A stretch of DNA of 56,795 nucleotides from Candidatus Mediterraneibacter pullicola (GTDB lineage Bacteria; Bacillota; Clostridia; Lachnospirales; Lachnospiraceae), in NCBI GenBank assembly GCA_019117065.1, contig DXAK01000001.1:1-56795 (forward strand), read 5' to 3'. The position numbers and the translations under genes were made by a program. Positions within the stretch are counted from its first letter, which is position 1. Each line of letters opens with the position of its first letter. Under the pieces are notes generated by a model that worked only from the letters and a program-made list of their open reading frames with translations, made no database searches and was not told the DNA's origin. This document shows, piece after piece, positions 1 to 56,795 of the stretch.

Positions 1-206
1 TGTTCCAAGTCGCCGCCAAGAACCAGCTGTGCATACTCCAGAGGTTTATTATAGATTAACCAGTCCAATTCTGAACATTGAAACATATTGTCAGCAACCT
101 CGTTCTCCCAAGCAATCGTATCGATAAAAATCATGCTGCCATCAGCAAATTTCAGTTCTACGCAGACAGTATCCATATTGAACTCACAGGAAATCAAATG
201 CGTCAT
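1..206 (-). CDS. DUF6061-like small protein (partial, runs off left edge)
   Basis: The frame opens at an ATG at 206 and stays open to the left edge, so the C-terminus is missing. About 68 residues are visible, beginning MTHLISCEFNMDT. They match the complete 82-residue protein at 12489-12737 closely along their whole length, including the shared ISCEFNMDT, CVELKFA and SELD-LIYN blocks. I recognise both as the DUF6061 type found on Firmicutes mobile elements; the function is unknown. It starts just after the stop of the recombinase tail (215), the same arrangement as tail plus DUF6061 after rlmD. It therefore belongs to whatever lies left of the element described here, probably a second element. 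Confidence 0.8.
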   Translation of the reverse strand, partial: MTHLISCEFNMDTVCVELKFADGSMIFIDTIAWENEVADNMFQCSELDWLIYNKPLEYAQLVLGGDLE

Positions 207-214
207 ATCCCCTC

Positions 215-2170
215 TTAAATCATACTGAAATACTTCAACGCCTCCATAATCGCTGCTTCCTTTTCTGACGGACACTGTGGTACTTTCGCATCTGCTTTTT
301 TCGACAGATTATAATTCTTCCCCACATCCAGCCCGCACTTCCGTTTGACCTGGGAGATATATAGGCTGGACACTTTCAAACCATACTTTTCCAGCACATA
401 CCCCTTGATTTCCTCATAGGTAGCCTTGCTCTCCGCCGCCGTCAGATCCAGCTCATCCAGATTCAACTCCACTTCGATATGCTGCTTGGTGTTTAGTTTG
501 GACAAAAGTACTACCGTCTCGACGGTTGTTTCAGTTTCCAAGGGAAGTTCTTTCACTTCCTCGCCATCAACAGGCACAGGGAAATTGAATACGATCTTCT
601 TTATCCAGCTTCCGTCTTTCCTTTTCTCCGGGAACATTTCAATTCGCTCGATAAAGGCTTTCATAAACTCTTTCTGTTCCGCTTCCGTTGCGGAATGGTA
701 GACTTCATCAAATGCCAGTAAGAGCCGATAGATATTGTCGCCGGAGATTTTCTCCTGCTGAATGCTGCGGATTTGGCTTTGCAATTCGCCAATCTGAACT
801 TCGATATCCTCTATGGTATCATACTGCTCATCATAGCGGCGCTGCAAGTCCAAAATCTTTCTGTCATAGTGGGCATCGTTGATGTCCAAAGTGTCCATCT
901 GACGCTCCAAGCGGCTTTTCGTTCCAAAGGCTTGCTTTAACTGACCTTGCAGAACGGCAATCTGCTTTTCCATATCCTCTGTATCAACTGCCGAGCCGAT
1001 TTTCGCCTGAATCGCTTCTACAAACCGAGGATTGTTGACCATAGCGGATATAATCTTTGCCACAAACTTATTGATTTCCGTCTGCTCGATATTCAGTCGG
1101 AAGCTGCACTCATGCCCAGTTGGTGTTACTGTGTTTTTGCAGTAGTAATAATATCTCGTTTTCTTGTCCTTGCTGTGAGCCTTGGCAATATTGCCGTACA
1201 TACTCTTTCCGCAGCATGGGCATTTCAAGATACCGGACAGAATATGTGCATGATCTGGATTATTGACCTTTTCCCGCTTAAAGGAATTGATCTTGCGCTT
1301 TTCCTGTGCCAAATACCAATCTTCTTCCGAAACGATTGCTTCATGTTTTCCCTCATAGATAGGGAACTCCGCTTGCTCAACCACGTGCATCTCGTTTCTT
1401 GTACCTTGCTTCTTTTCCGTCCTGCGTCTGCCATAGGCTATCTTACCCATGTAAACAGGATTGTCCAGTACATCCTGCACGAAGTTCCTTGAAAATCCGG
1501 GAATGGTATTATTCTGCCGCAGCTTCTTGATAAAGCCGTTGCGGTTCAGATATTTTGCAACTCCGGCAACGCCCTCATTGGTGTGAATGTAGCGGTCATA
1601 AATGACACGGATTACTTCCACTTCATCCTCCGCAATGACAAGATCACCGTTTTCCAGTTTATAGCCGTAAGGAGCGAAACCACCGTTCCACTTACCCTCA
1701 CGAGCCTTTTGCTCACGCCCTGCCATTGTCTGGGTGCGGATATTCTCTCGCTCGATTTCTGCCACCGCAGACAGCACGGAGATCATCAGCTTTCCGGCAT
1801 CCTTGGAGCTGTCAATGCCATCCTCCACGCAGATCAGGTTGACACCAAAATCCTGCATGAGCTGCAAAGAGTTCAGAACATCCGCTGCATTTCTACCAAA
1901 TCGGGACAGCTTAAAGACCAGCACATAGGAAACGCCGTCTTTGCAGTCCTGGATGTCATTCAGCATCCGTTGGAAGTCCTGCCGCCCTTGGATGTTCTTT
2001 CCAGAAAATCCCTCGTCAGAATACTCCCCGGCAATAACCATATCTTCGTATGCCGCATACTTTCTCAGCTTGTCACGCTGGGCATCCAAGCTGTATCCGT
2101 CAACCTGCATAGAGGTGGACACTCTTGTATAAAGATAGCATTTAAGTTGTTTCTTTTTCAGAATCGCCAC
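215..2170 (-). CDS. Large serine recombinase (integrase/excisionase of the element)
   Basis: This 651-residue large serine recombinase would catalyse insertion and excision through double-strand breaks at att sites. The N-terminal resolvase domain starts with YTRVSTSMQVDGYS, giving catalytic Ser18 and Arg16, and continues through the FKLSRFGRN and GIDSSKDAGK blocks. A recombinase domain follows (about 165-290), then a zinc-ribbon with CPCC and later Cys residues (about 318-355), then a coiled coil (about 390-470). The body ends at the VETVVLLSK motif near residue 558. The last 93 residues are a tail homologous to the RlmD tail and are supplied by the DNA on the left of the att core. The start codon is GTG at 2170, with AGGAG directly against it; a CTG at 2161 has better spacing. 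The gene overlaps the XRE gene by 29 bp. Confidence 0.93.
   Translation of the reverse strand: MAILKKKQLKCYLYTRVSTSMQVDGYSLDAQRDKLRKYAAYEDMVIAGEYSDEGFSGKNIQGRQDFQRMLNDIQDCKDGVSYVLVFKLSRFGRNAADVLNSLQLMQDFGVNLICVEDGIDSSKDAGKLMISVLSAVAEIERENIRTQTMAGREQKAREGKWNGGFAPYGYKLENGDLVIAEDEVEVIRVIYDRYIHTNEGVAGVAKYLNRNGFIKKLRQNNTIPGFSRNFVQDVLDNPVYMGKIAYGRRRTEKKQGTRNEMHVVEQAEFPIYEGKHEAIVSEEDWYLAQEKRKINSFKREKVNNPDHAHILSGILKCPCCGKSMYGNIAKAHSKDKKTRYYYYCKNTVTPTGHECSFRLNIEQTEINKFVAKIISAMVNNPRFVEAIQAKIGSAVDTEDMEKQIAVLQGQLKQAFGTKSRLERQMDTLDINDAHYDRKILDLQRRYDEQYDTIEDIEVQIGELQSQIRSIQQEKISGDNIYRLLLAFDEVYHSATEAEQKEFMKAFIERIEMFPEKRKDGSWIKKIVFNFPVPVDGEEVKELPLETETTVETVVLLSKLNTKQHIEVELNLDELDLTAAESKATYEEIKGYVLEKYGLKVSSLYISQVKRKCGLDVGKNYNLSKKADAKVPQCPSEKEAAIMEALKYFSMI
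513..520. repeat. Attachment-site core, recombinase side (attR-like)
   Basis: ACCGTCTC, on the minus strand GAGACGGT, is identical to 13063-13070. On the minus strand the two sites share GT-n-GAGACGGT-n-GT and then diverge at third codon positions. This is the pattern expected where two att half-sites recombined inside a conserved protein motif. Confidence 0.75.
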
Positions 2171-2372
2171 CTCCTTCGTTCATTTCTTTTACCATAAGTC
2201 CCTCGTTGCGGATATAATATTCCAAAAGCCACAGCACATAATCCGGTGCATGGCGGTTATCCAATTCCCACTCGGTCATAGTCCGGTAAGGGATATGGAC
2301 GAGCTTGCAAAAATCTTTCCGTTTCAGTCCTGTACTTTCCCGCAACTTGATAATTCTGTTCTTACAATCCAT
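2142..2372 (-). CDS. Small XRE-type helix-turn-helix regulator
   Basis: A protein of 76 residues starting MDCKNRIIKLRES. A GGAG 9 nt upstream supports the ATG at 2372 over upstream in-frame starts. The helix-turn-helix is visible in GLKRKDFCKLVHIPYRTMTEWELD, followed by an LLEYYI helix. It overlaps the recombinase start by 29 bp, so the two are translationally coupled. It most likely controls recombinase expression and hence excision. Its promoter lies between the arms of a perfect inverted repeat (2400-2450), which is the obvious operator. Small XRE proteins ahead of serine recombinases are common on such elements; the binding role here is inferred. Confidence 0.8.
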   Translation of the reverse strand: MDCKNRIIKLRESTGLKRKDFCKLVHIPYRTMTEWELDNRHAPDYVLWLLEYYIRNEGLMVKEMNEGGGDSEKETT

Positions 2373-2399
2373 CTGTCTTTTCTCCATAAAAAACAAAAA

Positions 2400-2450
2400 T
2401 ACACGTTGCGTAATCATTATAGCATAGCTACGCCGAATACGCAACGTGTA
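2400..2450 (-). promoter_or_regulatory. Promoter and operator of the XRE-recombinase operon
   Basis: On the minus strand TTGCGT (2444-2439), 17 nt, then TATAAT (2421-2416), preceded by TG as an extended -10. Two 13-bp arms, TACACGTTGCGTA (2400-2412) and TACGCAACGTGTA (2438-2450), form a perfect inverted repeat. One arm covers the -35 box and the other lies just past the -10. A repressor bound to both would shut the promoter. Confidence 0.72.
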
Positions 2451-2462
2451 AATTGTGAATTT

Positions 2463-2648
2463 TTACGCAGCCTTATTCGTCAAAGGCTGCGCTTGATTTC
2501 TTTCCTCGGAATGCTCCACTTTCTGTTGGGCATCCTGTTCCAATTTGTCCAAAACCTGATGTCCATATTTCTGGAGCATCTGGCTCATAACATCCACACA
2601 GCGGACAAATGCCGCATTATATTTTGCATCCTCATAATATTTCTTCAA
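2463..2648 (-). CDS. Small hypothetical protein downstream of the relaxase
   Basis: I do not recognise this protein. The open frame reaches back to 2786, but that part overlaps the relaxase. A TTG at 2648, placed 10 nt after GGAGG, is the likely start and gives 61 residues (KKYYEDAKYNAAFVRCVDVM and on). It is helical, Gln/Glu-rich near the end, and has no membrane segment. It sits 16 bp after the relaxase stop, so it is probably cotranscribed with mob and may be a mobilization accessory. An ATG start further upstream remains possible. Confidence 0.5.
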   Translation of the reverse strand: MKKYYEDAKYNAAFVRCVDVMSQMLQKYGHQVLDKLEQDAQQKVEHSEERNQAQPLTNKAA

Positions 2649-2664
2649 TAGGCAGTTACCTCCA

Positions 2665-3954
2665 TCAAATTTCCATGTCCTGTCCACGCTTACGGGCAGG
2701 TGCTTTGTGTTCCTGAGTTTCCTTTCCTCTGGCGAGGATGGCATTAAGAAAAGCCCGAACCCTCTCAGATGCGATTTCCAGTGCATCCAGAAAGGGTTGG
2801 GCTTTCTGTTTAAGTTCCATATATTTTTCGTTTACAGCTTCATACCGCTGTTTCCAGATCGATGCGGACTTTTCAGCAGAAGCCAGTTTCTCTTTCAAAC
2901 GCTTGTTGTCAGCATTGGTAATAATGCCGTTGACCGCATAGCGTTTGAGCGTATCGCACTGATCCGGTGTGAGCGAGACATTTCCGGTAATGGAGCTTTT
3001 CTTGCCCATTGCTTCGATGTCCTGCACTGTCAGCGCAATGGTCTTTGCTGTCTTGGTTTCCTTTTGCAGAGCTTCCAGTTTCTTTTTCTGCTTTTCCGTG
3101 GCAGCTTTGGCGTCCTCCAAACTCTGCTCGGCCTGTGCCACCTGTCCGGTCACAGCTTCCAAACGCTGCTGTTCTGCCTGCACCTTAAACTGCGTCACCG
3201 TCAGATGCTCCTCGGTGCTGCCACGCTCTCCACGCTCCACATCGGTATATCCGGCAGCTCGCATGAACTGAAAAAAGTCATCCTGCAACACACTGTAGGA
3301 CGACTTCAAAATCTTTTTCCCTTTTGCGTTCAACATGGGATTTCCGTTTTCGTCAAGCACCGGCTTGGACTCCCATTTCTTACTGCGGCTGACCTGTGTG
3401 ATGACCTCCTTGACGGTTCCCCGGAGGGATTCATCCTTGCACCGCTTCGACCACAGGATTTGCTTTTCCACCACCGGGATATAAACCACATGAAGGTGGT
3501 AGTGGTACACATCCTCGCCCAGAGCTTCGGACATTGCCCGGTTGCGTTCATCGGCGTGCATCACAGCGGAGAGGATATACTGCTCACCGCCCACGATCTT
3601 CACGGCAGCTTTATAAGCATCGGCATAAAACTGTTTTGCAAATTCATAGCCGCCGTGGTTGTAGAAGTAAGCGGAGTTCACATCGAATACCAGCTCGCCA
3701 TATTTAACGGCATCCTCTTTCAGACCTCTGGTGGAGATCACGCCGTCCTGTTCCATCTGCTCAAACATTTTTACATAATCGTCCGTGGGTGCCTTGAAAT
3801 GGACGTTCAGCGGAGTACGTTCCGGCACGATGTCCACATTGGAATAACGGCCTTTTTCACGCTCATTGTGTTCCTGTATTTTTGCCACATCGTCCGGGGT
3901 TTCCAAGTCCTGATTTCTGGCTAAGGTACGGTCAATTCCATCATTTCTTGCCAT
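2665..3954 (-). CDS. mobV: MobV-family relaxase (Mob/Pre)
   Basis: A conjugative relaxase of 429 residues, expected to nick oriT, stay bound to the 5' end and lead transfer. The N-terminal Mob_Pre domain covers about 1-210. It contains HNEREKGRYSNVDI, a putative acidic/metal region ADERN, and the histidine cluster YHYHLHVVYIP, the HxHxH-type metal site of this family. A long coiled coil (about 255-310) and a helical C-terminus follow. The start at 3954 gives MARNDGIDRT. The predicted oriT is 60-90 bp upstream in the same orientation, as in pMV158-type plasmids. No T4SS genes are nearby, so the element should be mobilizable but not self-transmissible. Confidence 0.92.
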   Translation of the reverse strand: MARNDGIDRTLARNQDLETPDDVAKIQEHNEREKGRYSNVDIVPERTPLNVHFKAPTDDYVKMFEQMEQDGVISTRGLKEDAVKYGELVFDVNSAYFYNHGGYEFAKQFYADAYKAAVKIVGGEQYILSAVMHADERNRAMSEALGEDVYHYHLHVVYIPVVEKQILWSKRCKDESLRGTVKEVITQVSRSKKWESKPVLDENGNPMLNAKGKKILKSSYSVLQDDFFQFMRAAGYTDVERGERGSTEEHLTVTQFKVQAEQQRLEAVTGQVAQAEQSLEDAKAATEKQKKKLEALQKETKTAKTIALTVQDIEAMGKKSSITGNVSLTPDQCDTLKRYAVNGIITNADNKRLKEKLASAEKSASIWKQRYEAVNEKYMELKQKAQPFLDALEIASERVRAFLNAILARGKETQEHKAPARKRGQDMEI

Positions 3955-4016
3955 AGATTTTTTGTCCTTTCTTTGGGATTTGCAGACAGCGGGGAGCTGC
4001 GGAGAGGCACTTTTTC

Positions 4017-4044
4017 AAAGTGTAATAACCCACTATTACACTTT
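4017..4044 (-). other. Predicted oriT of the MobV relaxase
   Basis: A perfect 11-bp inverted repeat (4017-4027 and 4034-4044) flanks six bases. On the minus strand the centre reads TAGTGGGTTA. The pMV158 oriT has TAGTGTGTTA between similar AAAGT/ACTTT arms, with the nick after GTGTG. By analogy the nick here falls after G4029 and before T4028 on the minus strand. The site is upstream of the relaxase and points the same way. A competing hairpin CACTTT-TTC-AAAGTG (4008-4022) overlaps the left arm. Confidence 0.75.
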
Positions 4045-4103
4045 CATCCATACTGGCTGCAAAGTGCCGTGGGCTCTCCGAGGGCTCTCCCGAGGGGGAA
4101 TGC

Positions 4104-4327
4104 GGTCACTGCGGTGACCTCTGCTGACCAAAGTGAAAATGTCTGCAACTTTTTCCATGGTCAGCACCTCTGTACGATACTGCTCTGCGGAGCATTCTCT
4201 TGCAGAGGTTGGCAGTGAAAACCGTATCTTTCACTGCCTGTCCACGGTACTTTTGCAAAATTCCGTGGACATAGAAACAGCCCAAGCAAAAGAAATGTGC
4301 TGTTTCTATAACGAGCGTTTCACGCTC
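4104..4327. repeat. Array of seven inverted repeats in the non-coding region left of the primase-helicase
   Basis: Between mob and the primase-helicase (3955-4360) I see no convincing gene but a run of perfect hairpins. They are GGTCAC/GTGACC (4104-4119), TGCTGACC/GGTCAGCA (4122-4166), TGCTC/GAGCA (4181-4194), GGCAGTGAAA/TTTCACTGCC (4211-4238), TCCACGG/CCGTGGA (4241-4269), ATAGAAACAGC/GCTGTTTCTAT (4271-4309) and GAGCGT/ACGCTC (4313-4327). With oriT that makes eight in about 310 bp. Likely roles are a single-strand or double-strand replication origin for the transferred strand, or a structured leader of the mob transcript. Confidence 0.65.
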
Positions 4328-4360
4328 TTTTGCTGCGTACATACGTACCAGCAACGGGGG

Positions 4361-5752
4361 TTACGATTCGTCCCGCCATTCCTTCGGAATGTCCTCCGGT
4401 ACGTACGTACACGGCGAAACATCGTAAAACCCATTTATATGAGGTCGTGCAATCGCTTCCACTCCTATGAATCCCCACACCCGCCGTCCGGCAGAGTTGG
4501 TGATGTTGTTGCAATGCTCCAGATTGAATTTCTTGGCATTAGCAACCATGGCATCGCTGAAGCTGCGGGCTTTCAGCGGTGCAAGGGAGTTTTCCTCGCA
4601 CCACATCCGGTAGATTTCATAGAAATCCTTGGAGCTGATGGACGCATCCACTTTGCGCCGGATGTATCCCTCCGACTCCATGAAATCGAAAATATTGTTA
4701 TTGTCACGCTTAACCGCTTCCCGGTTTTCACGGATGCGGTCACTCTCCGAAAACTTAAAGTTGTTGGCAACGAGCCGCTGCAATCCTTCAAATGCCCAGA
4801 GGAAGATGCCCTCAGCTTCGGCTTTCATCTTCTCTGCAAGGTCGGGATCGTCAACTCTGCCCATAGGCGTTTCCTTGGTAGTGAGCACAAGCTGTCTGCG
4901 ATAAAAACCGTCGCTGCGGTCATACAGGGCTTGCAGATCGCCGTTACTGAATGCCATCAACCGGGCGAACATCCAGCCCTGGTAACTCTGTTTTCCCTTG
5001 CGTTCCAAATCCATCTTCCCTTGTGCGGTGACAATGGATTTGACATAGTTGGTCTGGCGCAGAGCTTCCATCCGCATATCATCATCCACGCACAGAAGGA
5101 TGTTTTCCAGATCGGCACGGGCGAAACGGTTTTCAGAAATCTTACCGATGCTGCCGTCTTTCATGTTCGTGCCGAAGATGGTGGACAGCACAGCGCCGAT
5201 TTGAGATTTTCCCTCGCCGCCGTTGCCCTTAATCACCATCATGCGCTGCCCTTTGTTGGAGGGAATCAGGCAGTAGCCGATGAACTCCTGCAAGGTGGGA
5301 ATGTCCTCTGCGTGGAGCAGTCCGTCCAGAAAATTCAGCCAGATCATTGGCGCAGGAGCATCGGGGTTGTAGGCAACCGGCAGACGGCTTCTCACGATAG
5401 CCGGTCTGCCCACGGTGAATGTGCCGTTCAACAGCAGCGTACCGTTGGCAACATGGATGCGATCCTGTTCCGGAGGAAAGTCAGGCACATGGGCTTCCAG
5501 TTTCAGCACTTCCAGAATATTGGTGATCTTCCGGGGGATGTTGTTTACGGCACAGAATTTCAACTTGTCGTAAATCTCTCCACGCAAAGGGAGATCGTCT
5601 GTTACCCGCCCATCGGGCGTGAAAAAAGCTCCGTTTGCGAAGATGATTCTGCGCTCCTGCAGAAATTCTTCACAAAACAGAGCTTCGTTGATGTTCTGCC
5701 CATCAAACCACATGGGCAAGTTCATATCAGGCGTTTTCCGGTTCTTCGCCAT
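4361..5752 (-). CDS. P4-type phage/plasmid primase-helicase (SF3)
   Basis: 463 residues. A D5_N-like region (about 100-190) precedes an SF3 helicase core with Walker A GNGGEGKSQIG (about 195), Walker B-like ILLCVDDD (about 240) and the SF3 motif MAFSNGD. A C-terminal winged-helix-like region follows (about 370-463). Such proteins unwind the origin of P4-like elements. It starts with MAKNRKTPD and overlaps the 3' end of the CHC2 gene by 26 bp, so the two are translationally coupled. The zinc-binding primase part that is often fused to the helicase is here the separate upstream gene. Replication functions on an IME suggest that the excised circle replicates. Confidence 0.88.
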   Translation of the reverse strand: MAKNRKTPDMNLPMWFDGQNINEALFCEEFLQERRIIFANGAFFTPDGRVTDDLPLRGEIYDKLKFCAVNNIPRKITNILEVLKLEAHVPDFPPEQDRIHVANGTLLLNGTFTVGRPAIVRSRLPVAYNPDAPAPMIWLNFLDGLLHAEDIPTLQEFIGYCLIPSNKGQRMMVIKGNGGEGKSQIGAVLSTIFGTNMKDGSIGKISENRFARADLENILLCVDDDMRMEALRQTNYVKSIVTAQGKMDLERKGKQSYQGWMFARLMAFSNGDLQALYDRSDGFYRRQLVLTTKETPMGRVDDPDLAEKMKAEAEGIFLWAFEGLQRLVANNFKFSESDRIRENREAVKRDNNNIFDFMESEGYIRRKVDASISSKDFYEIYRMWCEENSLAPLKARSFSDAMVANAKKFNLEHCNNITNSAGRRVWGFIGVEAIARPHINGFYDVSPCTYVPEDIPKEWRDES

Positions 5753-6347
5753 GGTGCGCCACCTCCTCTTTCTTTCGTGCAGTGTACTCCTGCAAAAAAG
5801 CGATCTTGCCGTTTTTCATCAGCTCGTCCACCAGAGAGACCCGTTCTTCCAGATCGCCCACGGTCAGCACATCCGCCATATATTCGATATGGCAGTGCAT
5901 CTGGCAGGCTTCCATAAAACGGTCATCATAAGGATCGTCCGGTGTCTTGGGTGCGTATCGCATCTTCCAATCTTCCAGAAGATGCAAATAGTCCGTCAGC
6001 ACACGGAAGCACAGCATTTCATCCTCTCGGAACTGACGGATATAGGGGTGTTTCGGCTTGGGCATAACAACGGCAGTAGGCGGTTTCGGGTCAAGCCCAA
6101 AGTCCGCAGCCAGCCTTTGTGCCGCTTCATAGCTGCTCAGATCGAACAATTTCGCCACGAGGTCGATCACATCCCCTTTGGCTCCGCAGCCGAAGCAGAA
6201 GAAATACTCCTGATTCAGCTTTAAGCTCGGATGCCTGTCGTTGTGGAACGGACAGCATGCCATACCGTTGCGGTTAACTTTCAGCCCGTAGTGTTCGGCG
6301 GCTTGCTTTACGCTGATTGCCGCCTTGATGGTTTCATAGATTGTCAT
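5727..6347 (-). CDS. CHC2 zinc-finger DNA primase-like protein
   Basis: 206 residues from the ATG at 6347, which has CGGAGG 8 nt upstream; 14 upstream in-frame codons are not needed. The N-terminal CHC2 zinc finger reads CCPFHNDRHPS then YFFCFGCGAKGD, as in DnaG, and DVIDLVAKLF and AAQRLAADFGL follow. There is no TOPRIM domain, so it is not a complete DnaG. It probably works with the P4-type helicase just downstream in primer synthesis or origin recognition. The first gene of the replication pair. Confidence 0.86.
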   Translation of the reverse strand: MTIYETIKAAISVKQAAEHYGLKVNRNGMACCPFHNDRHPSLKLNQEYFFCFGCGAKGDVIDLVAKLFDLSSYEAAQRLAADFGLDPKPPTAVVMPKPKHPYIRQFREDEMLCFRVLTDYLHLLEDWKMRYAPKTPDDPYDDRFMEACQMHCHIEYMADVLTVGDLEERVSLVDELMKNGKIAFLQEYTARKKEEVAHHGEEPENA

Positions 6348-6381
6348 AGAAAAACCTCCGTTCATAATAGTCTGGAAAGCA

Positions 6382-6413
6382 CGAAGCACCCGCCGTGATT
6401 GGCAGGTGCTTCG
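6382..6413. other. Hairpin in the leader of the primase transcript
   Basis: A perfect 9-bp stem, CGAAGCACC (6382-6390) and GGTGCTTCG (6405-6413), lies 35 bp upstream of the CHC2 primase start. On the minus strand no T-run follows, so it looks like a leader structure, an operator or part of the origin rather than a terminator. Confidence 0.4.
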
Positions 6414-6461
6414 CTCTTTCTACTATGGTTATGACAGATTTTGAAAAAAACAGGCTAAAAG

Positions 6462-6493
6462 CAGGACAACCCTATTTCAAAAAACAGGACAAC
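6462..6493. repeat. Iteron-like CAGGACAAC repeats upstream of the primase
   Basis: CAGGACAAC occurs at 6462-6470 and 6485-6493, a 23-bp period, with a weaker CAGGCT copy just before at about 6451. A further CAGGACA lies at 8148-8154. Short direct repeats next to replication genes can be initiator binding sites; here they may instead belong to the primase promoter. Confidence 0.4.
6476..6491. repeat. 16-bp direct repeat, left boundary of the cargo cassette
   Basis: TTCAAAAAACAGGACA, identical to 8139-8154. The two copies bracket exactly the MarR-flavodoxin-membrane protein genes (6588-7999) and their terminator. Confidence 0.7.
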
Positions 6494-6525
6494 TTATCTT
6501 ACAATATAGATTTCGCCCTATTCTA

Positions 6526-6575
6526 TTGACAAATAATAGGTGATGTGTTACCTTATTAAAGGTAATATATTACCT
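6526..6575 (+). promoter_or_regulatory. Promoter and twin palindromic operators of the MarR operon
   Basis: TTGACA (6526-6531) is followed after 17 nt by a weak -10, TACCTT (6549-6554). Two 16-bp palindromes lie 22 bp apart centre to centre: AGGTGATGTGTTACCT (6538-6553), between and over the promoter boxes, and the perfect AGGTAATATATTACCT (6560-6575). They differ at three positions. Spacing of about two helical turns fits two dimers on one face of the DNA, typical of MarR autorepression. Confidence 0.72.
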
Positions 6576-6587
6576 ATGGAGGATAGA

Positions 6588-7070
6588 ATGAATATTAAAG
6601 AAGTAATCAACAGTGGCAAAGTTGACTTTACAGGGATTGAACAATCCTATTTTTTGCTTGGTTTACTGAGTGCCTTTGATAATAGATTTCAAGCAGTCGC
6701 AGATGGTACGATGCAAGAGATCAGCTGGAAGCAGTTTTTTGCAATTATCTGTATCAATATGTGTAAAGAGAAGCCAACTATCAAGGAGCTTGCGGAGATC
6801 ATGGGAAGCTCTCACCAGAATACAAAACAGATTTTATTGAAGCTTAAAAAGAAAGGATTTGTTGATATTACTGCGGACGAAAGCGATAAGAGAAAGCAGC
6901 GTATTGAGCTTACCGATTATTGCAGAGCGTTTTGTGCAAAAAATGATGAAATGACCATGAAAATCATGAAGAAAATGTTTGATGATGTGTCAGAGGAACA
7001 GCTGCAAACAACCATACAGACCATTATACAAATCGGAGATAACTTACAGGAGATTCAGGGACATGAGTAA
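6588..7070 (+). CDS. MarR-family transcriptional regulator
   Basis: 160 residues from the ATG at 6588, with GGAGG 6 nt upstream. The winged helix-turn-helix shows as PTIKELAEIMGSSHQNTKQI, then LKKKGFVDITADESDKRKQRIELT, the wing with the usual D-x-R-x3-x-x-x-L pattern. Dimerization helices lie at both ends. It is the first gene of a three-gene cassette and overlaps the flavodoxin start by 8 bp. The two palindromes just upstream are the likely binding sites, so it should repress its own operon and respond to a small ligand or oxidant that the sequence does not reveal. Confidence 0.9.
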   Translation: MNIKEVINSGKVDFTGIEQSYFLLGLLSAFDNRFQAVADGTMQEISWKQFFAIICINMCKEKPTIKELAEIMGSSHQNTKQILLKLKKKGFVDITADESDKRKQRIELTDYCRAFCAKNDEMTMKIMKKMFDDVSEEQLQTTIQTIIQIGDNLQEIQGHE

Positions 7071-7596
7071 AGGTATTATTTTATTTCAATCGAAATATGG
7101 CGCAACAAAAAAGTATGCGGACTGGTTAGCCGAAATGACCGGGTATGATTGTGCTGAAACAAAAAACGCAAATGCTGTGGATCTGAAACCCTATGATGTG
7201 ATCCTGCTGGGTGGCGGTGTTTACGCTTCCGGCATTGCAGGATTCCAATTTATTAAGAAGAATATAGGTCAGTTAGCAGATAAAAAGATCGCTGTGTTTG
7301 CAGTCGGTGCTTCTCCATACGATGAGAAGGCAATCTTGCAAATGAGAGACCTGCATTTCAAAAACGAACTTCGTAGTATACCGCTATTCTATTGCAGAGG
7401 GGCTTGGGATGAAGAAACAATGAAATTTACGGACAGAGCGCTTTGTAAGATGCTCCAGAAAGCAGTTGCAAAACAAAATCCGGATGAATATGAGCCCTGG
7501 CAAAAAGCATTGATGTGTACAGTGGGGCAAAAATGTGATTGGACGGATCAATCCTATTTAGAACCGTTGCTGAAGCAAATTGGAAAATGGAGATAG
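7063..7596 (+). CDS. Flavodoxin-domain protein
   Basis: 177 residues from MSKGIILFQSKYGATKKYA. The P-loop-like FMN phosphate site is QSKYGATKKYADWL, and the second flavin loop is LGGGVYASGIAG (about 49-60). This resembles the Flavodoxin_5/HemG-like group of short-chain flavodoxins that carry electrons or reduce quinones. The start overlaps the MarR stop (ATG inside the last codons), so translation is coupled. The membrane protein follows 10 bp downstream. Together they look like a redox or stress module controlled by the MarR protein; the partner and substrate are unknown. Confidence 0.85.
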   Translation: MSKGIILFQSKYGATKKYADWLAEMTGYDCAETKNANAVDLKPYDVILLGGGVYASGIAGFQFIKKNIGQLADKKIAVFAVGASPYDEKAILQMRDLHFKNELRSIPLFYCRGAWDEETMKFTDRALCKMLQKAVAKQNPDEYEPWQKALMCTVGQKCDWTDQSYLEPLLKQIGKWR

Positions 7597-7606
7597 AAAG
7601 ATTTAT

Positions 7607-7999
7607 ATGAAGAAGTATGTGATTGTGTTTTTGATATGGGTTATGATTATACCTATCGCAATATTAAATGGTGGATTCCGTGAATATGTGCTTATGGTGC
7701 ATCTTGAGATACTGGCACTCCCATTAAGCGGGATTATTTTGAGCGTTTGCATCTTTCTTGTTGCATATCTGTTTGTGCCTAAAATCAAAGGGTGTGTAAA
7801 ACGAGATTACATTTTATTTGGCGTGATGTGGTTTGTTTTGACGAACTTATTTGACTTGTCATCCTACATCAAATCTGGTGAAGGATTTGCAGGCTTGCTT
7901 CAATCTTACAACATTCTGACTGGAAATACATGGATACTTGTTGTTTTATCGGCTTTGATTTCACCAATGTTGGTTATGAAAATAAAAGGGAGGAAGTAA
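7607..7999 (+). CDS. Small four-helix membrane protein
   Basis: 130 residues from MKKYVIVFLIWVMIIP. Four hydrophobic segments are visible at about 3-22, 35-56, 68-88 and 102-122, with Lys/Arg-rich loops between. It is in the same operon as the flavodoxin, 10 bp after its stop. I recognise no named family or catalytic motif. It may be the membrane partner of the flavodoxin. The start at 7607 is chosen over an upstream in-frame ATG that overlaps the flavodoxin. Confidence 0.7.
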   Translation: MKKYVIVFLIWVMIIPIAILNGGFREYVLMVHLEILALPLSGIILSVCIFLVAYLFVPKIKGCVKRDYILFGVMWFVLTNLFDLSSYIKSGEGFAGLLQSYNILTGNTWILVVLSALISPMLVMKIKGRK

Positions 8000-8035
8000 G
8001 GTGAATCCTTCAATTTTTTTCATGAATAACTGATA

Positions 8036-8088
8036 AAAACAGGTCGTTGACTGTACGCATTGCGAAAGGTTGGCGGCCTGTGTTTTTT
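8036..8088 (+). terminator. Terminator of the MarR-flavodoxin operon
   Basis: ACAGGTCG (8039-8046) pairs with CGGCCTGT (8074-8081, one G-U) and is followed by a run of T. It ends the cassette operon before the right 16-bp repeat. Confidence 0.6.
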
Positions 8089-8138
8089 ATATGGAGGAAA
8101 TGTAGATTTCTCCACATTTGCATGGTATAATTAAAAAA

Positions 8139-8154
8139 TTCAAAAAACAGGACA
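8139..8154. repeat. 16-bp direct repeat, right boundary of the cargo cassette
   Basis: The second exact copy of TTCAAAAAACAGGACA. It sits immediately before the ribosome binding site of the DUF6076-like gene. Deleting one copy and the DNA between would rejoin the primase upstream region to that gene. Confidence 0.7.
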
Positions 8155-8165
8155 GGAGGGCAAGC

Positions 8166-9263
8166 ATGAATCAAGAACTGATGACATTGGATTTTTGGCA
8201 GGATACGGTCATATATGAGGGCAAAACATTTCCTGTCGGCACTCTTGCCTGTGATGCACTGAATGTTCCTGCGGATACCATTGCAAAGATGAATGAGCAA
8301 TGCGAGAAAATCAATCTGCTGCTTGGTCTGCTGAACGCCGGGCAGGATGCTTCTGCGCTATTTCCTATGGCAAGGGAAGCTGCTCTGACAATGTTGGGGA
8401 TTCTCAGTAAAACGCTGCCATTCTCCCACATGGACATACCAAAGCACCGGGAACGGATAGAAAAGGTATTTACTGCCGACAATGCGCTGAAATATGTGGA
8501 GTTTGCTATAAAAGCCGCAACCAACTCCTTGCAGTTTGAAGAAGTTCCGAAATATGCGGATGCAATCATACTCCAACGCTATACCGCTGTGTTTGGACAT
8601 CTGGCATACTCCCTTGGGGAATATCAAACGGCAATGCTTGATTTTGCAGAAAAATCAGACGGTAACGAAGCAGACCGCACCGCAGAGGGCTTCGCCAGAA
8701 TGTTCGGCAGCTATTTCCCGCCAGAGTTGTCTATCACAGAGGGCAATGCCTGGATGTCTACCCTGAACAATTCTGTTCAGTATGTATCGGTCATCCGTCC
8801 CGGCGAAGAAGTTGCAAAGCTGGTCAAACGAATCCACTATGTTTCCTTTGTTGGGATGTTCCGATCTGATCTCTTTGAGGGCTTGTGTGTCGGTCATGCA
8901 CCGAAAAAATGCCGGATCTGCGGCAAATGGTTTTTGACCACTAACGCAAGGCACACCAAATACTGCGGTGGCTATGCGCCGGGAGATAAGCTGCACCGCA
9001 CCTGTCGGCAGATCGGCAATCTGAAAGGCAGAGAACAACGGGAGCTTGCGGACGATCATCCGCTGAAACAGATTTATGAGAAGCGGCTGAATACCATAAA
9101 CCGCTATGTGAAGCGTGGTACTCTGGACGCTGATCTTGCTGAGGTTATGAAAAAACTGGCAAAAGATAAGATGCTCCGGGCATTGAGCAATGTAGCCTAT
9201 GCCAAGGGCGATTATGAAAAGGAAATGCAACAAGCTGCTTTGCTTGTGGAAGCGAAGATGTAA
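8166..9263 (+). CDS. DUF6076-like zinc-binding protein
   Basis: 365 residues from MNQELMTLDFW; AGGAGGG 6 nt upstream supports the ATG at 8166. The middle is helical. A Cys-rich block CRICGKWFLTTNARHTKYCGG then HRTCRQIGN (about 255-295) looks like a zinc finger of the type at the C-terminus of the DUF6076 family. A basic helical tail follows. Function unknown; members sit on Firmicutes mobile elements beside replication and sigma-like genes. Its upstream region carries one of the two 16-bp repeats, so before cargo insertion this gene probably stood directly divergent from the primase. Confidence 0.75.
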   Translation: MNQELMTLDFWQDTVIYEGKTFPVGTLACDALNVPADTIAKMNEQCEKINLLLGLLNAGQDASALFPMAREAALTMLGILSKTLPFSHMDIPKHRERIEKVFTADNALKYVEFAIKAATNSLQFEEVPKYADAIILQRYTAVFGHLAYSLGEYQTAMLDFAEKSDGNEADRTAEGFARMFGSYFPPELSITEGNAWMSTLNNSVQYVSVIRPGEEVAKLVKRIHYVSFVGMFRSDLFEGLCVGHAPKKCRICGKWFLTTNARHTKYCGGYAPGDKLHRTCRQIGNLKGREQRELADDHPLKQIYEKRLNTINRYVKRGTLDADLAEVMKKLAKDKMLRALSNVAYAKGDYEKEMQQAALLVEAKM

Positions 9264-9278
9264 GGAGAAAGAAGCAAC

Positions 9279-9785
9279 ATGAAAATTCAAATCAGAAAAT
9301 GGGAACTTGCAGATGCAAAAGATTTAGCAACTGCTCTTTCCAACAGGAAAATTTTAGATAATCTTCGGGATGGCTTACCGTATCCGTACACTGAGCAAGA
9401 CGGAAAAGACTTTATTGCCGCAATGCTTGCAGCTGATGAAAACTCCACTTTTGCATTTGCTATTACTTTAGATGGAAAAGTGATTGGTAGTATTGGTGCA
9501 TTTCGTCAAGAAAATATTCATAAGCATACTGCCGAACTCGGATATTACATAGCAGAGGAACATTGGGGAAAAGGCATTATGACCGAAGCTGTCAAGCAAC
9601 TTTGCGATTATGTGTTCTCCCATACTGATATGATTCGGATTTATGCGGAGCCCTTTGCTTACAATATCGGTTCACAGCGTGTGCTTGAAAAAGCCGGATT
9701 TCAGTATGAAGGAACTTTACGCAACAATGCTGTTAAAAATGGAAAAATTCTTGATATGAAGATGTATTCAATTTTAAGAGATTAA
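9279..9785 (+). CDS. GNAT acetyltransferase (RimJ/RimL type)
   Basis: 168 residues. MKIQIRKWELADAKDLATAL is the usual GNAT start, and the acetyl-CoA loop is seen in LGYYIAEEHWGKGIMTEAVKQL (about 87-108). NIGSQRVLEKAGFQYEGTLRNN follows, typical of the RimJ/RimL N-acetyltransferases that modify protein N-termini or amino groups of small molecules. It sits between two element backbone genes, 15 bp after the DUF6076-like stop, and looks like an inserted cargo gene. Possible roles are antibiotic or toxin acetylation; the substrate cannot be told. The spacing to AAGGAG upstream is good. Confidence 0.88.
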   Translation: MKIQIRKWELADAKDLATALSNRKILDNLRDGLPYPYTEQDGKDFIAAMLAADENSTFAFAITLDGKVIGSIGAFRQENIHKHTAELGYYIAEEHWGKGIMTEAVKQLCDYVFSHTDMIRIYAEPFAYNIGSQRVLEKAGFQYEGTLRNNAVKNGKILDMKMYSILRD

Positions 9786-9818
9786 AGAGACTGTACTTGC
9801 AAGGAAAGGAGGTGCGCT

Positions 9819-10994
9819 ATGCTGAATGATTTTACATGGAATATGATCGGATACATACCAAAATACCAAGTCAATCCGCACGGTGATGGCATCATTCCCT
9901 ATGTGGCAGAGCGCATCTTCCAACTGGACCCGGAGCCGCCAAAGGTGGACAGTTTGAACGAGTATATCCTGTCTGCTTTGCGGGAAAAGAATCTGCTATA
10001 TTTTTCGTTCTTCCTGCACCACTACGAGCCGCAGCTCAACAAGCGCATCAAATCCTTTCTCGGCGTGGATGGCGGCGATCTGTACGGTACAGACCGTTTT
10101 ATAGATATAAAACTCTCCTGCCGGGAACAAATGCTCCAAAAGCTGATGGACTATGATCCTGCCAAGGGCGCAGAGTATGCTACATACATTTTCCCATTCA
10201 TACGGGATGTTATGCTCCGTTTCCGCATGGGCGAAGAAAAATGGTCGGTGTCCTCTCTGACCAATTACAAAATAGTGCGGTCAATGGCGTGGCTGTACCA
10301 TAACACCAAGGATGCGGTCAGTGAATTTGCCAAGAAATACAACTGCGACCTTGCTCTTGCAGAAGAATATCTGAAAGTTGTCCGTGGCATCCGCAATCAG
10401 CAGCCATTCTATGTGACAGACGAGGACGGCGAGGAAACTGGCGAAGATGTTGCCCTTGATAATACTTGGAACTATGCCGATATTCTCTGGAACGGCATAC
10501 AGGCAGAAAAGGTACAGCGGGCATTTGAAAAGCTGAACTACCGGGAACAGACCTTGCTTGAAAAGCGGCTGGCGATCTGCATGACCTGCGGGCGTGTCGG
10601 CTCATGGAAAGGCCGCCCCACCTTTGAAGAACTGGCTGTGATGTTTGAGGGCAGCACAGCCAGCGGTGCAGAGCGAGCCTACCGGAAAGCGGTGGACAAG
10701 CTGACAGAACTGCTGGTTGCCGAAGGTGCGCTCCATGCTGTCCGGCTGAAACAGAGATCCAAAACCAAGCGCAAAAAGAAAATCGCCGCCGCAATCTACG
10801 AATACCAAGCAGACTGCGACGGCGAATGGGGCGAGATTTCATTTGATTTTGAGAACGGCACAGCGGAAATCATCCGTCTTGCCGATTGGGATACGATGAA
10901 AACAAATCGCTATGCAAATAAAGCGATAGCCTATCTTCTGAACTGCGAGAATGAGAAGCTGCCAAAAGAAACTATGGTGGCATTTGAACTATAA
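9819..10994 (+). CDS. Sigma-70-like protein of the mobile element
   Basis: 391 residues from the ATG at 9819 with GGAGG 7 nt upstream. An N-terminal helical region has sigma region 2-like features (CREQMLQKLMDYDPAKGAEYATYIFPFI). A region 3-like stretch follows (SVSSLTNYKIVRSMAWLYH), then a region 4-like HTH (FEKLNYREQTLLEKRL and later PTFEELAVMFEG, AERAYRKAVDKL, about 230-300). The C-terminal 90 residues are mixed alpha/beta and unlike a sigma factor. Proteins of this type recur on Firmicutes ICEs and IMEs and may direct element transcription or act as an initiator; this is inference. Confidence 0.65.
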   Translation: MLNDFTWNMIGYIPKYQVNPHGDGIIPYVAERIFQLDPEPPKVDSLNEYILSALREKNLLYFSFFLHHYEPQLNKRIKSFLGVDGGDLYGTDRFIDIKLSCREQMLQKLMDYDPAKGAEYATYIFPFIRDVMLRFRMGEEKWSVSSLTNYKIVRSMAWLYHNTKDAVSEFAKKYNCDLALAEEYLKVVRGIRNQQPFYVTDEDGEETGEDVALDNTWNYADILWNGIQAEKVQRAFEKLNYREQTLLEKRLAICMTCGRVGSWKGRPTFEELAVMFEGSTASGAERAYRKAVDKLTELLVAEGALHAVRLKQRSKTKRKKKIAAAIYEYQADCDGEWGEISFDFENGTAEIIRLADWDTMKTNRYANKAIAYLLNCENEKLPKETMVAFEL

Positions 10995-11000
10995 AAAGAA

Positions 11001-11049
11001 AAACCGCTGCACCTTCCATCCTACACGGGGATGAAAATTGCAGTGGTTT
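11001..11049. terminator. Bidirectional terminator between the sigma-like and CPBP genes
   Basis: AAACCGCTGCA (11001-11011) pairs with TGCAGTGGTTT (11039-11049), 10 of 11 positions. A-rich and T-rich flanks on both sides fit convergent termination. Confidence 0.6.
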
Positions 11050-11083
11050 GTTTCGTCATGCCTGTATGACAACTATTCTTTTT

Positions 11084-11794
11084 TCATTCTTTCTTGTTTT
11101 TATAAATCAGTGCAATGTACCCCAAAGAAACGGCTGTCAATATCACCGCAGAAATGATTTTTTCTGTTGTGGTGCCTTCCACGCCGATGACACTTAGCGA
11201 ATTAACTACGCTGTGTGTGATAATACAAGGCCACAAACATTTCCCCTTATGAAACAGCATAGTAAAAAGAAAACCGATTGCCGTTGCATAGATAATTTGC
11301 AGGAATGTAGGTAATAATTCTGCACCATTAACAAGATTGATGATGTGACCCAATCCAAATGTTATACTTGATACAATAATTGCAGATTTGATTCCGTCTT
11401 TTGCCATAGCTTTGAACAGGAAACCTCTGAATATCAGCTCTTCGATAAAGCCAACGCAAAGCATACTCAATACATATAAAGCCGTTTCCATCGGCGAACA
11501 GTTTAGCTGGACACCGTTCCAAAGATTACAACTTCCGATTACGAACAACGGTATAAAATAGAAATAGTCTTTTGCCTTGCCGTCAAACGCACACAGCCCA
11601 TATTTTTTGAGCAACCCGTTCTTATGAATCCATACATACAGAACCGCAACAAATAAAACAGATAATGGTGCTGTCAGTATTTTTTCTATTCCAATAGAAC
11701 GAGACAGGTTGTCTGCGATACTGAAAAGCGCTACATACAAGCCAACTAAAACCAAAGAAAATGTCAACTCACTTTTTTTATACAGATGCTTCAT
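11084..11794 (-). CDS. CPBP-family intramembrane glutamic protease
   Basis: 236 residues from MKHLYKKSELT (ATG at 11794, overlapping the TetR stop as ATGA; GGAGGG 6 nt upstream). About seven or eight hydrophobic segments. The CPBP motifs are present: EELIFRGFLFKA with the paired Glu and Arg, FGLGHIINL with a His, and HSVVN. Family members cleave membrane proteins; in Gram-positives several are tied to bacteriocin self-immunity or maturation. With TetR it forms a two-gene cargo operon near the right end of the element. The true substrate is unknown. Confidence 0.88.
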   Translation of the reverse strand: MKHLYKKSELTFSLVLVGLYVALFSIADNLSRSIGIEKILTAPLSVLFVAVLYVWIHKNGLLKKYGLCAFDGKAKDYFYFIPLFVIGSCNLWNGVQLNCSPMETALYVLSMLCVGFIEELIFRGFLFKAMAKDGIKSAIIVSSITFGLGHIINLVNGAELLPTFLQIIYATAIGFLFTMLFHKGKCLWPCIITHSVVNSLSVIGVEGTTTEKIISAVILTAVSLGYIALIYKNKKE

Positions 11795-12357
11795 TTTGCT
11801 CCCTCCTGCTTCATACAAATTGCTCCGTCCAAGACTAATTCCAAGTCGTTTGCAATACTTTTTTCATCGAATGAAATCGTGTTATTCGCTAACATACTGG
11901 CATAACCATGGACAAACAAAAACAGAATCCGGAAAATCTCCTTCGTTTTAATCATATCTATCTGGATGCCCTGCGAAAAAATAGTCAGTATTGGTTCAAG
12001 TGCTTCATCATCGATCAATTCCACAATGCTTTTTCCTGAAAAGCTGTTGGATTGAAACAAGAAGCGAAACAGTAAAGGCTCGTCTGCCGCAAAGCGAATA
12101 TACGCCATTCCGATTCCCAACATAGGGTTATCTCCCTCGATGCGGCTGAGATATGTGGTGTGATATTCATCCGCTTTCTGATAGGTAGCCTTCTTCAAAT
12201 CCTCTATCGTTTTGAAGTGGTACATGATTGGTTGGGTAGAGCAATTTAATTTTTGAGATACTGTACGAGCATTGATGTTTTCTGCACCTGTCAGCCGAGC
12301 AATTTCCAATGCGGCATTGACAATCATTTCTTTTGATATTTTAGCTTTTGGTGGCAT
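11791..12357 (-). CDS. TetR-family transcriptional regulator
   Basis: 188 residues. The N-terminal HTH reads MIVNAALEIARLTGAENINARTVSQKLNCSTQPIMYHFK, the classic TetR layout with the YHFK recognition-helix end, and the C-terminal ligand/dimer domain is about 65-188. It overlaps the CPBP gene by 4 bp (ATGA), so the pair is coupled. A perfect TTGACA-17-TATAAT promoter with a 15-bp inverted repeat lies directly upstream, so autorepression is very likely. The inducing ligand cannot be deduced; peptides or membrane-active compounds would fit a CPBP partner. Confidence 0.9.
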   Translation of the reverse strand: MPPKAKISKEMIVNAALEIARLTGAENINARTVSQKLNCSTQPIMYHFKTIEDLKKATYQKADEYHTTYLSRIEGDNPMLGIGMAYIRFAADEPLLFRFLFQSNSFSGKSIVELIDDEALEPILTIFSQGIQIDMIKTKEIFRILFLFVHGYASMLANNTISFDEKSIANDLELVLDGAICMKQEGAK

Positions 12358-12375
12358 AGCGTTCCTCTCAGTCTG

Positions 12376-12426
12376 TAATCGTTGTTATATTACGCTGATT
12401 ATATAACAACGATTATGATTTGTCAA
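12376..12426 (-). promoter_or_regulatory. Consensus promoter with TetR operator
   Basis: On the minus strand TTGACA (12426-12421), exactly 17 nt, then TATAAT (12403-12398), a full consensus. A perfect 15-bp inverted repeat, TAATCGTTGTTATAT (12376-12390) and ATATAACAACGATTA (12401-12415) with 10 bp between, covers the spacer, the -10 and the start region. A bound TetR dimer pair would block RNA polymerase. Confidence 0.82.
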
Positions 12427-12452
12427 TAGAGTTCACAGTAAAGTTACAAAAA

Positions 12453-12480
12453 TTGCCCGCAGGATTTCTCCCACGGGCAA
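12453..12480 (-). terminator. Terminator after rlmD-DUF6061
   Basis: TTGCCCG (12453-12459) and CGGGCAA (12474-12480); on the minus strand the stem is followed by TTTTT. It lies just past the DUF6061 stop and isolates host rlmD transcription from the element cargo. Confidence 0.75.
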
Positions 12481-12488
12481 AGTGTTGA

Positions 12489-12737
12489 TTAGCTATCAAG
12501 TGGTTTGTATTCGGTTACAGTTTTCAAGTAAGTTTCGGGATTACCGTTCAAAATAAGCTCGACATACCCTATCGGATCATTGTAAATCAGATAATCAAGC
12601 TCCGACCGCTGATACATATTATCGGCAATCACATTCTCCACGGCAATCGTGTCTATCGCAATCATGCTACCATTCGCAAATTTCAGCTCCACACAGGCAG
12701 TATCCATGTTGAACTCACAAGAAATCAATCTATCCAT
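12489..12737 (-). CDS. DUF6061-like small protein
   Basis: 82 residues starting MDRLISCEFNMDT, with GGAGG 7 nt upstream of the ATG. It is acidic, mostly beta-like in the first half (CVELKFANGSMIAIDTIAVEN), and ends YLKTVTEYKPLDS. It matches the partial protein at 1-206. It begins 24 bp after the rlmD tail stop and is followed by a terminator, so it is expressed from the rlmD transcript once the element has inserted. Function unknown. The strict tail-plus-DUF6061 order at both att sites suggests a linked role in the integrated state. Confidence 0.82.
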   Translation of the reverse strand: MDRLISCEFNMDTACVELKFANGSMIAIDTIAVENVIADNMYQRSELDYLIYNDPIGYVELILNGNPETYLKTVTEYKPLDS

Positions 12738-12761
12738 AAGAAACCTCCATTCTGCGGGATG

Positions 12762-14438
12762 TTAGATCATCCCAAAATATTTGAATGCTTCTCGGATTGC
12801 TTTCTCTTTTTCCGGTGGACACTGGGGCTGTCTTGAATCCTCGGATTTTGGCAGATTATAGTTTTTGCCTACCTCAATCCCACATTTCCGTTTAATCTGT
12901 GAGATATAGAGGTTGGACACCTTTAACCCGGTATGCTCCAACACATACTCCTTGATCTGTGGATAGGTTGCTCCATCTTGGAACTCCGACATATCCATAT
13001 CTTCCAAAGAGAACTCAACCCGAATCCTTTTCGAGTCGACCTCACCCTTGGAAAGCAAGACAACCGTCTCCACATGCACCGTATTCGGAAACATATCCAC
13101 TGCCCTTACTCTCTCCAGCGCATACCCTCTCCCGCACAGCATCTTCAGATCCCGCGCCAGCGTAGCGGGATCGCAGCTCACATACACAATCCGCTCCGGC
13201 GCCATTTCCGTGATCGTCCGAAGCAGTGTCTCATCGCATCCCTTTCTCGGCGGGTCTACAACCACTACATCCGTGCGCGCTTCATTGCAGGCGAAAGCCT
13301 CTCCTCCATCTGCATGTTCCTGATACCACTTTGGCAAGACTTCCTCCGCCTTGCCCACAAAGAACTCTGCGTTTATGATCTCGTTAAGCTTTGCATTCTC
13401 TCTTGCGTCTTTTATGGCCTGAGGCACGATCTCCACACCGTACACCTTTCCCGCCTTTTGCGCCAGAAACAAAGAGATCGTTCCGATCCCACAATACAAA
13501 TCCCACACAGTTTCCCCGCCTTTTAAGTCTGCATATTCCATTGCGAGGCTGTAAAGCTTTTCTGTCTGTACCGGATTCACCTGATAAAAGGACAACGGTG
13601 AAATGCGGTACTTGATATCTCCGATATAGTCCATAATATATCCCTGCCCCCAGAGCACTTCGAAAGAATCCCCCATGATGACGTTTGTCTGCCGGGTATT
13701 CATGCTCATTGTGATACTCGTCATCCCCTTGATCTTCGTCAGTTTATCAGTGAGGCAATCCACATGAGGGATTTTCTTTCCATTTACCACAAGGCAGACC
13801 ATGATCTCTTTCGTGGTGAACCCATAACGGATCAAGACATGACGAATCAGTCCTCTGCCAGTCTTTTCGTCATAAGCGGAAATTCGGTTTTCTTTCATAA
13901 AATCGAGGATAGTCTCCAAGATCTCCCGATTGACAGGCACGCCAAGAGCACAGTCTGTATTGGCGATGATATCGTGGGTGCGCCCGGCATAGAACCCTGC
14001 CACCGGATTTCCTTCTTTGTCCGTACCAAAGGGAAACTGTGCCTTGTTGCGGTAGAAAAACGGCTCGTCCATGCCGACGATAGGTTCTGTCACCCTGTTC
14101 AAAAGCTTCGGAGAGAATCCGCCGATCCGTTCCAAACTGTTCCTGACTTTCTGGTTCTTGAAAACAAGCTGTCTTTCATAGGACATTTCCTGTATCTGGC
14201 AGCCTCCGCATCTACGGGCAAAAGGGCACTTAGGCTCTACGCGGTCGGCGGAGGGCTCAATGACTTTCATGAGCCTTGCATACCCATAGTTTTTCTTTGC
14301 TTTCATGACCTTGGCTTCCACCGTATCTCCCATCACAGCATCTTTGATGAACAAGGGATAACCGTCCGACTTTCCGATCCCTTCCCCGTTCACTCCCATA
14401 TCCGTGATCTTCACAACCGCCATATCATTCTTCTGCAT
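12762..14438 (-). CDS. rlmD: 23S rRNA (uracil-5-)-methyltransferase RlmD with element-derived C-terminal tail
   Basis: 558 residues, about 95 more than usual. An N-terminal TRAM domain (about 3-60) and a 4Fe-4S site CPFARRCGGC (C71, C77, C80) are present. SAM-binding motifs include TVWDLYCGIGTISLFLAQKAG and VVVDPPRKG, and the catalytic loop is YVSCDPATLARDL. It methylates a uracil C5 in 23S rRNA using SAM. The native protein ends at VETVVLLSK (456-464), the att site. The following 94 residues come from the element and are homologous to the recombinase tail (49 of 69 identical from ATY onward by my hand alignment). The catalytic domain is intact, so the enzyme is probably active. Confidence 0.93.
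   Translation of the reverse strand: MQKNDMAVVKITDMGVNGEGIGKSDGYPLFIKDAVMGDTVEAKVMKAKKNYGYARLMKVIEPSADRVEPKCPFARRCGGCQIQEMSYERQLVFKNQKVRNSLERIGGFSPKLLNRVTEPIVGMDEPFFYRNKAQFPFGTDKEGNPVAGFYAGRTHDIIANTDCALGVPVNREILETILDFMKENRISAYDEKTGRGLIRHVLIRYGFTTKEIMVCLVVNGKKIPHVDCLTDKLTKIKGMTSITMSMNTRQTNVIMGDSFEVLWGQGYIMDYIGDIKYRISPLSFYQVNPVQTEKLYSLAMEYADLKGGETVWDLYCGIGTISLFLAQKAGKVYGVEIVPQAIKDARENAKLNEIINAEFFVGKAEEVLPKWYQEHADGGEAFACNEARTDVVVVDPPRKGCDETLLRTITEMAPERIVYVSCDPATLARDLKMLCGRGYALERVRAVDMFPNTVHVETVVLLSKGEVDSKRIRVEFSLEDMDMSEFQDGATYPQIKEYVLEHTGLKVSNLYISQIKRKCGIEVGKNYNLPKSEDSRQPQCPPEKEKAIREAFKYFGMI
13063..13070. repeat. Attachment-site core, rlmD side (attL-like)
   Basis: Second copy of ACCGTCTC. It lies in the codons for V-E-T at the conserved RlmD C-terminus (HVETVVLLS). 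Everything left of it on this strand, namely the tail, the DUF6061-like gene and the cargo, is element DNA; everything to the right is host rlmD. Confidence 0.75.
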
Positions 14439-14458
14439 ATCTTTCTCCTCTTAGAAAA

Positions 14459-14505
14459 TCAGGGACATAGCCCGCGTGATATCCTCCGCGTTTTACGTCC
14501 CCTGA
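14459..14505 (-). terminator. Possible terminator between the YhaM-type gene and rlmD
   Basis: TCAGGGAC (14459-14466) pairs with GTCCCCTGA (14497-14505), followed on the minus strand only by a short T-run. It may be weak and allow read-through into rlmD. Confidence 0.4.
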
Positions 14506-14533
14506 CTCCTGTGTTCTCTTAATTTTTGTATGT

Positions 14534-15478
14534 TTATTCCCCGGAAGTTCTCCTTAAATTTGACTCGAACAACTTATTATATCCCAGCCAGTCTGTCCCT
14601 GTCTTTCCCTTGAATATCTCCGTCAGCGTTTGCATTTTGGCATCCGCATTGTCAGCGAGATTAAGAGCCAGCGCTTCTGCCAGAGCTGGCTTCTTGGGCG
14701 AGCCGTACTCCAATTCCCCGTGATGTGCAATAACGCAGTGCTTCAACTCATTAGCAAGCTTCTCTGGGAAGTCCGGGATTGAACGCAGTGCGTCCCCGAG
14801 CATCTCCACACCGATCACAATATGCCCAATTAGCTGCCCTTCATCTGTATAGTCATTATCAGGAAATGCAGAAAGTTCCCTCGTCTTTCCAATATCGTGG
14901 CACATTGCCGCCGCAAAGAGCAGATCCCTATTCAGTATGGAATATGCCCTCGCAAAATACTCACACATATGGAGCACGCTCAGCGTGTGCTCCAGAAGGC
15001 CTCCTGCAAACCCGTGATGCACAGTTTTTGCCGCCGAATGTCCTTTGAATCTCTTAATAAACTCACTGTCATTTACAAAAAAATACTCCAAAAGCTGTTT
15101 CAAATATGGATTGCTAATCTGACGGATATAGGCGGTCAGCTCTTCATACATCCCGTCCACGCTTTTTTCCGTAGTTGGCATGTAATCCGCAGGCTCATAC
15201 TCGCCTTCATCAACCTTGCGGATCTGTTTGATATTCATCTGCAGATTGCCATTGTAACTAATGATTTCGCCGTATACCTCAATGAAATCTTTTTCATCGT
15301 AATCGGCAATTCCCTGAGAATTAGGATCCCACACTTTTCCGTCTAGTATCCCTGTCTTATCTTGTAAGAGCACATTGTCATACGGTTTCCCGTTTCTTGT
15401 CTCTGCGGAACGCTTGCTCTTGCACAAGTATACATTCCTGATCGTCTCGCCTTCATGAAGCCCGTTGATATATCTCAT
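14534..15478 (-). CDS. yhaM: YhaM-family 3'-5' exoribonuclease (OB fold plus HD domain)
   Basis: 314 residues from MRYINGLHEGE (ATG at 15478; the 12 upstream codons overlap the preceding gene's ribosome-binding region). An N-terminal OB-fold (about 10-90, RNVYLCKSKRSAETRNGKPYDNVLLQD) is followed by an HD domain with HHGFAGGLLEHTLSV, MCHDIGKT and HCVIAHHGELEYGSP (about 150-270). In Bacillus YhaM trims RNA 3' ends and DNA. It lies 20 bp after the HtrA-like gene and upstream of rlmD on the same strand. The metal-binding His/Asp residues are intact, so it should be active. Confidence 0.9.
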   Translation of the reverse strand: MRYINGLHEGETIRNVYLCKSKRSAETRNGKPYDNVLLQDKTGILDGKVWDPNSQGIADYDEKDFIEVYGEIISYNGNLQMNIKQIRKVDEGEYEPADYMPTTEKSVDGMYEELTAYIRQISNPYLKQLLEYFFVNDSEFIKRFKGHSAAKTVHHGFAGGLLEHTLSVLHMCEYFARAYSILNRDLLFAAAMCHDIGKTRELSAFPDNDYTDEGQLIGHIVIGVEMLGDALRSIPDFPEKLANELKHCVIAHHGELEYGSPKKPALAEALALNLADNADAKMQTLTEIFKGKTGTDWLGYNKLFESNLRRTSGE

Positions 15479-15497
15479 GTCTTTCCTCTTTCTATTT

Positions 15498-16784
15498 TTA
15501 TTCGCTGCTTCCAATCGTCACGGTAAAGTCGATATCCACATAACCTTCCACTCCCAGCCGTTTCCCCTTGAACTTAACCTCATCTCCGGTCTTGGTCTCA
15601 AGAACCGTCCTCTGGTATGATACGATACTCCCTATATCTTCTCCTGACACTGTACAAATCACATCTCCGATCTGGATGCCTGCCGCCATCGCCGGAGAAT
15701 CCGGATCAATATCTACTACATAAACCCCTGACGGTATGCCCTGCTCCTCTGTAAGCTGTGATGTAACTGTCGTTCCATACACCCCTACGTATGGCACACT
15801 CTGTCCATTTGCCAGAAGTTCAATCACTGATTTCAGATCTGAAATGGCATATGCGTTTGCCATGGAATTTTCAGTCTCCGTCCAGACCGACGAAGAGATC
15901 ATGCCAATGACTTCCCCGTCCATGTTAAACAGGATTCCTGTTCCTTCCTGCTCTGCCGGGATATCAGTCGCCAAAATGTCATACTCTCCATCGAAGAGCG
16001 CTTCTTTATAATCTGTTGAACTGATCACCCCGTATGCCATTCCGTCAGCATATCCGAACATATTTCCCAGAGCGATCACTACATCCCCCTGTTTTACCAG
16101 ATTCGAATTTCCGAGAGTCGATACATTAACCGCAGACCATGTAGAATCTGAGATATTTCCCCTAAGCACACTGAATACCGCCAAATGGGTATTATTGTCC
16201 CGTCTTTTCAGAGAGGCGCTGTATGTCTTGCCATCCTGAAACGTAACTGTCCACTTCGACGCCATCCCGCACACTGAACTATCCGCAAGGATCAAAAGTT
16301 CCTGTCCATTGTCTGCAGTTATCACTCCGGTAACTCCGTCTGATATCCCAGTCATATCCGCGTCCCAATCCTGTTCTTCCATGACCGGTTTTACTGAGAC
16401 AAGTCCTTTTTCCGCCTCCTCCGCGCGTTCCTTCATGCTCGCCATCATTTCCTCATATGTCCCGGCGTCAGCTGCAGGCGCCAAAGCTTCCTCTGCGTCT
16501 ACGCCCTCCGCAGTCTCCTCAGATGGTTCTTCATCCTCAGGAATATTTACAGTCTCTAGTTCCCCTCTAAACCAGTTCTGCACCAGAGGTTTAAGCGCAA
16601 AAAAACCAAGGCAGGCAAACACTCCCAAGATCACCCCGTATATAGCAATCCTCACGAACTGTTTTCCGAGCTGTTCCCTGCTGATCGGTTTTGGTTTTAT
16701 CGTCTCCCTCAAGAAGGAGTATTTCTTTTCTTCTGAGCCCTCTTCCTGACTCAGATCGTGATCTTTGTCGTTCGGCATGGACAT
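15498..16784 (-). CDS. HtrA-like membrane protein with PDZ domain, catalytic triad lost
   Basis: 428 residues. A cytoplasmic charged N-terminus, one membrane helix (about 45-64), an acidic linker (70-115), a trypsin-fold region (about 130-320) and a C-terminal PDZ domain (about 335-425, with YVVDIDPDSPAMAAGIQIGDVI) match the S1C/HtrA family. The catalytic residues are missing. The His region reads LILADSSVCGMASK, the Asp region NNTHLAVFSV instead of DLAVLKI, and the usual GNSGGP is EQEGTGILF. It is therefore probably a pseudoprotease that senses or presents misfolded proteins outside the membrane. ATG at 16784 or 16778 are both possible starts. Confidence 0.82.
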   Translation of the reverse strand: MSMPNDKDHDLSQEEGSEEKKYSFLRETIKPKPISREQLGKQFVRIAIYGVILGVFACLGFFALKPLVQNWFRGELETVNIPEDEEPSEETAEGVDAEEALAPAADAGTYEEMMASMKERAEEAEKGLVSVKPVMEEQDWDADMTGISDGVTGVITADNGQELLILADSSVCGMASKWTVTFQDGKTYSASLKRRDNNTHLAVFSVLRGNISDSTWSAVNVSTLGNSNLVKQGDVVIALGNMFGYADGMAYGVISSTDYKEALFDGEYDILATDIPAEQEGTGILFNMDGEVIGMISSSVWTETENSMANAYAISDLKSVIELLANGQSVPYVGVYGTTVTSQLTEEQGIPSGVYVVDIDPDSPAMAAGIQIGDVICTVSGEDIGSIVSYQRTVLETKTGDEVKFKGKRLGVEGYVDIDFTVTIGSSE

Positions 16785-16914
16785 CCTTCTCCTTCGGATT
16801 CTAGTATAACCGATTCAGACTGATTGTTCAATTCCTTTTGGAAAAGCCTTTCCTTTATCCCCGGAATAAGGTAAACTATCTTCAGAAAGTTTTATAATAT
16901 AGTAAGGAAGTATC

Positions 16915-19290
16915 ATGAACCAGAAGACATTGACAAAACTTGAATTTGATAAGATTATAGATCTTCTTGCCGAAGAGGCGGGTTCCTTTCGCGGCAAACA
17001 ACTCTGTCACCGTTTAAAACCTATGACAGACCTCGGAAAGATCAATACATTTCAGGAGCAGACCGCGTCAGCATTTACAAGGATCATAAGAAAAGGGAGA
17101 ATCTCCTTCGGGGACGCAGCGCCTGTAGAAGAATCCATGAAACGCCTTGAGATTGGAGGCGCCTTAAATATCTCGGAGCTTCTGCGTATCCGCCGGCTTC
17201 TTGCCAACACCGCCCGGGTAAAATCCTACGGGAGGCACGACACACAGGAAGACTCCGCAGATTGTCTGGATGTTTATTTTGATCAGCTTGAACCGCTCAC
17301 GCTGCTCTCCTCCGAGATTGAAAGATGTATCATCTCAGAGGATGAAATCAGCGATGACGCCAGCAGCGCGCTAAAACATATCCGTCGGAGCATCAGCAAC
17401 CTAAACGGCCGGGTGCACACCACCTTGTCCGGACTTGTGAACGGATCCTTGCGGACATATCTTCAGGATCCGATCATCACCATGAGAGGCGACCGCTACT
17501 GCATTCCCGTGAAAGCAGAGCACCGCGGACAGGTACAAGGACTGATCCATGACCAATCCTCCAGCGGCTCCACTCTGTTCATCGAGCCTATGGCTGTGGT
17601 AAAACTAAACAATGACTTAAAAGAACTCTACGCCAAAGAGCAGGAGGAAATTCAAGCAATTCTCGCCCGGCTGAGTGAAGATGCCGCCCAGTATATCGAG
17701 GAAATCCGCACAGATTACCGCGCTCTCACTGATCTGGACTTCATCTTCGCACGAGGTGCGCTGGCGCTTTCCATGCGGGGAAGCCGTCCGGTCTTCAATG
17801 AAGAGGGACGCATCCGCATCCGGGAAGGACGTCACCCCCTGCTGGATCAGAGAAGCGTCGTCCCCATCACAGTATCTCTGGGAGAAGATTTCACACTTCT
17901 GATTATCACTGGCCCGAACACCGGTGGAAAGACTGTTTCTTTAAAGACAGTCGGACTGTTTACTCTGATGGGACAGGCTGGGCTTCACATTCCTGCACAG
18001 GACCGCTCAGAGCTCGCCGTATTCCGCCATGTCTACGCGGACATTGGGGACGAACAGAGTATCGAGCAAAGTTTAAGTACGTTTTCTTCTCATATGACAA
18101 ATATTGTGTCCTTCTTAAAAAAAGTAGATGAGCGTTCCCTCGTCCTCTTTGACGAATTGGGAGCAGGCACCGATCCCACAGAGGGCGCTGCCCTTGCCAT
18201 CGCGATCTTGTCCTATCTGCACGCACGGGGCATCCGCACGATGGCTACCACTCATTACAGCGAACTGAAGGTATACGCGCTCTCCACTCCCGGTGTAGAA
18301 AACGCTTGCTGCGAGTTCGATGTAGAGAGCCTTCGGCCAACTTACCGGCTTCTTATCGGTATTCCTGGAAAAAGTAATGCTTTCGCTATCTCGAGCAAGC
18401 TTGGTCTGCCGGATCATATTATCGCCGATGCGAGAAAACGCCTAAGCGAACAGGATGCCTCTTTTGAAGATCTTCTGACGGATCTTGAAACAAGCAGGCG
18501 GACCATTGAAAAGGAGCGGGAAGAGATTGCCGCATACAAGCGCGAGGCAGAGAGCCTGAAACAGCAGGCAGCACAGAATCAGAAAAAACTGGATGAACAA
18601 CGTGACCGCATCATTCGGGAAGCAAACGAAAAAGCAAACGCCATTCTGCGGGAAGCAAAAGAAGTAGCGGATGAGACCATCCGCAATTTCTACAAATTTG
18701 GGAAAGAAAACATCTCCGCAGCTGAGATGGAAAAGGAGAGGGAGCGCATCCGCAAAAAGATCAAAGACACCGCTTCTTCCTCTGATCTAGGCGTAAAGAA
18801 ACAAAAAAAGCAGCATAAGCCCTCTGATTTCAAACTAGGGGAATCCGTTAAGGTACTGAGCATGAACCTGACCGGAACTATCAGTTCCCTGCCCGACGCC
18901 CGGGGTAATGTGACCGTACAAATGGGAATCCTGCGCTCGCAAGTCAACATCTCAGATCTTGAGATCATTGAAGAGCCGTCCCCGTACGCGCCAAAGAAAT
19001 TTTCCCGGACCTCCAAAGGCCGGATCGGCATGAGCAAATCCCTTTCCGTAAGCACAGAGATCAATCTGCTTGGCAAGACTGTGGACGAGGCCGTGGCGGA
19101 ACTTGACAAATATCTCGACGATGCCCTGCTCTCCCACTTAAATACCGTCCGGGTGATACACGGCAAGGGCACGGGCGCCTTAAGAAAAGGCATCCATGAA
19201 TATTTAAGACGGCAGAAACATGTAAAATCCTATCATCTTGCCGAGTTCGGCGAAGGAGACGCGGGGGTGACAATCGTAGAACTAGGATAA
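16915..19290 (+). CDS. mutS2: MutS2 endonuclease/ribosome-collision ATPase
   Basis: 791 residues. Core and clamp regions (1-310) precede the ABC-type ATPase with Walker A GPNTGGKTVSLK, LVLFDELGAGTDP (Walker B) and MATTHYSELK. A long coiled coil follows (about 510-620), then a C-terminal SMR domain (about 705-791) with INLLGKTVDEAVAEL and VIHGKGTGALR. In Firmicutes MutS2 suppresses recombination and can split collided ribosomes; both roles rest on published work in other species. It is divergent from the HtrA-like gene. Its length is normal and no key residue is missing. Confidence 0.95.
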   Translation: MNQKTLTKLEFDKIIDLLAEEAGSFRGKQLCHRLKPMTDLGKINTFQEQTASAFTRIIRKGRISFGDAAPVEESMKRLEIGGALNISELLRIRRLLANTARVKSYGRHDTQEDSADCLDVYFDQLEPLTLLSSEIERCIISEDEISDDASSALKHIRRSISNLNGRVHTTLSGLVNGSLRTYLQDPIITMRGDRYCIPVKAEHRGQVQGLIHDQSSSGSTLFIEPMAVVKLNNDLKELYAKEQEEIQAILARLSEDAAQYIEEIRTDYRALTDLDFIFARGALALSMRGSRPVFNEEGRIRIREGRHPLLDQRSVVPITVSLGEDFTLLIITGPNTGGKTVSLKTVGLFTLMGQAGLHIPAQDRSELAVFRHVYADIGDEQSIEQSLSTFSSHMTNIVSFLKKVDERSLVLFDELGAGTDPTEGAALAIAILSYLHARGIRTMATTHYSELKVYALSTPGVENACCEFDVESLRPTYRLLIGIPGKSNAFAISSKLGLPDHIIADARKRLSEQDASFEDLLTDLETSRRTIEKEREEIAAYKREAESLKQQAAQNQKKLDEQRDRIIREANEKANAILREAKEVADETIRNFYKFGKENISAAEMEKERERIRKKIKDTASSSDLGVKKQKKQHKPSDFKLGESVKVLSMNLTGTISSLPDARGNVTVQMGILRSQVNISDLEIIEEPSPYAPKKFSRTSKGRIGMSKSLSVSTEINLLGKTVDEAVAELDKYLDDALLSHLNTVRVIHGKGTGALRKGIHEYLRRQKHVKSYHLAEFGEGDAGVTIVELG

Positions 19291-19358
19291 GAATAACAGG
19301 TATATAGACGCACGGGAATTCCCCATTCACATTTACAACTTACAAGGAGGTACTGAAA

Positions 19359-20060
19359 ATGATCGGGAAACAAAAGATCCTCATCGTCGACGACGATGAG
19401 AACATCGCAGAGCTGATCTCGCTCTATCTTACAAAAGAATGTTTTGATACGAAGATCGTATACAACGGAGAAGACGCACTGGACGCATTCGATTCATACC
19501 AGCCTAGCCTGATCCTCTTAGATCTGATGCTCCCGGGCATTGACGGTTATCAGGTCTGCAGGGAGATCCGTGCGAAAGCGTCCACTCCCATCATTATGCT
19601 CTCCGCCAAAGGAGAAGTCTTCGACAAAGTTCTTGGTCTGGAACTGGGCGCTGATGATTATATGATGAAGCCTTTTGACTCCAAGGAAATGGTCGCCCGG
19701 GTACGCGCTGTGTTACGCCGTTACCAGCCTTCCAGAGCGGATGCGCTGGAGCGAGAGAAGACAAAGTGCGTGGAGTACGACGGCATTACCATCAATCTGA
19801 CCAATTATTCTGTTGTATGCGACGGGCAGAATGTAGAAATGCCCCCGAAAGAACTGGAGCTTCTCTATTGTCTTGCCTCCTCTCCAAATCAGGTTTTTAC
19901 AAGAGAACAGCTTCTTGACCGAATCTGGGGTTATGAATACATCGGAGATACAAGAACAGTGGACGTGCATATCAAGCGCCTGAGAGAAAAGATAAAAGAT
20001 CACCCCCACTGGAGGTTGAGCACCGTCTGGGGCATCGGATACAAATTTGAAACGAAGTAA
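19359..20060 (+). CDS. OmpR/PhoB-type response regulator
   Basis: 233 residues. The receiver domain has the acidic pair DDDE (11-14), phosphoacceptor D55 in LLDLMLPG, and the conserved Lys in MMKPFD. The C-terminal winged helix ends with TVDVHIKRLREKI and WGIGYKFE. A strong AAGGAGG lies upstream. It is paired with the histidine kinase 68 bp downstream. The regulon cannot be told from sequence; the adjacent substrate-binding lipoprotein is convergent and not clearly a target. Confidence 0.93.
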   Translation: MIGKQKILIVDDDENIAELISLYLTKECFDTKIVYNGEDALDAFDSYQPSLILLDLMLPGIDGYQVCREIRAKASTPIIMLSAKGEVFDKVLGLELGADDYMMKPFDSKEMVARVRAVLRRYQPSRADALEREKTKCVEYDGITINLTNYSVVCDGQNVEMPPKELELLYCLASSPNQVFTREQLLDRIWGYEYIGDTRTVDVHIKRLREKIKDHPHWRLSTVWGIGYKFETK

Positions 20061-20128
20061 AAATAAATCCTGCACGCAGGATTCTTGCCAAAAGGGCAAA
20101 AGATCCGCTCAAGGAGTAAAAAGCATAC

Positions 20129-21535
20129 ATGAAAAGCATACTGCATTTAAAATTTATCGTCTTATACATTATATTTGGGTTTCTTTGTTTGTTTACAACC
20201 GCGACGCTCACAACACAGCTTGTGGAGGATCGCATCGCGGAAGATACGTCGCGCACACTTTACAGAGAAGCCTCGCTGATCGCAAGCGACTATCTTCCGT
20301 CCTATTTTACGAATGATTCACCGCTCTATGCGGTTCAATCCCAACTTGCCGCCATGCGCCTGTATCTGGACGCCTCCCTCTGGTTTGTGGACAATACAGG
20401 AACTCTGATCACTTCGTCCAACATCGAGGGAACATCAGCGCCCGAGGCGATCGAAAAGTTCGATCCCGCGGAGATTGGCGGAAATCAATATATCTCGGGC
20501 ACCTATCATGGATATTTTGATGAGGATGTTATCACCGTCATGGCTCCGGTAACACAAGGATTCCATACAGAAGGATATCTCCTGATCCACAGTCCAGTCT
20601 CCAATATTGTGGAGCGCTGCAATTCCATCATGATTTCAGTTTACATCACCTTAGGAGTCATTTTCCTGTTGTCCTTTATCTTCCTTCTGGGCGTTCATTT
20701 TATCGTGTACCGCCCGATCAAGCAAATATCAGAAGCCGCAAAACAATATGCTCTGGGAAACTTAGATTACGAGATCCCTGTCACCACCCACGATGAGGTC
20801 GGTTATCTCTCCGCTTCCTTAAACTACATGGCGGCACAACTGAAAGATATGGACGATTATCAAAAAAAGATTGTGGCAAATGTATCTCACGACTTCCGTT
20901 CTCCCCTCACCTCAATTAAGGGTTATGTGGAAGCCATGGCTGACGGAACGATTCCACCGGAACTGTACGGTAAATATCTAAACATTATCCTTTTTGAGAC
21001 CGAAAGGCTGACCGATCTGACAGGAGATCTTCTGACACTGAATGAATTTGACACCAAAAATCTCCTTTTGAATAAAGAAGAATTTGATATTCAGGAAATG
21101 ATTAAAAACACAGCCCAATCCTTCGAGGGTGCATGTACCCGAAAACACATCTCCATCGAATTACTCCTCATGCCGGGCGCTATCCTTGTATTTGCTGACA
21201 AACGTAAAATCCAGCAGGTACTCTATAACCTGCTGGACAATGCCATCAAATTCAGTGAAAATGAATCTTCCGTCACCGTGGAAGTGACTGTAAAGGGCGA
21301 TAAAGCCTTCATCTCCGTAAAAGACCACGGAATCGGCATCCCCCGCAGGGAGCAGAACAAGATCTGGGAGCGTTTTTACAAGTCAGATCTCTCCCGTGGA
21401 AAAGATAAAAAAGGGACTGGTCTGGGACTTTCCATTGTAAGAGAAGTGATACAGGCCCACGACGAGCACATCAATGTCATAAGTACGGAGGGCGTAGGCA
21501 CAGAGTTTATCTTCTCTCTAAGCCGCGCCAACTAA
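20129..21535 (+). CDS. Membrane sensor histidine kinase
   Basis: 468 residues. Membrane helices at about 8-30 and 170-194 enclose a roughly 140-residue extracellular sensor domain. A HAMP domain (195-247) follows, then HisKA with NVSHDFRSPLTSIKGY (His254), and HATPase with NLLDNAIKFSENES (N box), DHGIGIP (G1) and KGTGLGLSIV (G2). It phosphorylates the response regulator encoded just upstream. The sensor domain resembles the single-Cache/dCache-like folds of other Firmicutes kinases only in size and topology; its ligand is unknown. Confidence 0.92.
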   Translation: MKSILHLKFIVLYIIFGFLCLFTTATLTTQLVEDRIAEDTSRTLYREASLIASDYLPSYFTNDSPLYAVQSQLAAMRLYLDASLWFVDNTGTLITSSNIEGTSAPEAIEKFDPAEIGGNQYISGTYHGYFDEDVITVMAPVTQGFHTEGYLLIHSPVSNIVERCNSIMISVYITLGVIFLLSFIFLLGVHFIVYRPIKQISEAAKQYALGNLDYEIPVTTHDEVGYLSASLNYMAAQLKDMDDYQKKIVANVSHDFRSPLTSIKGYVEAMADGTIPPELYGKYLNIILFETERLTDLTGDLLTLNEFDTKNLLLNKEEFDIQEMIKNTAQSFEGACTRKHISIELLLMPGAILVFADKRKIQQVLYNLLDNAIKFSENESSVTVEVTVKGDKAFISVKDHGIGIPRREQNKIWERFYKSDLSRGKDKKGTGLGLSIVREVIQAHDEHINVISTEGVGTEFIFSLSRAN

Positions 21536-21554
21536 AGGTATCACTCTATAGTAT

Positions 21555-22829
21555 TTACTTGTACAGCATCGCCTGCACAGACGGACTATCCATGTTGTCA
21601 CGATCCACCCACGTATACCCAGTATCTACAACTGCCTCGTTTCCGATCTCTAAAACTGTGCGGGCGGCGGCGACGACTGTGGCATATCCCATCCCAAAGG
21701 GATTCTGTACAACAAGTCCGTCGATCACTCCGCTCTCCAGAGCCGCAATCTGGTCTTCTCCCGCATCAAATCCCATCAGAACAATATCCTCTGTCTTTTT
21801 CATGTTTTCAAGCGTATCTGCTCCAAGCATAACCGCATCTGCGTTCGTCCCAAAGCATCCCGCCAGATTCGGATGCTTTTCCAGATAATGGCTGACTACT
21901 TCCTCATCACTCATCTGATCCGCGATGGAATTGACATCCTCCAGCTTTGCCTTGGCAGTCTCTGAGATGTCTGCCTCCTGATCTGTATTACCTGCGTTTT
22001 CATCTCCGCTGGAATCCTCCAGACCCGCAGCCGCTTCCGCCCATGTGGCCAGTTCCTCTGCCGCCACACCGAGTTCTTCCGCTGCTGCCTGACGCTTCAG
22101 CTCATCTAGACGATCCATGTAAATGGTCTCCACAACCGACACATTCGGATAATTTTGGGCTATAGCATTTTGAAACGCTTCCGCCCTCTCTCTGGCATTC
22201 GCGGACACGGAATCCTGAACGATCAGCGCCACCTCGCCACTATCCTCAATAGCCGTGCAAAGTTTCTGGGCTCCCGTTCCCGCCGCCTCAGTATTGTCTG
22301 TCATACATGTGCACTGGATACCCTGATAGCTGTTACCTGAATCAAATGCCACAATAGCAATCCCGTTCTCACTGGCAAGATCGAACTGGACAGCAGATGC
22401 GTTCTCATCAATACTGGCAATAGCAATCACATCGGGATAACGCGCCATCTCCTCATCTAAAATATTAACCTGCTCATCGATATCTTCGCTGTCCGACGGA
22501 GCGTTAAACAAGACTTTTATCTTGTCATCTCCTGTGTAACCAAGTTTTTCATTGATATCGTCTGCTGCCTGTTGGACTCCTTCCTGCACCTGATTCCAAT
22601 AAGGAGAATCTGACAGTTTCCCAATAACCGATATATAAGTTCCTGGCTCTAGTTCAAGATCGTCGATATTCCCATACACCGCTGGAGACAGCACGTCTAG
22701 ATTCGCCTGCCATTCCGGCTCATCTGCCGTTTCCCCTGTAAATACATTTTCTTCTCTATTGCTGCACGCGCAGACACTCATAGCCGCGCAAAGCGCCAAC
22801 GATATAGCCGCTATCGATTTTTTCCCCAT
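21555..22829 (-). CDS. Solitary sugar-type substrate-binding lipoprotein
   Basis: 424 residues. A signal peptide with lipobox SVCAC places the mature N-terminal Cys at about 22, so it is anchored to the outer face of the membrane. A type I periplasmic-binding fold follows (TYISVIGKLSDSPYWNQVQEGVQQAADDIN, DVIAIASIDENASA, GIAIVAFDSGN, IVLMGFDAGEDQIAAL). An acidic low-complexity insert (about 248-290) interrupts the domain. Relatives bind ribose or other sugars, or signal to sensor kinases. No permease or ATPase gene is adjacent, so it is either an orphan binding protein or a partner of a distant transporter. GGAGGG supports the start. Confidence 0.85.
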   Translation of the reverse strand: MGKKSIAAISLALCAAMSVCACSNREENVFTGETADEPEWQANLDVLSPAVYGNIDDLELEPGTYISVIGKLSDSPYWNQVQEGVQQAADDINEKLGYTGDDKIKVLFNAPSDSEDIDEQVNILDEEMARYPDVIAIASIDENASAVQFDLASENGIAIVAFDSGNSYQGIQCTCMTDNTEAAGTGAQKLCTAIEDSGEVALIVQDSVSANARERAEAFQNAIAQNYPNVSVVETIYMDRLDELKRQAAAEELGVAAEELATWAEAAAGLEDSSGDENAGNTDQEADISETAKAKLEDVNSIADQMSDEEVVSHYLEKHPNLAGCFGTNADAVMLGADTLENMKKTEDIVLMGFDAGEDQIAALESGVIDGLVVQNPFGMGYATVVAAARTVLEIGNEAVVDTGYTWVDRDNMDSPSVQAMLYK

Positions 22830-22969
22830 AGTTTCCCTCCATATTTATCAAAAACCTTTTTTATCATACACCAAAGCCGGCAAAAAAATTGTGAATTTTT
22901 TATTAAACTTGAAGAATCTCCTGCCCTATGATACAATTTTCCAATATACGCGAAAGGAATGAGTGATAA

Positions 22970-24493
22970 ATGACAACTGAACACATCTGTATTATGATAG
23001 CTATCATTATCTATCTGGGCGCGATGCTCTATGTGGGCTACCGCTGTTCAAAAAATAATCATGATACCGCAGACTTTTATCTTGGAGGAAGAAAACTCGG
23101 GCCACTTGTGACCGCCATGAGTGCGGAGGCTTCTGACATGAGCAGCTGGCTTCTTATGGGGCTCCCCGGGCTGGCATACCTGACCGGCATCGCAGACGCA
23201 GGGTGGACCGCCATCGGTCTCGCTATCGGAACGTACGTTAACTGGAAGATCGTTGCAAAAAGAATCCGCCGCTACACTCACGTAGCGGGAAATTCTATCA
23301 CCCTGCCGTCATTTTTCAGCAATCGTTACCGCGACAGTCACAAGATTCTCCAGTCCATTGGAGCAATCTTTATCGTGATCTTCTTTATCCCTTACACGGC
23401 GTCTGGTTTTGCGGCATGCGGAAAGCTGTTCTCTAGCCTATTTGGTGTAAACTATGTTGGCGCAATGCTCATCAGTGCTATTGTCATCGTAGGCTACACC
23501 ACTCTGGGCGGATTCCTCGCGGCGTCGACGACAGACTTTATCCAGAGTATTATCATGTCTATTGCTATGATCATTGTGTTTATCTTTGGCATCAACATCG
23601 CCGGAGGAATCTCCGCCGTCATTGAGAACGCGCAGTCTCTGCCGGGATATCTGACCATGACGACAACATATGACCCGGTAGCAGGCGTGGAACAGCCCTA
23701 TCCCCTCATCAGCATTATTTCCATGATCGCGTGGGGATTGGGATACTTTGGCATGCCTCACATTCTTCTTCGCTTCATGGCAATCGAGGATGAGAATAAG
23801 CTTACTCTTTCCAGAAGAGTTGCCACCACATGGGTTGTAATCTCCCTTGCCGTCGCCGTTCTAATCGGTGTGATCGGACTTGCCATGAGCGATACCGGAG
23901 CGCTGACGGTGCTTACCGGTTCTGATTCTGAGACGATCATTGTGCGGATTTCAGATCTTCTGAGTACATACGGTATCGTGCCTGCGTTCCTTGCAGGGAC
24001 AATCCTTGCAGGAATTCTTGCTTCCACGATGTCAACGGCGGATTCACAGCTTCTTGCCGCATCTTCTGCTGTATCCTCCGATCTTCTCGGCGGTATTCTT
24101 GCGAAAACTGCCTCAAAGAAAAACACGATGTTTGCAGACCGTATTACGCTGATTCTTATCTCTGTGATCGCCGCTTTTCTCGCAAGTGATCCTGATAGTT
24201 CTGTATTTAACATCGTATCCTTTGCATGGGCGGGATTTGGAGCCGTATTCGGACCGGTCGTCCTCTTTGCCCTGTTCTGGAGACGCTCTAACTGGCAGGG
24301 AGCTCTTGCAGGTATGATAAGCGGAGGCACTATGGTATTCATCTGGAAATATCTGGTTCGCCCCATGGGCGGCGCTTGGGATATCTATGAACTGCTTCCC
24401 GCATTTCTCATATCCAGCGCCATGATCGTGATCGTAAGCCTTGTCACAAAAGCGCCATCACAGGAAATTACAGAAGAATTTGACAGAGTATAA
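22970..24493 (+). CDS. putP: PutP-type sodium/proline symporter
   Basis: 507 residues with about 13 membrane helices of the SSS fold. Diagnostic stretches are ADFYLGGRKLGPLVTAMSAEASDMSSW (helix 2 sodium site), GYTTLGGFLAASTTDFIQS and MSTADSQLLAASSAVSSD (helix 9). It imports proline with sodium, for osmoprotection or as a carbon, nitrogen or Stickland substrate. It is divergent from the lipoprotein gene and monocistronic. The identification with proline is by family resemblance; other amino acids or betaines are possible. Confidence 0.88.
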   Translation: MTTEHICIMIAIIIYLGAMLYVGYRCSKNNHDTADFYLGGRKLGPLVTAMSAEASDMSSWLLMGLPGLAYLTGIADAGWTAIGLAIGTYVNWKIVAKRIRRYTHVAGNSITLPSFFSNRYRDSHKILQSIGAIFIVIFFIPYTASGFAACGKLFSSLFGVNYVGAMLISAIVIVGYTTLGGFLAASTTDFIQSIIMSIAMIIVFIFGINIAGGISAVIENAQSLPGYLTMTTTYDPVAGVEQPYPLISIISMIAWGLGYFGMPHILLRFMAIEDENKLTLSRRVATTWVVISLAVAVLIGVIGLAMSDTGALTVLTGSDSETIIVRISDLLSTYGIVPAFLAGTILAGILASTMSTADSQLLAASSAVSSDLLGGILAKTASKKNTMFADRITLILISVIAAFLASDPDSSVFNIVSFAWAGFGAVFGPVVLFALFWRRSNWQGALAGMISGGTMVFIWKYLVRPMGGAWDIYELLPAFLISSAMIVIVSLVTKAPSQEITEEFDRV

Positions 24494-24503
24494 CAATATT
24501 TCA

Positions 24504-24542
24504 TACTTGATTCAGTGCATACTGCGTACTTGATTTAGTACA
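24504..24542. repeat. Tandem near-repeat upstream of the ferredoxin gene
   Basis: TACTTGATTCAGTGCA (24504-24519) and TACTTGATTTAGTACA (24527-24542) match at 14 of 16 positions with a 23-bp period. They lie just upstream of a plausible ferredoxin promoter (TTGTAT near 24554 and TTAAAAT near 24575), so they may bind a regulator. Confidence 0.4.
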
Positions 24543-24583
24543 CACAAATCTCTTGTATATTTACTTTTCTTGTATTAAAATAG

Positions 24584-24808
<225 letters not shown>

Positions 24809-24842
24809 GGATATAAAATCGCAAAGTGATCACAAGCACAAA

Positions 24843-24888
24843 AGGATGCTCCAAGGCTGTTTTACAGCTTCGGCGCATCCTCTTTTTA
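24843..24888 (+). terminator. Terminator of the ferredoxin gene
   Basis: AGGATGC (24843-24849) pairs with GCATCCT (24875-24881), followed by TCTTTTT. A smaller inner stem (AAGGCTG/CAGCTT) may strengthen it. Confidence 0.75.
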
Positions 24889-25051
24889 TGCAAATATGTC
24901 GGAACTTCCTGTCGGAACTTCACGAACGATTCTCCCGCTTCTACAGCCTTCCCTATGATATAATGTCCTTAAAGTCGGGATAGTCTTAAAAAAGCTCAGC
25001 TGCAAGACTTTCCCCTTGATCAACAGTTCAGAATAGGAGGTATAAATATTA

Positions 25052-25678
25052 ATGGGTGAAGTCAGATTCATGATTTCCGAAGCTGCTAAACAGGTGGACG
25101 TAGAATCTCATGTCCTGAGATATTGGGAGGAAGAACTGGGTCTTACCATTGGCAGAACGGAGATGGGACACCGGTATTATACCAAAGATGACATTCGGCT
25201 TTTCTGCTGTATTAAGAAACTAAAAGATGAAGGAATGCTGTTAAGAGATCTAAAGCCGCTTATTCCAGAATTAAAGGAGACCCGTCTAAAGTTTAAGAAG
25301 CCTGACTCCACTGTCAAGCCTGCTGCTGTCACAACACCAGCTCCCGCTGAGTCTTCGGCAGCTTCTGTACCTTCCACCGAGACCACAGAAGCTGTGGAGG
25401 TTGTAATTCCTATCGACAAAGTGGAACAGATGCGCGCTCTCGTAGGCGACGTGTTTCGCGAAGCGCTGGCTGAAAATAACAGTATACTAAAAAATGACAT
25501 CAGCAGTACAGTAACTACTGATGTCATGCATGAGATGGATTTTCTCTTTCAGGCAAAAGATCGCCAGCAAGAAGAGCATTTCCGCAAATTGGACACGCTT
25601 ATCCGGCAGCAGCAGGCTGCCCGCAGGGAATCCGCAAAAGGAAATCCTATCATGAAGCTGCGCAGGCTTTTTACATGA
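25052..25678 (+). CDS. MerR-type HTH protein with coiled-coil C-terminus
   Basis: 208 residues. A MerR-like winged HTH (about 5-75) reads RFMISEAAKQVDVESHVLRYWEEELGL with RRY-like GHRYYTKDDIRLF. A Pro/Ala/Thr/Ser-rich linker follows (about 85-120), then a helical coiled-coil stretch (about 125-195) and a basic end KLRRLFT. There is no metal-binding Cys pair, so it is not a metal sensor. The layout resembles RacA-like chromosome-anchoring proteins or a structural MerR regulator; I cannot decide. AGGAGG lies 12 nt upstream of the ATG; ATG at 25070 is an alternative. Confidence 0.75.
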   Translation: MGEVRFMISEAAKQVDVESHVLRYWEEELGLTIGRTEMGHRYYTKDDIRLFCCIKKLKDEGMLLRDLKPLIPELKETRLKFKKPDSTVKPAAVTTPAPAESSAASVPSTETTEAVEVVIPIDKVEQMRALVGDVFREALAENNSILKNDISSTVTTDVMHEMDFLFQAKDRQQEEHFRKLDTLIRQQQAARRESAKGNPIMKLRRLFT

Positions 25679-25684
25679 GTTGCG

Positions 25685-25704
25685 TCCGCACACCTCGGTG
25701 CGGA
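25685..25704. terminator. Hairpin between the MerR-type gene and dnaB
   Basis: TCCGCAC (25685-25691) and GTGCGGA (25698-25704), extendable with a bulge to TTGC/GCAA. The two genes converge on it; there is no clear T-run, so strength is uncertain. Confidence 0.5.
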
Positions 25705-25717
25705 TGGCAACTGCCTC

Positions 25718-27061
25718 TTACTGCTGCCGCAGTTCATTCCCAAAACGTGTGTACTGCGGCATCCATGCCAGGCGCACGGTCCCAATCGGGCCGTTTCTCT
25801 GTTTTGCTATAATAATCTCCGCGATATTCTTATCCTCCGTATCTGGATTATAATAATCGTCCCTATAAATAAACATACATACGTCCGCATCCTGCTCGAT
25901 TGCTCCTGATTCACGGAGATCTGAGAGCATAGGGCGTTTGTCCGTTCTCTGCTCCACGGCACGAGAAAGCTGTGAGAGAGCAATAACTGGAACATTCAGT
26001 TCGCGCGCGAGCCCTTTCAGGGAACGCGAGATCTCTGAGATCTCCTGTTGGCGGCTTTCATTCTTCCTTCCCCCGCTGCCGCTCATAAGCTGCAGATAGT
26101 CAATAATAATAAGATCCAGACCCTGTTCCAATTTATATTTTCTGCACTTGGAGCGCATCTCCGATATGGAAATGCCGGATGTATCATCTATGATCATCCT
26201 CGAATTTCCGATCGTGCCTGCTCCTTCAATCAATTTCTCCCAGTCTGTATCTGAAAGTGTTCCCGTGCGGAGCACCTGGGCATCCACATGAGATTCCAGA
26301 GAGAACAGACGGTTTACAAGCTGCTCCTTGGACATCTCAAGACTGAAAATTGCCACGGCGAGATTCTGCCTGAACGCCACATGCTGGGCAATGTTGAGCA
26401 CAAACGCCGTCTTTCCCATGGACGGACGGGCCGCGATTAGCACCAGATCCGATTTCTGAAGTCCTGAGAGCTTATAATCAAGATCAATGAAGCCTGTGGG
26501 GATTCCGGTAACAGTTCCCTTTGTCTTAGAGGCCCGTTCAATCACGTCCAAAGCGTTTAATACGACTTGCCGGATGGGAACATATTCCTGAGAATTTCCA
26601 TGCTCCACAAGTTCAAACACCTGCTTTTCCGTCTGTTCCAGTATCTCGTCAAGAGGGCGATTTTCCAGATAGCACGTGTTCGCGATCTCCTCATTGATCT
26701 TAATCAGTCTCCTCAAAATCGCCTTGTCCTTTACGATCTCCGCGTAATACTTGACATTTGCTGACGTCTGCGTCCCCGCCAGAAGTTCACGGGCATACTC
26801 CATGCTACTGATCTCTGGCGGCACATCCTTTTCTTTCAAATGCTCCTGAAGGGTGATCAGATCTACAGGGCGTCCTTCTTTGAACAGTTCCACCACCGCA
26901 TCAAAAAGAATACCATATGCTGACTGGTAAAAATCGTTCCCCGTCAATATCTCTGAAGCGACCATGACAGCGTCTTTATTCATGAGCATCGCCCCCAGCA
27001 CTGCCTGCTCTGCCTCAATGCTGTGGGGCGGTATCCGTTTCATTGCTGCTTCCATATCCAT
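25718..27061 (-). CDS. dnaB: Replicative DNA helicase DnaB
   Basis: 447 residues. The N-terminal DnaB domain starts PPHSIEAEQAVLGAMLMNKDA. The RecA-like helicase has Walker A ARPSMGKTAFVLN, LIIIDYLQLMSG (Walker B), and SQLSRAVEQRTDKRPMLSDLRESG. It unwinds DNA at the replication fork as a hexamer. It is the last gene of the gdpP-rplI-dnaB operon. Length and motifs are normal. The GGAGAG 7 nt upstream of the ATG at 27061 supports this start. Confidence 0.97.
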   Translation of the reverse strand: MDMEAAMKRIPPHSIEAEQAVLGAMLMNKDAVMVASEILTGNDFYQSAYGILFDAVVELFKEGRPVDLITLQEHLKEKDVPPEISSMEYARELLAGTQTSANVKYYAEIVKDKAILRRLIKINEEIANTCYLENRPLDEILEQTEKQVFELVEHGNSQEYVPIRQVVLNALDVIERASKTKGTVTGIPTGFIDLDYKLSGLQKSDLVLIAARPSMGKTAFVLNIAQHVAFRQNLAVAIFSLEMSKEQLVNRLFSLESHVDAQVLRTGTLSDTDWEKLIEGAGTIGNSRMIIDDTSGISISEMRSKCRKYKLEQGLDLIIIDYLQLMSGSGGRKNESRQQEISEISRSLKGLARELNVPVIALSQLSRAVEQRTDKRPMLSDLRESGAIEQDADVCMFIYRDDYYNPDTEDKNIAEIIIAKQRNGPIGTVRLAWMPQYTRFGNELRQQ

Positions 27062-27144
27062 GAAGAATCTCTCCTTACACTTCTCCTCTTATGTTTCTGT
27101 TCTGATCTTTTTTCTATGATCCTTCTTCTAAAACCCTTCTGATT

Positions 27145-27594
27145 CTATGCTTCTTCCTTAACAACCACCTTAAGTTCTGCTGTCACTTCGGGATGAAGCT
27201 TTACAGCTACGATATGAGTTCCAAGAGACTTGATCGCCTCCTTTAACTGAATCTTCTTTTTATCTACGTCAAGCCCCATTTGCTCCTTCACTGCAGCAGC
27301 GATCTCCTTGCTGGAAACAGAACCGAAAGTCTTGCCTCCCTCTCCCACTTTAATAGACAGCTCCACCTTTCCTTCCGCAAGCTCCCCGCTGAGGTTCTTA
27401 GCCGCCTCAAGATTTTCCAAAGCAATTTTTTTCTCATTATTTTTCTGAAGTTTTAAGTCGTTTAAGTTCTTCCCCGTCGCCTCTACGCCTAATTTTTTCG
27501 GCAGGATAAAATTTCTCGCATATCCGTTGTTTACATTGACAATATCTCCCTTCTTCCCAAGAGATTTCACATCTTCCAATAAGATAATTTTCAT
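27145..27594 (-). CDS. rplI: 50S ribosomal protein L9
   Basis: 149 residues. The N-terminal domain [32 protein letters not shown] is diagnostic. A long connecting helix (about 45-75) and a C-terminal domain with [19 protein letters not shown] follow. It binds 23S rRNA domain V and bridges ribosomes. It lies 3 bp from the gdpP stop and 84 bp upstream of dnaB, a common clostridial order. Confidence 0.98.
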
Positions 27595-27597
27595 GTC

Positions 27598-29649
27598 TTA
27601 TATATCTCCTTCCTCAATCATCTGATCAATTGTCTCTTTCAAAGTACTGATAGCTTCCTGAATATTCGTGTGGTCAAACTGTGCCCCGGCGGAATTGATG
27701 TGGCCGCCGCCTCCTAGCTTCTCTGCTATGATCTGCACGTTCACTTCATCGATGGAACGGGCGCTCAGATAGATTTTACCTTCATATACCGTCAAGACAA
27801 AGGATGCTTTGATCCCGCTGATATCCAGAAGTTCGTTGGCTGTCTGAGCTGCCAGCACGGTCGGGCTCTCTATATCGCCCGGGCACTCTGCGATAGCGTA
27901 TTCCTTTCTGTAGACTTCCGCCTTTCTCATAGCTTCTGCCTTTGCCCTGTAAGATTCCATATCATCCCGAAACATCTTGCGCACACGGGTGATATCCGCG
28001 CCACATCTTCTTAGAAATGCTGCCGCTTCAAACGTGCGCACGCCAGTGCGGTTCATAAAGTTCCTCGTATCAATCATGATACCTGCGTACAGACATTCTG
28101 CCTCCACAGACGGAATTCTAATGTCATCTGCAATATACTGCAGAACTTCCGCTACCATCTCGCAAGTTGACGACGAGTATGGCTCCACGTATGACAACAC
28201 TGCGTTCTCAATGACATTGCTACTCTGCCGGTGATGATCCAGCACCGCCGTCATCCGGGAGCGCTTAAGCAGCTCCGGGCATTCCGTCATCTGCGGTTTG
28301 TTCGTATCTACGACAATCACCATCGTATTGTCCGTAATATAGTCAAGCGCCTGATCAGACGTAAGGAAAATGTCATCCTCGTACGCCGAGCTCTCCGCAA
28401 TTTCATCGTACAAAGGATGTACTGACTCCGTCACAGTATTGATAACAATATGCGCTTTCTTCTCCAGACTGACTGCTGCCCTGTAAAGCCCCATACATGC
28501 CCCAAACGAATCCGGATCCGCAATCTTATGCCCCATGATCATAACTTGATCCTTTGTAGCAATAAACTCCCTAAGCGCCTCGGCCTTCACACGTGCCTTC
28601 ACGCGGGTATTCCTTGCAGTCTGTTCTTTCTTGCCTCCGAAATATGTGATCCCGTTGCAGTCTTTGACAACCGCCTGATCACCTCCCCTTGCCAAAGCAA
28701 GATCGATAGCCACGCGGGCATACTGATAGCTTAAGGCATAGGTCGCTGTATTCAGTCCTAATCCGATACTAAGCGTAGCTGACCGGGCGTTTCCGATATT
28801 AACCTGCTTTACCTCCTCGAGAAGGGAGAACTTATCCTCAGCGATCTTCCTATAGCTCTCCTTCCTCAGAACAATGAAGTATTTATCCTTCTCCATCTTC
28901 TTGACAATACCGTCCACATCATTGATGTATTTATTGATTTTCCTGTCAATCAACGCAACCAGAAGCGACTGGCGGACCTCTTCTACGCTTTCCATAACCT
29001 CATCATAATTGTCGATGTAGATTAAGCCGGAGATCATCCGCTGTTCTTCATTTTCCTTGATATATGCATTCAGCTCTGTAACATCCAGCATGGACACTGC
29101 CACAAAGTATTCTTCTTCCTCTGGAATCTGCAGAAGTTCTTCCTTTTGACTGAATCCCTTCAGAGAGACGCGCCTCATCTCTACCTTATAATCCCGGTCA
29201 TTGTAGGTCACTTCCAGCTCCGCATGGCCGATGTCCCCTCTCGGGAACACGCCGGGATGTAGTTCGGGTATCATCTTGCTTAAATACTTTTCTTTCCTCG
29301 GACCTGTCATTAGAGCAATAAAAACATCATTTCCCCAGAGAATACGTCCGTCCTTCATCGTAATGGCATACGGCACGGCAAGTTCTTTTAACAGCGTGTG
29401 CTCAATCCCCTTATACTGAGCGGAAAACTGTATCAAATCCGCCAAGATCAAAGACCGGTTATAAAAATATAACCCGCCTGCGATCATTAGATAAACTAGG
29501 ATGAACACGCTCATAATAAAGCCTGCCCGCTTGTCGACAAAGTAGACCCATACATCCATTGCCACCAGCAGGACTGTCATGATAAGCGGCCAGTTCATAT
29601 ACATTCTAAGCTGGCCTTTTAAACGCATCTTGTTCTTTTTCTTTTTCAT
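27598..29649 (-). CDS. gdpP: GdpP-type c-di-AMP phosphodiesterase
   Basis: 683 residues from MKKKKNKMRLKG (ATG at 29649, GGAG 9 nt upstream). Two membrane helices (about 18-55), a PAS-like domain (about 70-150) and a degenerate GGDEF domain (about 170-300) precede a DHH domain (GHKIADPDSFGACMGLYR, VIVVDTNKP, AVLDHHRQS) and DHHA1 with GGGGHINSAGAQF. It hydrolyses the second messenger c-di-AMP, affecting wall stress and potassium balance. It heads the operon with rplI and dnaB behind the promoter at 29736-29764. All catalytic Asp/His motifs are visible. Confidence 0.94.
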   Translation of the reverse strand: MKKKKNKMRLKGQLRMYMNWPLIMTVLLVAMDVWVYFVDKRAGFIMSVFILVYLMIAGGLYFYNRSLILADLIQFSAQYKGIEHTLLKELAVPYAITMKDGRILWGNDVFIALMTGPRKEKYLSKMIPELHPGVFPRGDIGHAELEVTYNDRDYKVEMRRVSLKGFSQKEELLQIPEEEEYFVAVSMLDVTELNAYIKENEEQRMISGLIYIDNYDEVMESVEEVRQSLLVALIDRKINKYINDVDGIVKKMEKDKYFIVLRKESYRKIAEDKFSLLEEVKQVNIGNARSATLSIGLGLNTATYALSYQYARVAIDLALARGGDQAVVKDCNGITYFGGKKEQTARNTRVKARVKAEALREFIATKDQVMIMGHKIADPDSFGACMGLYRAAVSLEKKAHIVINTVTESVHPLYDEIAESSAYEDDIFLTSDQALDYITDNTMVIVVDTNKPQMTECPELLKRSRMTAVLDHHRQSSNVIENAVLSYVEPYSSSTCEMVAEVLQYIADDIRIPSVEAECLYAGIMIDTRNFMNRTGVRTFEAAAFLRRCGADITRVRKMFRDDMESYRAKAEAMRKAEVYRKEYAIAECPGDIESPTVLAAQTANELLDISGIKASFVLTVYEGKIYLSARSIDEVNVQIIAEKLGGGGHINSAGAQFDHTNIQEAISTLKETIDQMIEEGDI

Positions 29650-29735
29650 AACAATGTCACTCCGTCTGTACTTCTCAGGTATGCACAATATCTGTCATAA
29701 AAAAACAAAAACTCTAATTTCCATTGTAACGTCTT

Positions 29736-29764
29736 ATTATAACATCTTTTTCGATTTTTTACAA
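29736..29764 (-). promoter_or_regulatory. Promoter of the gdpP-rplI-dnaB operon
   Basis: On the minus strand TTGTAA (29764-29759), 17 nt, then TATAAT (29741-29736). It lies about 87 bp upstream of the gdpP start. I see no other feature in 29764-29920. Confidence 0.65.
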
Positions 29765-29922
29765 AGTTCTGTGTTCCCTAGATGCTATAATATCCGTCTT
29801 ATTATATCATGCAAGGCTCTGCCTTTCAATTCATCTGTTTACATCCGCAGCATTTCCACGATGTAATCTCATAAAAAGAGAAGTTCCCTTAGCAGACTTA
29901 GAATAAAGCATAATACTGATAA

Positions 29923-29962
29923 AAAAGCCTTTAAACATTATTTCAATGTCTAAAGGCTTTTA
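29923..29962 (-). terminator. Terminator of the rpsF-ssb-rpsR operon
   Basis: AAAAGCCTTTA (29923-29933) pairs perfectly with TAAAGGCTTTT (29952-29962), and the minus-strand stem ends in TTTTTT. It sits 27 bp after the rpsR stop. Confidence 0.8.
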
Positions 29963-29988
29963 ACGCTTATTAAACTTCTAAATTAAAA

Positions 29989-30255
29989 TTAGTCCTGAAC
30001 ATACGGCATAAGAGAAATATGTCTCGCCCTCTTGATCGCTACTGTAAGCGCTCTCTGGTGCTTTGCACAGTTTCCTGTAATTCTTCTCGGAAGAATCTTG
30101 CCTCTCTCAGAAACATACTTTTTTAACTTTGCAACATCCTTGTAGTCGATCTCATTATTCTCTTTACCACAGAATACGCACACTTTCTTTCTTCTGCGTG
30201 CCGGGCCTCTTCTCTTGAAACCGCCCTCAGGTCTGCTTCCCTTTTCGTAAGCCAT
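29989..30255 (-). CDS. rpsR: 30S ribosomal protein S18
   Basis: 88 residues from [12 protein letters not shown] (ATG at 30255 with a good AGGAG). Diagnostic parts are [46 protein letters not shown]. The Cys pair CVFC plus NC keeps the zinc-type ligand set (C+ form). Third gene after rpsF and ssb, 16 bp from the ssb stop. S18 binds S6 on the 30S platform. Confidence 0.98.
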
Positions 30256-30271
30256 GATGCTTCTCCTTTCC

Positions 30272-30715
30272 CTAGTTAAACGGTAACTCCTCATCAATGC
30301 CATCGGGGATATTCATAAATCCGTCGCCTGCCGGCGCGCTCGGTGCCGGAGCCGGAGCGCTCTGCTGGTAAGAGCCTCTGTTTGCCTCGCTCTCAGCCCT
30401 GCTCTCCGCGAACTCCTGCTCTTCCACGACCACTTCCGTTGTGTATACCCTCACACCGTCCTTGTTCGTGTAGCTACCTGTCTGGATGCGTCCGGAAACG
30501 GAAACGCGCATCCCTTGACGGAAATATTTCTCTGCGAACTCAGCGGAACGCCCGAACACGACGCACGGAATAAAATCTGCCGTCGGCTCATTGTCCCTCT
30601 TAAATCTGCGATCAACAGCAACTGTGTATCTCGCAACTGCTGTAGCGTTCTCGCCCTGTGAATATCTCACTTCAGGATCTCTTGTCAACCGTCCTACTAA
30701 AATCGCTTTATTCAT
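30272..30715 (-). CDS. ssb: Single-stranded DNA-binding protein
   Basis: 147 residues. The OB-fold starts [21 protein letters not shown] and includes [24 protein letters not shown] Gly/Pro/Ala/Ser-rich linker and the acidic tip [10 protein letters not shown] complete the standard SSB. The tip recruits replication and repair enzymes. It is the middle gene of rpsF-ssb-rpsR. Confidence 0.98.
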
Positions 30716-30731
30716 ATATACCTCTTTCCGC

Positions 30732-31019
30732 TTATGCTTCCTGTTTCACGCATAAATATCTGAGCACGTTGTCCATAATGCGGATACGCTGTTCCACTTC
30801 GCCCGGAACAGTAGTCTCAGCCTCGAAGTGTACGAAGTAGTAATATCCTTCTGTCATCTTCTGGATCTCGTAAGCGAATCTTCTCTTGCCCCACTCATCC
30901 ACGTCTGTCACGTTGCCGCCGAAACGTGTAATAAGAGCTTTTACTTTCTCGATCACGTCTGCTCTCGCTTCGTCTTCGAGTTTAGCGCTCACAACAACAG
31001 CTAATTCATACTTATTCAT
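30732..31019 (-). CDS. rpsF: 30S ribosomal protein S6
   Basis: 95 residues. MNKYELAVVVSAKLEDEARADVIEKVKALITRFGGNVTDVDEWGKRRFAYEIQ is typical of S6. First gene of the rpsF-ssb-rpsR operon, preceded by a structured leader and a consensus-like promoter. The S6-S18 complex is known to bind its own leader mRNA in Firmicutes, so the same feedback is plausible here. Confidence 0.98.
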   Translation of the reverse strand: MNKYELAVVVSAKLEDEARADVIEKVKALITRFGGNVTDVDEWGKRRFAYEIQKMTEGYYYFVHFEAETTVPGEVEQRIRIMDNVLRYLCVKQEA

Positions 31020-31100
31020 GTTCTTGCACCTCCTTATGGTCTCTGGCCCCCGGCTTCACTCCGGGAACAAGGAATTATGATCTCTGCGGAACTAATTCCG
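31020..31100 (-). promoter_or_regulatory. Possible S6:S18-binding leader of rpsF mRNA
   Basis: The minus-strand leader contains GGAATTAGTTCC and a GC-rich stem CCCGG...CCGGGG close to the ribosome binding site. Leaders here in Bacillus and Clostridia bind the S6-S18 pair. I match it by position and GC-rich CCG stem only, not by covariation. Confidence 0.4.
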
Positions 31101-31120
31101 AGAGTATGTCACGGTTATAC

Positions 31121-31149
31121 ATAATACCATAAAGAGACAGATGTTTCAA
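31121..31149 (-). promoter_or_regulatory. Promoter of rpsF-ssb-rpsR
   Basis: On the minus strand TTGAAA (31149-31144), 17 nt, TATTAT (31126-31121). The -35 box overlaps the last codons of the DUF951 gene. Confidence 0.7.
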
Positions 31150-31334
31150 GCTTTTTTTACAATGTTCCTAGTGTTTTTTTCAACCAGCCTGCGCGGAACC
31201 ATAATCTGATGCCCGCACCCCGCGCATTTCAGCCGGAAATCCGCTCCGACACGCAGGACCTCCCAGTCTTTGCTGCCGCACGGATGCGGTTTTTTCATTG
31301 TGATGATATCTCCCACACTGAATCTGTCCGCCAT
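31146..31334 (-). CDS. DUF951 small zinc-ribbon-like protein
   Basis: 62 residues. Starts MADRFSVGDIITMKKPHPCGSKDWEVLRVGADFRLKCAGCGHQIMVPR. The single Cys before G and the later CAGC pair give a rubredoxin/zinc-ribbon-like site. DUF951 genes commonly sit just upstream of rpsF or near mechanosensitive channel and parB genes in Firmicutes. Function unknown; nucleic acid binding is a guess. Confidence 0.93.
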   Translation of the reverse strand: MADRFSVGDIITMKKPHPCGSKDWEVLRVGADFRLKCAGCGHQIMVPRRLVEKNTRNIVKKA

Positions 31335-31419
31335 TGTCTTAGCACCTTCCTTTTCTCCCTATCCATATCCCACAGCCTTCCTCCACCTGCAGTGCAACTT
31401 TGATTGCCGGCTTGTACCC

Positions 31420-32196
31420 TTAGTCCTCCGCTGTCAGTACTCCCTGAACGATAAATCTCTCATCGTCTCTCACATTTGTACAAGTGGACAGGGTAACAAC
31501 CTTTGACTGTGCGTTCAACTCCACATCCACCTGATAGTTGGAAGATTCTCTGCAAGTCTGCAGATATGTCTCGTAATCCTCATCAGAAGCAAAATCTATC
31601 GTGTAGTTTTCTGCCATATCCTTCACGACTCCGGCCGCAAATATTGTGTAAGTACGCACCTTCCCATCAGGTGTATAAATGTAGAAATTTGGATTTTCCT
31701 TGCAAAATGACTCGCTTTCATATTCAAGAAGCTGCGAAAACATTTCACCGCCCACATTCATATGATGCCCGTAAATGATCGTATTCCTGTCGGAAAAATC
31801 CGAGCTGTTGTTCATATCCATGAAGATCGCTCCCAGCCTGTTGTCATTTGCGGAAAATGTCTTCGTCAGGTATTCCTTATTATCTGCGCTCTTAACTACC
31901 GGATAACTGATAATCTCCGGCTGATCAAACCGTATCCATGCCACTGTATCTCTGTTTTCTCTTAACAAAGCATCAAAGTCCACGCTGAATCCGCTTCCAT
32001 CCTCATCCGCCGTAACTGCGATATCTTTAATATTATCGTATTCCATGCCGCCAGAATAATAGGGGACCAGCGTTATCACAAGCTGATACAAGGCAAATAC
32101 AAACACACAGACTGCCGCGATCAGCACGGCGCCGGACACGATGTTAAACGCCGTTCTTTTCTTCTTTCTTCTGTCCTTTTCTTTTCTTCTGTCCAT
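31420..32196 (-). CDS. srtB: Class B sortase
   Basis: 258 residues. A basic cytoplasmic N-terminus and one membrane helix (about 19-42) are followed by the sortase domain. The catalytic His is in IIYGHHMNVG, the Cys in VTLSTCTN and the Arg in DERFIVQG. Class B enzymes anchor surface proteins carrying NPQTN-like signals or assemble pili. No sortase substrate is encoded in the window. It lies 33 bp after the LUD gene on the same strand, perhaps cotranscribed. Start at 32196 is supported by AGGAG. Confidence 0.92.
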   Translation of the reverse strand: MDRRKEKDRRKKKRTAFNIVSGAVLIAAVCVFVFALYQLVITLVPYYSGGMEYDNIKDIAVTADEDGSGFSVDFDALLRENRDTVAWIRFDQPEIISYPVVKSADNKEYLTKTFSANDNRLGAIFMDMNNSSDFSDRNTIIYGHHMNVGGEMFSQLLEYESESFCKENPNFYIYTPDGKVRTYTIFAAGVVKDMAENYTIDFASDEDYETYLQTCRESSNYQVDVELNAQSKVVTLSTCTNVRDDERFIVQGVLTAED

Positions 32197-32229
32197 CTGA
32201 CTGCTATCTCCTGATTGTCTGTTCTATAA

Positions 32230-32865
32230 TTAAAACCCGAGATTTTCATCCACAAGGATGATCTTAAATCTCTTCGGTATTTTGCTGAACCGGGTGACCA
32301 TGATCTGACAGCAAATACAGGCCGGGCTCTTACAGTCAAAGCAGCTCCCATTCTTCACACATGGGGTATCGATACCGAATCTCTGCGTATTGATAGGCGC
32401 CGCCTCATTCCTTGCCCTGTGCATTGCATCCTCCTCTGACTTTACAACCTTGTTCATTCCCACAATGAGAAGCACATTTTTCGGACCGAAAGCGTATGCT
32501 GCCACGCGATTTGCATTTCCGTCAATATTGACAAACACGCCGTTTTCGCTCATTGCGTTGACGCTTCCCAAGAACCAGTCACAGGTAAAGGCTTTCAAAG
32601 CGATCTCATGTCTCTCCTCCAGCGTCTCTGCCTTATCCCTGTCATAAAATTCATAATTCCCCGAGCAGATCGCATCCAGAAGTCCCACCTCACGCACGGA
32701 CATAGAACCTCCCATATTGATACTGCTCCCTTCGGGAATAAGTTCAAGGGCTTTCTGCACGGCTTCTTCCTTCGTCGCCGCATAATAAGCTTCCATGTTT
32801 CTAGATTCCAGTGCCTTTACAACACGCTTCCCAAGCGCCTCGTTTCTTTTCTGCCTCACATCCAT
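32230..32865 (-). CDS. LUD-domain (LutC-like) protein
   Basis: 211 residues from MDVRQKRNEALGKRVVKAL (ATG at 32865, GGAGGG upstream). The LUD/DUF162 fold has INMGGSMSVREVGLLDAI and FLGSVNAMSENGVFVNIDGNANRVAAYAFGPKNVLLIVGMNKVV. A C-terminal Cys-rich tail, with Cys residues at C-x5-C-x2-C-x5-C-x-C-C, could bind a metal or iron-sulfur cluster. LutC works with LutA and LutB in lactate oxidation, but neither is nearby, so this single-gene clostridial version may have another role. Confidence 0.85.
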   Translation of the reverse strand: MDVRQKRNEALGKRVVKALESRNMEAYYAATKEEAVQKALELIPEGSSINMGGSMSVREVGLLDAICSGNYEFYDRDKAETLEERHEIALKAFTCDWFLGSVNAMSENGVFVNIDGNANRVAAYAFGPKNVLLIVGMNKVVKSEEDAMHRARNEAAPINTQRFGIDTPCVKNGSCFDCKSPACICCQIMVTRFSKIPKRFKIILVDENLGF

Positions 32866-32954
32866 CTTAACACCCTCCCTTTCTTTGCCATAAAGATCTG
32901 TCCTCACTGTCATAATTACGAATAGTATATCACTTTACACCCACGATTGCAAAA

Positions 32955-34460
32955 TCAGCGTATCCCCAAGTTGAACATGGATTCCATCTCATCCATCTGC
33001 CTTATAACGCCTTGGCGCCTCTCATCGAAAAGCAGCCCCTTATTGTACCTGTAATACAGATCGCACCCGTTCTCCTGAACAAACCATATCCCGTAATAAT
33101 TCGCATTGAGCTCTGTGACAAATGCCACCATCTCCTGACTTTCTCCAAAAGCCGCTTCAAGGAACAAAAAAGCATTCTCCAATTCCTTTGATATGTGATC
33201 TGTCAGAATATCCAGTTCCTGTTTCTCTTCCCCAAACATCTCCCTCACCTTGTCTGATTCCTTCACCGTAGAATCCCCTTTGAGAAGAGTGGTAAACCGC
33301 GTCAGTGTATCGATCACCCGGATCATTGTATGCTCCTGCTCTTTTGTCAGAAGCTCCGCGCACTTCTGCTCCTTAAGATCCCTCCGGGCCGTTTTTTGTA
33401 TATCCTCCAGTGTAAGAGCCTCCTGACTGTCTCTCCAACGGGTCAGGTATCCATACAGCTTCCCTACATAAGCATCCTGCTCATAACACTCCCTGAACAA
33501 TCCGCCCAGCTTGCTGTTGAGCAGGCTGATAATGCTTAAATGCTCATCAAACGGAGCACTTCGTATCTTTTGAAGTGTGACGGCATCCCACTTTCCCTCC
33601 AGAAGATCCCCTACCTTATAATCCGTCTTATACTTGTAATACAGTTCCAGATAATTAGCAAAATCCTTGGCCGCCGTCCTGTGCTGGATGTACTGGTATA
33701 TCACATCTCTATCCACAGATTTTTCCAGTTCCTCATAAACCCAGATCATTTGGGAGAGATCCTCCCATCCTCTCGCCGTGACAAAAAGCTTACCATCCAC
33801 TGTATTTTCCATGCGGTAGAAGTTCTCCTTGCGCAGTTCCAGATAAGAGATGACCGACGGATGTATTCCCTGCCGGTACGCGTACTCTTTCCACACAGAC
33901 AAATCCGCCTCCACATCAATCTTCTTTAACCGATCCAGCGTTACCACGTCGAACTCACGGACAGACTTATTGTATTCTGGGGGATTGCCAGCCGCCACGA
34001 TGATCCATCCATCAGGAACTCTGTGGACGCCGAACGTTTTCCCCTGAAGAAATTGGAGCATGGCCGGGGCAAGCGTCTCTGACACACAGTTAATTTCATC
34101 GATAAAGAGGATCCCTTCCCGTATCCCTGTTTGCTCTATCTTTTCGTATACAGAAGCGATGATTTCGCTCATTGTATACTCTGTCACAGAGTAAGGCCGG
34201 CCGCCATATTCTTTTTCTTTGATAAACGGAAGCCCTACTGCGCTCTGCCTAGTATGGTGAGTGATAGTATATGCCACCAGACCGACCTTTAACTCCTTTG
34301 CAATCTGCTCCATAATCTGGGTCTTGCCGATCCCCGGCGGCCCCATAAGGAGCACGGGGCGCTGACGGATGACGGGAATCTTATACTCTCCGAAATCATC
34401 CTTTAAAAGATATGCTTCGACTGTATCTTTAATCTCTTGTTTTGCACGCTTAATATCCAA
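32955..34460 (-). CDS. MoxR-type AAA+ ATPase (left system)
   Basis: 501 residues. Walker A GPPGIGKTQIMEQIAKEL (about 35-52), GILFIDEINCVSETLAPAML (Walker B) and VAAGNPPEYNKSV (sensor 1) define a MoxR-like AAA+ domain (1-250). The C-terminal half (250-501) is helical and unrecognised. MoxR ATPases remodel or activate metal-dependent and other enzymes together with a VWA protein, here the gene just upstream in transcription (34527-35924), 66 bp away. The target enzyme is unknown. Confidence 0.9.
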   Translation of the reverse strand: MDIKRAKQEIKDTVEAYLLKDDFGEYKIPVIRQRPVLLMGPPGIGKTQIMEQIAKELKVGLVAYTITHHTRQSAVGLPFIKEKEYGGRPYSVTEYTMSEIIASVYEKIEQTGIREGILFIDEINCVSETLAPAMLQFLQGKTFGVHRVPDGWIIVAAGNPPEYNKSVREFDVVTLDRLKKIDVEADLSVWKEYAYRQGIHPSVISYLELRKENFYRMENTVDGKLFVTARGWEDLSQMIWVYEELEKSVDRDVIYQYIQHRTAAKDFANYLELYYKYKTDYKVGDLLEGKWDAVTLQKIRSAPFDEHLSIISLLNSKLGGLFRECYEQDAYVGKLYGYLTRWRDSQEALTLEDIQKTARRDLKEQKCAELLTKEQEHTMIRVIDTLTRFTTLLKGDSTVKESDKVREMFGEEKQELDILTDHISKELENAFLFLEAAFGESQEMVAFVTELNANYYGIWFVQENGCDLYYRYNKGLLFDERRQGVIRQMDEMESMFNLGIR

Positions 34461-34526
34461 ATTATCTTCCTCCTGAATCTTTCTTCCTTCGTCCGCCCTG
34501 TTTGTGCCGGGCGGCGTTTTATTTTA

Positions 34527-35924
34527 TCATTGTGTATGCCGGCGGCTCTGTTTGATCTCCTCTTCGCTCAGGATCAGTTTGATCGCCCACGGCGGCACAT
34601 CCACATCTCTGTAATCTTTTTCAAGGAACACAAACGCGCTCCTGTAAGACGGCATCTTGCCCGGATATATCCCATATCCATCCGTAAAGTAAAGCAGTCC
34701 CTTCAGATTCATGAACTCCCCTTTCCGGATCAGGCCGTCCACATATTCAAACGCCGGGCGGAAATCTGTTCCCCCTTCACCGTACAGTTGAAAATGTTCC
34801 ATGTAATCCTGAAGTTCTTCCTTCGAAGTGATCTTTACGTCTTGATGTACTTTTTCATCACATTGGATGATATGGACGTTCACCTGATGAAAGAAACTCT
34901 CGTTTTCCCGCAGGACACTGTAAGTTTCCTCAAGAAATCTTTGCACCAGCTCCCCTGAGCAGGACATTGACGTATCTATCACAATGGCAAATTCCTCAAT
35001 CTTGCGCATCTCTCTCGTCTCCAGAGGCTCGATCAGTGGCAGATTGCCATACAGGGACAGTCCGTAAGTATAGAACCCATAATCAAACGTATCCGGATCT
35101 GTCTTAATCTCCTCACGGAATACAGAGAACTTTCTTAAAAATTCACGATAATTGTAGCGTTCTCTATGTTCCACCTTAAGTTCCCCCAGAAGATGCCCGC
35201 TCTGCTCCGAGGCCTCTTTGGAGAATGTCTCCATATCCGTCTCCATCTGCTCGCCGATATCTTTCCATTTATTATTGAGCTGTTCGTCCGGCGGGCGCTT
35301 TTCGTCATCGCTCTCCCAATACCTGTGATCGTCTACGTAAAACTCTTCCTCCAGCGCTGCCAATTCCTTTTCCGTCAGATCCCATTTCTCCATTTCAAAA
35401 AAGATCCGCTCTGCATTGAGCACATGCCCGGTGTCTTCTAGCTTTCGGTATGTCTCCCGCCTTAGTAAACTTCTCGACCAGCGCACGGGACGCAAATCGC
35501 ACCCATCAATAATATGCTCTGCTGCAATATCGCAGCTCACATTCCAGTACCGCTTTGCGAGTTCTTTCTGATCCATATTTCCCTCCCGGGCGTGTCGGAG
35601 TTGGCCCGGCTCCGGCTTCACTATATGCCGGAAGACACAGTGAAGCACCATATGAAGGTATCCCCGGTTGGCAAGAATCCTGTTTTCCCTGTACAGGCCT
35701 CCCAGCTCCCGCGGATGAAAATACATCGTATACCCATCCGTTCCGAATGGGCTAACCCCGCTGTCCATCTGATACGCGAAACTACTCAGCGCCACATCCA
35801 TGAACCGCATGGAAAAATATAGTTCGTCCCGGCAGATAGATAATATCTGCCTTCCCAGCCGCTCCACCGCATCTGTCACTTCTCTCTGTTCCTGCTCTCC
35901 TGCAGGGATGTCCTTTCTCATCAT
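34527..35924 (-). CDS. VWA protein with degenerate DUF2201 metallopeptidase domain
   Basis: 465 residues. An N-terminal DUF2201-like domain (about 20-290) would have HExxH, but here it reads HMVLH then H at 100 (H91, H95, H100), so the catalytic Glu is replaced by Met. The C-terminal VWA-like domain (about 300-465) has the MIDAS FAIVIDTSMSCSGE and GGTDFRPAFEYVD. The VWA part is the usual partner of MoxR. It lies between the LRR and MoxR genes, 30 bp from the LRR stop. It probably binds substrate or a partner rather than cleaving it. Confidence 0.85.
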   Translation of the reverse strand: MMRKDIPAGEQEQREVTDAVERLGRQILSICRDELYFSMRFMDVALSSFAYQMDSGVSPFGTDGYTMYFHPRELGGLYRENRILANRGYLHMVLHCVFRHIVKPEPGQLRHAREGNMDQKELAKRYWNVSCDIAAEHIIDGCDLRPVRWSRSLLRRETYRKLEDTGHVLNAERIFFEMEKWDLTEKELAALEEEFYVDDHRYWESDDEKRPPDEQLNNKWKDIGEQMETDMETFSKEASEQSGHLLGELKVEHRERYNYREFLRKFSVFREEIKTDPDTFDYGFYTYGLSLYGNLPLIEPLETREMRKIEEFAIVIDTSMSCSGELVQRFLEETYSVLRENESFFHQVNVHIIQCDEKVHQDVKITSKEELQDYMEHFQLYGEGGTDFRPAFEYVDGLIRKGEFMNLKGLLYFTDGYGIYPGKMPSYRSAFVFLEKDYRDVDVPPWAIKLILSEEEIKQSRRHTQ

Positions 35925-35954
35925 GTATTTTCCCTTTCGTTCCCCGCTTATATA

Positions 35955-36908
35955 TTACCATTCATATTTTCTTTTCTTCTCCGGAAAGAGCCTGTGCTTT
36001 TCGTTCATAAGAAATACCAGCTCTTCTCTCTGTCCCATCCGCGCCGCGTAGTCTGCAGTTTTGACAAGCGACCGCCTTGTCCACAGTCCTCTCTCTGACA
36101 TTGCCCGCAAAGCCTGCATATTCCCTGTCTCTGTCAGCCGGGCGCCGATCTCTGCGCCGTGTTCCTTCACATAAGCTTCATAGGCGTTTCCCGCCTCCTG
36201 CGTCAACCCCACAGGATACAAAAGCCTCGAAAAAATCAAGTCAGAAAGCACATCTATGTCATCCCACGCCCTTGCCACTGAGAATAAATCGTCATATTTT
36301 CTGTAATCTGGTTCTTTATTGTAGAAGCATTGGCGGTAATTATTACCTGAGCCGTGATGCTGGGTAAATAAAATCCGAGCCGGTGTGTTCTCCACTGCTT
36401 CCTCATAATGCTCCGGAAATACTAGCCTTGCTTCCTCTGTCTTTGTCTGAAATACCACGTCAATCCTCTGCCACAAATCTCCCAGTATATCCGGCACGCA
36501 GGATCTCTGTCCCCTCAAAAGACGCACATTCAGCCTGCAAAGCGCCCTGCATCCGGTAAACGCGCCGCTTCCCACATCCGCTAAAGCGTCTGAAAACCAT
36601 AATTCCCTCAGATTCCGGCATCCATAAAAAATGTAACGCCCGATCTGTTCCATACTGTCTGGAAATATAACGCTCTCCACCCTCTCTCCGGCAAGCAGAT
36701 GTTCCTTGTTCTGAAACAGATGATTCTCATCCGTCTCATAGACAAGAATATCTTCGTCCTCCCGATCCTTTCCCATGGAAAATGTGTACGCTGCCGCGCG
36801 AACCACCAGCCTGCCATGTATCTTCTCCGGCAGTTCCACATGAGGATCTAAGCCAAAACAGCGCACGATCTCCACTCCATTTGCCGTGTTCCTATAATGT
36901 ATCTTCAC
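35955..36908 (-). CDS. Leucine-rich-repeat (BspA-like) protein of the MoxR/VWA operon
   Basis: 317 residues if it starts at the GTG at 36908 (AGAGG 10 nt upstream; translation begins KIHYRNTANGVEIVRCFGLD). The frame is open further and an ATG at 36965 is possible but overlaps the HAD gene. Two or three BspA-type LRRs (about 80-150: VESVIFPDSMEQIGRYIFYGCRNLREL) are followed by a helical C-terminus (about 190-317). There is no signal peptide, so it is cytoplasmic. Operon position suggests that it recognises or scaffolds targets of the MoxR-VWA pair. Confidence 0.75.
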   Translation of the reverse strand: MKIHYRNTANGVEIVRCFGLDPHVELPEKIHGRLVVRAAAYTFSMGKDREDEDILVYETDENHLFQNKEHLLAGERVESVIFPDSMEQIGRYIFYGCRNLRELWFSDALADVGSGAFTGCRALCRLNVRLLRGQRSCVPDILGDLWQRIDVVFQTKTEEARLVFPEHYEEAVENTPARILFTQHHGSGNNYRQCFYNKEPDYRKYDDLFSVARAWDDIDVLSDLIFSRLLYPVGLTQEAGNAYEAYVKEHGAEIGARLTETGNMQALRAMSERGLWTRRSLVKTADYAARMGQREELVFLMNEKHRLFPEKKRKYEW

Positions 36909-36957
36909 TTTTTTCTGACCTCTCCAACTCCATCCGCTCTGTTTAGATGCGGAAGCC

Positions 36958-37830
36958 TCATACATTCTGACGTTTAAGCAGTTCTCTGATTGCATAAGCC
37001 ACGCCGTGCTCATTGTTAGACTTGGTGACATATTTTGCCGCGGCCTTCACTTCTGGGGACGCATTCTCCATCGCAACCGTTGCTCCAAAATCCATCTCCA
37101 GCATGGACAGATCGTTTAGGCTGTCCCCAAATACCATCACTTCATCCATGGCATACCCAAGACGTTCAATATAATTTTTCAGCACAGGGCCCTTCTGCGC
37201 CCGCACATCCGTAATCTCCAGATTGGTCGGAAACGAAGAAGCCACAGCAATATCCCGGTTTTCCCCAAGCACCTTATCAATCTGCTCCAACATATCTGTG
37301 TCATCTGAGAAAAGGAAAATCTTATACACCGGGATTTTCTTCTCCTCCATCTCCTTAAGTCCGGATACCACCTTTGAGTTCTCCTTGATCCTGCGGTACA
37401 CCGAAGTTTTCAAGATCTCTTCCCGTGTCATGTTTTCATGAAAAAGCTGAAGCTCCAGTATAAGGCTCTCCTCCACCTCCTCTGGCGTACCCACGCGGTA
37501 ATCGTATCCATCCGTACAGAAGATCACCGATACCGGAAATTTCTTCACACTCTTATACACACGCCTGCATAGTTCCCTGCTCAAAACCCTCGTCTCTATC
37601 ACGTTCTGCATGGGATCCCGCACCTCAGCGCCGCTGCCCACCACGTAGTCACAGACAAGCCCAGTATCCTGAAGCTCTGCCATCGCTCCTTTAAAATTGC
37701 GCCCTGTGGCGATCATAAAACGTATTCCCGCCTCCTGCGCCTCCTTTATTGCCTCGAGAGTTTCCGGGGCGATCCTATGATCATCTCCCAGAAGCGTCCC
37801 GTCCATATCGCTTGCTATTACTCTAATCAT
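36958..37830 (-). CDS. Cof-type HAD-superfamily phosphatase
   Basis: 290 residues. Motif I MIRVIASDMDGTLLGDDH carries the nucleophile and acid Asp residues; motif II is FMIATGRNFKGA; motifs III/IV are K193-region and VMVFGDSLNDLSMLEM. The C2-cap is about 85-200. Cof enzymes dephosphorylate sugar phosphates, pyridoxal phosphate or flavin-type phosphates; the substrate is unclear. First gene of the leftward operon with the LRR, VWA and MoxR genes, 49 bp from the LRR start. Confidence 0.92.
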   Translation of the reverse strand: MIRVIASDMDGTLLGDDHRIAPETLEAIKEAQEAGIRFMIATGRNFKGAMAELQDTGLVCDYVVGSGAEVRDPMQNVIETRVLSRELCRRVYKSVKKFPVSVIFCTDGYDYRVGTPEEVEESLILELQLFHENMTREEILKTSVYRRIKENSKVVSGLKEMEEKKIPVYKIFLFSDDTDMLEQIDKVLGENRDIAVASSFPTNLEITDVRAQKGPVLKNYIERLGYAMDEVMVFGDSLNDLSMLEMDFGATVAMENASPEVKAAAKYVTKSNNEHGVAYAIRELLKRQNV

Positions 37831-38131
37831 ACCGCGTCCCTTTCTGCCATTTCAAAATTCTTTTTTCATTATAAATACTTTTCTCTCCTTCTGTAAAGAG
37901 AATACTCGGAATCCTTTTTTTGCATGAACGCAGCCTGCTCTTCTCCTTTTGCGCCCCACCTTTAAAGCAGAGGATTATCTGTTCCATATTCAAGTGTCTT
38001 CTCGTATCCAAGTGATTGTTTCCTATTCTTTTTTTAGGTGGTATACTGTTCTTATAATTTATCTTTGAAGCACACTTTTACACAGTGCAGGGAACAAACT
38101 TACACTACACAAAAATACGGGGTACATATCC

Positions 38132-39034
38132 ATGCTTGATTTTTTAAGAGAAGAAGGAGTCAGCAAACACATTATCAAAGGGATTGAATATTTCCGAAAA
38201 GCCTACCCATCCAATGCCGCGGGGGAAACATGTCCCCGGTATATGTATTACGGCAGGGAAGTCTGGGAACAGGCTGCGGAGGCTCTGCTTTGCGGAGAGA
38301 ACCTGCTCCTCGCAGGGTCTAAAGCAACGGGGAAAAATGTCCTTGCGGAAAATCTGGCAGCGCTCTTTGGACGTCCCTCCTTCAATGTATCTTTTCATAT
38401 CAATATGGACGCCTCTTTTATGATCGGGGCAGACACCTTCCGGGACGGGAAAGTCACCTTCAGGCCGGGGCCAGTCTATCAGAGCGCTTCTCTGGGCGGT
38501 TTCTGCATCTTAGATGAGATCAACATGGCGCGCAACGAAGCGCTCGCAGTCCTTCATTCAGCATTAGATTTCCGCCGCATCATCAATGTGCCCGGATATG
38601 ACGCTGTCACAGTGCATGACGCCGCCCGTTTTATCTCTACAATGAACTACGGCTATGCCGGGACACGGGAACTGAACGAAGCGCTTGCCTCACGCTTCAT
38701 GATCATCCACATGCCGGAGATTACAAGAGAAAATTTAGAAAAGCTTCTACGCAGAGAGTTCCCTGACATGAAAAGTAAGTTCGCAGAGCAGTTTTCCGGG
38801 CTGTTCATAGATATCGAAAAGAAATGTAAAAGCGGCGAACTCACGCCAAAGGTACTGGATCTGCGAGGTCTTCTGGATGCGGTACGTCTGATGCACGCAG
38901 GACTTTCCCCCGTTCTCGCATTGGATATGGGAATCACAAACAAGACCTTTGACAGCTATGAACAATCCCTTGTGAGGGATATTATCTCTTCAAGGATATC
39001 ACAAAAAACAGACGCTGCTTCCCTATTCGGCTGA
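38132..39034 (+). CDS. MoxR-type AAA+ ATPase (right system)
   Basis: 300 residues. Walker A is LLAGSKATGKNVLAENLA, with Asn after GK where Ser or Thr is usual; Walker B is FCILDEINMARNEALAVL and sensor 1 ISTMNYGYAGTREL. A C-terminal lid region follows (about 190-290). It is divergent from the HAD operon and 51 bp before the NorD-like VWA gene. With that gene it forms the second AAA+/VWA unit. Related NorQ/CbbQ proteins activate enzymes; the target here is unknown. Confidence 0.88.
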   Translation: MLDFLREEGVSKHIIKGIEYFRKAYPSNAAGETCPRYMYYGREVWEQAAEALLCGENLLLAGSKATGKNVLAENLAALFGRPSFNVSFHINMDASFMIGADTFRDGKVTFRPGPVYQSASLGGFCILDEINMARNEALAVLHSALDFRRIINVPGYDAVTVHDAARFISTMNYGYAGTRELNEALASRFMIIHMPEITRENLEKLLRREFPDMKSKFAEQFSGLFIDIEKKCKSGELTPKVLDLRGLLDAVRLMHAGLSPVLALDMGITNKTFDSYEQSLVRDIISSRISQKTDAASLFG

Positions 39035-39085
39035 CAGTGCCGTTGTCCCGCCGAACTAAAAAACAATCTCAAAAGGAGTACTACC

Positions 39086-40837
39086 ATGACCGACACAGAC
39101 TGCCGCTTCTTAGCACGACGCCGCGCTCTCAATATGGTATGGACCGCCGCCGGTGAATATGGGTTCGATCCAGTATTTCTGGCGTTTACGCAGGATGGGC
39201 TTCCAGACTTTTATCTCAATTCCATCATCGGATATGTACAGAAATGGTATGACCGTGATACCATGAACAGGCTATTCGACACAATCGGGAACACGGTTTT
39301 GAAAGAAACTCTGGACGGCCTGCTCTGGATCGGACTGGAGAACTGTTCCTTTTTAAGAGAAGTTCGGGAGCGCCCCGTCCTTTCTGAAATGCGCCGCGTC
39401 TGCGCAAAATCTTTTTTCAATCAGCAGCTCACTAAATCCCGCCAGCAGTGGATGTCTCAAAACAGCCTTGTCTACGCACTCCAATCTGCGCGCTGGCGGA
39501 CTGTGCTCGGAAAAGAACCCGGTCTTATCAATCCATGGGAGAAAAAACTCTTTGAAGAGCTGGCTTTTCGCGAGGCATGGGACGCAGACCAGATTACATC
39601 CCATGCCACAGACATATTCCGCCGCTATTTCCGCCTTGGGCAAAGCTCTCTTCCCCTCTCTCTTTTTGCAAAATTCCGCGGAAAAGCAGGCAGCCTCATA
39701 AAAAAAGGGCTTCCTCACCGCGTTATACGCGCAGAGGATCTCATATTTACCAGCGACAGTGCTGGAAATGGGATTATCACCCCGAGAAAAGCACGTACCT
39801 TCGGACCGATCTCGGCATTACAGGAAGAAAATGACCGTCTTTATATTGAAAGCTGCTTCGGTTTTCCCCTGTTCGGGTATGATGAAAATGCCCGGGCAGA
39901 AGAAGCATTCTGCACGGGACATCACCGGGAATGCCATCTGTATTTTGCATCCGGCCAGCGCGCCCCGCATACAGGGGACGATCCTCTTGTCTGGCGGATG
40001 GTTCGCGGCGCGCAGGTGCAGGCGGGCCGGAACCGTTCTCACTATCAGGACAAACTTCATTTCTATCAGAATAGTATTACAAGACTTGCGGAACAGATAC
40101 GCAATGCCCTGCTTGTATATCCGCAGCCCTCCCTCGTACGAAGCCGTTCCGGCGCCCTTGCCCCAGCAGAGATCTGGCGGGCTGTCTGGCTGGACGATGA
40201 ACGGATCTTCACCGAGACATTCCAAGAGGAACAGCCTGATTTCTCCGTGGATCTTATGCTGGACGCATCTGCTTCCCGGCTCCAGAATCAGGAAGTCATA
40301 GCCTCACAGGCATATGTTATTGCAAAGAGCCTACGCCTCTGCCATATCCCGGTGCAGATCTTTTCCTTCCTAAGCCTGAGAGGGTATACAGTCATGCGCC
40401 TCCATTGCGGATACAATGACAAAGATGAGGACAAAAAGATCTTCGACTACTTTGCCGCGGGATGGAACCGGGACGGTCTCGCTCTCCGGGCGGCACGCCG
40501 TCTGATGGAAGATTCCCCTGCAAAGAAACGCATCCTCATTGTGCTGACTGACGCAAGTCCCAACGACGACAGGCGGATGCCCTCTGACGTTCATGACAAG
40601 CACCGACTAAGCCGGAATTACTCTGGAGAAGCAGGCGTAGAAGACAGCTCTATGGAAGTACATTCTCTTCAGAAGTCTGGCATTCACGTCATGGCAGTCT
40701 TAAGCGGCGGGGACGGGGACAGACAGGCGGCGCAGAAGATCTACGGGGATGATTTTGTACGGATTGAAAATGTCAGAAATCTATCTGATGCTGTGGGAAG
40801 CCTCCTCCAGAAACAAATAGAAAAAATGCGGTCATAA
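39086..40837 (+). CDS. NorD/CobT-like VWA protein
   Basis: 583 residues. The N-terminal 370 residues are helical and basic. The C-terminal VWA domain has a MIDAS, DLMLDASASRLQNQEV (DxSxS), the Thr/Asp site around HCGYNDKDEDK and the LTDASPNDDRRMP loop. NorD-like proteins pair with NorQ/MoxR ATPases for metal insertion or activation of large enzymes. It begins 51 bp after the AAA+ gene and its stop lies inside the terminator hairpin. No obvious client enzyme is encoded nearby. Confidence 0.88.
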   Translation: MTDTDCRFLARRRALNMVWTAAGEYGFDPVFLAFTQDGLPDFYLNSIIGYVQKWYDRDTMNRLFDTIGNTVLKETLDGLLWIGLENCSFLREVRERPVLSEMRRVCAKSFFNQQLTKSRQQWMSQNSLVYALQSARWRTVLGKEPGLINPWEKKLFEELAFREAWDADQITSHATDIFRRYFRLGQSSLPLSLFAKFRGKAGSLIKKGLPHRVIRAEDLIFTSDSAGNGIITPRKARTFGPISALQEENDRLYIESCFGFPLFGYDENARAEEAFCTGHHRECHLYFASGQRAPHTGDDPLVWRMVRGAQVQAGRNRSHYQDKLHFYQNSITRLAEQIRNALLVYPQPSLVRSRSGALAPAEIWRAVWLDDERIFTETFQEEQPDFSVDLMLDASASRLQNQEVIASQAYVIAKSLRLCHIPVQIFSFLSLRGYTVMRLHCGYNDKDEDKKIFDYFAAGWNRDGLALRAARRLMEDSPAKKRILIVLTDASPNDDRRMPSDVHDKHRLSRNYSGEAGVEDSSMEVHSLQKSGIHVMAVLSGGDGDRQAAQKIYGDDFVRIENVRNLSDAVGSLLQKQIEKMRS

Positions 40838-40847
40838 CAGACCGCAT
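40826..40847 (+). terminator. Terminator overlapping the end of the NorD-like gene
   Basis: ATGCGGTC (40826-40833) and GACCGCAT (40840-40847) pair perfectly and the TAA stop is in the loop. Only a weak T-rich stretch follows. Confidence 0.6.
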
Positions 40848-40902
40848 TGCCGAATTATATTTTATATGAAAAATCTATTACCAGACGCCCCGTGTTTCCT
40901 CA

Positions 40903-41205
40903 CTACTCAAGCATAATGCTTTTGACCGGCTGTCTTCCTGTTTCTCTTGAATAGAGGCTCATAATCAGTTCATACGAAACAACAAACATCACGAAAGAAA
41001 CCACAAACGTTTTATAGCCAAAACTATATTCCGGTATATTTTCAAAGTCAGCAAAAACAACCTCTACCATAATTCTGAGCAGAAGATACTAGTAAGCTGT
41101 CCTAACTATAAAACCGACATAGGAAACAGGGCAATAATCTCCAAAAATAAAGCTGCCGCATTCTTTCTCAGAATATCCGAACACTTTCATCATTGCGATA
41201 GTTTA
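40903..41205 (-). pseudogene. Remnant of an FtsX-type ABC transporter permease
   Basis: Minus-strand translation from about 41200 reads TIAMMKVFGYSEKECGSFIFGDYCPVSYVGF and on to SIMLE before the stop at 40903. This is the C-terminus of an FtsX-like permease of the type seen with bacitracin or lantibiotic-type ABC exporters. It is broken by an in-frame TAG after VRTAY, and by stops at the 5' side; the rest of the gene and the ATPase gene are missing. It fills most of the 483-bp gap between the NorD-like gene and the catabolic operon (40838-41320). I see nothing else there. Confidence 0.8.
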
Positions 41206-41320
41206 GTTTTAGTGTTCGCTTTTGCCACACTCCCCAGAGACATCTAAGTCATTCCAGAAAAACAAAATGCCGAAAATCCAACAAAAGCTATACCGCTTCA
41301 ACACAACAATAAAACAATTC

Positions 41321-42499
41321 TTATATCACTGGCCCAACACAGTGTATATCCATCGTACTCACATAGTGAATAGCTTCATTTTTTGTCATTTGCCCGTTCA
41401 AAACCCGGAGCAGCATCTCAAATGCCTCCTCCCCGACTTCCTCAATGCTTTTTTCTCCGATAATGATCCTTCCCGCATTTAAATCCATATCATACTTCAT
41501 TCTTGCATAAGTATTTGGATTTCCACAAATTTTAATAACAGGCATACTCGGAAAACCCTGCGGAGCCCCTCTCCCTGTAGAAAAGCACAAAAACTGCGCT
41601 CCTGTAGCAGCCATCCCAGTAAGAATTTCCGGTTCCCGCCCAGGGGCATCTTTGATCCAAAGACCTTTCTGGTCTGTAACCATATCCGGATATTCCAGTA
41701 TCCCCTGAATTGGACGATGACCGCTCTTAACAATGGCTCCCAGCGATTTTTCCTCTATACTGGAAAGCCCGCCCTTAATATTACCGGGAGTTGGCTGGCC
41801 GCCGCGCATATCCTCTCCAATAGTTTTTGCGCGGTTCTCCATGCGCTCTACGATTTCATAAATCTTTTTTCCTATTGGCCCTTCGGGGCCCCCAACTGCC
41901 CTCTGTGCAAGAATATGCTCTCCTCCAATAAATTCTGTGGTTTCACCAAATACTACTGTTGCTCCAAAATCCACCAATTTATCTGCCACATACCCGATCA
42001 CACAATTAGACGCCATACCACTTGTGGTGTCGGAAGCCCCGCATTTGATTCCCATAACCACATTAGAAATATCTACCGTTTCTCTTTGAAGCCCTGAAAT
42101 TTTCTGTGCCAGTGCCTGTGCCAAGTCTGTCCCCCTCTGAATTGCCCGGCTCATCCCGCCTAGTTCTTGGATCTCAATCAATTCCACTGGTTTTCCCGTA
42201 GAGGAAATCTCTTGATATAGCCTTTGGGTATCTGTTCCTTCACATCCCAAACTCACAATGAGAACAGCGCCTACATTAGGACTGCATCCCAAACTGATCA
42301 ATGTGTCCGTCACCCTTTTTAAATCTGTAGGAAGCTGACAGCATCCCTGATGATGGAAGAATCCAACTGTTCCTGCCACCTGACGGCAGATTGCCTGTGC
42401 TACATCTGTAGCACAAATAACACTGGGGATAACTCCAACAAAATTTCTGCTTCCAACTTTTCCATTTTCACGTACATAACCCTGAAATGTATATCTCAT
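41321..42499 (-). CDS. UxaA-family hydro-lyase, large subunit
   Basis: 392 residues. Family landmarks are GYVRENGKVGSRNFVGVIPSV, FFHHQGCCQL, SLGCEGTDT, GIKCGASDTTSG and FGETTEFIGGEH, as in the large subunit of altronate dehydratase and sulfolactate sulfo-lyase (SuyB). These enzymes, metal-dependent, remove water or sulfite from 2-hydroxy acids. The small SAF subunit is a separate gene, 21 bp upstream. It is the last gene of the ten-gene operon. Substrate unknown. Confidence 0.85.
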   Translation of the reverse strand: MRYTFQGYVRENGKVGSRNFVGVIPSVICATDVAQAICRQVAGTVGFFHHQGCCQLPTDLKRVTDTLISLGCSPNVGAVLIVSLGCEGTDTQRLYQEISSTGKPVELIEIQELGGMSRAIQRGTDLAQALAQKISGLQRETVDISNVVMGIKCGASDTTSGMASNCVIGYVADKLVDFGATVVFGETTEFIGGEHILAQRAVGGPEGPIGKKIYEIVERMENRAKTIGEDMRGGQPTPGNIKGGLSSIEEKSLGAIVKSGHRPIQGILEYPDMVTDQKGLWIKDAPGREPEILTGMAATGAQFLCFSTGRGAPQGFPSMPVIKICGNPNTYARMKYDMDLNAGRIIIGEKSIEEVGEEAFEMLLRVLNGQMTKNEAIHYVSTMDIHCVGPVI

Positions 42500-42520
42500 C
42501 TTCTCTTCCCCTTTTCTATG

Positions 42521-42817
42521 TTACAGATCTCCTCTTCCTCGCATAGCTTCCATATTATGAACGTGAACATAATCTCCTTTTTTAATATCTCTCACAGCAC
42601 GTCCTATGGATTCGCCATATTTTATAATAGGTTCACCGACTTGGATATCCCGAACCGCCACTTTATGCCCGTACGGAATGACTTCGGTCACAGACATCAT
42701 TTCCTCATATCCTGACCGGTCTTTTACTCTGACAGAAGTCCCCTTTGTAATACCGTCTGCGAAGATCGTCGCCACATTATCTTTCTCATCCACCTGCAAA
42801 GCTATATTTAACTCCAT
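42521..42817 (-). CDS. UxaA-family hydro-lyase, small (SAF) subunit
   Basis: 98 residues from the ATG at 42817, which has GGAGG 6 nt upstream; the ATG at 42829 is less well placed. The SAF domain is clear: YGHKVAVRDIQVGEPIIKYGESIG and a terminal VHVHNME. It pairs with the large subunit next to it, the same split arrangement as SuyA/SuyB or two-gene altronate dehydratases. It lies 19 bp after the LarA-like stop. Confidence 0.88.
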   Translation of the reverse strand: MELNIALQVDEKDNVATIFADGITKGTSVRVKDRSGYEEMMSVTEVIPYGHKVAVRDIQVGEPIIKYGESIGRAVRDIKKGDYVHVHNMEAMRGRGDL

Positions 42818-42836
42818 ATCGTCCTCCATTAGGTTT

Positions 42837-44120
42837 TTAACTACATGCTTTCACTGCTAATACCGACACTCCGTCTGGTATAACAACAACTCTTGAGTTT
42901 CTCCCTTTAATTTCATAAGCCATCCTCAGAGCCTCATCCAGATTGGACGCATGAAGCATGTTTGCTTTTTCCACCATTTTTTTATTTAGATAAGTAGTAA
43001 CCAGTATTACTGTATGTTTTTTTAAAATCCGCGCATAAATCTGGGCACACCATTGCTCTGCTATCGTTTCCTTTGGCGGTATCTTAGACAAATAGTCGTC
43101 AATTTCATCCACTGTCCCTTTGACAATCAACTTTTCAAAATAACTGCCTCCCATCCCATCAATACATGCGGCACACATAATAATTACCGCGCCCTCCTTA
43201 GCGCATGCTTCTGCTGTTGCCACTGCCTTGGGCGTCTGATACAAATTTTGGTCAAGTGGATATCCCCCATTAGATGTTATAACAATATCTCCTGCTACAG
43301 GATCGCATTGAGACAACCTTCTCACAAATGCCACGCCAGACTCATGAGCCTTTTTTAAATCTCCTGCAAAGGCGGCAATCACTTTTTTTTCCCCGTTAAG
43401 AGCCACGTTAAAAATGAACTGCACATTCACCATTCTGGCCGCATAGACCATATCTTCATGAACAGGATTATGTTCCAGCACTCCCGCCATCGCGTAAGGG
43501 CTGGAAATCGCTTTATATGAATGATTTTCATTTACCGTCACTTCATTACAAATTCCGGGGAGGATACTTTTACGCCCGCCGGAAAAACCTGCGAAAAAGT
43601 GTGGCTCAATAAACCCCTCCGTCACAAGTAAATCACACTCTGCTGCTAATTTATTAACATGGAAGTCCGCGCCTGAGGGAAGTGTACATATATACACAAA
43701 CTCTTCTGGACAAAAGGCGTTGTTTATGAAAATCTTTTCATTATCCACAATCTCATCACCAAACATTCTGCGCTGTTCCTCCTCGGTAGTAGCGCGGTGA
43801 AGCCCTGTTGCAATCAAAATGGTAATGTCTGCCTTCGGATTTCCTTTGCGGATTTCTGCCAGAAGAAACGGGAGCGTCAACTTACTTGGAACCGCCCTTG
43901 TGTGATCACTTGTAACTAAAACAACCCTTTTCTTCCCCCGCGCCAGCTCTGATAAGCGTGGCGTACCAATTGGATTTTCCAGAGCCTCTCGAATCAGCTC
44001 TTCCTCTGATTTTCCCGGATCATAACTATCGCTTTTAGCTGTAATAATTGCTTCCAGATTTTGTTCTTCCACGTGAAGATCCAGTGTTGACGTATGATAG
44101 GGTATCTTTATGGTTCTCAT
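42837..44120 (-). CDS. larA: LarA-family nickel-pincer racemase
   Basis: 427 residues from MRTIKIPYHT (ATG at 44120, GGGG upstream). With this start the residues match lactate racemase numbering exactly: D72, H73, R75 (SDHTRAVPS), H108 (GLHR), H174 (EPHFFAG), K184 (GGRK, covalent pincer site) and H200 (ENHS, nickel ligand). It should racemise or epimerise a 2-hydroxy acid. LarB, LarC and LarE, which make the cofactor, are not in the window. The substrate may be lactate or another hydroxy acid made in this operon. Confidence 0.9.
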   Translation of the reverse strand: MRTIKIPYHTSTLDLHVEEQNLEAIITAKSDSYDPGKSEEELIREALENPIGTPRLSELARGKKRVVLVTSDHTRAVPSKLTLPFLLAEIRKGNPKADITILIATGLHRATTEEEQRRMFGDEIVDNEKIFINNAFCPEEFVYICTLPSGADFHVNKLAAECDLLVTEGFIEPHFFAGFSGGRKSILPGICNEVTVNENHSYKAISSPYAMAGVLEHNPVHEDMVYAARMVNVQFIFNVALNGEKKVIAAFAGDLKKAHESGVAFVRRLSQCDPVAGDIVITSNGGYPLDQNLYQTPKAVATAEACAKEGAVIIMCAACIDGMGGSYFEKLIVKGTVDEIDDYLSKIPPKETIAEQWCAQIYARILKKHTVILVTTYLNKKMVEKANMLHASNLDEALRMAYEIKGRNSRVVVIPDGVSVLAVKACS

Positions 44121-44198
44121 GCTTCCCCTTTCCGATGGAAACGTTTTTACAAAATCTAATGTCCTCTTTTGTTTTCCACCCTTCACTTCTGCTTTTCC

Positions 44199-45521
44199 TC
44201 ATTTTGCCGCATTTGCCGCAATCTGTACTGCATCCCACACTCCTGCAAACATAGGAGCATAACCCAAATCCAGATATCCCACTTCCTCTGTTGTCATCCC
44301 GCGGTCTATAGCGCAGGCAAAAATATCAATCCTCCAAGCAGCCTCTTTCTCCCCCATAACCTGCGCACCTAAAATCACATGATCTTCCTCTCGGTATACA
44401 AGTTTGATCGTGATGATACAAGGATCCGGATAATATCTTGCATGGCTCCTTGCCTCTACAGTTTTTACCTTATATGACAGCCCTTCCCGATGAGCCTCCT
44501 CTTCAGAAAATCCTGTTTTTGCTAGTTCCAATCCCATGCAGCGCAGCATAGAAGTCCCAAGAGCCCGGTCAAAGCAAACAGCTTTTCCAAGTACGCTATC
44601 TCCTGCAAGCCTTCCCTGCTTGTTCGCATTCGTTCCCAAGGCAATATAAACAGGATTTTTAGTCAGACGATGCTGGACTGTTGCACAATCTCCCACGGCA
44701 AATATATCTTTTATAGAAGTTCTCATCGCCGCGTCTGTAATAATCGCACCATTTGAGAGTTTCTTAAGCCCTTTGACAAATCCCGTATTTGGCGTCACCC
44801 CAATAGACAGAATTATCATATCTGCCTCATAACACCCCCGGTCTGTAATAATCTCTGTAACTTGACCATCTATTCCTTTGAAACGCTGTACACGCTCTCC
44901 TGTCTGCACAGACGCTCCATGCTTTTCCAATTCCGCTTGCACAGCATGTCCAAATTCCTTGTCAAAAGTATTCAGAACTCTATCCATAGCTTCTATGATT
45001 CGTATAGATTTTGCTTTCTGTAAAATGCAGGCCTCTGCAATTTCCAAACCAATATAGCCGCCTCCTACAATAACAACGTTTCCCCGGCATTGCACAAGTT
45101 TTTCTTTTATCCGTTCTGCATCCTGCAAAGTCTTGAGACAAAAAATTCCTCCGAGCTCTATCCCTGGAAATGGTGGTTTTTTCGGAGATGCTCCGGTAGC
45201 TATAATAAGCCGGTCATATGAAAACTCTTTTTCCTGTTCTCCTTCCACGGCACGCACACATTTTTTCTCATGATCAATTTCCAGCGCTTCACACCCCAAA
45301 TGGATACATAATCCCATTTTCTCAAACTCCGAGACCCTTCGAATGCGAATCTTATCCAAATCCTCGTTTAATCCCGCCACATAATAAGGCAGTCCACAAG
45401 CCCCATATGATACTTCCCAACTTTTTTCAAGCACTACAACCTCTGTATCCGGGGCCTTACGCTTAATGCGGGAAGCTGCGCTCATGCCTGCAGGATTTCC
45501 ACCCAGAATTAAAACCTTCAC
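44199..45521 (-). CDS. FAD-dependent NAD(P)H oxidase/CoA-disulfide reductase-like flavoprotein
   Basis: 440 residues; start is GTG at 45521 with AGGAGG upstream. An N-terminal FAD-binding Rossmann motif is LILGGNPAGMSAASRIK. The redox-active Cys is C42 in SYGACGLPYY, as in the CoA-disulfide reductase and Nox family. A second Rossmann motif is VIVGGGYIGLEIAEA, and the FAD-end motif FAVGDCATV. A dimerization domain follows (about 320-440). In this operon it could reduce a CoA-disulfide or a pathway intermediate; it is 78 bp from the LarA-like gene. Confidence 0.9.
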   Translation of the reverse strand: MKVLILGGNPAGMSAASRIKRKAPDTEVVVLEKSWEVSYGACGLPYYVAGLNEDLDKIRIRRVSEFEKMGLCIHLGCEALEIDHEKKCVRAVEGEQEKEFSYDRLIIATGASPKKPPFPGIELGGIFCLKTLQDAERIKEKLVQCRGNVVIVGGGYIGLEIAEACILQKAKSIRIIEAMDRVLNTFDKEFGHAVQAELEKHGASVQTGERVQRFKGIDGQVTEIITDRGCYEADMIILSIGVTPNTGFVKGLKKLSNGAIITDAAMRTSIKDIFAVGDCATVQHRLTKNPVYIALGTNANKQGRLAGDSVLGKAVCFDRALGTSMLRCMGLELAKTGFSEEEAHREGLSYKVKTVEARSHARYYPDPCIITIKLVYREEDHVILGAQVMGEKEAAWRIDIFACAIDRGMTTEEVGYLDLGYAPMFAGVWDAVQIAANAAK

Positions 45522-45537
45522 GAATATCTCCTCCTAT

Positions 45538-45936
45538 TCATCGCGTCAATTCAAATACAGGTTTTGAGTATCCTTCACAGTCCAGCCACTTTAAATGTAC
45601 TTTAGCACCACATCGCGGATTTCTTGACTTTATACTTATCAAGTTAGACACCAGACGGATACCCCCCTCTAAATCAACTTCGCAGACAATATAAGGGATT
45701 TCCTCAGCAAGCGATGGATGAAAATTTTTCTGAAATACAGTAAAAGAATACAATGTTCCTTCTCCTGACAATTCTACTAGTTCTGTCTCTTCACTCATAC
45801 AATTCGGGCAGAGATATCCCGCTGGCCAACGTAGTTTTCCGCATTTTTTACATTTTTGCACGAGTAGCCGGTGCTCTGCGCAGCCCTCCCAAAATCTTTT
45901 TGTATCCGCACTAATCCTTGGCGCAAAAAATCCCAT
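45538..45936 (-). CDS. DUF35 OB-fold/zinc-ribbon protein, partner of the thiolase-like gene
   Basis: 132 residues. An N-terminal zinc-ribbon (VQKCKKCGKLRWPAGYLCPNC) and a C-terminal OB-fold (YSFTVFQKNFHP, EDLEGGIRLVSN) make the DUF35/OB_aCoA type. Such proteins bind acyl-CoA and pair with thiolase-fold enzymes; in archaeal HMG-CoA synthesis they hold thiolase and synthase together, and in ChsH2-Ltp2 they support the aldolase. Only 4 bp separate it from the thiolase-like gene. Confidence 0.9.
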   Translation of the reverse strand: MGFFAPRISADTKRFWEGCAEHRLLVQKCKKCGKLRWPAGYLCPNCMSEETELVELSGEGTLYSFTVFQKNFHPSLAEEIPYIVCEVDLEGGIRLVSNLISIKSRNPRCGAKVHLKWLDCEGYSKPVFELTR

Positions 45937-45940
45937 TGTC

Positions 45941-47125
45941 TCACATCCTTTCCAGTATCAAAGAAACATGGCTCTGGAAAACACCGCCATTGTCGCTACA
46001 CATAATCAATTCCGGTCTCTTTGTTCCCGGATATCGCCCAAGCTGGCGCTTCCCGCAGCGGTCCATAAGCTGCATTACACCTTCACTCACTGGAGTTAAT
46101 CCCATAAAATAAGCTTCTGAAAGCATTCCCCCGGAAGTATTGACTGGGAATTCCCCGCCTGGTCCTAAACGTTCCTTCGTTAAGAATTCCCCTGCATCAT
46201 TACCTTTAAAAAAGCCATAGTCTCTCAGCGTTGCCTCAACGGTATAAGTAAAACAGTCATATATCTCACAGGCATCTATATCTCCATGATTTACTCCTGC
46301 CATCTCAAATGCCTGATGACTAGAACGAGCTGCCGCAGAATCACTATCTTCTGCATTGATCCGATAGGGAGATACTGGTTGATTTGCACTGCCAAATCCA
46401 CGAATTGTCACAACCGGATGGCGATTCAATTTTTTTGCCCGCTCCGCTGTTGTCAGCACAATCGCCCTCCCACCGTCAGTATTTGGCGTCGCATCCAGAA
46501 GTCGTAAGGGCTCTGTCACCATGCCGGATCCATAATACCCTTCTTCATCCAATATTTTTTTGTTCATCGCGGCAATTGGATTTAAATTTGCCCACCGCCT
46601 TTGAGCAATGGCAATCTCTTTCCACACTTCCGGGCCAGTCGCATAAAGGCTCATTGCCTTCTGTGCCAGCATAGAGTATTTAGCCATTGTACTTAGATCA
46701 CCGTACGCTGCCAATTCATCTGTAGCCTCTCCTTTATTTAGTTCTTTTACAAAACTTCTTCTTGCACTTCTGGCATTGTCCCCATAAGAAAGCACTACAT
46801 ACTTGACTATTCCGCTTGCCAAGAGTCCTATACTATAATAAAGCCAGCTCCTTGTACAGTATGTCTCCTGGCTGACAACCTCGGGCCGGATTCCCAATTG
46901 TTCCGCCACAGTAAAGGCAGTTACATCATAATCCCCTCCAATGGCATCAAAATGCCTGTAAAGAAGGAGGGCATCAACATCCTTCTTGTCGATGCCCGCA
47001 TCTTCTATGGCATTGCGCACTGCCTCACAATGGAAACTTACAGCTGTCCTCCCGGGTACTTTCCCTTGTTCAGTATATCCAATTCCAGCAATAGCGATTT
47101 TATTTTTCAGTTCTTCAAATGCCAT
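45941..47125 (-). CDS. Thiolase-fold protein, possibly an Ltp2-like retro-aldolase
   Basis: 394 residues, an SCP2/lipid-transfer type thiolase fold (KIAIAGIGYTEQGKVPGRTA at the start). The canonical thiolase nucleophile region is unlike CxSG; a Cys is at 90 in ETYCTRSWLYY. The two catalytic His positions are replaced by Tyr: Y289 in EIYDCFT and Y339 in SGGMLSEAYFMG. As I recall, the steroid aldolase Ltp2 uses Tyr294 and Tyr344, the same 50-residue spacing, so a retro-aldol cleaving role is plausible. It is encoded 4 bp from its DUF35 partner. A true thiolase role is less likely. The ATG at 47125 has AGGAGG upstream. Confidence 0.82.
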   Translation of the reverse strand: MAFEELKNKIAIAGIGYTEQGKVPGRTAVSFHCEAVRNAIEDAGIDKKDVDALLLYRHFDAIGGDYDVTAFTVAEQLGIRPEVVSQETYCTRSWLYYSIGLLASGIVKYVVLSYGDNARSARRSFVKELNKGEATDELAAYGDLSTMAKYSMLAQKAMSLYATGPEVWKEIAIAQRRWANLNPIAAMNKKILDEEGYYGSGMVTEPLRLLDATPNTDGGRAIVLTTAERAKKLNRHPVVTIRGFGSANQPVSPYRINAEDSDSAAARSSHQAFEMAGVNHGDIDACEIYDCFTYTVEATLRDYGFFKGNDAGEFLTKERLGPGGEFPVNTSGGMLSEAYFMGLTPVSEGVMQLMDRCGKRQLGRYPGTKRPELIMCSDNGGVFQSHVSLILERM

Positions 47126-47137
47126 GGAAATTTCCTC

Positions 47138-48511
47138 CTATAATGCCCATACTTCTTCGAATGGAGGCATAGTACAGTCATGGTAGTACGCCAACTTTGT
47201 CACATTCATTAAATGCTTGTACGTCAAATTTTCAGAAATAGAGTTATTTCCCCAGCTTCCGCAACCTAGTGACATAGTCGGATGTAACCCGTTGATATAG
47301 TTCCCGCCAGATGCGGCGCCACCAGCTTGATTTACTAAGATTCTTCCCACTGGAAGTTCAGCGCCTGCATATTCCGCTTTCTTCTCATCATCTGTATATA
47401 CCACAGAAGTGTGGCCTGCGCCTTCCCACAACAAGTTTTGTTTCGCCGCGGCTACTCCCTCCTCAAAACTGTTATAGGGGAATAACTGTACCACCGGGCA
47501 AAGTTTTTCTCTGCGAAGCTGATTATCTTTTCCCATACCTCTGCTATTAAAAATCAAAATCTGCGTATCTTCTGGTACAGTAAATCCCAGCGCCCGCGCA
47601 AGCAGTGCAGGTTTCATCCCCACATATTCCGGGTTGATTGCCCCATTTTCCTTAAAAAGCAGTCCGGCAAGTCCAGCCGCCTTATCATCCGGAATCATCG
47701 CTGCCTTTTCTTTGAGAAACGCTTGTACTATCTTATCTTGATCTTCCTTCGGAAAGTGCAGCGCTTGCTCTCCAGTACAAGGGATCCCATTATCATAGGC
47801 GCGGCTTCCCACCACTGTTGCCGCCACTTTATCGTAGTCCTTATAATCATCTGCAACTATTACCTGCACATTCCCTTGTCCAACCCCAAATGATGGACGT
47901 CCGCTGGAATATGCGGATTTTACCATGGACGCGCCTCCAGTTGCCACAATCACATCGGATTTCTTCATCAGTTCTTGCGTCTTATCAAGACTTGGCTCTG
48001 TGATTATCTGAATCAAATTTTCTGGCGCCTTCACTTTTTCAAGCGCAGCGTTAATCAGACTTACACCATGAACCGTTACATTTTTTGCACCCGGATGGGG
48101 AGATACAATTACGGCATTGCGGCATTTAATAATATTCATGACATTACTTGCCACTGTCGAAGTCGGATTTGTACTTGGTGCAAGACATGCCACAACCCCT
48201 ACTGGTTTGGCAAATGTAACAACTCCGTTTATTGTATCATTATCGATAATTCCGACAGATTTCTTATCCCGAAGATAGTACCATGCCGCTGCGGTAGCCT
48301 TCTGTTGCTTATAAATCTTACTGTCCACTCGTCCATAATGTGTTTCTGATACCGCCTCTTCAGCAAGTATTTCTGCATTATCAAAAATTGTTTTTCCCAC
48401 TATCTTAACAAGTGCATCTACCTGTTCCTGCGTATAAGTTTCCATAACCGACTGAGCAGCTTTTGCTTTCTCCAACATTTCGTCAATTTGTGTTCTGTCT
48501 TCCATTTTCAC
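47138..48511 (-). CDS. CoA-acylating aldehyde dehydrogenase
   Basis: 457 residues. NAD-binding and CoA-binding features include GVVACLAPSTNPTS, VSPHPGA and VIVATGGASMVKSAYSSGRPSFGVGQGN. The catalytic Cys is C245 in DNGIPCTGEQ. It resembles the AdhE N-terminal domain, EutE and sulfoacetaldehyde dehydrogenase types, which turn an aldehyde plus CoA and NAD into acyl-CoA. It is adjacent to the thiolase-like gene (12 bp), which fits capture of an aldehyde from carbon-carbon cleavage. The aldehyde's identity is unknown. Confidence 0.9.
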   Translation of the reverse strand: MKMEDRTQIDEMLEKAKAAQSVMETYTQEQVDALVKIVGKTIFDNAEILAEEAVSETHYGRVDSKIYKQQKATAAAWYYLRDKKSVGIIDNDTINGVVTFAKPVGVVACLAPSTNPTSTVASNVMNIIKCRNAVIVSPHPGAKNVTVHGVSLINAALEKVKAPENLIQIITEPSLDKTQELMKKSDVIVATGGASMVKSAYSSGRPSFGVGQGNVQVIVADDYKDYDKVAATVVGSRAYDNGIPCTGEQALHFPKEDQDKIVQAFLKEKAAMIPDDKAAGLAGLLFKENGAINPEYVGMKPALLARALGFTVPEDTQILIFNSRGMGKDNQLRREKLCPVVQLFPYNSFEEGVAAAKQNLLWEGAGHTSVVYTDDEKKAEYAGAELPVGRILVNQAGGAASGGNYINGLHPTMSLGCGSWGNNSISENLTYKHLMNVTKLAYYHDCTMPPFEEVWAL

Positions 48512-48531
48512 TTCTCCTTTTTTGCTGCGGG

Positions 48532-49290
48532 CTATCTTTTGGATGTCGGCATGCGTGTTATTTTATGTATCACCATCCACTTTTCATTGATTTTTGCAAA
48601 GGATAAATAATCGTGGAAAAAATCCCACCTTTTTGCGTCCATGACCTGAACAACTGCCAAATTGTTAGAAAGCATACGTATATTTTCCACATTACCGTAT
48701 TTGCTTATCCCACTCTCTGACGCCGGGCAGAGGCCTTTCCACCGTTCTCCAAAAACTGTACATGGAAAATCAGCTAAATTCCCGTCCTTATCTGTGCTGA
48801 GCATCCTTGCATGTTCTTCAAATACACTCAATGCCAACGAACTATCCAATGTATAGATTCCTTCAATATAGGTATCGATTGCTTTTATAATATTGGACAG
48901 TTCTTTTGTTTGTTCTTCTATTGAAGAGAACCAGTTATTCAATGGATCTTCGCTCTCTGACACCATACTTAAAACAATCATCCAGCGTTCCTGATCCTTC
49001 ACAAGCCCCAAAACATTTGTTACAAACCTCTTGTCCCTTTCATATGAAACAAGTGCATACGCCATTGTTTCTGTCTCTGCATTCACACTTGTAGTCGAAA
49101 AATCGTGGATATCTGTTTCTTGCATCTGAGAAATATACGCTCTCAAAGGTTCTGTACACAGATGTCCTTTCAACATCTGTATGAAAACTGCATCCTTATA
49201 GATATACTCTTTATAATTATCCGTATATCCAAGCAGCAAGTCTTCATAAGCTTTAAGCACATCGTTTATACTGTTTATCCTATTCTCCAT
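48532..49290 (-). CDS. Tandem NTF2-like (SnoaL/lumazine-binding-like) protein
   Basis: 252 residues. Two NTF2-like alpha+beta units can be seen. The first is about 1-118 (YEDLLLGYTDNYKEYIYKDAVFIQML and beyond), the second about 130-252 (IIKAIDTYIEGIYTLDSSLALSVFEEHARMLSTD, then a final VIHKITR strand). The second resembles the putative lumazine-binding group. Such folds act as isomerases, cyclases or dehydratases or simply bind ligands; I cannot tell which. It is in the middle of the operon, 14 bp from the M20 gene. Confidence 0.78.
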   Translation of the reverse strand: MENRINSINDVLKAYEDLLLGYTDNYKEYIYKDAVFIQMLKGHLCTEPLRAYISQMQETDIHDFSTTSVNAETETMAYALVSYERDKRFVTNVLGLVKDQERWMIVLSMVSESEDPLNNWFSSIEEQTKELSNIIKAIDTYIEGIYTLDSSLALSVFEEHARMLSTDKDGNLADFPCTVFGERWKGLCPASESGISKYGNVENIRMLSNNLAVVQVMDAKRWDFFHDYLSFAKINEKWMVIHKITRMPTSKR

Positions 49291-49304
49291 AGCAATCTGC
49301 TCCT

Positions 49305-50573
49305 TTAATTATTTTCTAGGTACCCCAGCGCAAATACTGTATGTGCTTTTACTCCGTTTACAAGCGCCTTTTCATTGAGAACGAAATTGTCAGAATGAAT
49401 ACCGGGCACTTCCTCCTGGATTCCATCATCGGGTGCTACGCTAAGTGCAGCGTACAGACATGGAATAGTGTTGGAAAATTGTCCAAAATCATCCGGTGAA
49501 CCAAAGGCGCGTGAAGGATCGACTTTTACATTCTCTTCCCCTAAAATTTCCTTAAAACACGGTGTTATATGTTCTACTAGCTCAAAATCATTTTTATTGT
49601 TAGGGATATGCATATCCCATTGCACCTCTGCCTTCACGCCGGACGCTTTCGCACACCCTTCTGCGACTTCAATAATGCGCCCCTCCAGAAGATCTTTTGT
49701 CGAATAATCGGTAAAACGGCATGCTCCGGATATGAAAGATTCTTCTGCCATCACGTTATATCTAACTCCGCCTGCCATTTGTCCGCATGTCAAGATGATA
49801 GGGTTTGTTTTAGGATTCACATTCTGAGTAGTAATTGCCTGTAATCCCAACAAAGTCTGCGCCGTAGGTATCAGCACTTCTGCCCCTGTCCACGGCAGGG
49901 AGCCATGAGCTCCAACTCCTTTAAAGCGAATCGTAAACATCGTACATGCCATACAGGTAATTCCACCAACATATCCCAACTGACCAGCCGAACCAATTGG
50001 AGCCTTAGGATCTACATGCATACCAAACATTGCTTTTGGCATTAAACTTTGGAATTGCTCCTCTTCCAAATATTTTTTCGCCCCATAACTTCCTTGCAGC
50101 CCCGGTGATGGCCCTTCTTCCGAAGGCTGAAATACCAAAAGTACACTTCCTTTTATATATTTACGCAATTTCACCAGCACTGAAGCGCTTCCAAGAAGCA
50201 TTGCAACATGAGCGTCGTGTCCGCAGGCATGCATCACAGGTACCTCTTTTCCTCCCCACTGCGCAGTTTCTCTGGAGGCAAACGGCAATTCTGTATTTTC
50301 TTTGATAACAAGCGCATCCATATCTGCGCGCAGCCCGACAATAGGACCATCCTGTTCTCCGCGGATTACACCAAGGACACCTGTTCCCCCTGCCTGTCCT
50401 TCATAAATCTCATCCACTCCGATATCTCTTAGGACCTTAACTATAAGCTCCGCTGTCCTAAACTCCTGATTCGCAAGTTCCGGATATTCATGAATTTTTC
50501 TACGCCACTGAATTACTTGTTCTGATATTTCATCGCTATATTTCTTTATTGTTTCATATATTTGCGTATCCAT
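49305..50573 (-). CDS. M20-family amidohydrolase
   Basis: 422 residues. Metal-binding motifs are VMHACGHDAHVAMLLGSA (His and Asp ligands) and FQPSEEGPSPGL (Glu base and ligand). The catalytic/dimer domain is about 190-310 and the last metal His is in the C-terminal part (PGIHSDNFVLNEKAL). Relatives hydrolyse N-acyl amino acids, hippurate or peptides. No signal peptide is visible, so it is cytoplasmic and acts on imported substrate. It follows the permease gene by 48 bp, which suggests deconjugation as an early step. Confidence 0.9.
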   Translation of the reverse strand: MDTQIYETIKKYSDEISEQVIQWRRKIHEYPELANQEFRTAELIVKVLRDIGVDEIYEGQAGGTGVLGVIRGEQDGPIVGLRADMDALVIKENTELPFASRETAQWGGKEVPVMHACGHDAHVAMLLGSASVLVKLRKYIKGSVLLVFQPSEEGPSPGLQGSYGAKKYLEEEQFQSLMPKAMFGMHVDPKAPIGSAGQLGYVGGITCMACTMFTIRFKGVGAHGSLPWTGAEVLIPTAQTLLGLQAITTQNVNPKTNPIILTCGQMAGGVRYNVMAEESFISGACRFTDYSTKDLLEGRIIEVAEGCAKASGVKAEVQWDMHIPNNKNDFELVEHITPCFKEILGEENVKVDPSRAFGSPDDFGQFSNTIPCLYAALSVAPDDGIQEEVPGIHSDNFVLNEKALVNGVKAHTVFALGYLENN

Positions 50574-50621
50574 AGTCTACCTCACCAAAAATGTATTTTA
50601 CCATCCCACAGATTACTCTTT

Positions 50622-51794
50622 TTAGATCAATGCTCCAATGACAGATCCAACCACTACAGAACCAATGGTAAATACTGCGAAACCTCCAACTACCATCTGA
50701 GGCATCAGGAAATTCTCTAATGCCGCTTGATCCTCGTCGTTTTGCGCCACTTCTGCGGCAACTTCTTTTGAAATCGTCATAGTCGGAGGGAATCCAAACA
50801 ATCCTGATAAACCAATTGCGGTACACATGCCAAAGCCAGTTTTAAATATTTTATTCATGATAAATCCATTTAAGATAACTGCCATGATTCCTAGTACAAA
50901 TACTACAATGAGCGGAACAGCTAACGAAAAGATCATTTCCTGAGTCGCCCCGGCCATACTTCCAAAGATTGCGATTGTCATTGCAAGTATTACGAAGCCA
51001 TCTGCATTGGCTTTCCCCAAGAAGCCCTTTTCAAGAAAACCAAGTTCTTGGAAAAGAAGGCCTAAAAGGAGGCAAACCAGCATCGTTGGCCCCCATGAGC
51101 CCAAAATTGAGTTAATAAAATATCCTAAAGAAGTCACTAAGCATCCTTTTAGAAGGATAATCTGAGGAGTCTGAAGTCTCTTAGGCAGAGGCGGAAACAA
51201 TTTTTTCCGTCCTTCTGTCCCTTCATCCTGACTCACACGGAATTTTTCAATTTCCCCCGTTTTCATGACTCTTCTCGCCTCTTTTTTACAGATAACAGAT
51301 GCGATTGGTATTCCAATCAGATACTGCAGCATAATGATGACTGTGCAAAAAATTGAATAAGTATTGTACATTGTATCCTGCGGATCAATACCTGCCAAAA
51401 CTGCCTGCATAGCTCCAATGCCTCCGGCAACCACTGGCGCACCGACAAATGCCATATTCCTGTCAATCACAAGCGCACCAAGCCCGCATATAATTACTCC
51501 CATGAGCGCAGCTGCACAAAAGCCGGTAATTACCGTCCGCCACTGCCGCTTCATTTCATCAAGCGGGATCGACGCTCCCATATTTACCATCACTAGTCCT
51601 ATTGTCAAATTATAAATTTCATTTGCGCCCGATGCAGAGATTAGGTCACTTGGAAATCCAAGCCATGTAAAACCGACCAGAAAAATAAATCCCCCGACAA
51701 ACATCATGGATAGCAATGCCTTTGTTTTTACTGCAAGCCAATCACCGATGGCCAAAATGCCACAACAAATTGTAAAAGTTAATACTGCCCACAT
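50622..51794 (-). CDS. Multi-pass transporter, GltS-like
   Basis: 390 residues from the ATG at 51794 (MWAVLTFTICCGI; GGAG 9 nt upstream; the upstream 40 codons lack a start site). About 10-11 hydrophobic segments, with Gly-rich helices such as GAPVVAGGIGAMQAV and SMAGATQEM in pseudo-repeat positions. The shape resembles sodium/dicarboxylate or glutamate symporters such as GltS, but family membership is not certain. First gene of the operon, so it should import the substrate of the pathway, probably an acid or N-acyl acid. Confidence 0.75.
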   Translation of the reverse strand: MWAVLTFTICCGILAIGDWLAVKTKALLSMMFVGGFIFLVGFTWLGFPSDLISASGANEIYNLTIGLVMVNMGASIPLDEMKRQWRTVITGFCAAALMGVIICGLGALVIDRNMAFVGAPVVAGGIGAMQAVLAGIDPQDTMYNTYSIFCTVIIMLQYLIGIPIASVICKKEARRVMKTGEIEKFRVSQDEGTEGRKKLFPPLPKRLQTPQIILLKGCLVTSLGYFINSILGSWGPTMLVCLLLGLLFQELGFLEKGFLGKANADGFVILAMTIAIFGSMAGATQEMIFSLAVPLIVVFVLGIMAVILNGFIMNKIFKTGFGMCTAIGLSGLFGFPPTMTISKEVAAEVAQNDEDQAALENFLMPQMVVGGFAVFTIGSVVVGSVIGALI

Positions 51795-51841
51795 AATTAC
51801 ATCTCCTTTTCCTTTTTGTTTTATATTGATATTGAAGGCTT

Positions 51842-51853
51842 GGCGGGCCCGCC
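51842..51853. promoter_or_regulatory. Palindrome in the divergent promoter region
   Basis: GGCGGGCCCGCC is a perfect 12-bp palindrome between the permease and regulator starts. It could be an operator for the CdaR-type regulator or part of a leader hairpin. Confidence 0.45.
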
Positions 51854-51879
51854 TTATCTGCCTACAATAAGCAACCCTG

Positions 51880-51908
51880 TTGACAGGACTTCTGGTGTAT
51901 AGTAAACT
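51880..51908 (+). promoter_or_regulatory. Promoter of the CdaR-type regulator gene
   Basis: TTGACA (51880-51885), 17 nt, then TAAACT (51903-51908), about 30 bp upstream of the start codon. GAGGAGG lies between the promoter and the ATG. Confidence 0.6.
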
Positions 51909-51937
51909 AACCAAAAATATGAGGAGGTACTTATAAT

Positions 51938-53047
51938 ATGTTTGAAAAATATTTCCAAATCATAATTGACGAAATTTCCAAACTAGTCACTGCAGACATC
52001 TGTTTCATTGACTGCTCCGGACATATTTTAAAAAGTTCACAGCCATCCCGCATTGGCCAATTCCATCCTTACGCAAAAAAACTCGTTGATGAAAATCTTG
52101 ATCAGCTGGCAGTTGATCAAGACGATCCTGTAGCTGGAATAAAAAGGGGCGTTCACTCCGCCGTCCATCTCGATGGTCAAATAATCGGCGTTATTGGAAT
52201 TACTGGCGCACCAAATGAAATCCTGCTTTTCTCAAAGGCTATCTGTGTCCTATCAGAACTAATGCTTAAAAATCTCCTGTCAAATGAGCAAGAGAATATT
52301 TTGACCCAAGCAAGAGGGATTTTTTTCCAAGAATGTCTGCTGCACAATTCACATATATCCCAAGAACAATATCTGTCACAAGGAACAACTCTCGGACTAG
52401 ATATGCGTATCCCACGTTTTATTATTGTCATCCGGCTATTCAACTTACCCGCACAGCATAACCTGCTTCTTTCAAATATCGTTTCCCACTGCAACAATTT
52501 GAATACTAAACATATGGTAGGAAGCATTACCTTTCTTAAAGGGGAAGATATTATCTGTTTCCAGCCTTGTGCAGATCCTGACGAAATCCCTGCACATACC
52601 TCCTTTCTGAAAAGCCAAATAGAAGATAAATTCAACATAAAAACATTTATTGGCTGTAGTAATCCCTATACTGAGGTAAGTATAATTCCCACTCTTTACG
52701 AGACAGCCTGTGTCCTCGCAGAAATAAGCAAAAACTCCCACGGGCAAATCATTCAACAGAATCATCTTTTTCCTGAAGCGCTTATCAAGAGTCTGTCAAA
52801 AAGTATGCGTCAGGAGTTTCATAATGAAGTCTTTCAAAACTGCACAGAGCAGGAAATAAAAAATTATACACAGCTTCTCAAAGACTACTTTGAATGCAGC
52901 GGCTCTATCAAAGATATTTCAGAAAAGCGTTATGTTCACAAAAATACTATCCAGTACCAGCTAACGAAAATTCATCATCAGACTGGTTATAATCCAAGAA
53001 ATATGAAAGATGCCTTTTGCCTGTATTTAGCAATTTTGTCAAAATAG
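51938..53047 (+). CDS. CdaR/PucR-type transcriptional activator
   Basis: 369 residues. An N-terminal sugar-diacid recognition-like domain (1-115: YFQIIIDEISKLVTADICFIDCSGHILKSSQPSRIG) and a middle GGDEF-like/linker region (115-300) are followed by a PucR C-terminal HTH_30 (about 305-365: LKDYFECSGSIKDISEKRYVHKNTIQYQLTKIHH). CdaR activates sugar-acid catabolic genes in response to the diacid. It is divergent from the ten-gene operon and almost certainly regulates it. The ligand is probably an acid of this pathway. Confidence 0.9.
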   Translation: MFEKYFQIIIDEISKLVTADICFIDCSGHILKSSQPSRIGQFHPYAKKLVDENLDQLAVDQDDPVAGIKRGVHSAVHLDGQIIGVIGITGAPNEILLFSKAICVLSELMLKNLLSNEQENILTQARGIFFQECLLHNSHISQEQYLSQGTTLGLDMRIPRFIIVIRLFNLPAQHNLLLSNIVSHCNNLNTKHMVGSITFLKGEDIICFQPCADPDEIPAHTSFLKSQIEDKFNIKTFIGCSNPYTEVSIIPTLYETACVLAEISKNSHGQIIQQNHLFPEALIKSLSKSMRQEFHNEVFQNCTEQEIKNYTQLLKDYFECSGSIKDISEKRYVHKNTIQYQLTKIHHQTGYNPRNMKDAFCLYLAILSK

Positions 53048-53226
53048 TTTTGTATTTTCATCCTCAATATAATAGCAATTTTTAGAACACTTTTCCGCTT
53101 TTTATTATTACAATAATATTATCTCTCATTTATTGCACACACAATGTTATCTAAATCAAATTTTTTTCAGTTTTTTTGTTTTTAAAACCAATTGATGTAT
53201 TTAACTTTCAAAAAATGACATAAAAA

Positions 53227-53262
53227 ATCCCCCGCCGCCAAAAACTCTCAGCAGCGGGGGAT
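53227..53262 (-). terminator. Terminator of hsp20
   Basis: ATCCCCCGC (53227-53235) pairs with GCGGGGGAT (53254-53262), with CGC/GCAG extending the stem. On the minus strand TTTTTT follows. Region 53048-53226 is AT-rich and shows no gene. Confidence 0.8.
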
Positions 53263-53274
53263 CTTATGTCAGCG

Positions 53275-53727
53275 CTATCCTTCGATAGCTATGGTCTTTT
53301 TGGTCTCCACAGCATTTACATCTTTCTTTGGAATACTTAATCTCAAGATGCCATCCTCAAATCTCGCCTTAATATCTTCATGGGTCAGGGTGTCTCCCAC
53401 GTAAAAGCTTCTCTGCATTGCCCCTGCGTAACGCTCCCTGCGGATATACTTGCCTTCTTTATCCTTCTCATCCTTATCCAGTCCCTTTGCGGCGGAAATC
53501 GTCAGGTATCCATTCTCAAGATCTACGTTGATTTCGTCTTTCTTAAATCCCGGAAGATCAATATCCAGTTCATATCCGGCATCATGCTCACGGATATCTG
53601 TTTTCATCATATTCTTCGCGTTCTTTCCATACAGCGGATTTTTCCGTCCCCAAAACTCTCTCTCAAATGGGAAGTCCATCCAATTGTCATCAAATAAATT
53701 TTCTCCAAAAATACTAGGCATTAACAT
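53275..53727 (-). CDS. Hsp20 small heat-shock protein
   Basis: 150 residues. The alpha-crystallin domain covers about 40-145 with YELDIDLPGFKKDEINVDLENGYLTISAAKG, RRERYAGAMQRSFYVGD and ARFEDGILRLSIPKKD. It holds unfolding proteins for refolding by other chaperones. The CIRCE box at 53880-53906 predicts HrcA control. Monocistronic, with a terminator after it. AAAGGAG lies upstream of the start. Confidence 0.95.
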   Translation of the reverse strand: MLMPSIFGENLFDDNWMDFPFEREFWGRKNPLYGKNAKNMMKTDIREHDAGYELDIDLPGFKKDEINVDLENGYLTISAAKGLDKDEKDKEGKYIRRERYAGAMQRSFYVGDTLTHEDIKARFEDGILRLSIPKKDVNAVETKKTIAIEG

Positions 53728-53879
53728 AAGTCATATCTCCTTTCATTAAAACATCCTTCTGTTATCCATCTATAAGTATAAAGCACTTCCGAAAAACTAT
53801 CCGGGGTGTTGAGTTTTTTAGAACAAAGAATTTTTTATTTTCTTTCTCCTTTGTTCTATCTGTAATATAGCACTTATTG

Positions 53880-53906
53880 TTAGCACTGTAAATAGTTGAG
53901 TGCTAA
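53880..53906 (-). promoter_or_regulatory. CIRCE operator (HrcA) upstream of hsp20
   Basis: TTAGCACTG (53880-53888), 9 nt, GAGTGCTAA (53898-53906). It matches the CIRCE consensus TTAGCACTC-N9-GAGTGCTAA with one mismatch in the left arm. It lies about 150 bp upstream of the hsp20 start, a position typical for heat-shock operons. HrcA is not in the window. Confidence 0.9.
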
Positions 53907-53966
53907 TTTTTGTGAAAAAATTGTGAACTCGAGATTTTCTCTGATTTTACGGGTTCAAAAAGACAG

Positions 53967-54003
53967 AAACCCGGTTATTACGCTAAGAGTAATAACCGGG
54001 TTT
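53967..54003. terminator. Strong terminator downstream of the LacI gene
   Basis: A perfect 15-bp stem, AAACCCGGTTATTAC (53967-53981) and GTAATAACCGGGTTT (53989-54003), with a seven-base loop. T-rich sequence follows on the minus strand, 12 bp after the LacI stop. Confidence 0.85.
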
Positions 54004-54014
54004 ACTTCTTCATC

Positions 54015-55019
54015 TCACAAAGTTGTCTCCCTATACTTTACAATATTTTTAAACACAACCTCTGTAGTTTTTTTCTTTCCATCCAGAACCTGCAACAGCT
54101 CTTCCATCGCCCGCACACCCTCGTCATAAGCCGGCGTAATGATCGCCGATACAGGCGGCGCGGCGAGCTTAGTCCACCCTTCCGGATCAAAGCCGATCAG
54201 CCCGAGCCTGTCCGCAAACAGCTCCATGTAATTGGGAAACTGCCGGATCGCTTGGTAGACGACCTTCAGTGTATGCGGGGAGACAACAAAAATCATCGTC
54301 TTTTTATTCAAATCCACATTTTCACTGAGCATTTCATACACTTCTTCAGATTTCATCCCCAGCTTCACATATATGGTATTTCCATCTATACCAGCGTCCT
54401 GAAGGGCATCCCTAAATCCTCTTGACGTCTCAAACCCTACGCCGAAATCGCTCTCTTCATTGAAAATAATCACAAATGCTTCATACCCCTTTTTTATACA
54501 ATCAGAAATTACTTTGTATACACACTCATAATTATTTTCCTTCACATATCGCCCTGTATATTCATAAGGTTTCGCTCCTAGATACACAATAGGCTTATGC
54601 TTTTTTTCCAGATCTTTTGCTAATATACCGAACCGGTATGTTGCCTGTATGATAAATCCCTCCGCGCCCATCCGCATCATGCGCTCAACATACTCCTGCT
54701 CTGATTTAAACAGCATCTCGCTGCTCCCCGGAAGGATCTGAAATTCATGCGCACTGGCGGCATCTTCTATCCCTTTCAGCGCTTTTGCGCAATATGGATC
54801 AGAAATGTCCTTTAGGATAACCCCAATCAATCCGGTTCTTTTTGATTTCATGGCCCGCGCCGCCGCGCTCGGCTCATATCCTGTCTCGTCAATAATTCGC
54901 TGAATTCTCTGCTTGGTATCCTCTGACATTTTATGTGTTTTTCCGTTAAGGAAAAACGATACCGTTGTTTTTGATACTCCAGCCCGCTCTGCTATCTCGT
55001 TAATCGTCAACTTGCTCAT
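54015..55019 (-). CDS. LacI-family transcriptional regulator
   Basis: 334 residues from the ATG at 55019 (GAGG 7 nt upstream; the in-frame TTG at 55025 is unlikely). The N-terminal HTH is LTINEIAERAGVSKTTVSFFLNGK, followed by a hinge helix (EPSAAARAMKSKRT). A periplasmic-binding-type effector domain fills 60-334. It is cotranscribed in the same direction as the heparinase-like gene but 115 bp downstream of it, so it may control that gene and others beyond the right edge. Effector unknown, probably a sugar. Confidence 0.93.
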   Translation of the reverse strand: MSKLTINEIAERAGVSKTTVSFFLNGKTHKMSEDTKQRIQRIIDETGYEPSAAARAMKSKRTGLIGVILKDISDPYCAKALKGIEDAASAHEFQILPGSSEMLFKSEQEYVERMMRMGAEGFIIQATYRFGILAKDLEKKHKPIVYLGAKPYEYTGRYVKENNYECVYKVISDCIKKGYEAFVIIFNEESDFGVGFETSRGFRDALQDAGIDGNTIYVKLGMKSEEVYEMLSENVDLNKKTMIFVVSPHTLKVVYQAIRQFPNYMELFADRLGLIGFDPEGWTKLAAPPVSAIITPAYDEGVRAMEELLQVLDGKKKTTEVVFKNIVKYRETTL

Positions 55020-55133
55020 ATTCAAACCTCATAGTTATTCTATAAGATATAGTAACATGATTTACTAAGAAACAAAATATTTTTTTATATTCCCGGATGT
55101 CTAAAACCAACTTTTCCGTTCACGCATGTCTAT

Positions 55134-56795
55134 TTAGTTCCGCAGACGCACTACACTGACGGTACCGTGCTTTTTACTAATAACCATGGCCTTTCCGTAA
55201 ACCGGGATTCCCTGGCATGTATAAATCTTTCCACCTTGAAAGGTATCATGGTTCCAGATAAGAAATGTCTGAGATTCTGTTGGTGAAATTATGAACTCCC
55301 TCGCATATACAATATTCTTTGAGACAGCTTCTTCCCTTCCAAATTGATAAACCGGAACCTTTCTCACAGTAATACTTCTATCTGCCATCACCGTAAGATC
55401 TAACAGATGATTTTCAAATTGCTGTTCTTTCACAAGCCGGATGCTTTCCTCCAATTGATTATATCTGGGGGAGATCATACATTTTTCTTCCTTGAAGGAT
55501 GCTTCTCCATACATCTTAAGCTGCGCATCTCCTGAGGACATCTCCCAGCACACTTCTTGTACATTACCTTTTTTTACATTGACATTTGCATCCAGATGAT
55601 AATACTCCTTCACACTATGGGATCCGTCATAGGATATATCATTTACGATCATCCAGATACCCTCGTCAGATACCATAACCCGCCTGATCACACTGCAGTT
55701 TTTCCCTTTTTCCAGAACCGCGCGATAGGACATTTCCGCATAATGTATCCCGTCTTTTTCCTTATAATAATTCTTCATGGCATCCGGATAGCTCTTGAAG
55801 CCCCATGCTCCCGTGGGAACTGCCATTGATATATCGTCAACAACACACACATTATGGGCCTTCGCGCTTTTTAACATTGGTCTGACAGGTTCATCCTCAC
55901 GGTAGGAATATCTTCCGCTGTCCACGAAAAACGGACGGCCTGAGTGGTATAACGAGATATGCGTCAGATCCCCATGTCCGTGGCTGCTGCCTAGGGGGCC
56001 GCATGTAAGATACGTATAGTCCGCATGTTCGGACCAGCCATTTCTGAAATAAATATTTCCGGTATCAACCTCATTCAAGGTAAGTTCAGACGGAACTTTT
56101 TTCTCCATGGCATTGTAGTTCTTCACTCCCTGTATTCCGAGCAGCCAGACGCTATCCAGATCAGGCGTGTCATATCCCATCATCCGGAGCTCTCCGTCAC
56201 CTGTCAGAACCGCTGCTTTTACCAGCACATCCCTGACATCTGTCACATCGCTGTCACACTGGGCGCACTGACGATGATCCGGTCCGGCGGCGAACATGAC
56301 ATATCGCGCCATCCTTGCCGCTTTTTCTTCCAGCCACTCTTTTTTGATATTCAGAAAACGGCAGATATGAAGCAGCTTCATAGAACACAGAAGAACTTCC
56401 ATATGGTACATAATTGACTGCTCCCAGTGTCCGCCATCATCCATAACTTGAAGTTCCAGCTGTGTTTCAAGCTCTTTCCACGCCCAATCTTCCAGTCCGT
56501 TCTGCGGCAGCTCTTCACCGAACAGCATGTATCCCATACATATTGCTGTGGTCTGGAGAACGCCCCAGTTGCTCAAAGTATACTTTCTGATATACCTCTT
56601 CTGCATGTTTAAGTACTGTTCTCTTATACTGTTGATAATCTTCTCGGTTTCATCTTTGCTAAGAAGACGGCTGCCGGTCAGATGAAGCAGCAGGAACTGC
56701 CAGCTCATGCAGCGTATCCCGGTGTCGATCGTTCTGGTCGTCTCTGTTCCTTCTTCTTTAATCTCGTTATTCTGAATCCAATGAAAAAGATACCA
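55134..56795 (-). CDS. Heparinase II/III-type polysaccharide lyase (partial, runs off right edge)
   Basis: The frame is open to the right edge, and the first visible codons read WYLFHWIQNN then TIDTGIRCMSWQF, typical of the interior of this family, so the true start is outside. About 553 residues are seen. An (alpha/alpha)6 toroid region (to about 220 of the visible protein) includes HWEQSIMYH, then beta-sheet domains with SSHGHGDLTHISLYHSGRPFFVDSGRYSY, where the His and Tyr residues are the likely catalytic region. It would cleave uronic-acid-containing glycans such as heparin or alginate by beta-elimination. No secretion signal can be judged. Confidence 0.85.
   Translation of the reverse strand, partial: WYLFHWIQNNEIKEEGTETTRTIDTGIRCMSWQFLLLHLTGSRLLSKDETEKIINSIREQYLNMQKRYIRKYTLSNWGVLQTTAICMGYMLFGEELPQNGLEDWAWKELETQLELQVMDDGGHWEQSIMYHMEVLLCSMKLLHICRFLNIKKEWLEEKAARMARYVMFAAGPDHRQCAQCDSDVTDVRDVLVKAAVLTGDGELRMMGYDTPDLDSVWLLGIQGVKNYNAMEKKVPSELTLNEVDTGNIYFRNGWSEHADYTYLTCGPLGSSHGHGDLTHISLYHSGRPFFVDSGRYSYREDEPVRPMLKSAKAHNVCVVDDISMAVPTGAWGFKSYPDAMKNYYKEKDGIHYAEMSYRAVLEKGKNCSVIRRVMVSDEGIWMIVNDISYDGSHSVKEYYHLDANVNVKKGNVQEVCWEMSSGDAQLKMYGEASFKEEKCMISPRYNQLEESIRLVKEQQFENHLLDLTVMADRSITVRKVPVYQFGREEAVSKNIVYAREFIISPTESQTFLIWNHDTFQGGKIYTCQGIPVYGKAMVISKKHGTVSVVRLRN

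Follow-up and report, generated by a model that had tools for sequence, protein, structure and literature searches.

We found that the window (the whole 56,795-nucleotide stretch of Candidatus Mediterraneibacter pullicola DNA analysed here) carries an operon of ten genes, for which we propose a three-module catabolic function: uptake and unmasking of a substrate, aldol cleavage of an acyl-CoA, and a racemase-dehydratase step. We give this proposal an even chance of being right. The operon itself is real. Seven of its genes are found again in a second Clostridia genome, with order and orientation kept, and its thiolase-fold protein carries the catalytic residues of steroid side-chain aldolases. 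In addition, its LarA racemase belongs to a cysteine subtype that is inherited together with a UxaA lyase.

Organization of the operon

Within 41321..53047, ten genes lie on the minus strand and a CdaR-type regulator gene diverges from them (Table 1). This arrangement had been proposed in a sequence-only reading, and the coordinates, gaps and Pfam domains agree with it. That reading had also taken the genes as parts of a catabolic operon. These parts are supported, including carboxylate-type uptake, an N-acyl amidohydrolase-type M20 enzyme, a carbon-carbon cleaving enzyme, a CoA-acylating aldehyde dehydrogenase, a 2-hydroxy-acid racemase and a UxaA lyase. Furthermore, it had recognised no pathway, and our search of the open-access literature gave no published set like these ten genes.

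Table 1. Features of the operon and its surroundings in the window
Feature	Coordinates	Strand	Evidence
CdaR/PucR-type regulator, divergent	51938..53047	+	Diacid_rec, HTH_30, GGDEF_2
Divergent intergenic region, 143 nt	51795..51937	.	promoter-like site scan
Membrane carrier, CitS-like fold, probably carboxylate symporter	50622..51794	-	Foldseek on predicted model
M20 N-acyl amidohydrolase	49305..50573	-	TIGR01891, PDB matches
Tandem SnoaL/NTF2-like protein, two Lumazine_bd_2 halves	48532..49290	-	Pfam
CoA-acylating aldehyde dehydrogenase, SucD-like	47138..48511	-	PDB 8cei match; Aldedh Pfam
Thiolase-fold acyl-CoA aldolase candidate, Y289 D290 C291 Y339	45941..47125	-	thiolase C-domain, residues, fold
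DUF35 partner, zinc ribbon + OB fold	45538..45936	-	Pfam, NCBIfam
CoA-disulfide-reductase-type flavoprotein	44199..45521	-	PRK09564; active-site Cys region kept
LarA-type 2-hydroxy-acid racemase, Cys subtype	42837..44120, ORF open to 44186	-	NCBIfam, residues
UxaA small subunit, SAF domain	42521..42829	-	Pfam
UxaA large subunit, GD_AH second + C-terminal domains	41321..42499	-	Pfam
Terminator-like stem + T run, downstream of operon	40825..40848	-	consensus match only

The gaps between the ten listed ORFs are 4-48 nt, and most starts are preceded by a purine-rich Shine-Dalgarno-like stretch. LarA probably starts at the internal ATG ending at 44120, in which case the gap between the LarA and flavoprotein genes is 78 nt. 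The start of the carrier is probably ATG 51794, with AAGGAG upstream, rather than TTG 51914. Pfam, with NCBIfam, names families for nine of the ten proteins, the exception being the transporter. No tRNA was found in a tRNA scan, and a search of the genome for the SGL family found none.

The regulator has the domain set of CdaR sugar-diacid regulators, Diacid_rec (89.7 bits) with HTH_30, plus GGDEF_2, and scores 87 bits on the CdaR model PRK11477, far under the cut-off of 612. A promoter-like site for the regulator was seen at 51880-51908 and none on the minus strand between 51795 and 51937, in a scan that is weak (32 sites in the stretch against 26.3 expected). The inverted repeats of the divergent region amount to one 9-nt pair, which is not convincing as an operator.

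Conservation and modularity

The seven core genes (aldehyde dehydrogenase, thiolase-fold, DUF35, flavoprotein, LarA, UxaA small and UxaA large) are present in the other Clostridia genome (L002) in the same order and orientation, with 63-86% identity. Thus, the gene set is not a product of chance. Only two genomes were found with the core. On the 18.8 kb L002 contig, relatives of the carrier, the M20 enzyme, the NTF2 (SnoaL-like) protein and the CdaR-type regulator were not found, and a TctABC-type transporter stands before the core in place of the CitS-like carrier. Moreover, the LarA-UxaA triad and the thiolase-DUF35 pair each also occur apart from the rest. The operon is therefore modular, and the ten genes, which had been read as one set, are not one evolutionary unit. 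The difference in phylogenetic spread that the sequence-only reading had named as evidence against itself is thus partly seen.

These results bear on another explanation, in which the carrier, M20 and SnoaL-like protein serve one compound and the seven core genes another, so that separate pathways share a common promoter. The composition of the L002 contig is in line with it. Furthermore, an M20 gene accompanies 15 of the 19 carrier relatives with a locus (among 21 matches), and none of these loci has a core gene within the 4 kb examined. However, the first four genes of the operon (carrier, M20, SnoaL-like, aldehyde dehydrogenase) are separated by gaps of only 48, 14 and 20 nt, a single divergent regulator faces them, and in L002 too a carboxylate-type carrier of its own precedes the core. 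We consider two such separate pathways rather unlikely.

Proposed uptake and unmasking genes

The carrier has no Pfam or NCBIfam family and no Pfam match even at E 1. Its predicted model (pLDDT 82.8) has CitS as the best Foldseek matches (E 5e-5, TM about 0.6, 15-18% identity). It is thus similar to the 2-hydroxycarboxylate (CitS) transporter family in fold only, with no match at the sequence level, and judging by the model it is probably a carboxylate symporter of CitS fold.

The M20 protein scores 261 bits on TIGR01891 (cut-off 154), and its best PDB match is YxeP (171 bits), followed by a homologue of IAA-amino acid hydrolase (165), an M20 peptidase (130) and an N-acyl-glutamine aminoacylase (118). 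In the SnoaL-like protein, the C-terminal Lumazine_bd_2/SnoaL-like half scores 44.5 bits and the N-terminal half 19.2 bits, under the cut-off of 22.1.

The aldolase candidate and its neighbours

The sequence-only reading had included carbon-carbon cleavage. A cleaving enzyme is supported, with the change that the aldolase role now falls, as a candidate, to the DUF35/thiolase pair. Y289-D290-C291 is present in all 38 aligned relatives and Y339 in 32 of them. Y289 and C291 align with Tyr302 and Cys304 of Sal, and Y289 and Y339 with Tyr294 and Tyr344 of Ltp2, which are catalytic according to PMC12329534. The window protein has the thiolase fold, the Tyr base in the YDxF/Y motif and a counterpart of the second catalytic residue, which is Cys304 in Sal and Tyr344 in Ltp2. 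The DUF35 partner is also there: in 65 of 68 loci, window copy included, the thiolase-fold gene has a DUF35 gene within 400 nt. However, none of the ten proteins has a MaoC domain, and a hydratase complex through DUF35 is lacking. Thus, going by its residues and fold, we regard the pair as an aldolase candidate that would work like the steroid aldolases, and we do not file it as a member of them.

The profile scores put the uncharacterised structure 4u4e first (267 bits), followed by Ltp2 (210), Sal (200) and the thiolases (145 and 140), and Foldseek ranked the matches of the predicted model in the same order. That model has a mean pLDDT of 75 and is weak at 332-338, beside Y339, and was used for the fold only. 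In 4u4e, which has no known activity, the residues at positions 289, 291 and 339 are Tyr, Ser and His.

A true Claisen thiolase, splitting a 3-oxoacyl-CoA with CoA into two acyl-CoA as in beta-oxidation, should also be considered. C90, which 24 of 38 relatives retain, lies at the place of the thiolase nucleophile in the alignment, and thiolase 6esq also carries Cys at the C291 position. In addition, the pair of Desulfurella lies near genes read by eye as succinyl-CoA ligase, ETF, acyl-CoA dehydrogenase, enoyl hydratase and 3-hydroxyacyl-CoA dehydrogenase. However, thiolases 7yvy and 6esq have the catalytic His at both positions where the window protein has Tyr, Y289 is invariant, and the adjoining acylating aldehyde dehydrogenase suits aldol cleavage. 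Thiolysis is unlikely in our judgement.

The thiolase search returned only the window's own copy, both at E 1e-60 in 295 genomes of the order and at E 1e-20 in 58 genomes of the genus. Many Deltaproteobacteria and Dehalococcoidia have the thiolase-DUF35 pair but not the other core genes with it. Among 67 loci of the pair, the best neighbouring cluster (enoyl-CoA-hydratase-like, by eye) was near in only 7, so there is no shared context beyond the pair.

For the adjoining aldehyde dehydrogenase, the top PDB match is the acetylating succinate-semialdehyde dehydrogenase 8cei (458 bits; all other chains at most 296), which we take to be SucD. Its NCBIfam scores (AdhE 405, SauS 382, acetylating acetaldehyde dehydrogenase 368 bits) are all under the cut-offs. 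The flavoprotein scores 465 bits on PRK09564, over the cut-off of 458, and is under the cut-offs of TIGR03385 (401 against 579) and PRK13512. Its top PDB match is 3cgb (331 bits), with the active-site Cys region aligned and kept.

The LarA subtype and its cofactor

LarA scores 588.6 bits on the LarA model (cut-off 460). It keeps Arg75, Lys184 and His200, which bind the nickel-pincer nucleotide (NPN), and the catalytic His108 and His174, roles that are given in section 6 of PMC11770544. At the specificity positions 175, 176, 358 and 359 it has F, F, W and C, with no Lys or Arg. According to PMC11770544, lactate racemases proper (LAR) usually have F, F, W and E/Q there. The Cys at 359 departs from this rule, which is not strict, as LarA1 has T and LarAH42 C in the same source. 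LarAH42, from Enterocloster asparagiformis and in the lactate racemase group, has C357 at the T359 position. Table 2 of that paper gives it kcat/KM values of 610 M-1 s-1 on 2-hydroxybutyrate, 200 on lactate and 12 on glycerate, and its activity falls to 3-5 M-1 s-1 on hydroxylated C4 acids.

The Cys was found in the UxaA-linked LarA of 10 of 10 genomes, and Glu, Gln or Thr in all of the 30 other LarA loci counted (20 further over-cut-off LarA matches were left out). None of these 30 loci has UxaA within about 1.5 kb on each side. Furthermore, the UxaA-linked LarA proteins form one clade with support of 100/100. LarA and UxaA are thus a co-inherited unit in ten genomes. The triad was also seen without other core genes in stretches from eight other genomes. 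At one locus (L090) it adjoins an AEC-like permease with no other module (by eye), so the triad can be a self-contained step.

In the genome of the window (94.3% complete), LarC was not found, LarE matches reached at most 27 bits against a cut-off of 150, and LarB gave only a partial 55-bit match against 175. The NPN biosynthesis genes expected with LAR are thus missing from what was searched. Since this pathway was not found, LarA may have no activity here, except with cofactor scavenged from outside. LarB, LarC and LarE were all present in only 3 of the 10 genomes with LarA-UxaA. In a sample of 391 genomes of the class, 24 of the 57 genomes with an over-cut-off LarA had no LarC match.

Several substrates of LarA-UxaA were considered. 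Glycerate was suggested by glycerate 2-kinase and tartronate-semialdehyde-reductase genes near the triad in some genomes; LarAH42, with the same Cys, is feeble on it in the reported values of PMC11770544, and we keep it as a possible substrate. C6 aldarates were dropped, since F, F and W mark the short-chain lactate-racemase group in that paper. Threonate or erythronate came from the context of locus L095 (two PanB-like genes and a formate-THF ligase, by eye), and was set aside on the low LarAH42 activity with hydroxylated C4 acids.

The UxaA lyase and the sulfonate question

The two UxaA subunits have the SAF and GD_AH domains of the UxaA/GarD dehydratase family, and the large subunit aligns with GarD 6u7l over residues 3-371. 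It falls in a clade with LarA-linked relatives (12 rows, 100/99). It is 38.6% identical to a SuyB-type UxaA protein beside hpsN/hpsO and 30% identical to E. coli UxaA. By identity and tree it lies outside the SuyB lineage, which is represented by a single reference row. In this tree the bootstrap had not settled and long branches meet, a partial GarD row was left out, and one row (L086, branch length 10, no BLAST match to the window protein) is probably in the wrong frame; we relied only on the LarA-linked clade and the pairwise identities.

A sulfonate had been named as an alternative substrate. UxaA would then be a sulfolactate sulfo-lyase, LarA a sulfolactate racemase and the aldehyde dehydrogenase an acylating sulfoacetaldehyde dehydrogenase. 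The two-subunit UxaA type and the SauS score of the dehydrogenase agree with this, and known sulfolactate clusters contain a two-enzyme racemase, as described in PMC12421959. However, the large subunit is separate from the hpsN/hpsO-side protein in identity and tree, the dehydrogenase is under the SauS cut-off of 600 and nearer SucD, and the LarA specificity positions carry no Lys or Arg. In addition, a search for the reductase domain alone found no sulfite-reductase domain PF01077 in the genome. The sulfolactate reading is thus not supported by UxaA identity, tree and reductase search; the sulfonate idea is weakened, and we regard it as very improbable.

Proposed pathway

For the three-module operon, we infer the substrate, the reactions and the order of steps as follows. 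The CitS-fold carboxylate carrier would import an N-acyl or conjugated acid, which the M20 amidohydrolase would split; we give no step to the SnoaL-like protein of this module. The thiolase-fold protein with DUF35 would make a retro-aldol cut, turning a 3-hydroxyacyl-CoA into an acyl-CoA and an aldehyde. An aldehyde, probably also acid-bearing, would be converted by the SucD-like dehydrogenase to acyl-CoA with NADH; equally, the dehydrogenase could act first and supply the CoA thioester. The flavoprotein may keep thiols reduced or recycle NADH. Meanwhile, the Cys-type LarA would interconvert the C2 epimers of a short (C3-C4) 3-substituted lactate, and the two-subunit UxaA would eliminate its C3 group, so that a 2-oxo acid enters central metabolism. 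The acyl-CoA would yield ATP via general enzymes encoded elsewhere. Against this pathway, the operon encodes neither a CoA ligase nor a CoA-transferase that could form the 3-hydroxyacyl-CoA, and the MaoC hydratase of steroid systems is missing from it. The conserved C90 and the Cys of 6esq, the residues of 4u4e, the small number of genomes with the core, the uptake-side genes missing from the L002 contig, the nickel-cofactor genes that were not found and the lack of a minus-strand promoter-like site in 51795-51937 also count against it.

More speculatively, and although we consider it rather unlikely, the operon may represent an undescribed anaerobic route. A non-steroidal branch of the Sal/Ltp2 aldolase fold and a SucD-like dehydrogenase would together obtain two acyl-CoA from a 3-hydroxyacyl-CoA, with no beta-ketothiolase involved. 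A LarA subtype co-evolved with UxaA would give access to the two enantiomers of a 3-substituted lactate that is not among the known LarA substrates, and the nickel-pincer cofactor would come from neighbours, the host being unable to make it.

The results suggest that acyl-CoA aldolases dependent on DUF35 may serve anaerobic carbon metabolism in general, beyond steroid breakdown. In addition, the UxaA partner and the one residue change give a handle on the substrate of this LarA subtype. They also raise the question of how LarA enzymes are supplied with the nickel-pincer nucleotide when the genome lacks the known pathway for it.

Comparison with known systems

The carrier resembles the sodium/citrate symporter CitS in predicted fold, but its identity is low and no Pfam family was detected for it. 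The aldehyde dehydrogenase has the acylating succinate-semialdehyde dehydrogenase 8cei as its full-length top match among solved structures, whereas the operon has no 4-hydroxybutyrate genes.

With the steroid aldolases Sal-Shy(DUF35) and Ltp2-ChsH2(DUF35) (PDB 9myr and 6ok1), the window pair shares the thiolase fold, the adjoining DUF35 gene, the YDxF/Y Tyr base and a second catalytic residue (the Cys of Sal, Tyr344 of Ltp2). However, the aldolase candidate is only 27-29% identical to them, its DUF35 protein is free-standing and not fused to a hydratase domain, and the locus has no steroid genes and pairs the enzyme with an acylating aldehyde dehydrogenase. One could still suppose that the operon degrades the side chain of a bile acid or steroid amide, with M20 deconjugating and a Sal-like aldolase trimming, as the nearest characterised aldolase relatives act on steroids. 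Apart from the low identity, the operon has no hydratase, acyl-CoA dehydrogenase or CoA ligase, and no role in such degradation is known for LarA or UxaA. We consider a steroid substrate extremely unlikely.

LarAH42 has Cys at the T359 position in common with the window LarA, going by the reported residue; the activities reported for it are weak, and its real substrate may be a different compound. Finally, the lyase shares the SAF small subunit and the GD_AH large subunit with UxaA/GarD and SuyAB, but differs from them in belonging to its own clade with the LarA-linked relatives.

Operon and window

The ten ORFs of the operon follow one another with intergenic gaps of 4 to 48 nt. Family searches (Pfam, NCBIfam) confirmed the names that the sequence-only reading had given to nine of the proteins, and found no family for the transporter, whose predicted model (pLDDT 82.8) had its best match in the citrate symporter CitS (E 5e-5, TM about 0.6). 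The operon is real, unusual, modular and catabolic, and no described system with the same gene set was found in the open-access literature searched.

Elsewhere in the window, the last 115 aa or so of the serine-recombinase-like ORF align with the C-terminus of the methyltransferase ORF (BLOSUM62 score 315). The arrangement suggests that a mobile element entered the 3′ part of the methyltransferase gene, so that the old tail is now fused to the recombinase. In addition, at the window end, the Heparinase II/III-like ORF adjoins a LacI-type regulator.

Coordinates of features in the window and in loci of other genomes
Feature	Position	Details
Operon	51914 to 41321, minus strand	ten ORFs
Transporter start (most likely)	51794	ATG
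LarA start (most likely)	ATG ending at 44120	preceding gap then 78 nt
CdaR/PucR-type regulator		faces the operon; Diacid_rec, GGDEF_2, HTH_30
Large serine-recombinase-like ORF	215-2170	by eye; window start
TrmA/RlmD-like methyltransferase ORF	12762-14438	by eye
Heparinase II/III-like ORF	55134-56708	Hepar_II_III_C 69 bits
Thiolase-DUF35 pair, Desulfurella acetivorans	L009:9986-11563
Triad with fumarase-like gene	L093:8401-16646
UxaA pair without Cys-type LarA	L095:198-19496

Distribution of the core genes

Genome contigs were scanned for the thiolase-fold protein with six short peptide patterns, which miss more distant relatives. This gave 67 loci (68 with the window's own copy, L001), and a DUF35 gene lay at most 400 nt from the thiolase-fold gene in 65 of the 68. 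All seven core genes, from ALDH through UxaA-C, kept order and orientation in one locus, L002, on an 18.8 kb contig of an uncultured Clostridia MAG. Identities to the window were 69% for ALDH, 74% for the thiolase-fold protein, 63% for DUF35, 70% for the flavoprotein, 78% for LarA, 63% for UxaA-N and 86% for UxaA-C. This core is flanked by TctABC and an IclR-type regulator (read by eye), and by a RraA-like protein and two 2-hydroxyacid dehydrogenases (family search); the contig showed no match to the window's M20, SnoaL-like protein, CitS-like carrier or CdaR.

In the remaining loci the thiolase-DUF35 pair stands without the other core genes, and these loci are mostly from Deltaproteobacteria, Desulfurella and Dehalococcoidia. 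A UxaA pair (38-43% identity) lies less than 10 kb from it in L039, L040 and L044, and a flavoprotein relative (32-34%) occurs in L024, L038 and L046. The Desulfurella acetivorans pair is near butyrate-oxidation-like genes (by eye), yet has aldolase-type residues.

The UxaA large subunit was found at E 1e-100 or better in 17 of 391 genomes of the class. Among the best 10 of these, window included, LarA stands beside UxaA-N and UxaA-C in nine (with 1.6 kb between in L092), the exception being L095; two further loci of the 17 (L097, L098) had no LarA match. Triad genomes thus total ten, namely nine of the class sample, where 12 of the 17 were examined, and that of L002.

Carrier and M20 deacylase

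The carrier had 21 matches at 27-36% identity, and an M20 gene was present in 15 of the 19 relatives with locus sequence, several of these M20 genes being cut by the locus end. The nearest relatives of M20 are YxeP, an IAA-amino acid hydrolase homologue and an N-acyl-glutamine aminoacylase. This linkage and these relatives support a role in taking up an N-acyl compound and removing its acyl group, and they also show the pair to be a cassette of its own. The overall pathway logic proposed from sequence is partly supported; its alternative sulfonate substrate is rated low, as set out below.

Thiolase-fold protein and aldehyde dehydrogenase

Residues were compared in 38 sequences, the window and 37 of the 67 loci; the other 30 were left out, since no ORF was called there or its length fell outside 351-429 aa. 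The residues Y289, D290 and C291 were invariant, and Y339 was conserved in 32 of 38, the exceptions being six distant gammaproteobacterial rows (L063-L068). In the steroid aldolases, Tyr302 and Cys304 (YDCY) of Sal and Tyr294 and Tyr344 of Ltp2 are assigned as catalytic (PMC12329534). Y289 aligned with the Tyr of both, and Y339 with Ltp2 Tyr344 (position counted from alignment ends). A profile built from 17 of the aligned sequences scored Ltp2 at 210 and Sal at 200 bits, versus 145 and 140 for the thiolases 7yvy and 6esq; its top match was 4u4e (267 bits), an uncharacterised 'thiolase' with Tyr/Ser/His at 289/291/339. Foldseek of the predicted model likewise ranked 4u4e, Ltp2 and Sal at the top. 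We regard the protein as a candidate aldolase. It could still perform a Claisen reaction: C90, aligned with the thiolase nucleophile, is conserved in 24 of 38, and 6esq also has Cys at position 291. At the Y289 and Y339 positions, the window protein has Tyr and both thiolases, 7yvy and 6esq, have His. A MaoC hydratase is part of steroid aldolase complexes, whereas family search found none among the ten operon proteins.

Among solved structures, the best relative of ALDH, at 458 bits, is a CoA-acylating succinate-semialdehyde dehydrogenase, with all other chains at most 296, and the AdhE (405 bits) and SauS (382 bits) models remained under cut-off. Because of this relative, a semialdehyde with an acid group is the likely substrate, in line with the carboxylate-type carriers in both core genomes. 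ALDH might follow the aldolase and convert the aldehyde into acyl-CoA, or precede it and provide the CoA thioester; the latter order would account for the absent CoA ligase.

LarA without its cofactor pathway

The window's own genome (2.25 Mb, 49 contigs, 94.3% complete) was searched for the nickel-pincer nucleotide pathway of LarB, LarC and LarE. It gave no LarC match; its LarE matches reached at most 27 bits (cut-off 150), and its one LarB match was partial (55 bits, cut-off 175). Genomes with a full LarB can also contain a second, similarly partial match (positions 73-208), and such matches were therefore taken for PurE-type proteins. LarB, LarC and LarE were all over cut-off in three of the ten triad genomes (G083, G041 and G724, that of L002). 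In G585, LarC matched as a 48-bit fragment; in G626, G708, G373, G406 and G593 (98-100% complete) it had no match. LarB and LarE were not over cut-off in any of these six.

LarA was over cut-off in 57 of the 391 genomes sampled from the class. Among the 57, 24 had no LarC match (E 1e-8; fragments counted as present), as did 11 of the 35 at least 95% complete. Occurrence of LarA without the pathway is thus no peculiarity of the Cys type. In genomes without the triad, LarE was looked for in G665 and LarB in the LarC-less G656, G717 and G366; neither was over cut-off. PMC11796402 mentions the converse case, LarBCE without LarA. Cofactor scavenging is the simplest explanation. Alternatively, the pathway may be present in diverged form, or the missing genes may be assembly gaps, above all in the window's own genome, where a single missing stretch could hold all three.

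UxaA, the LarA subtype and known enzymes

The window UxaA large subunit is 58-86% identical within the LarA-linked group and 49-52% to five other UxaA of the class (L079-L083), but 38.6% to the UxaA protein beside hpsN/hpsO of Cupriavidus pinatubonensis. Furthermore, a search of the window's own genome for the sulfite-reductase domain PF01077 found none, a result that bears on sulfite reduction and not on export; a control search recovered the domain in 11 of 14 known genomes. Both results speak against sulfonate degradation. The large subunits of the triad genomes fell into one clade (100/99) that also holds L095 and a Sporomusa plasmid protein. Near the L095 UxaA pair lie two PanB-like genes, a ketopantoate-reductase-like gene, formate-THF ligase, 2-oxoacid oxidoreductase and a branched-chain-type ABC transporter (all by eye) and a distant Lar_N protein (family search), possibly a C1-releasing hydroxy acid fermentation.

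The neighbours of the triad vary and do not agree on a single substrate. Family search found a GntP permease, 2-hydroxy-3-oxopropionate reductase and glycerate 2-kinase in L091, and the reductase (below cut-off) and kinase in L092; L088 and L089 have part of this set (by eye), and L090 an AEC-like permease alone (by eye). L093 (family search) and L094 (by eye) have malic enzyme, a Lyase_1 protein and MmgE/PrpD. Their triads also stand beside a fumarase-like gene (by eye) and a Tct-like transporter; the Lyase_1 protein scored 524 bits as ADSL-like and 516 bits with the XcbD model, both below cut-off. This set suggests that a fumarate adduct is cleaved.

LarA was over cut-off in 59 matches from 57 genomes, and we compared the nine of the triads with the best-scoring 30 of the other 50. 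In all ten UxaA-linked LarA, L002 included, the residues for cofactor binding and catalysis are conserved, the four specificity positions read F, F, W, C, and Ala follows Arg75; the ten form one clade (100/100). The other 30 have F, F, W and E, Q or T, with Pro after Arg75, and none has a UxaA gene within about 1.5 kb on each side. Lactate racemases usually have F, F, W, E/Q (PMC11770544). LarAH42 of Enterocloster asparagiformis is reported with Cys at the same position, which it shares with the ten UxaA-linked LarA. Its activity on the acids tested is weak, 610 M-1 s-1 on 2-hydroxybutyrate, 200 on lactate, 12 on glycerate and 3-5 on hydroxylated C4 acids, values that may be low since that study did not establish the cofactor loading (PMC11770544). 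We infer that the real substrate of the Cys-type LarA is a short 3-substituted lactate, which UxaA would then open.
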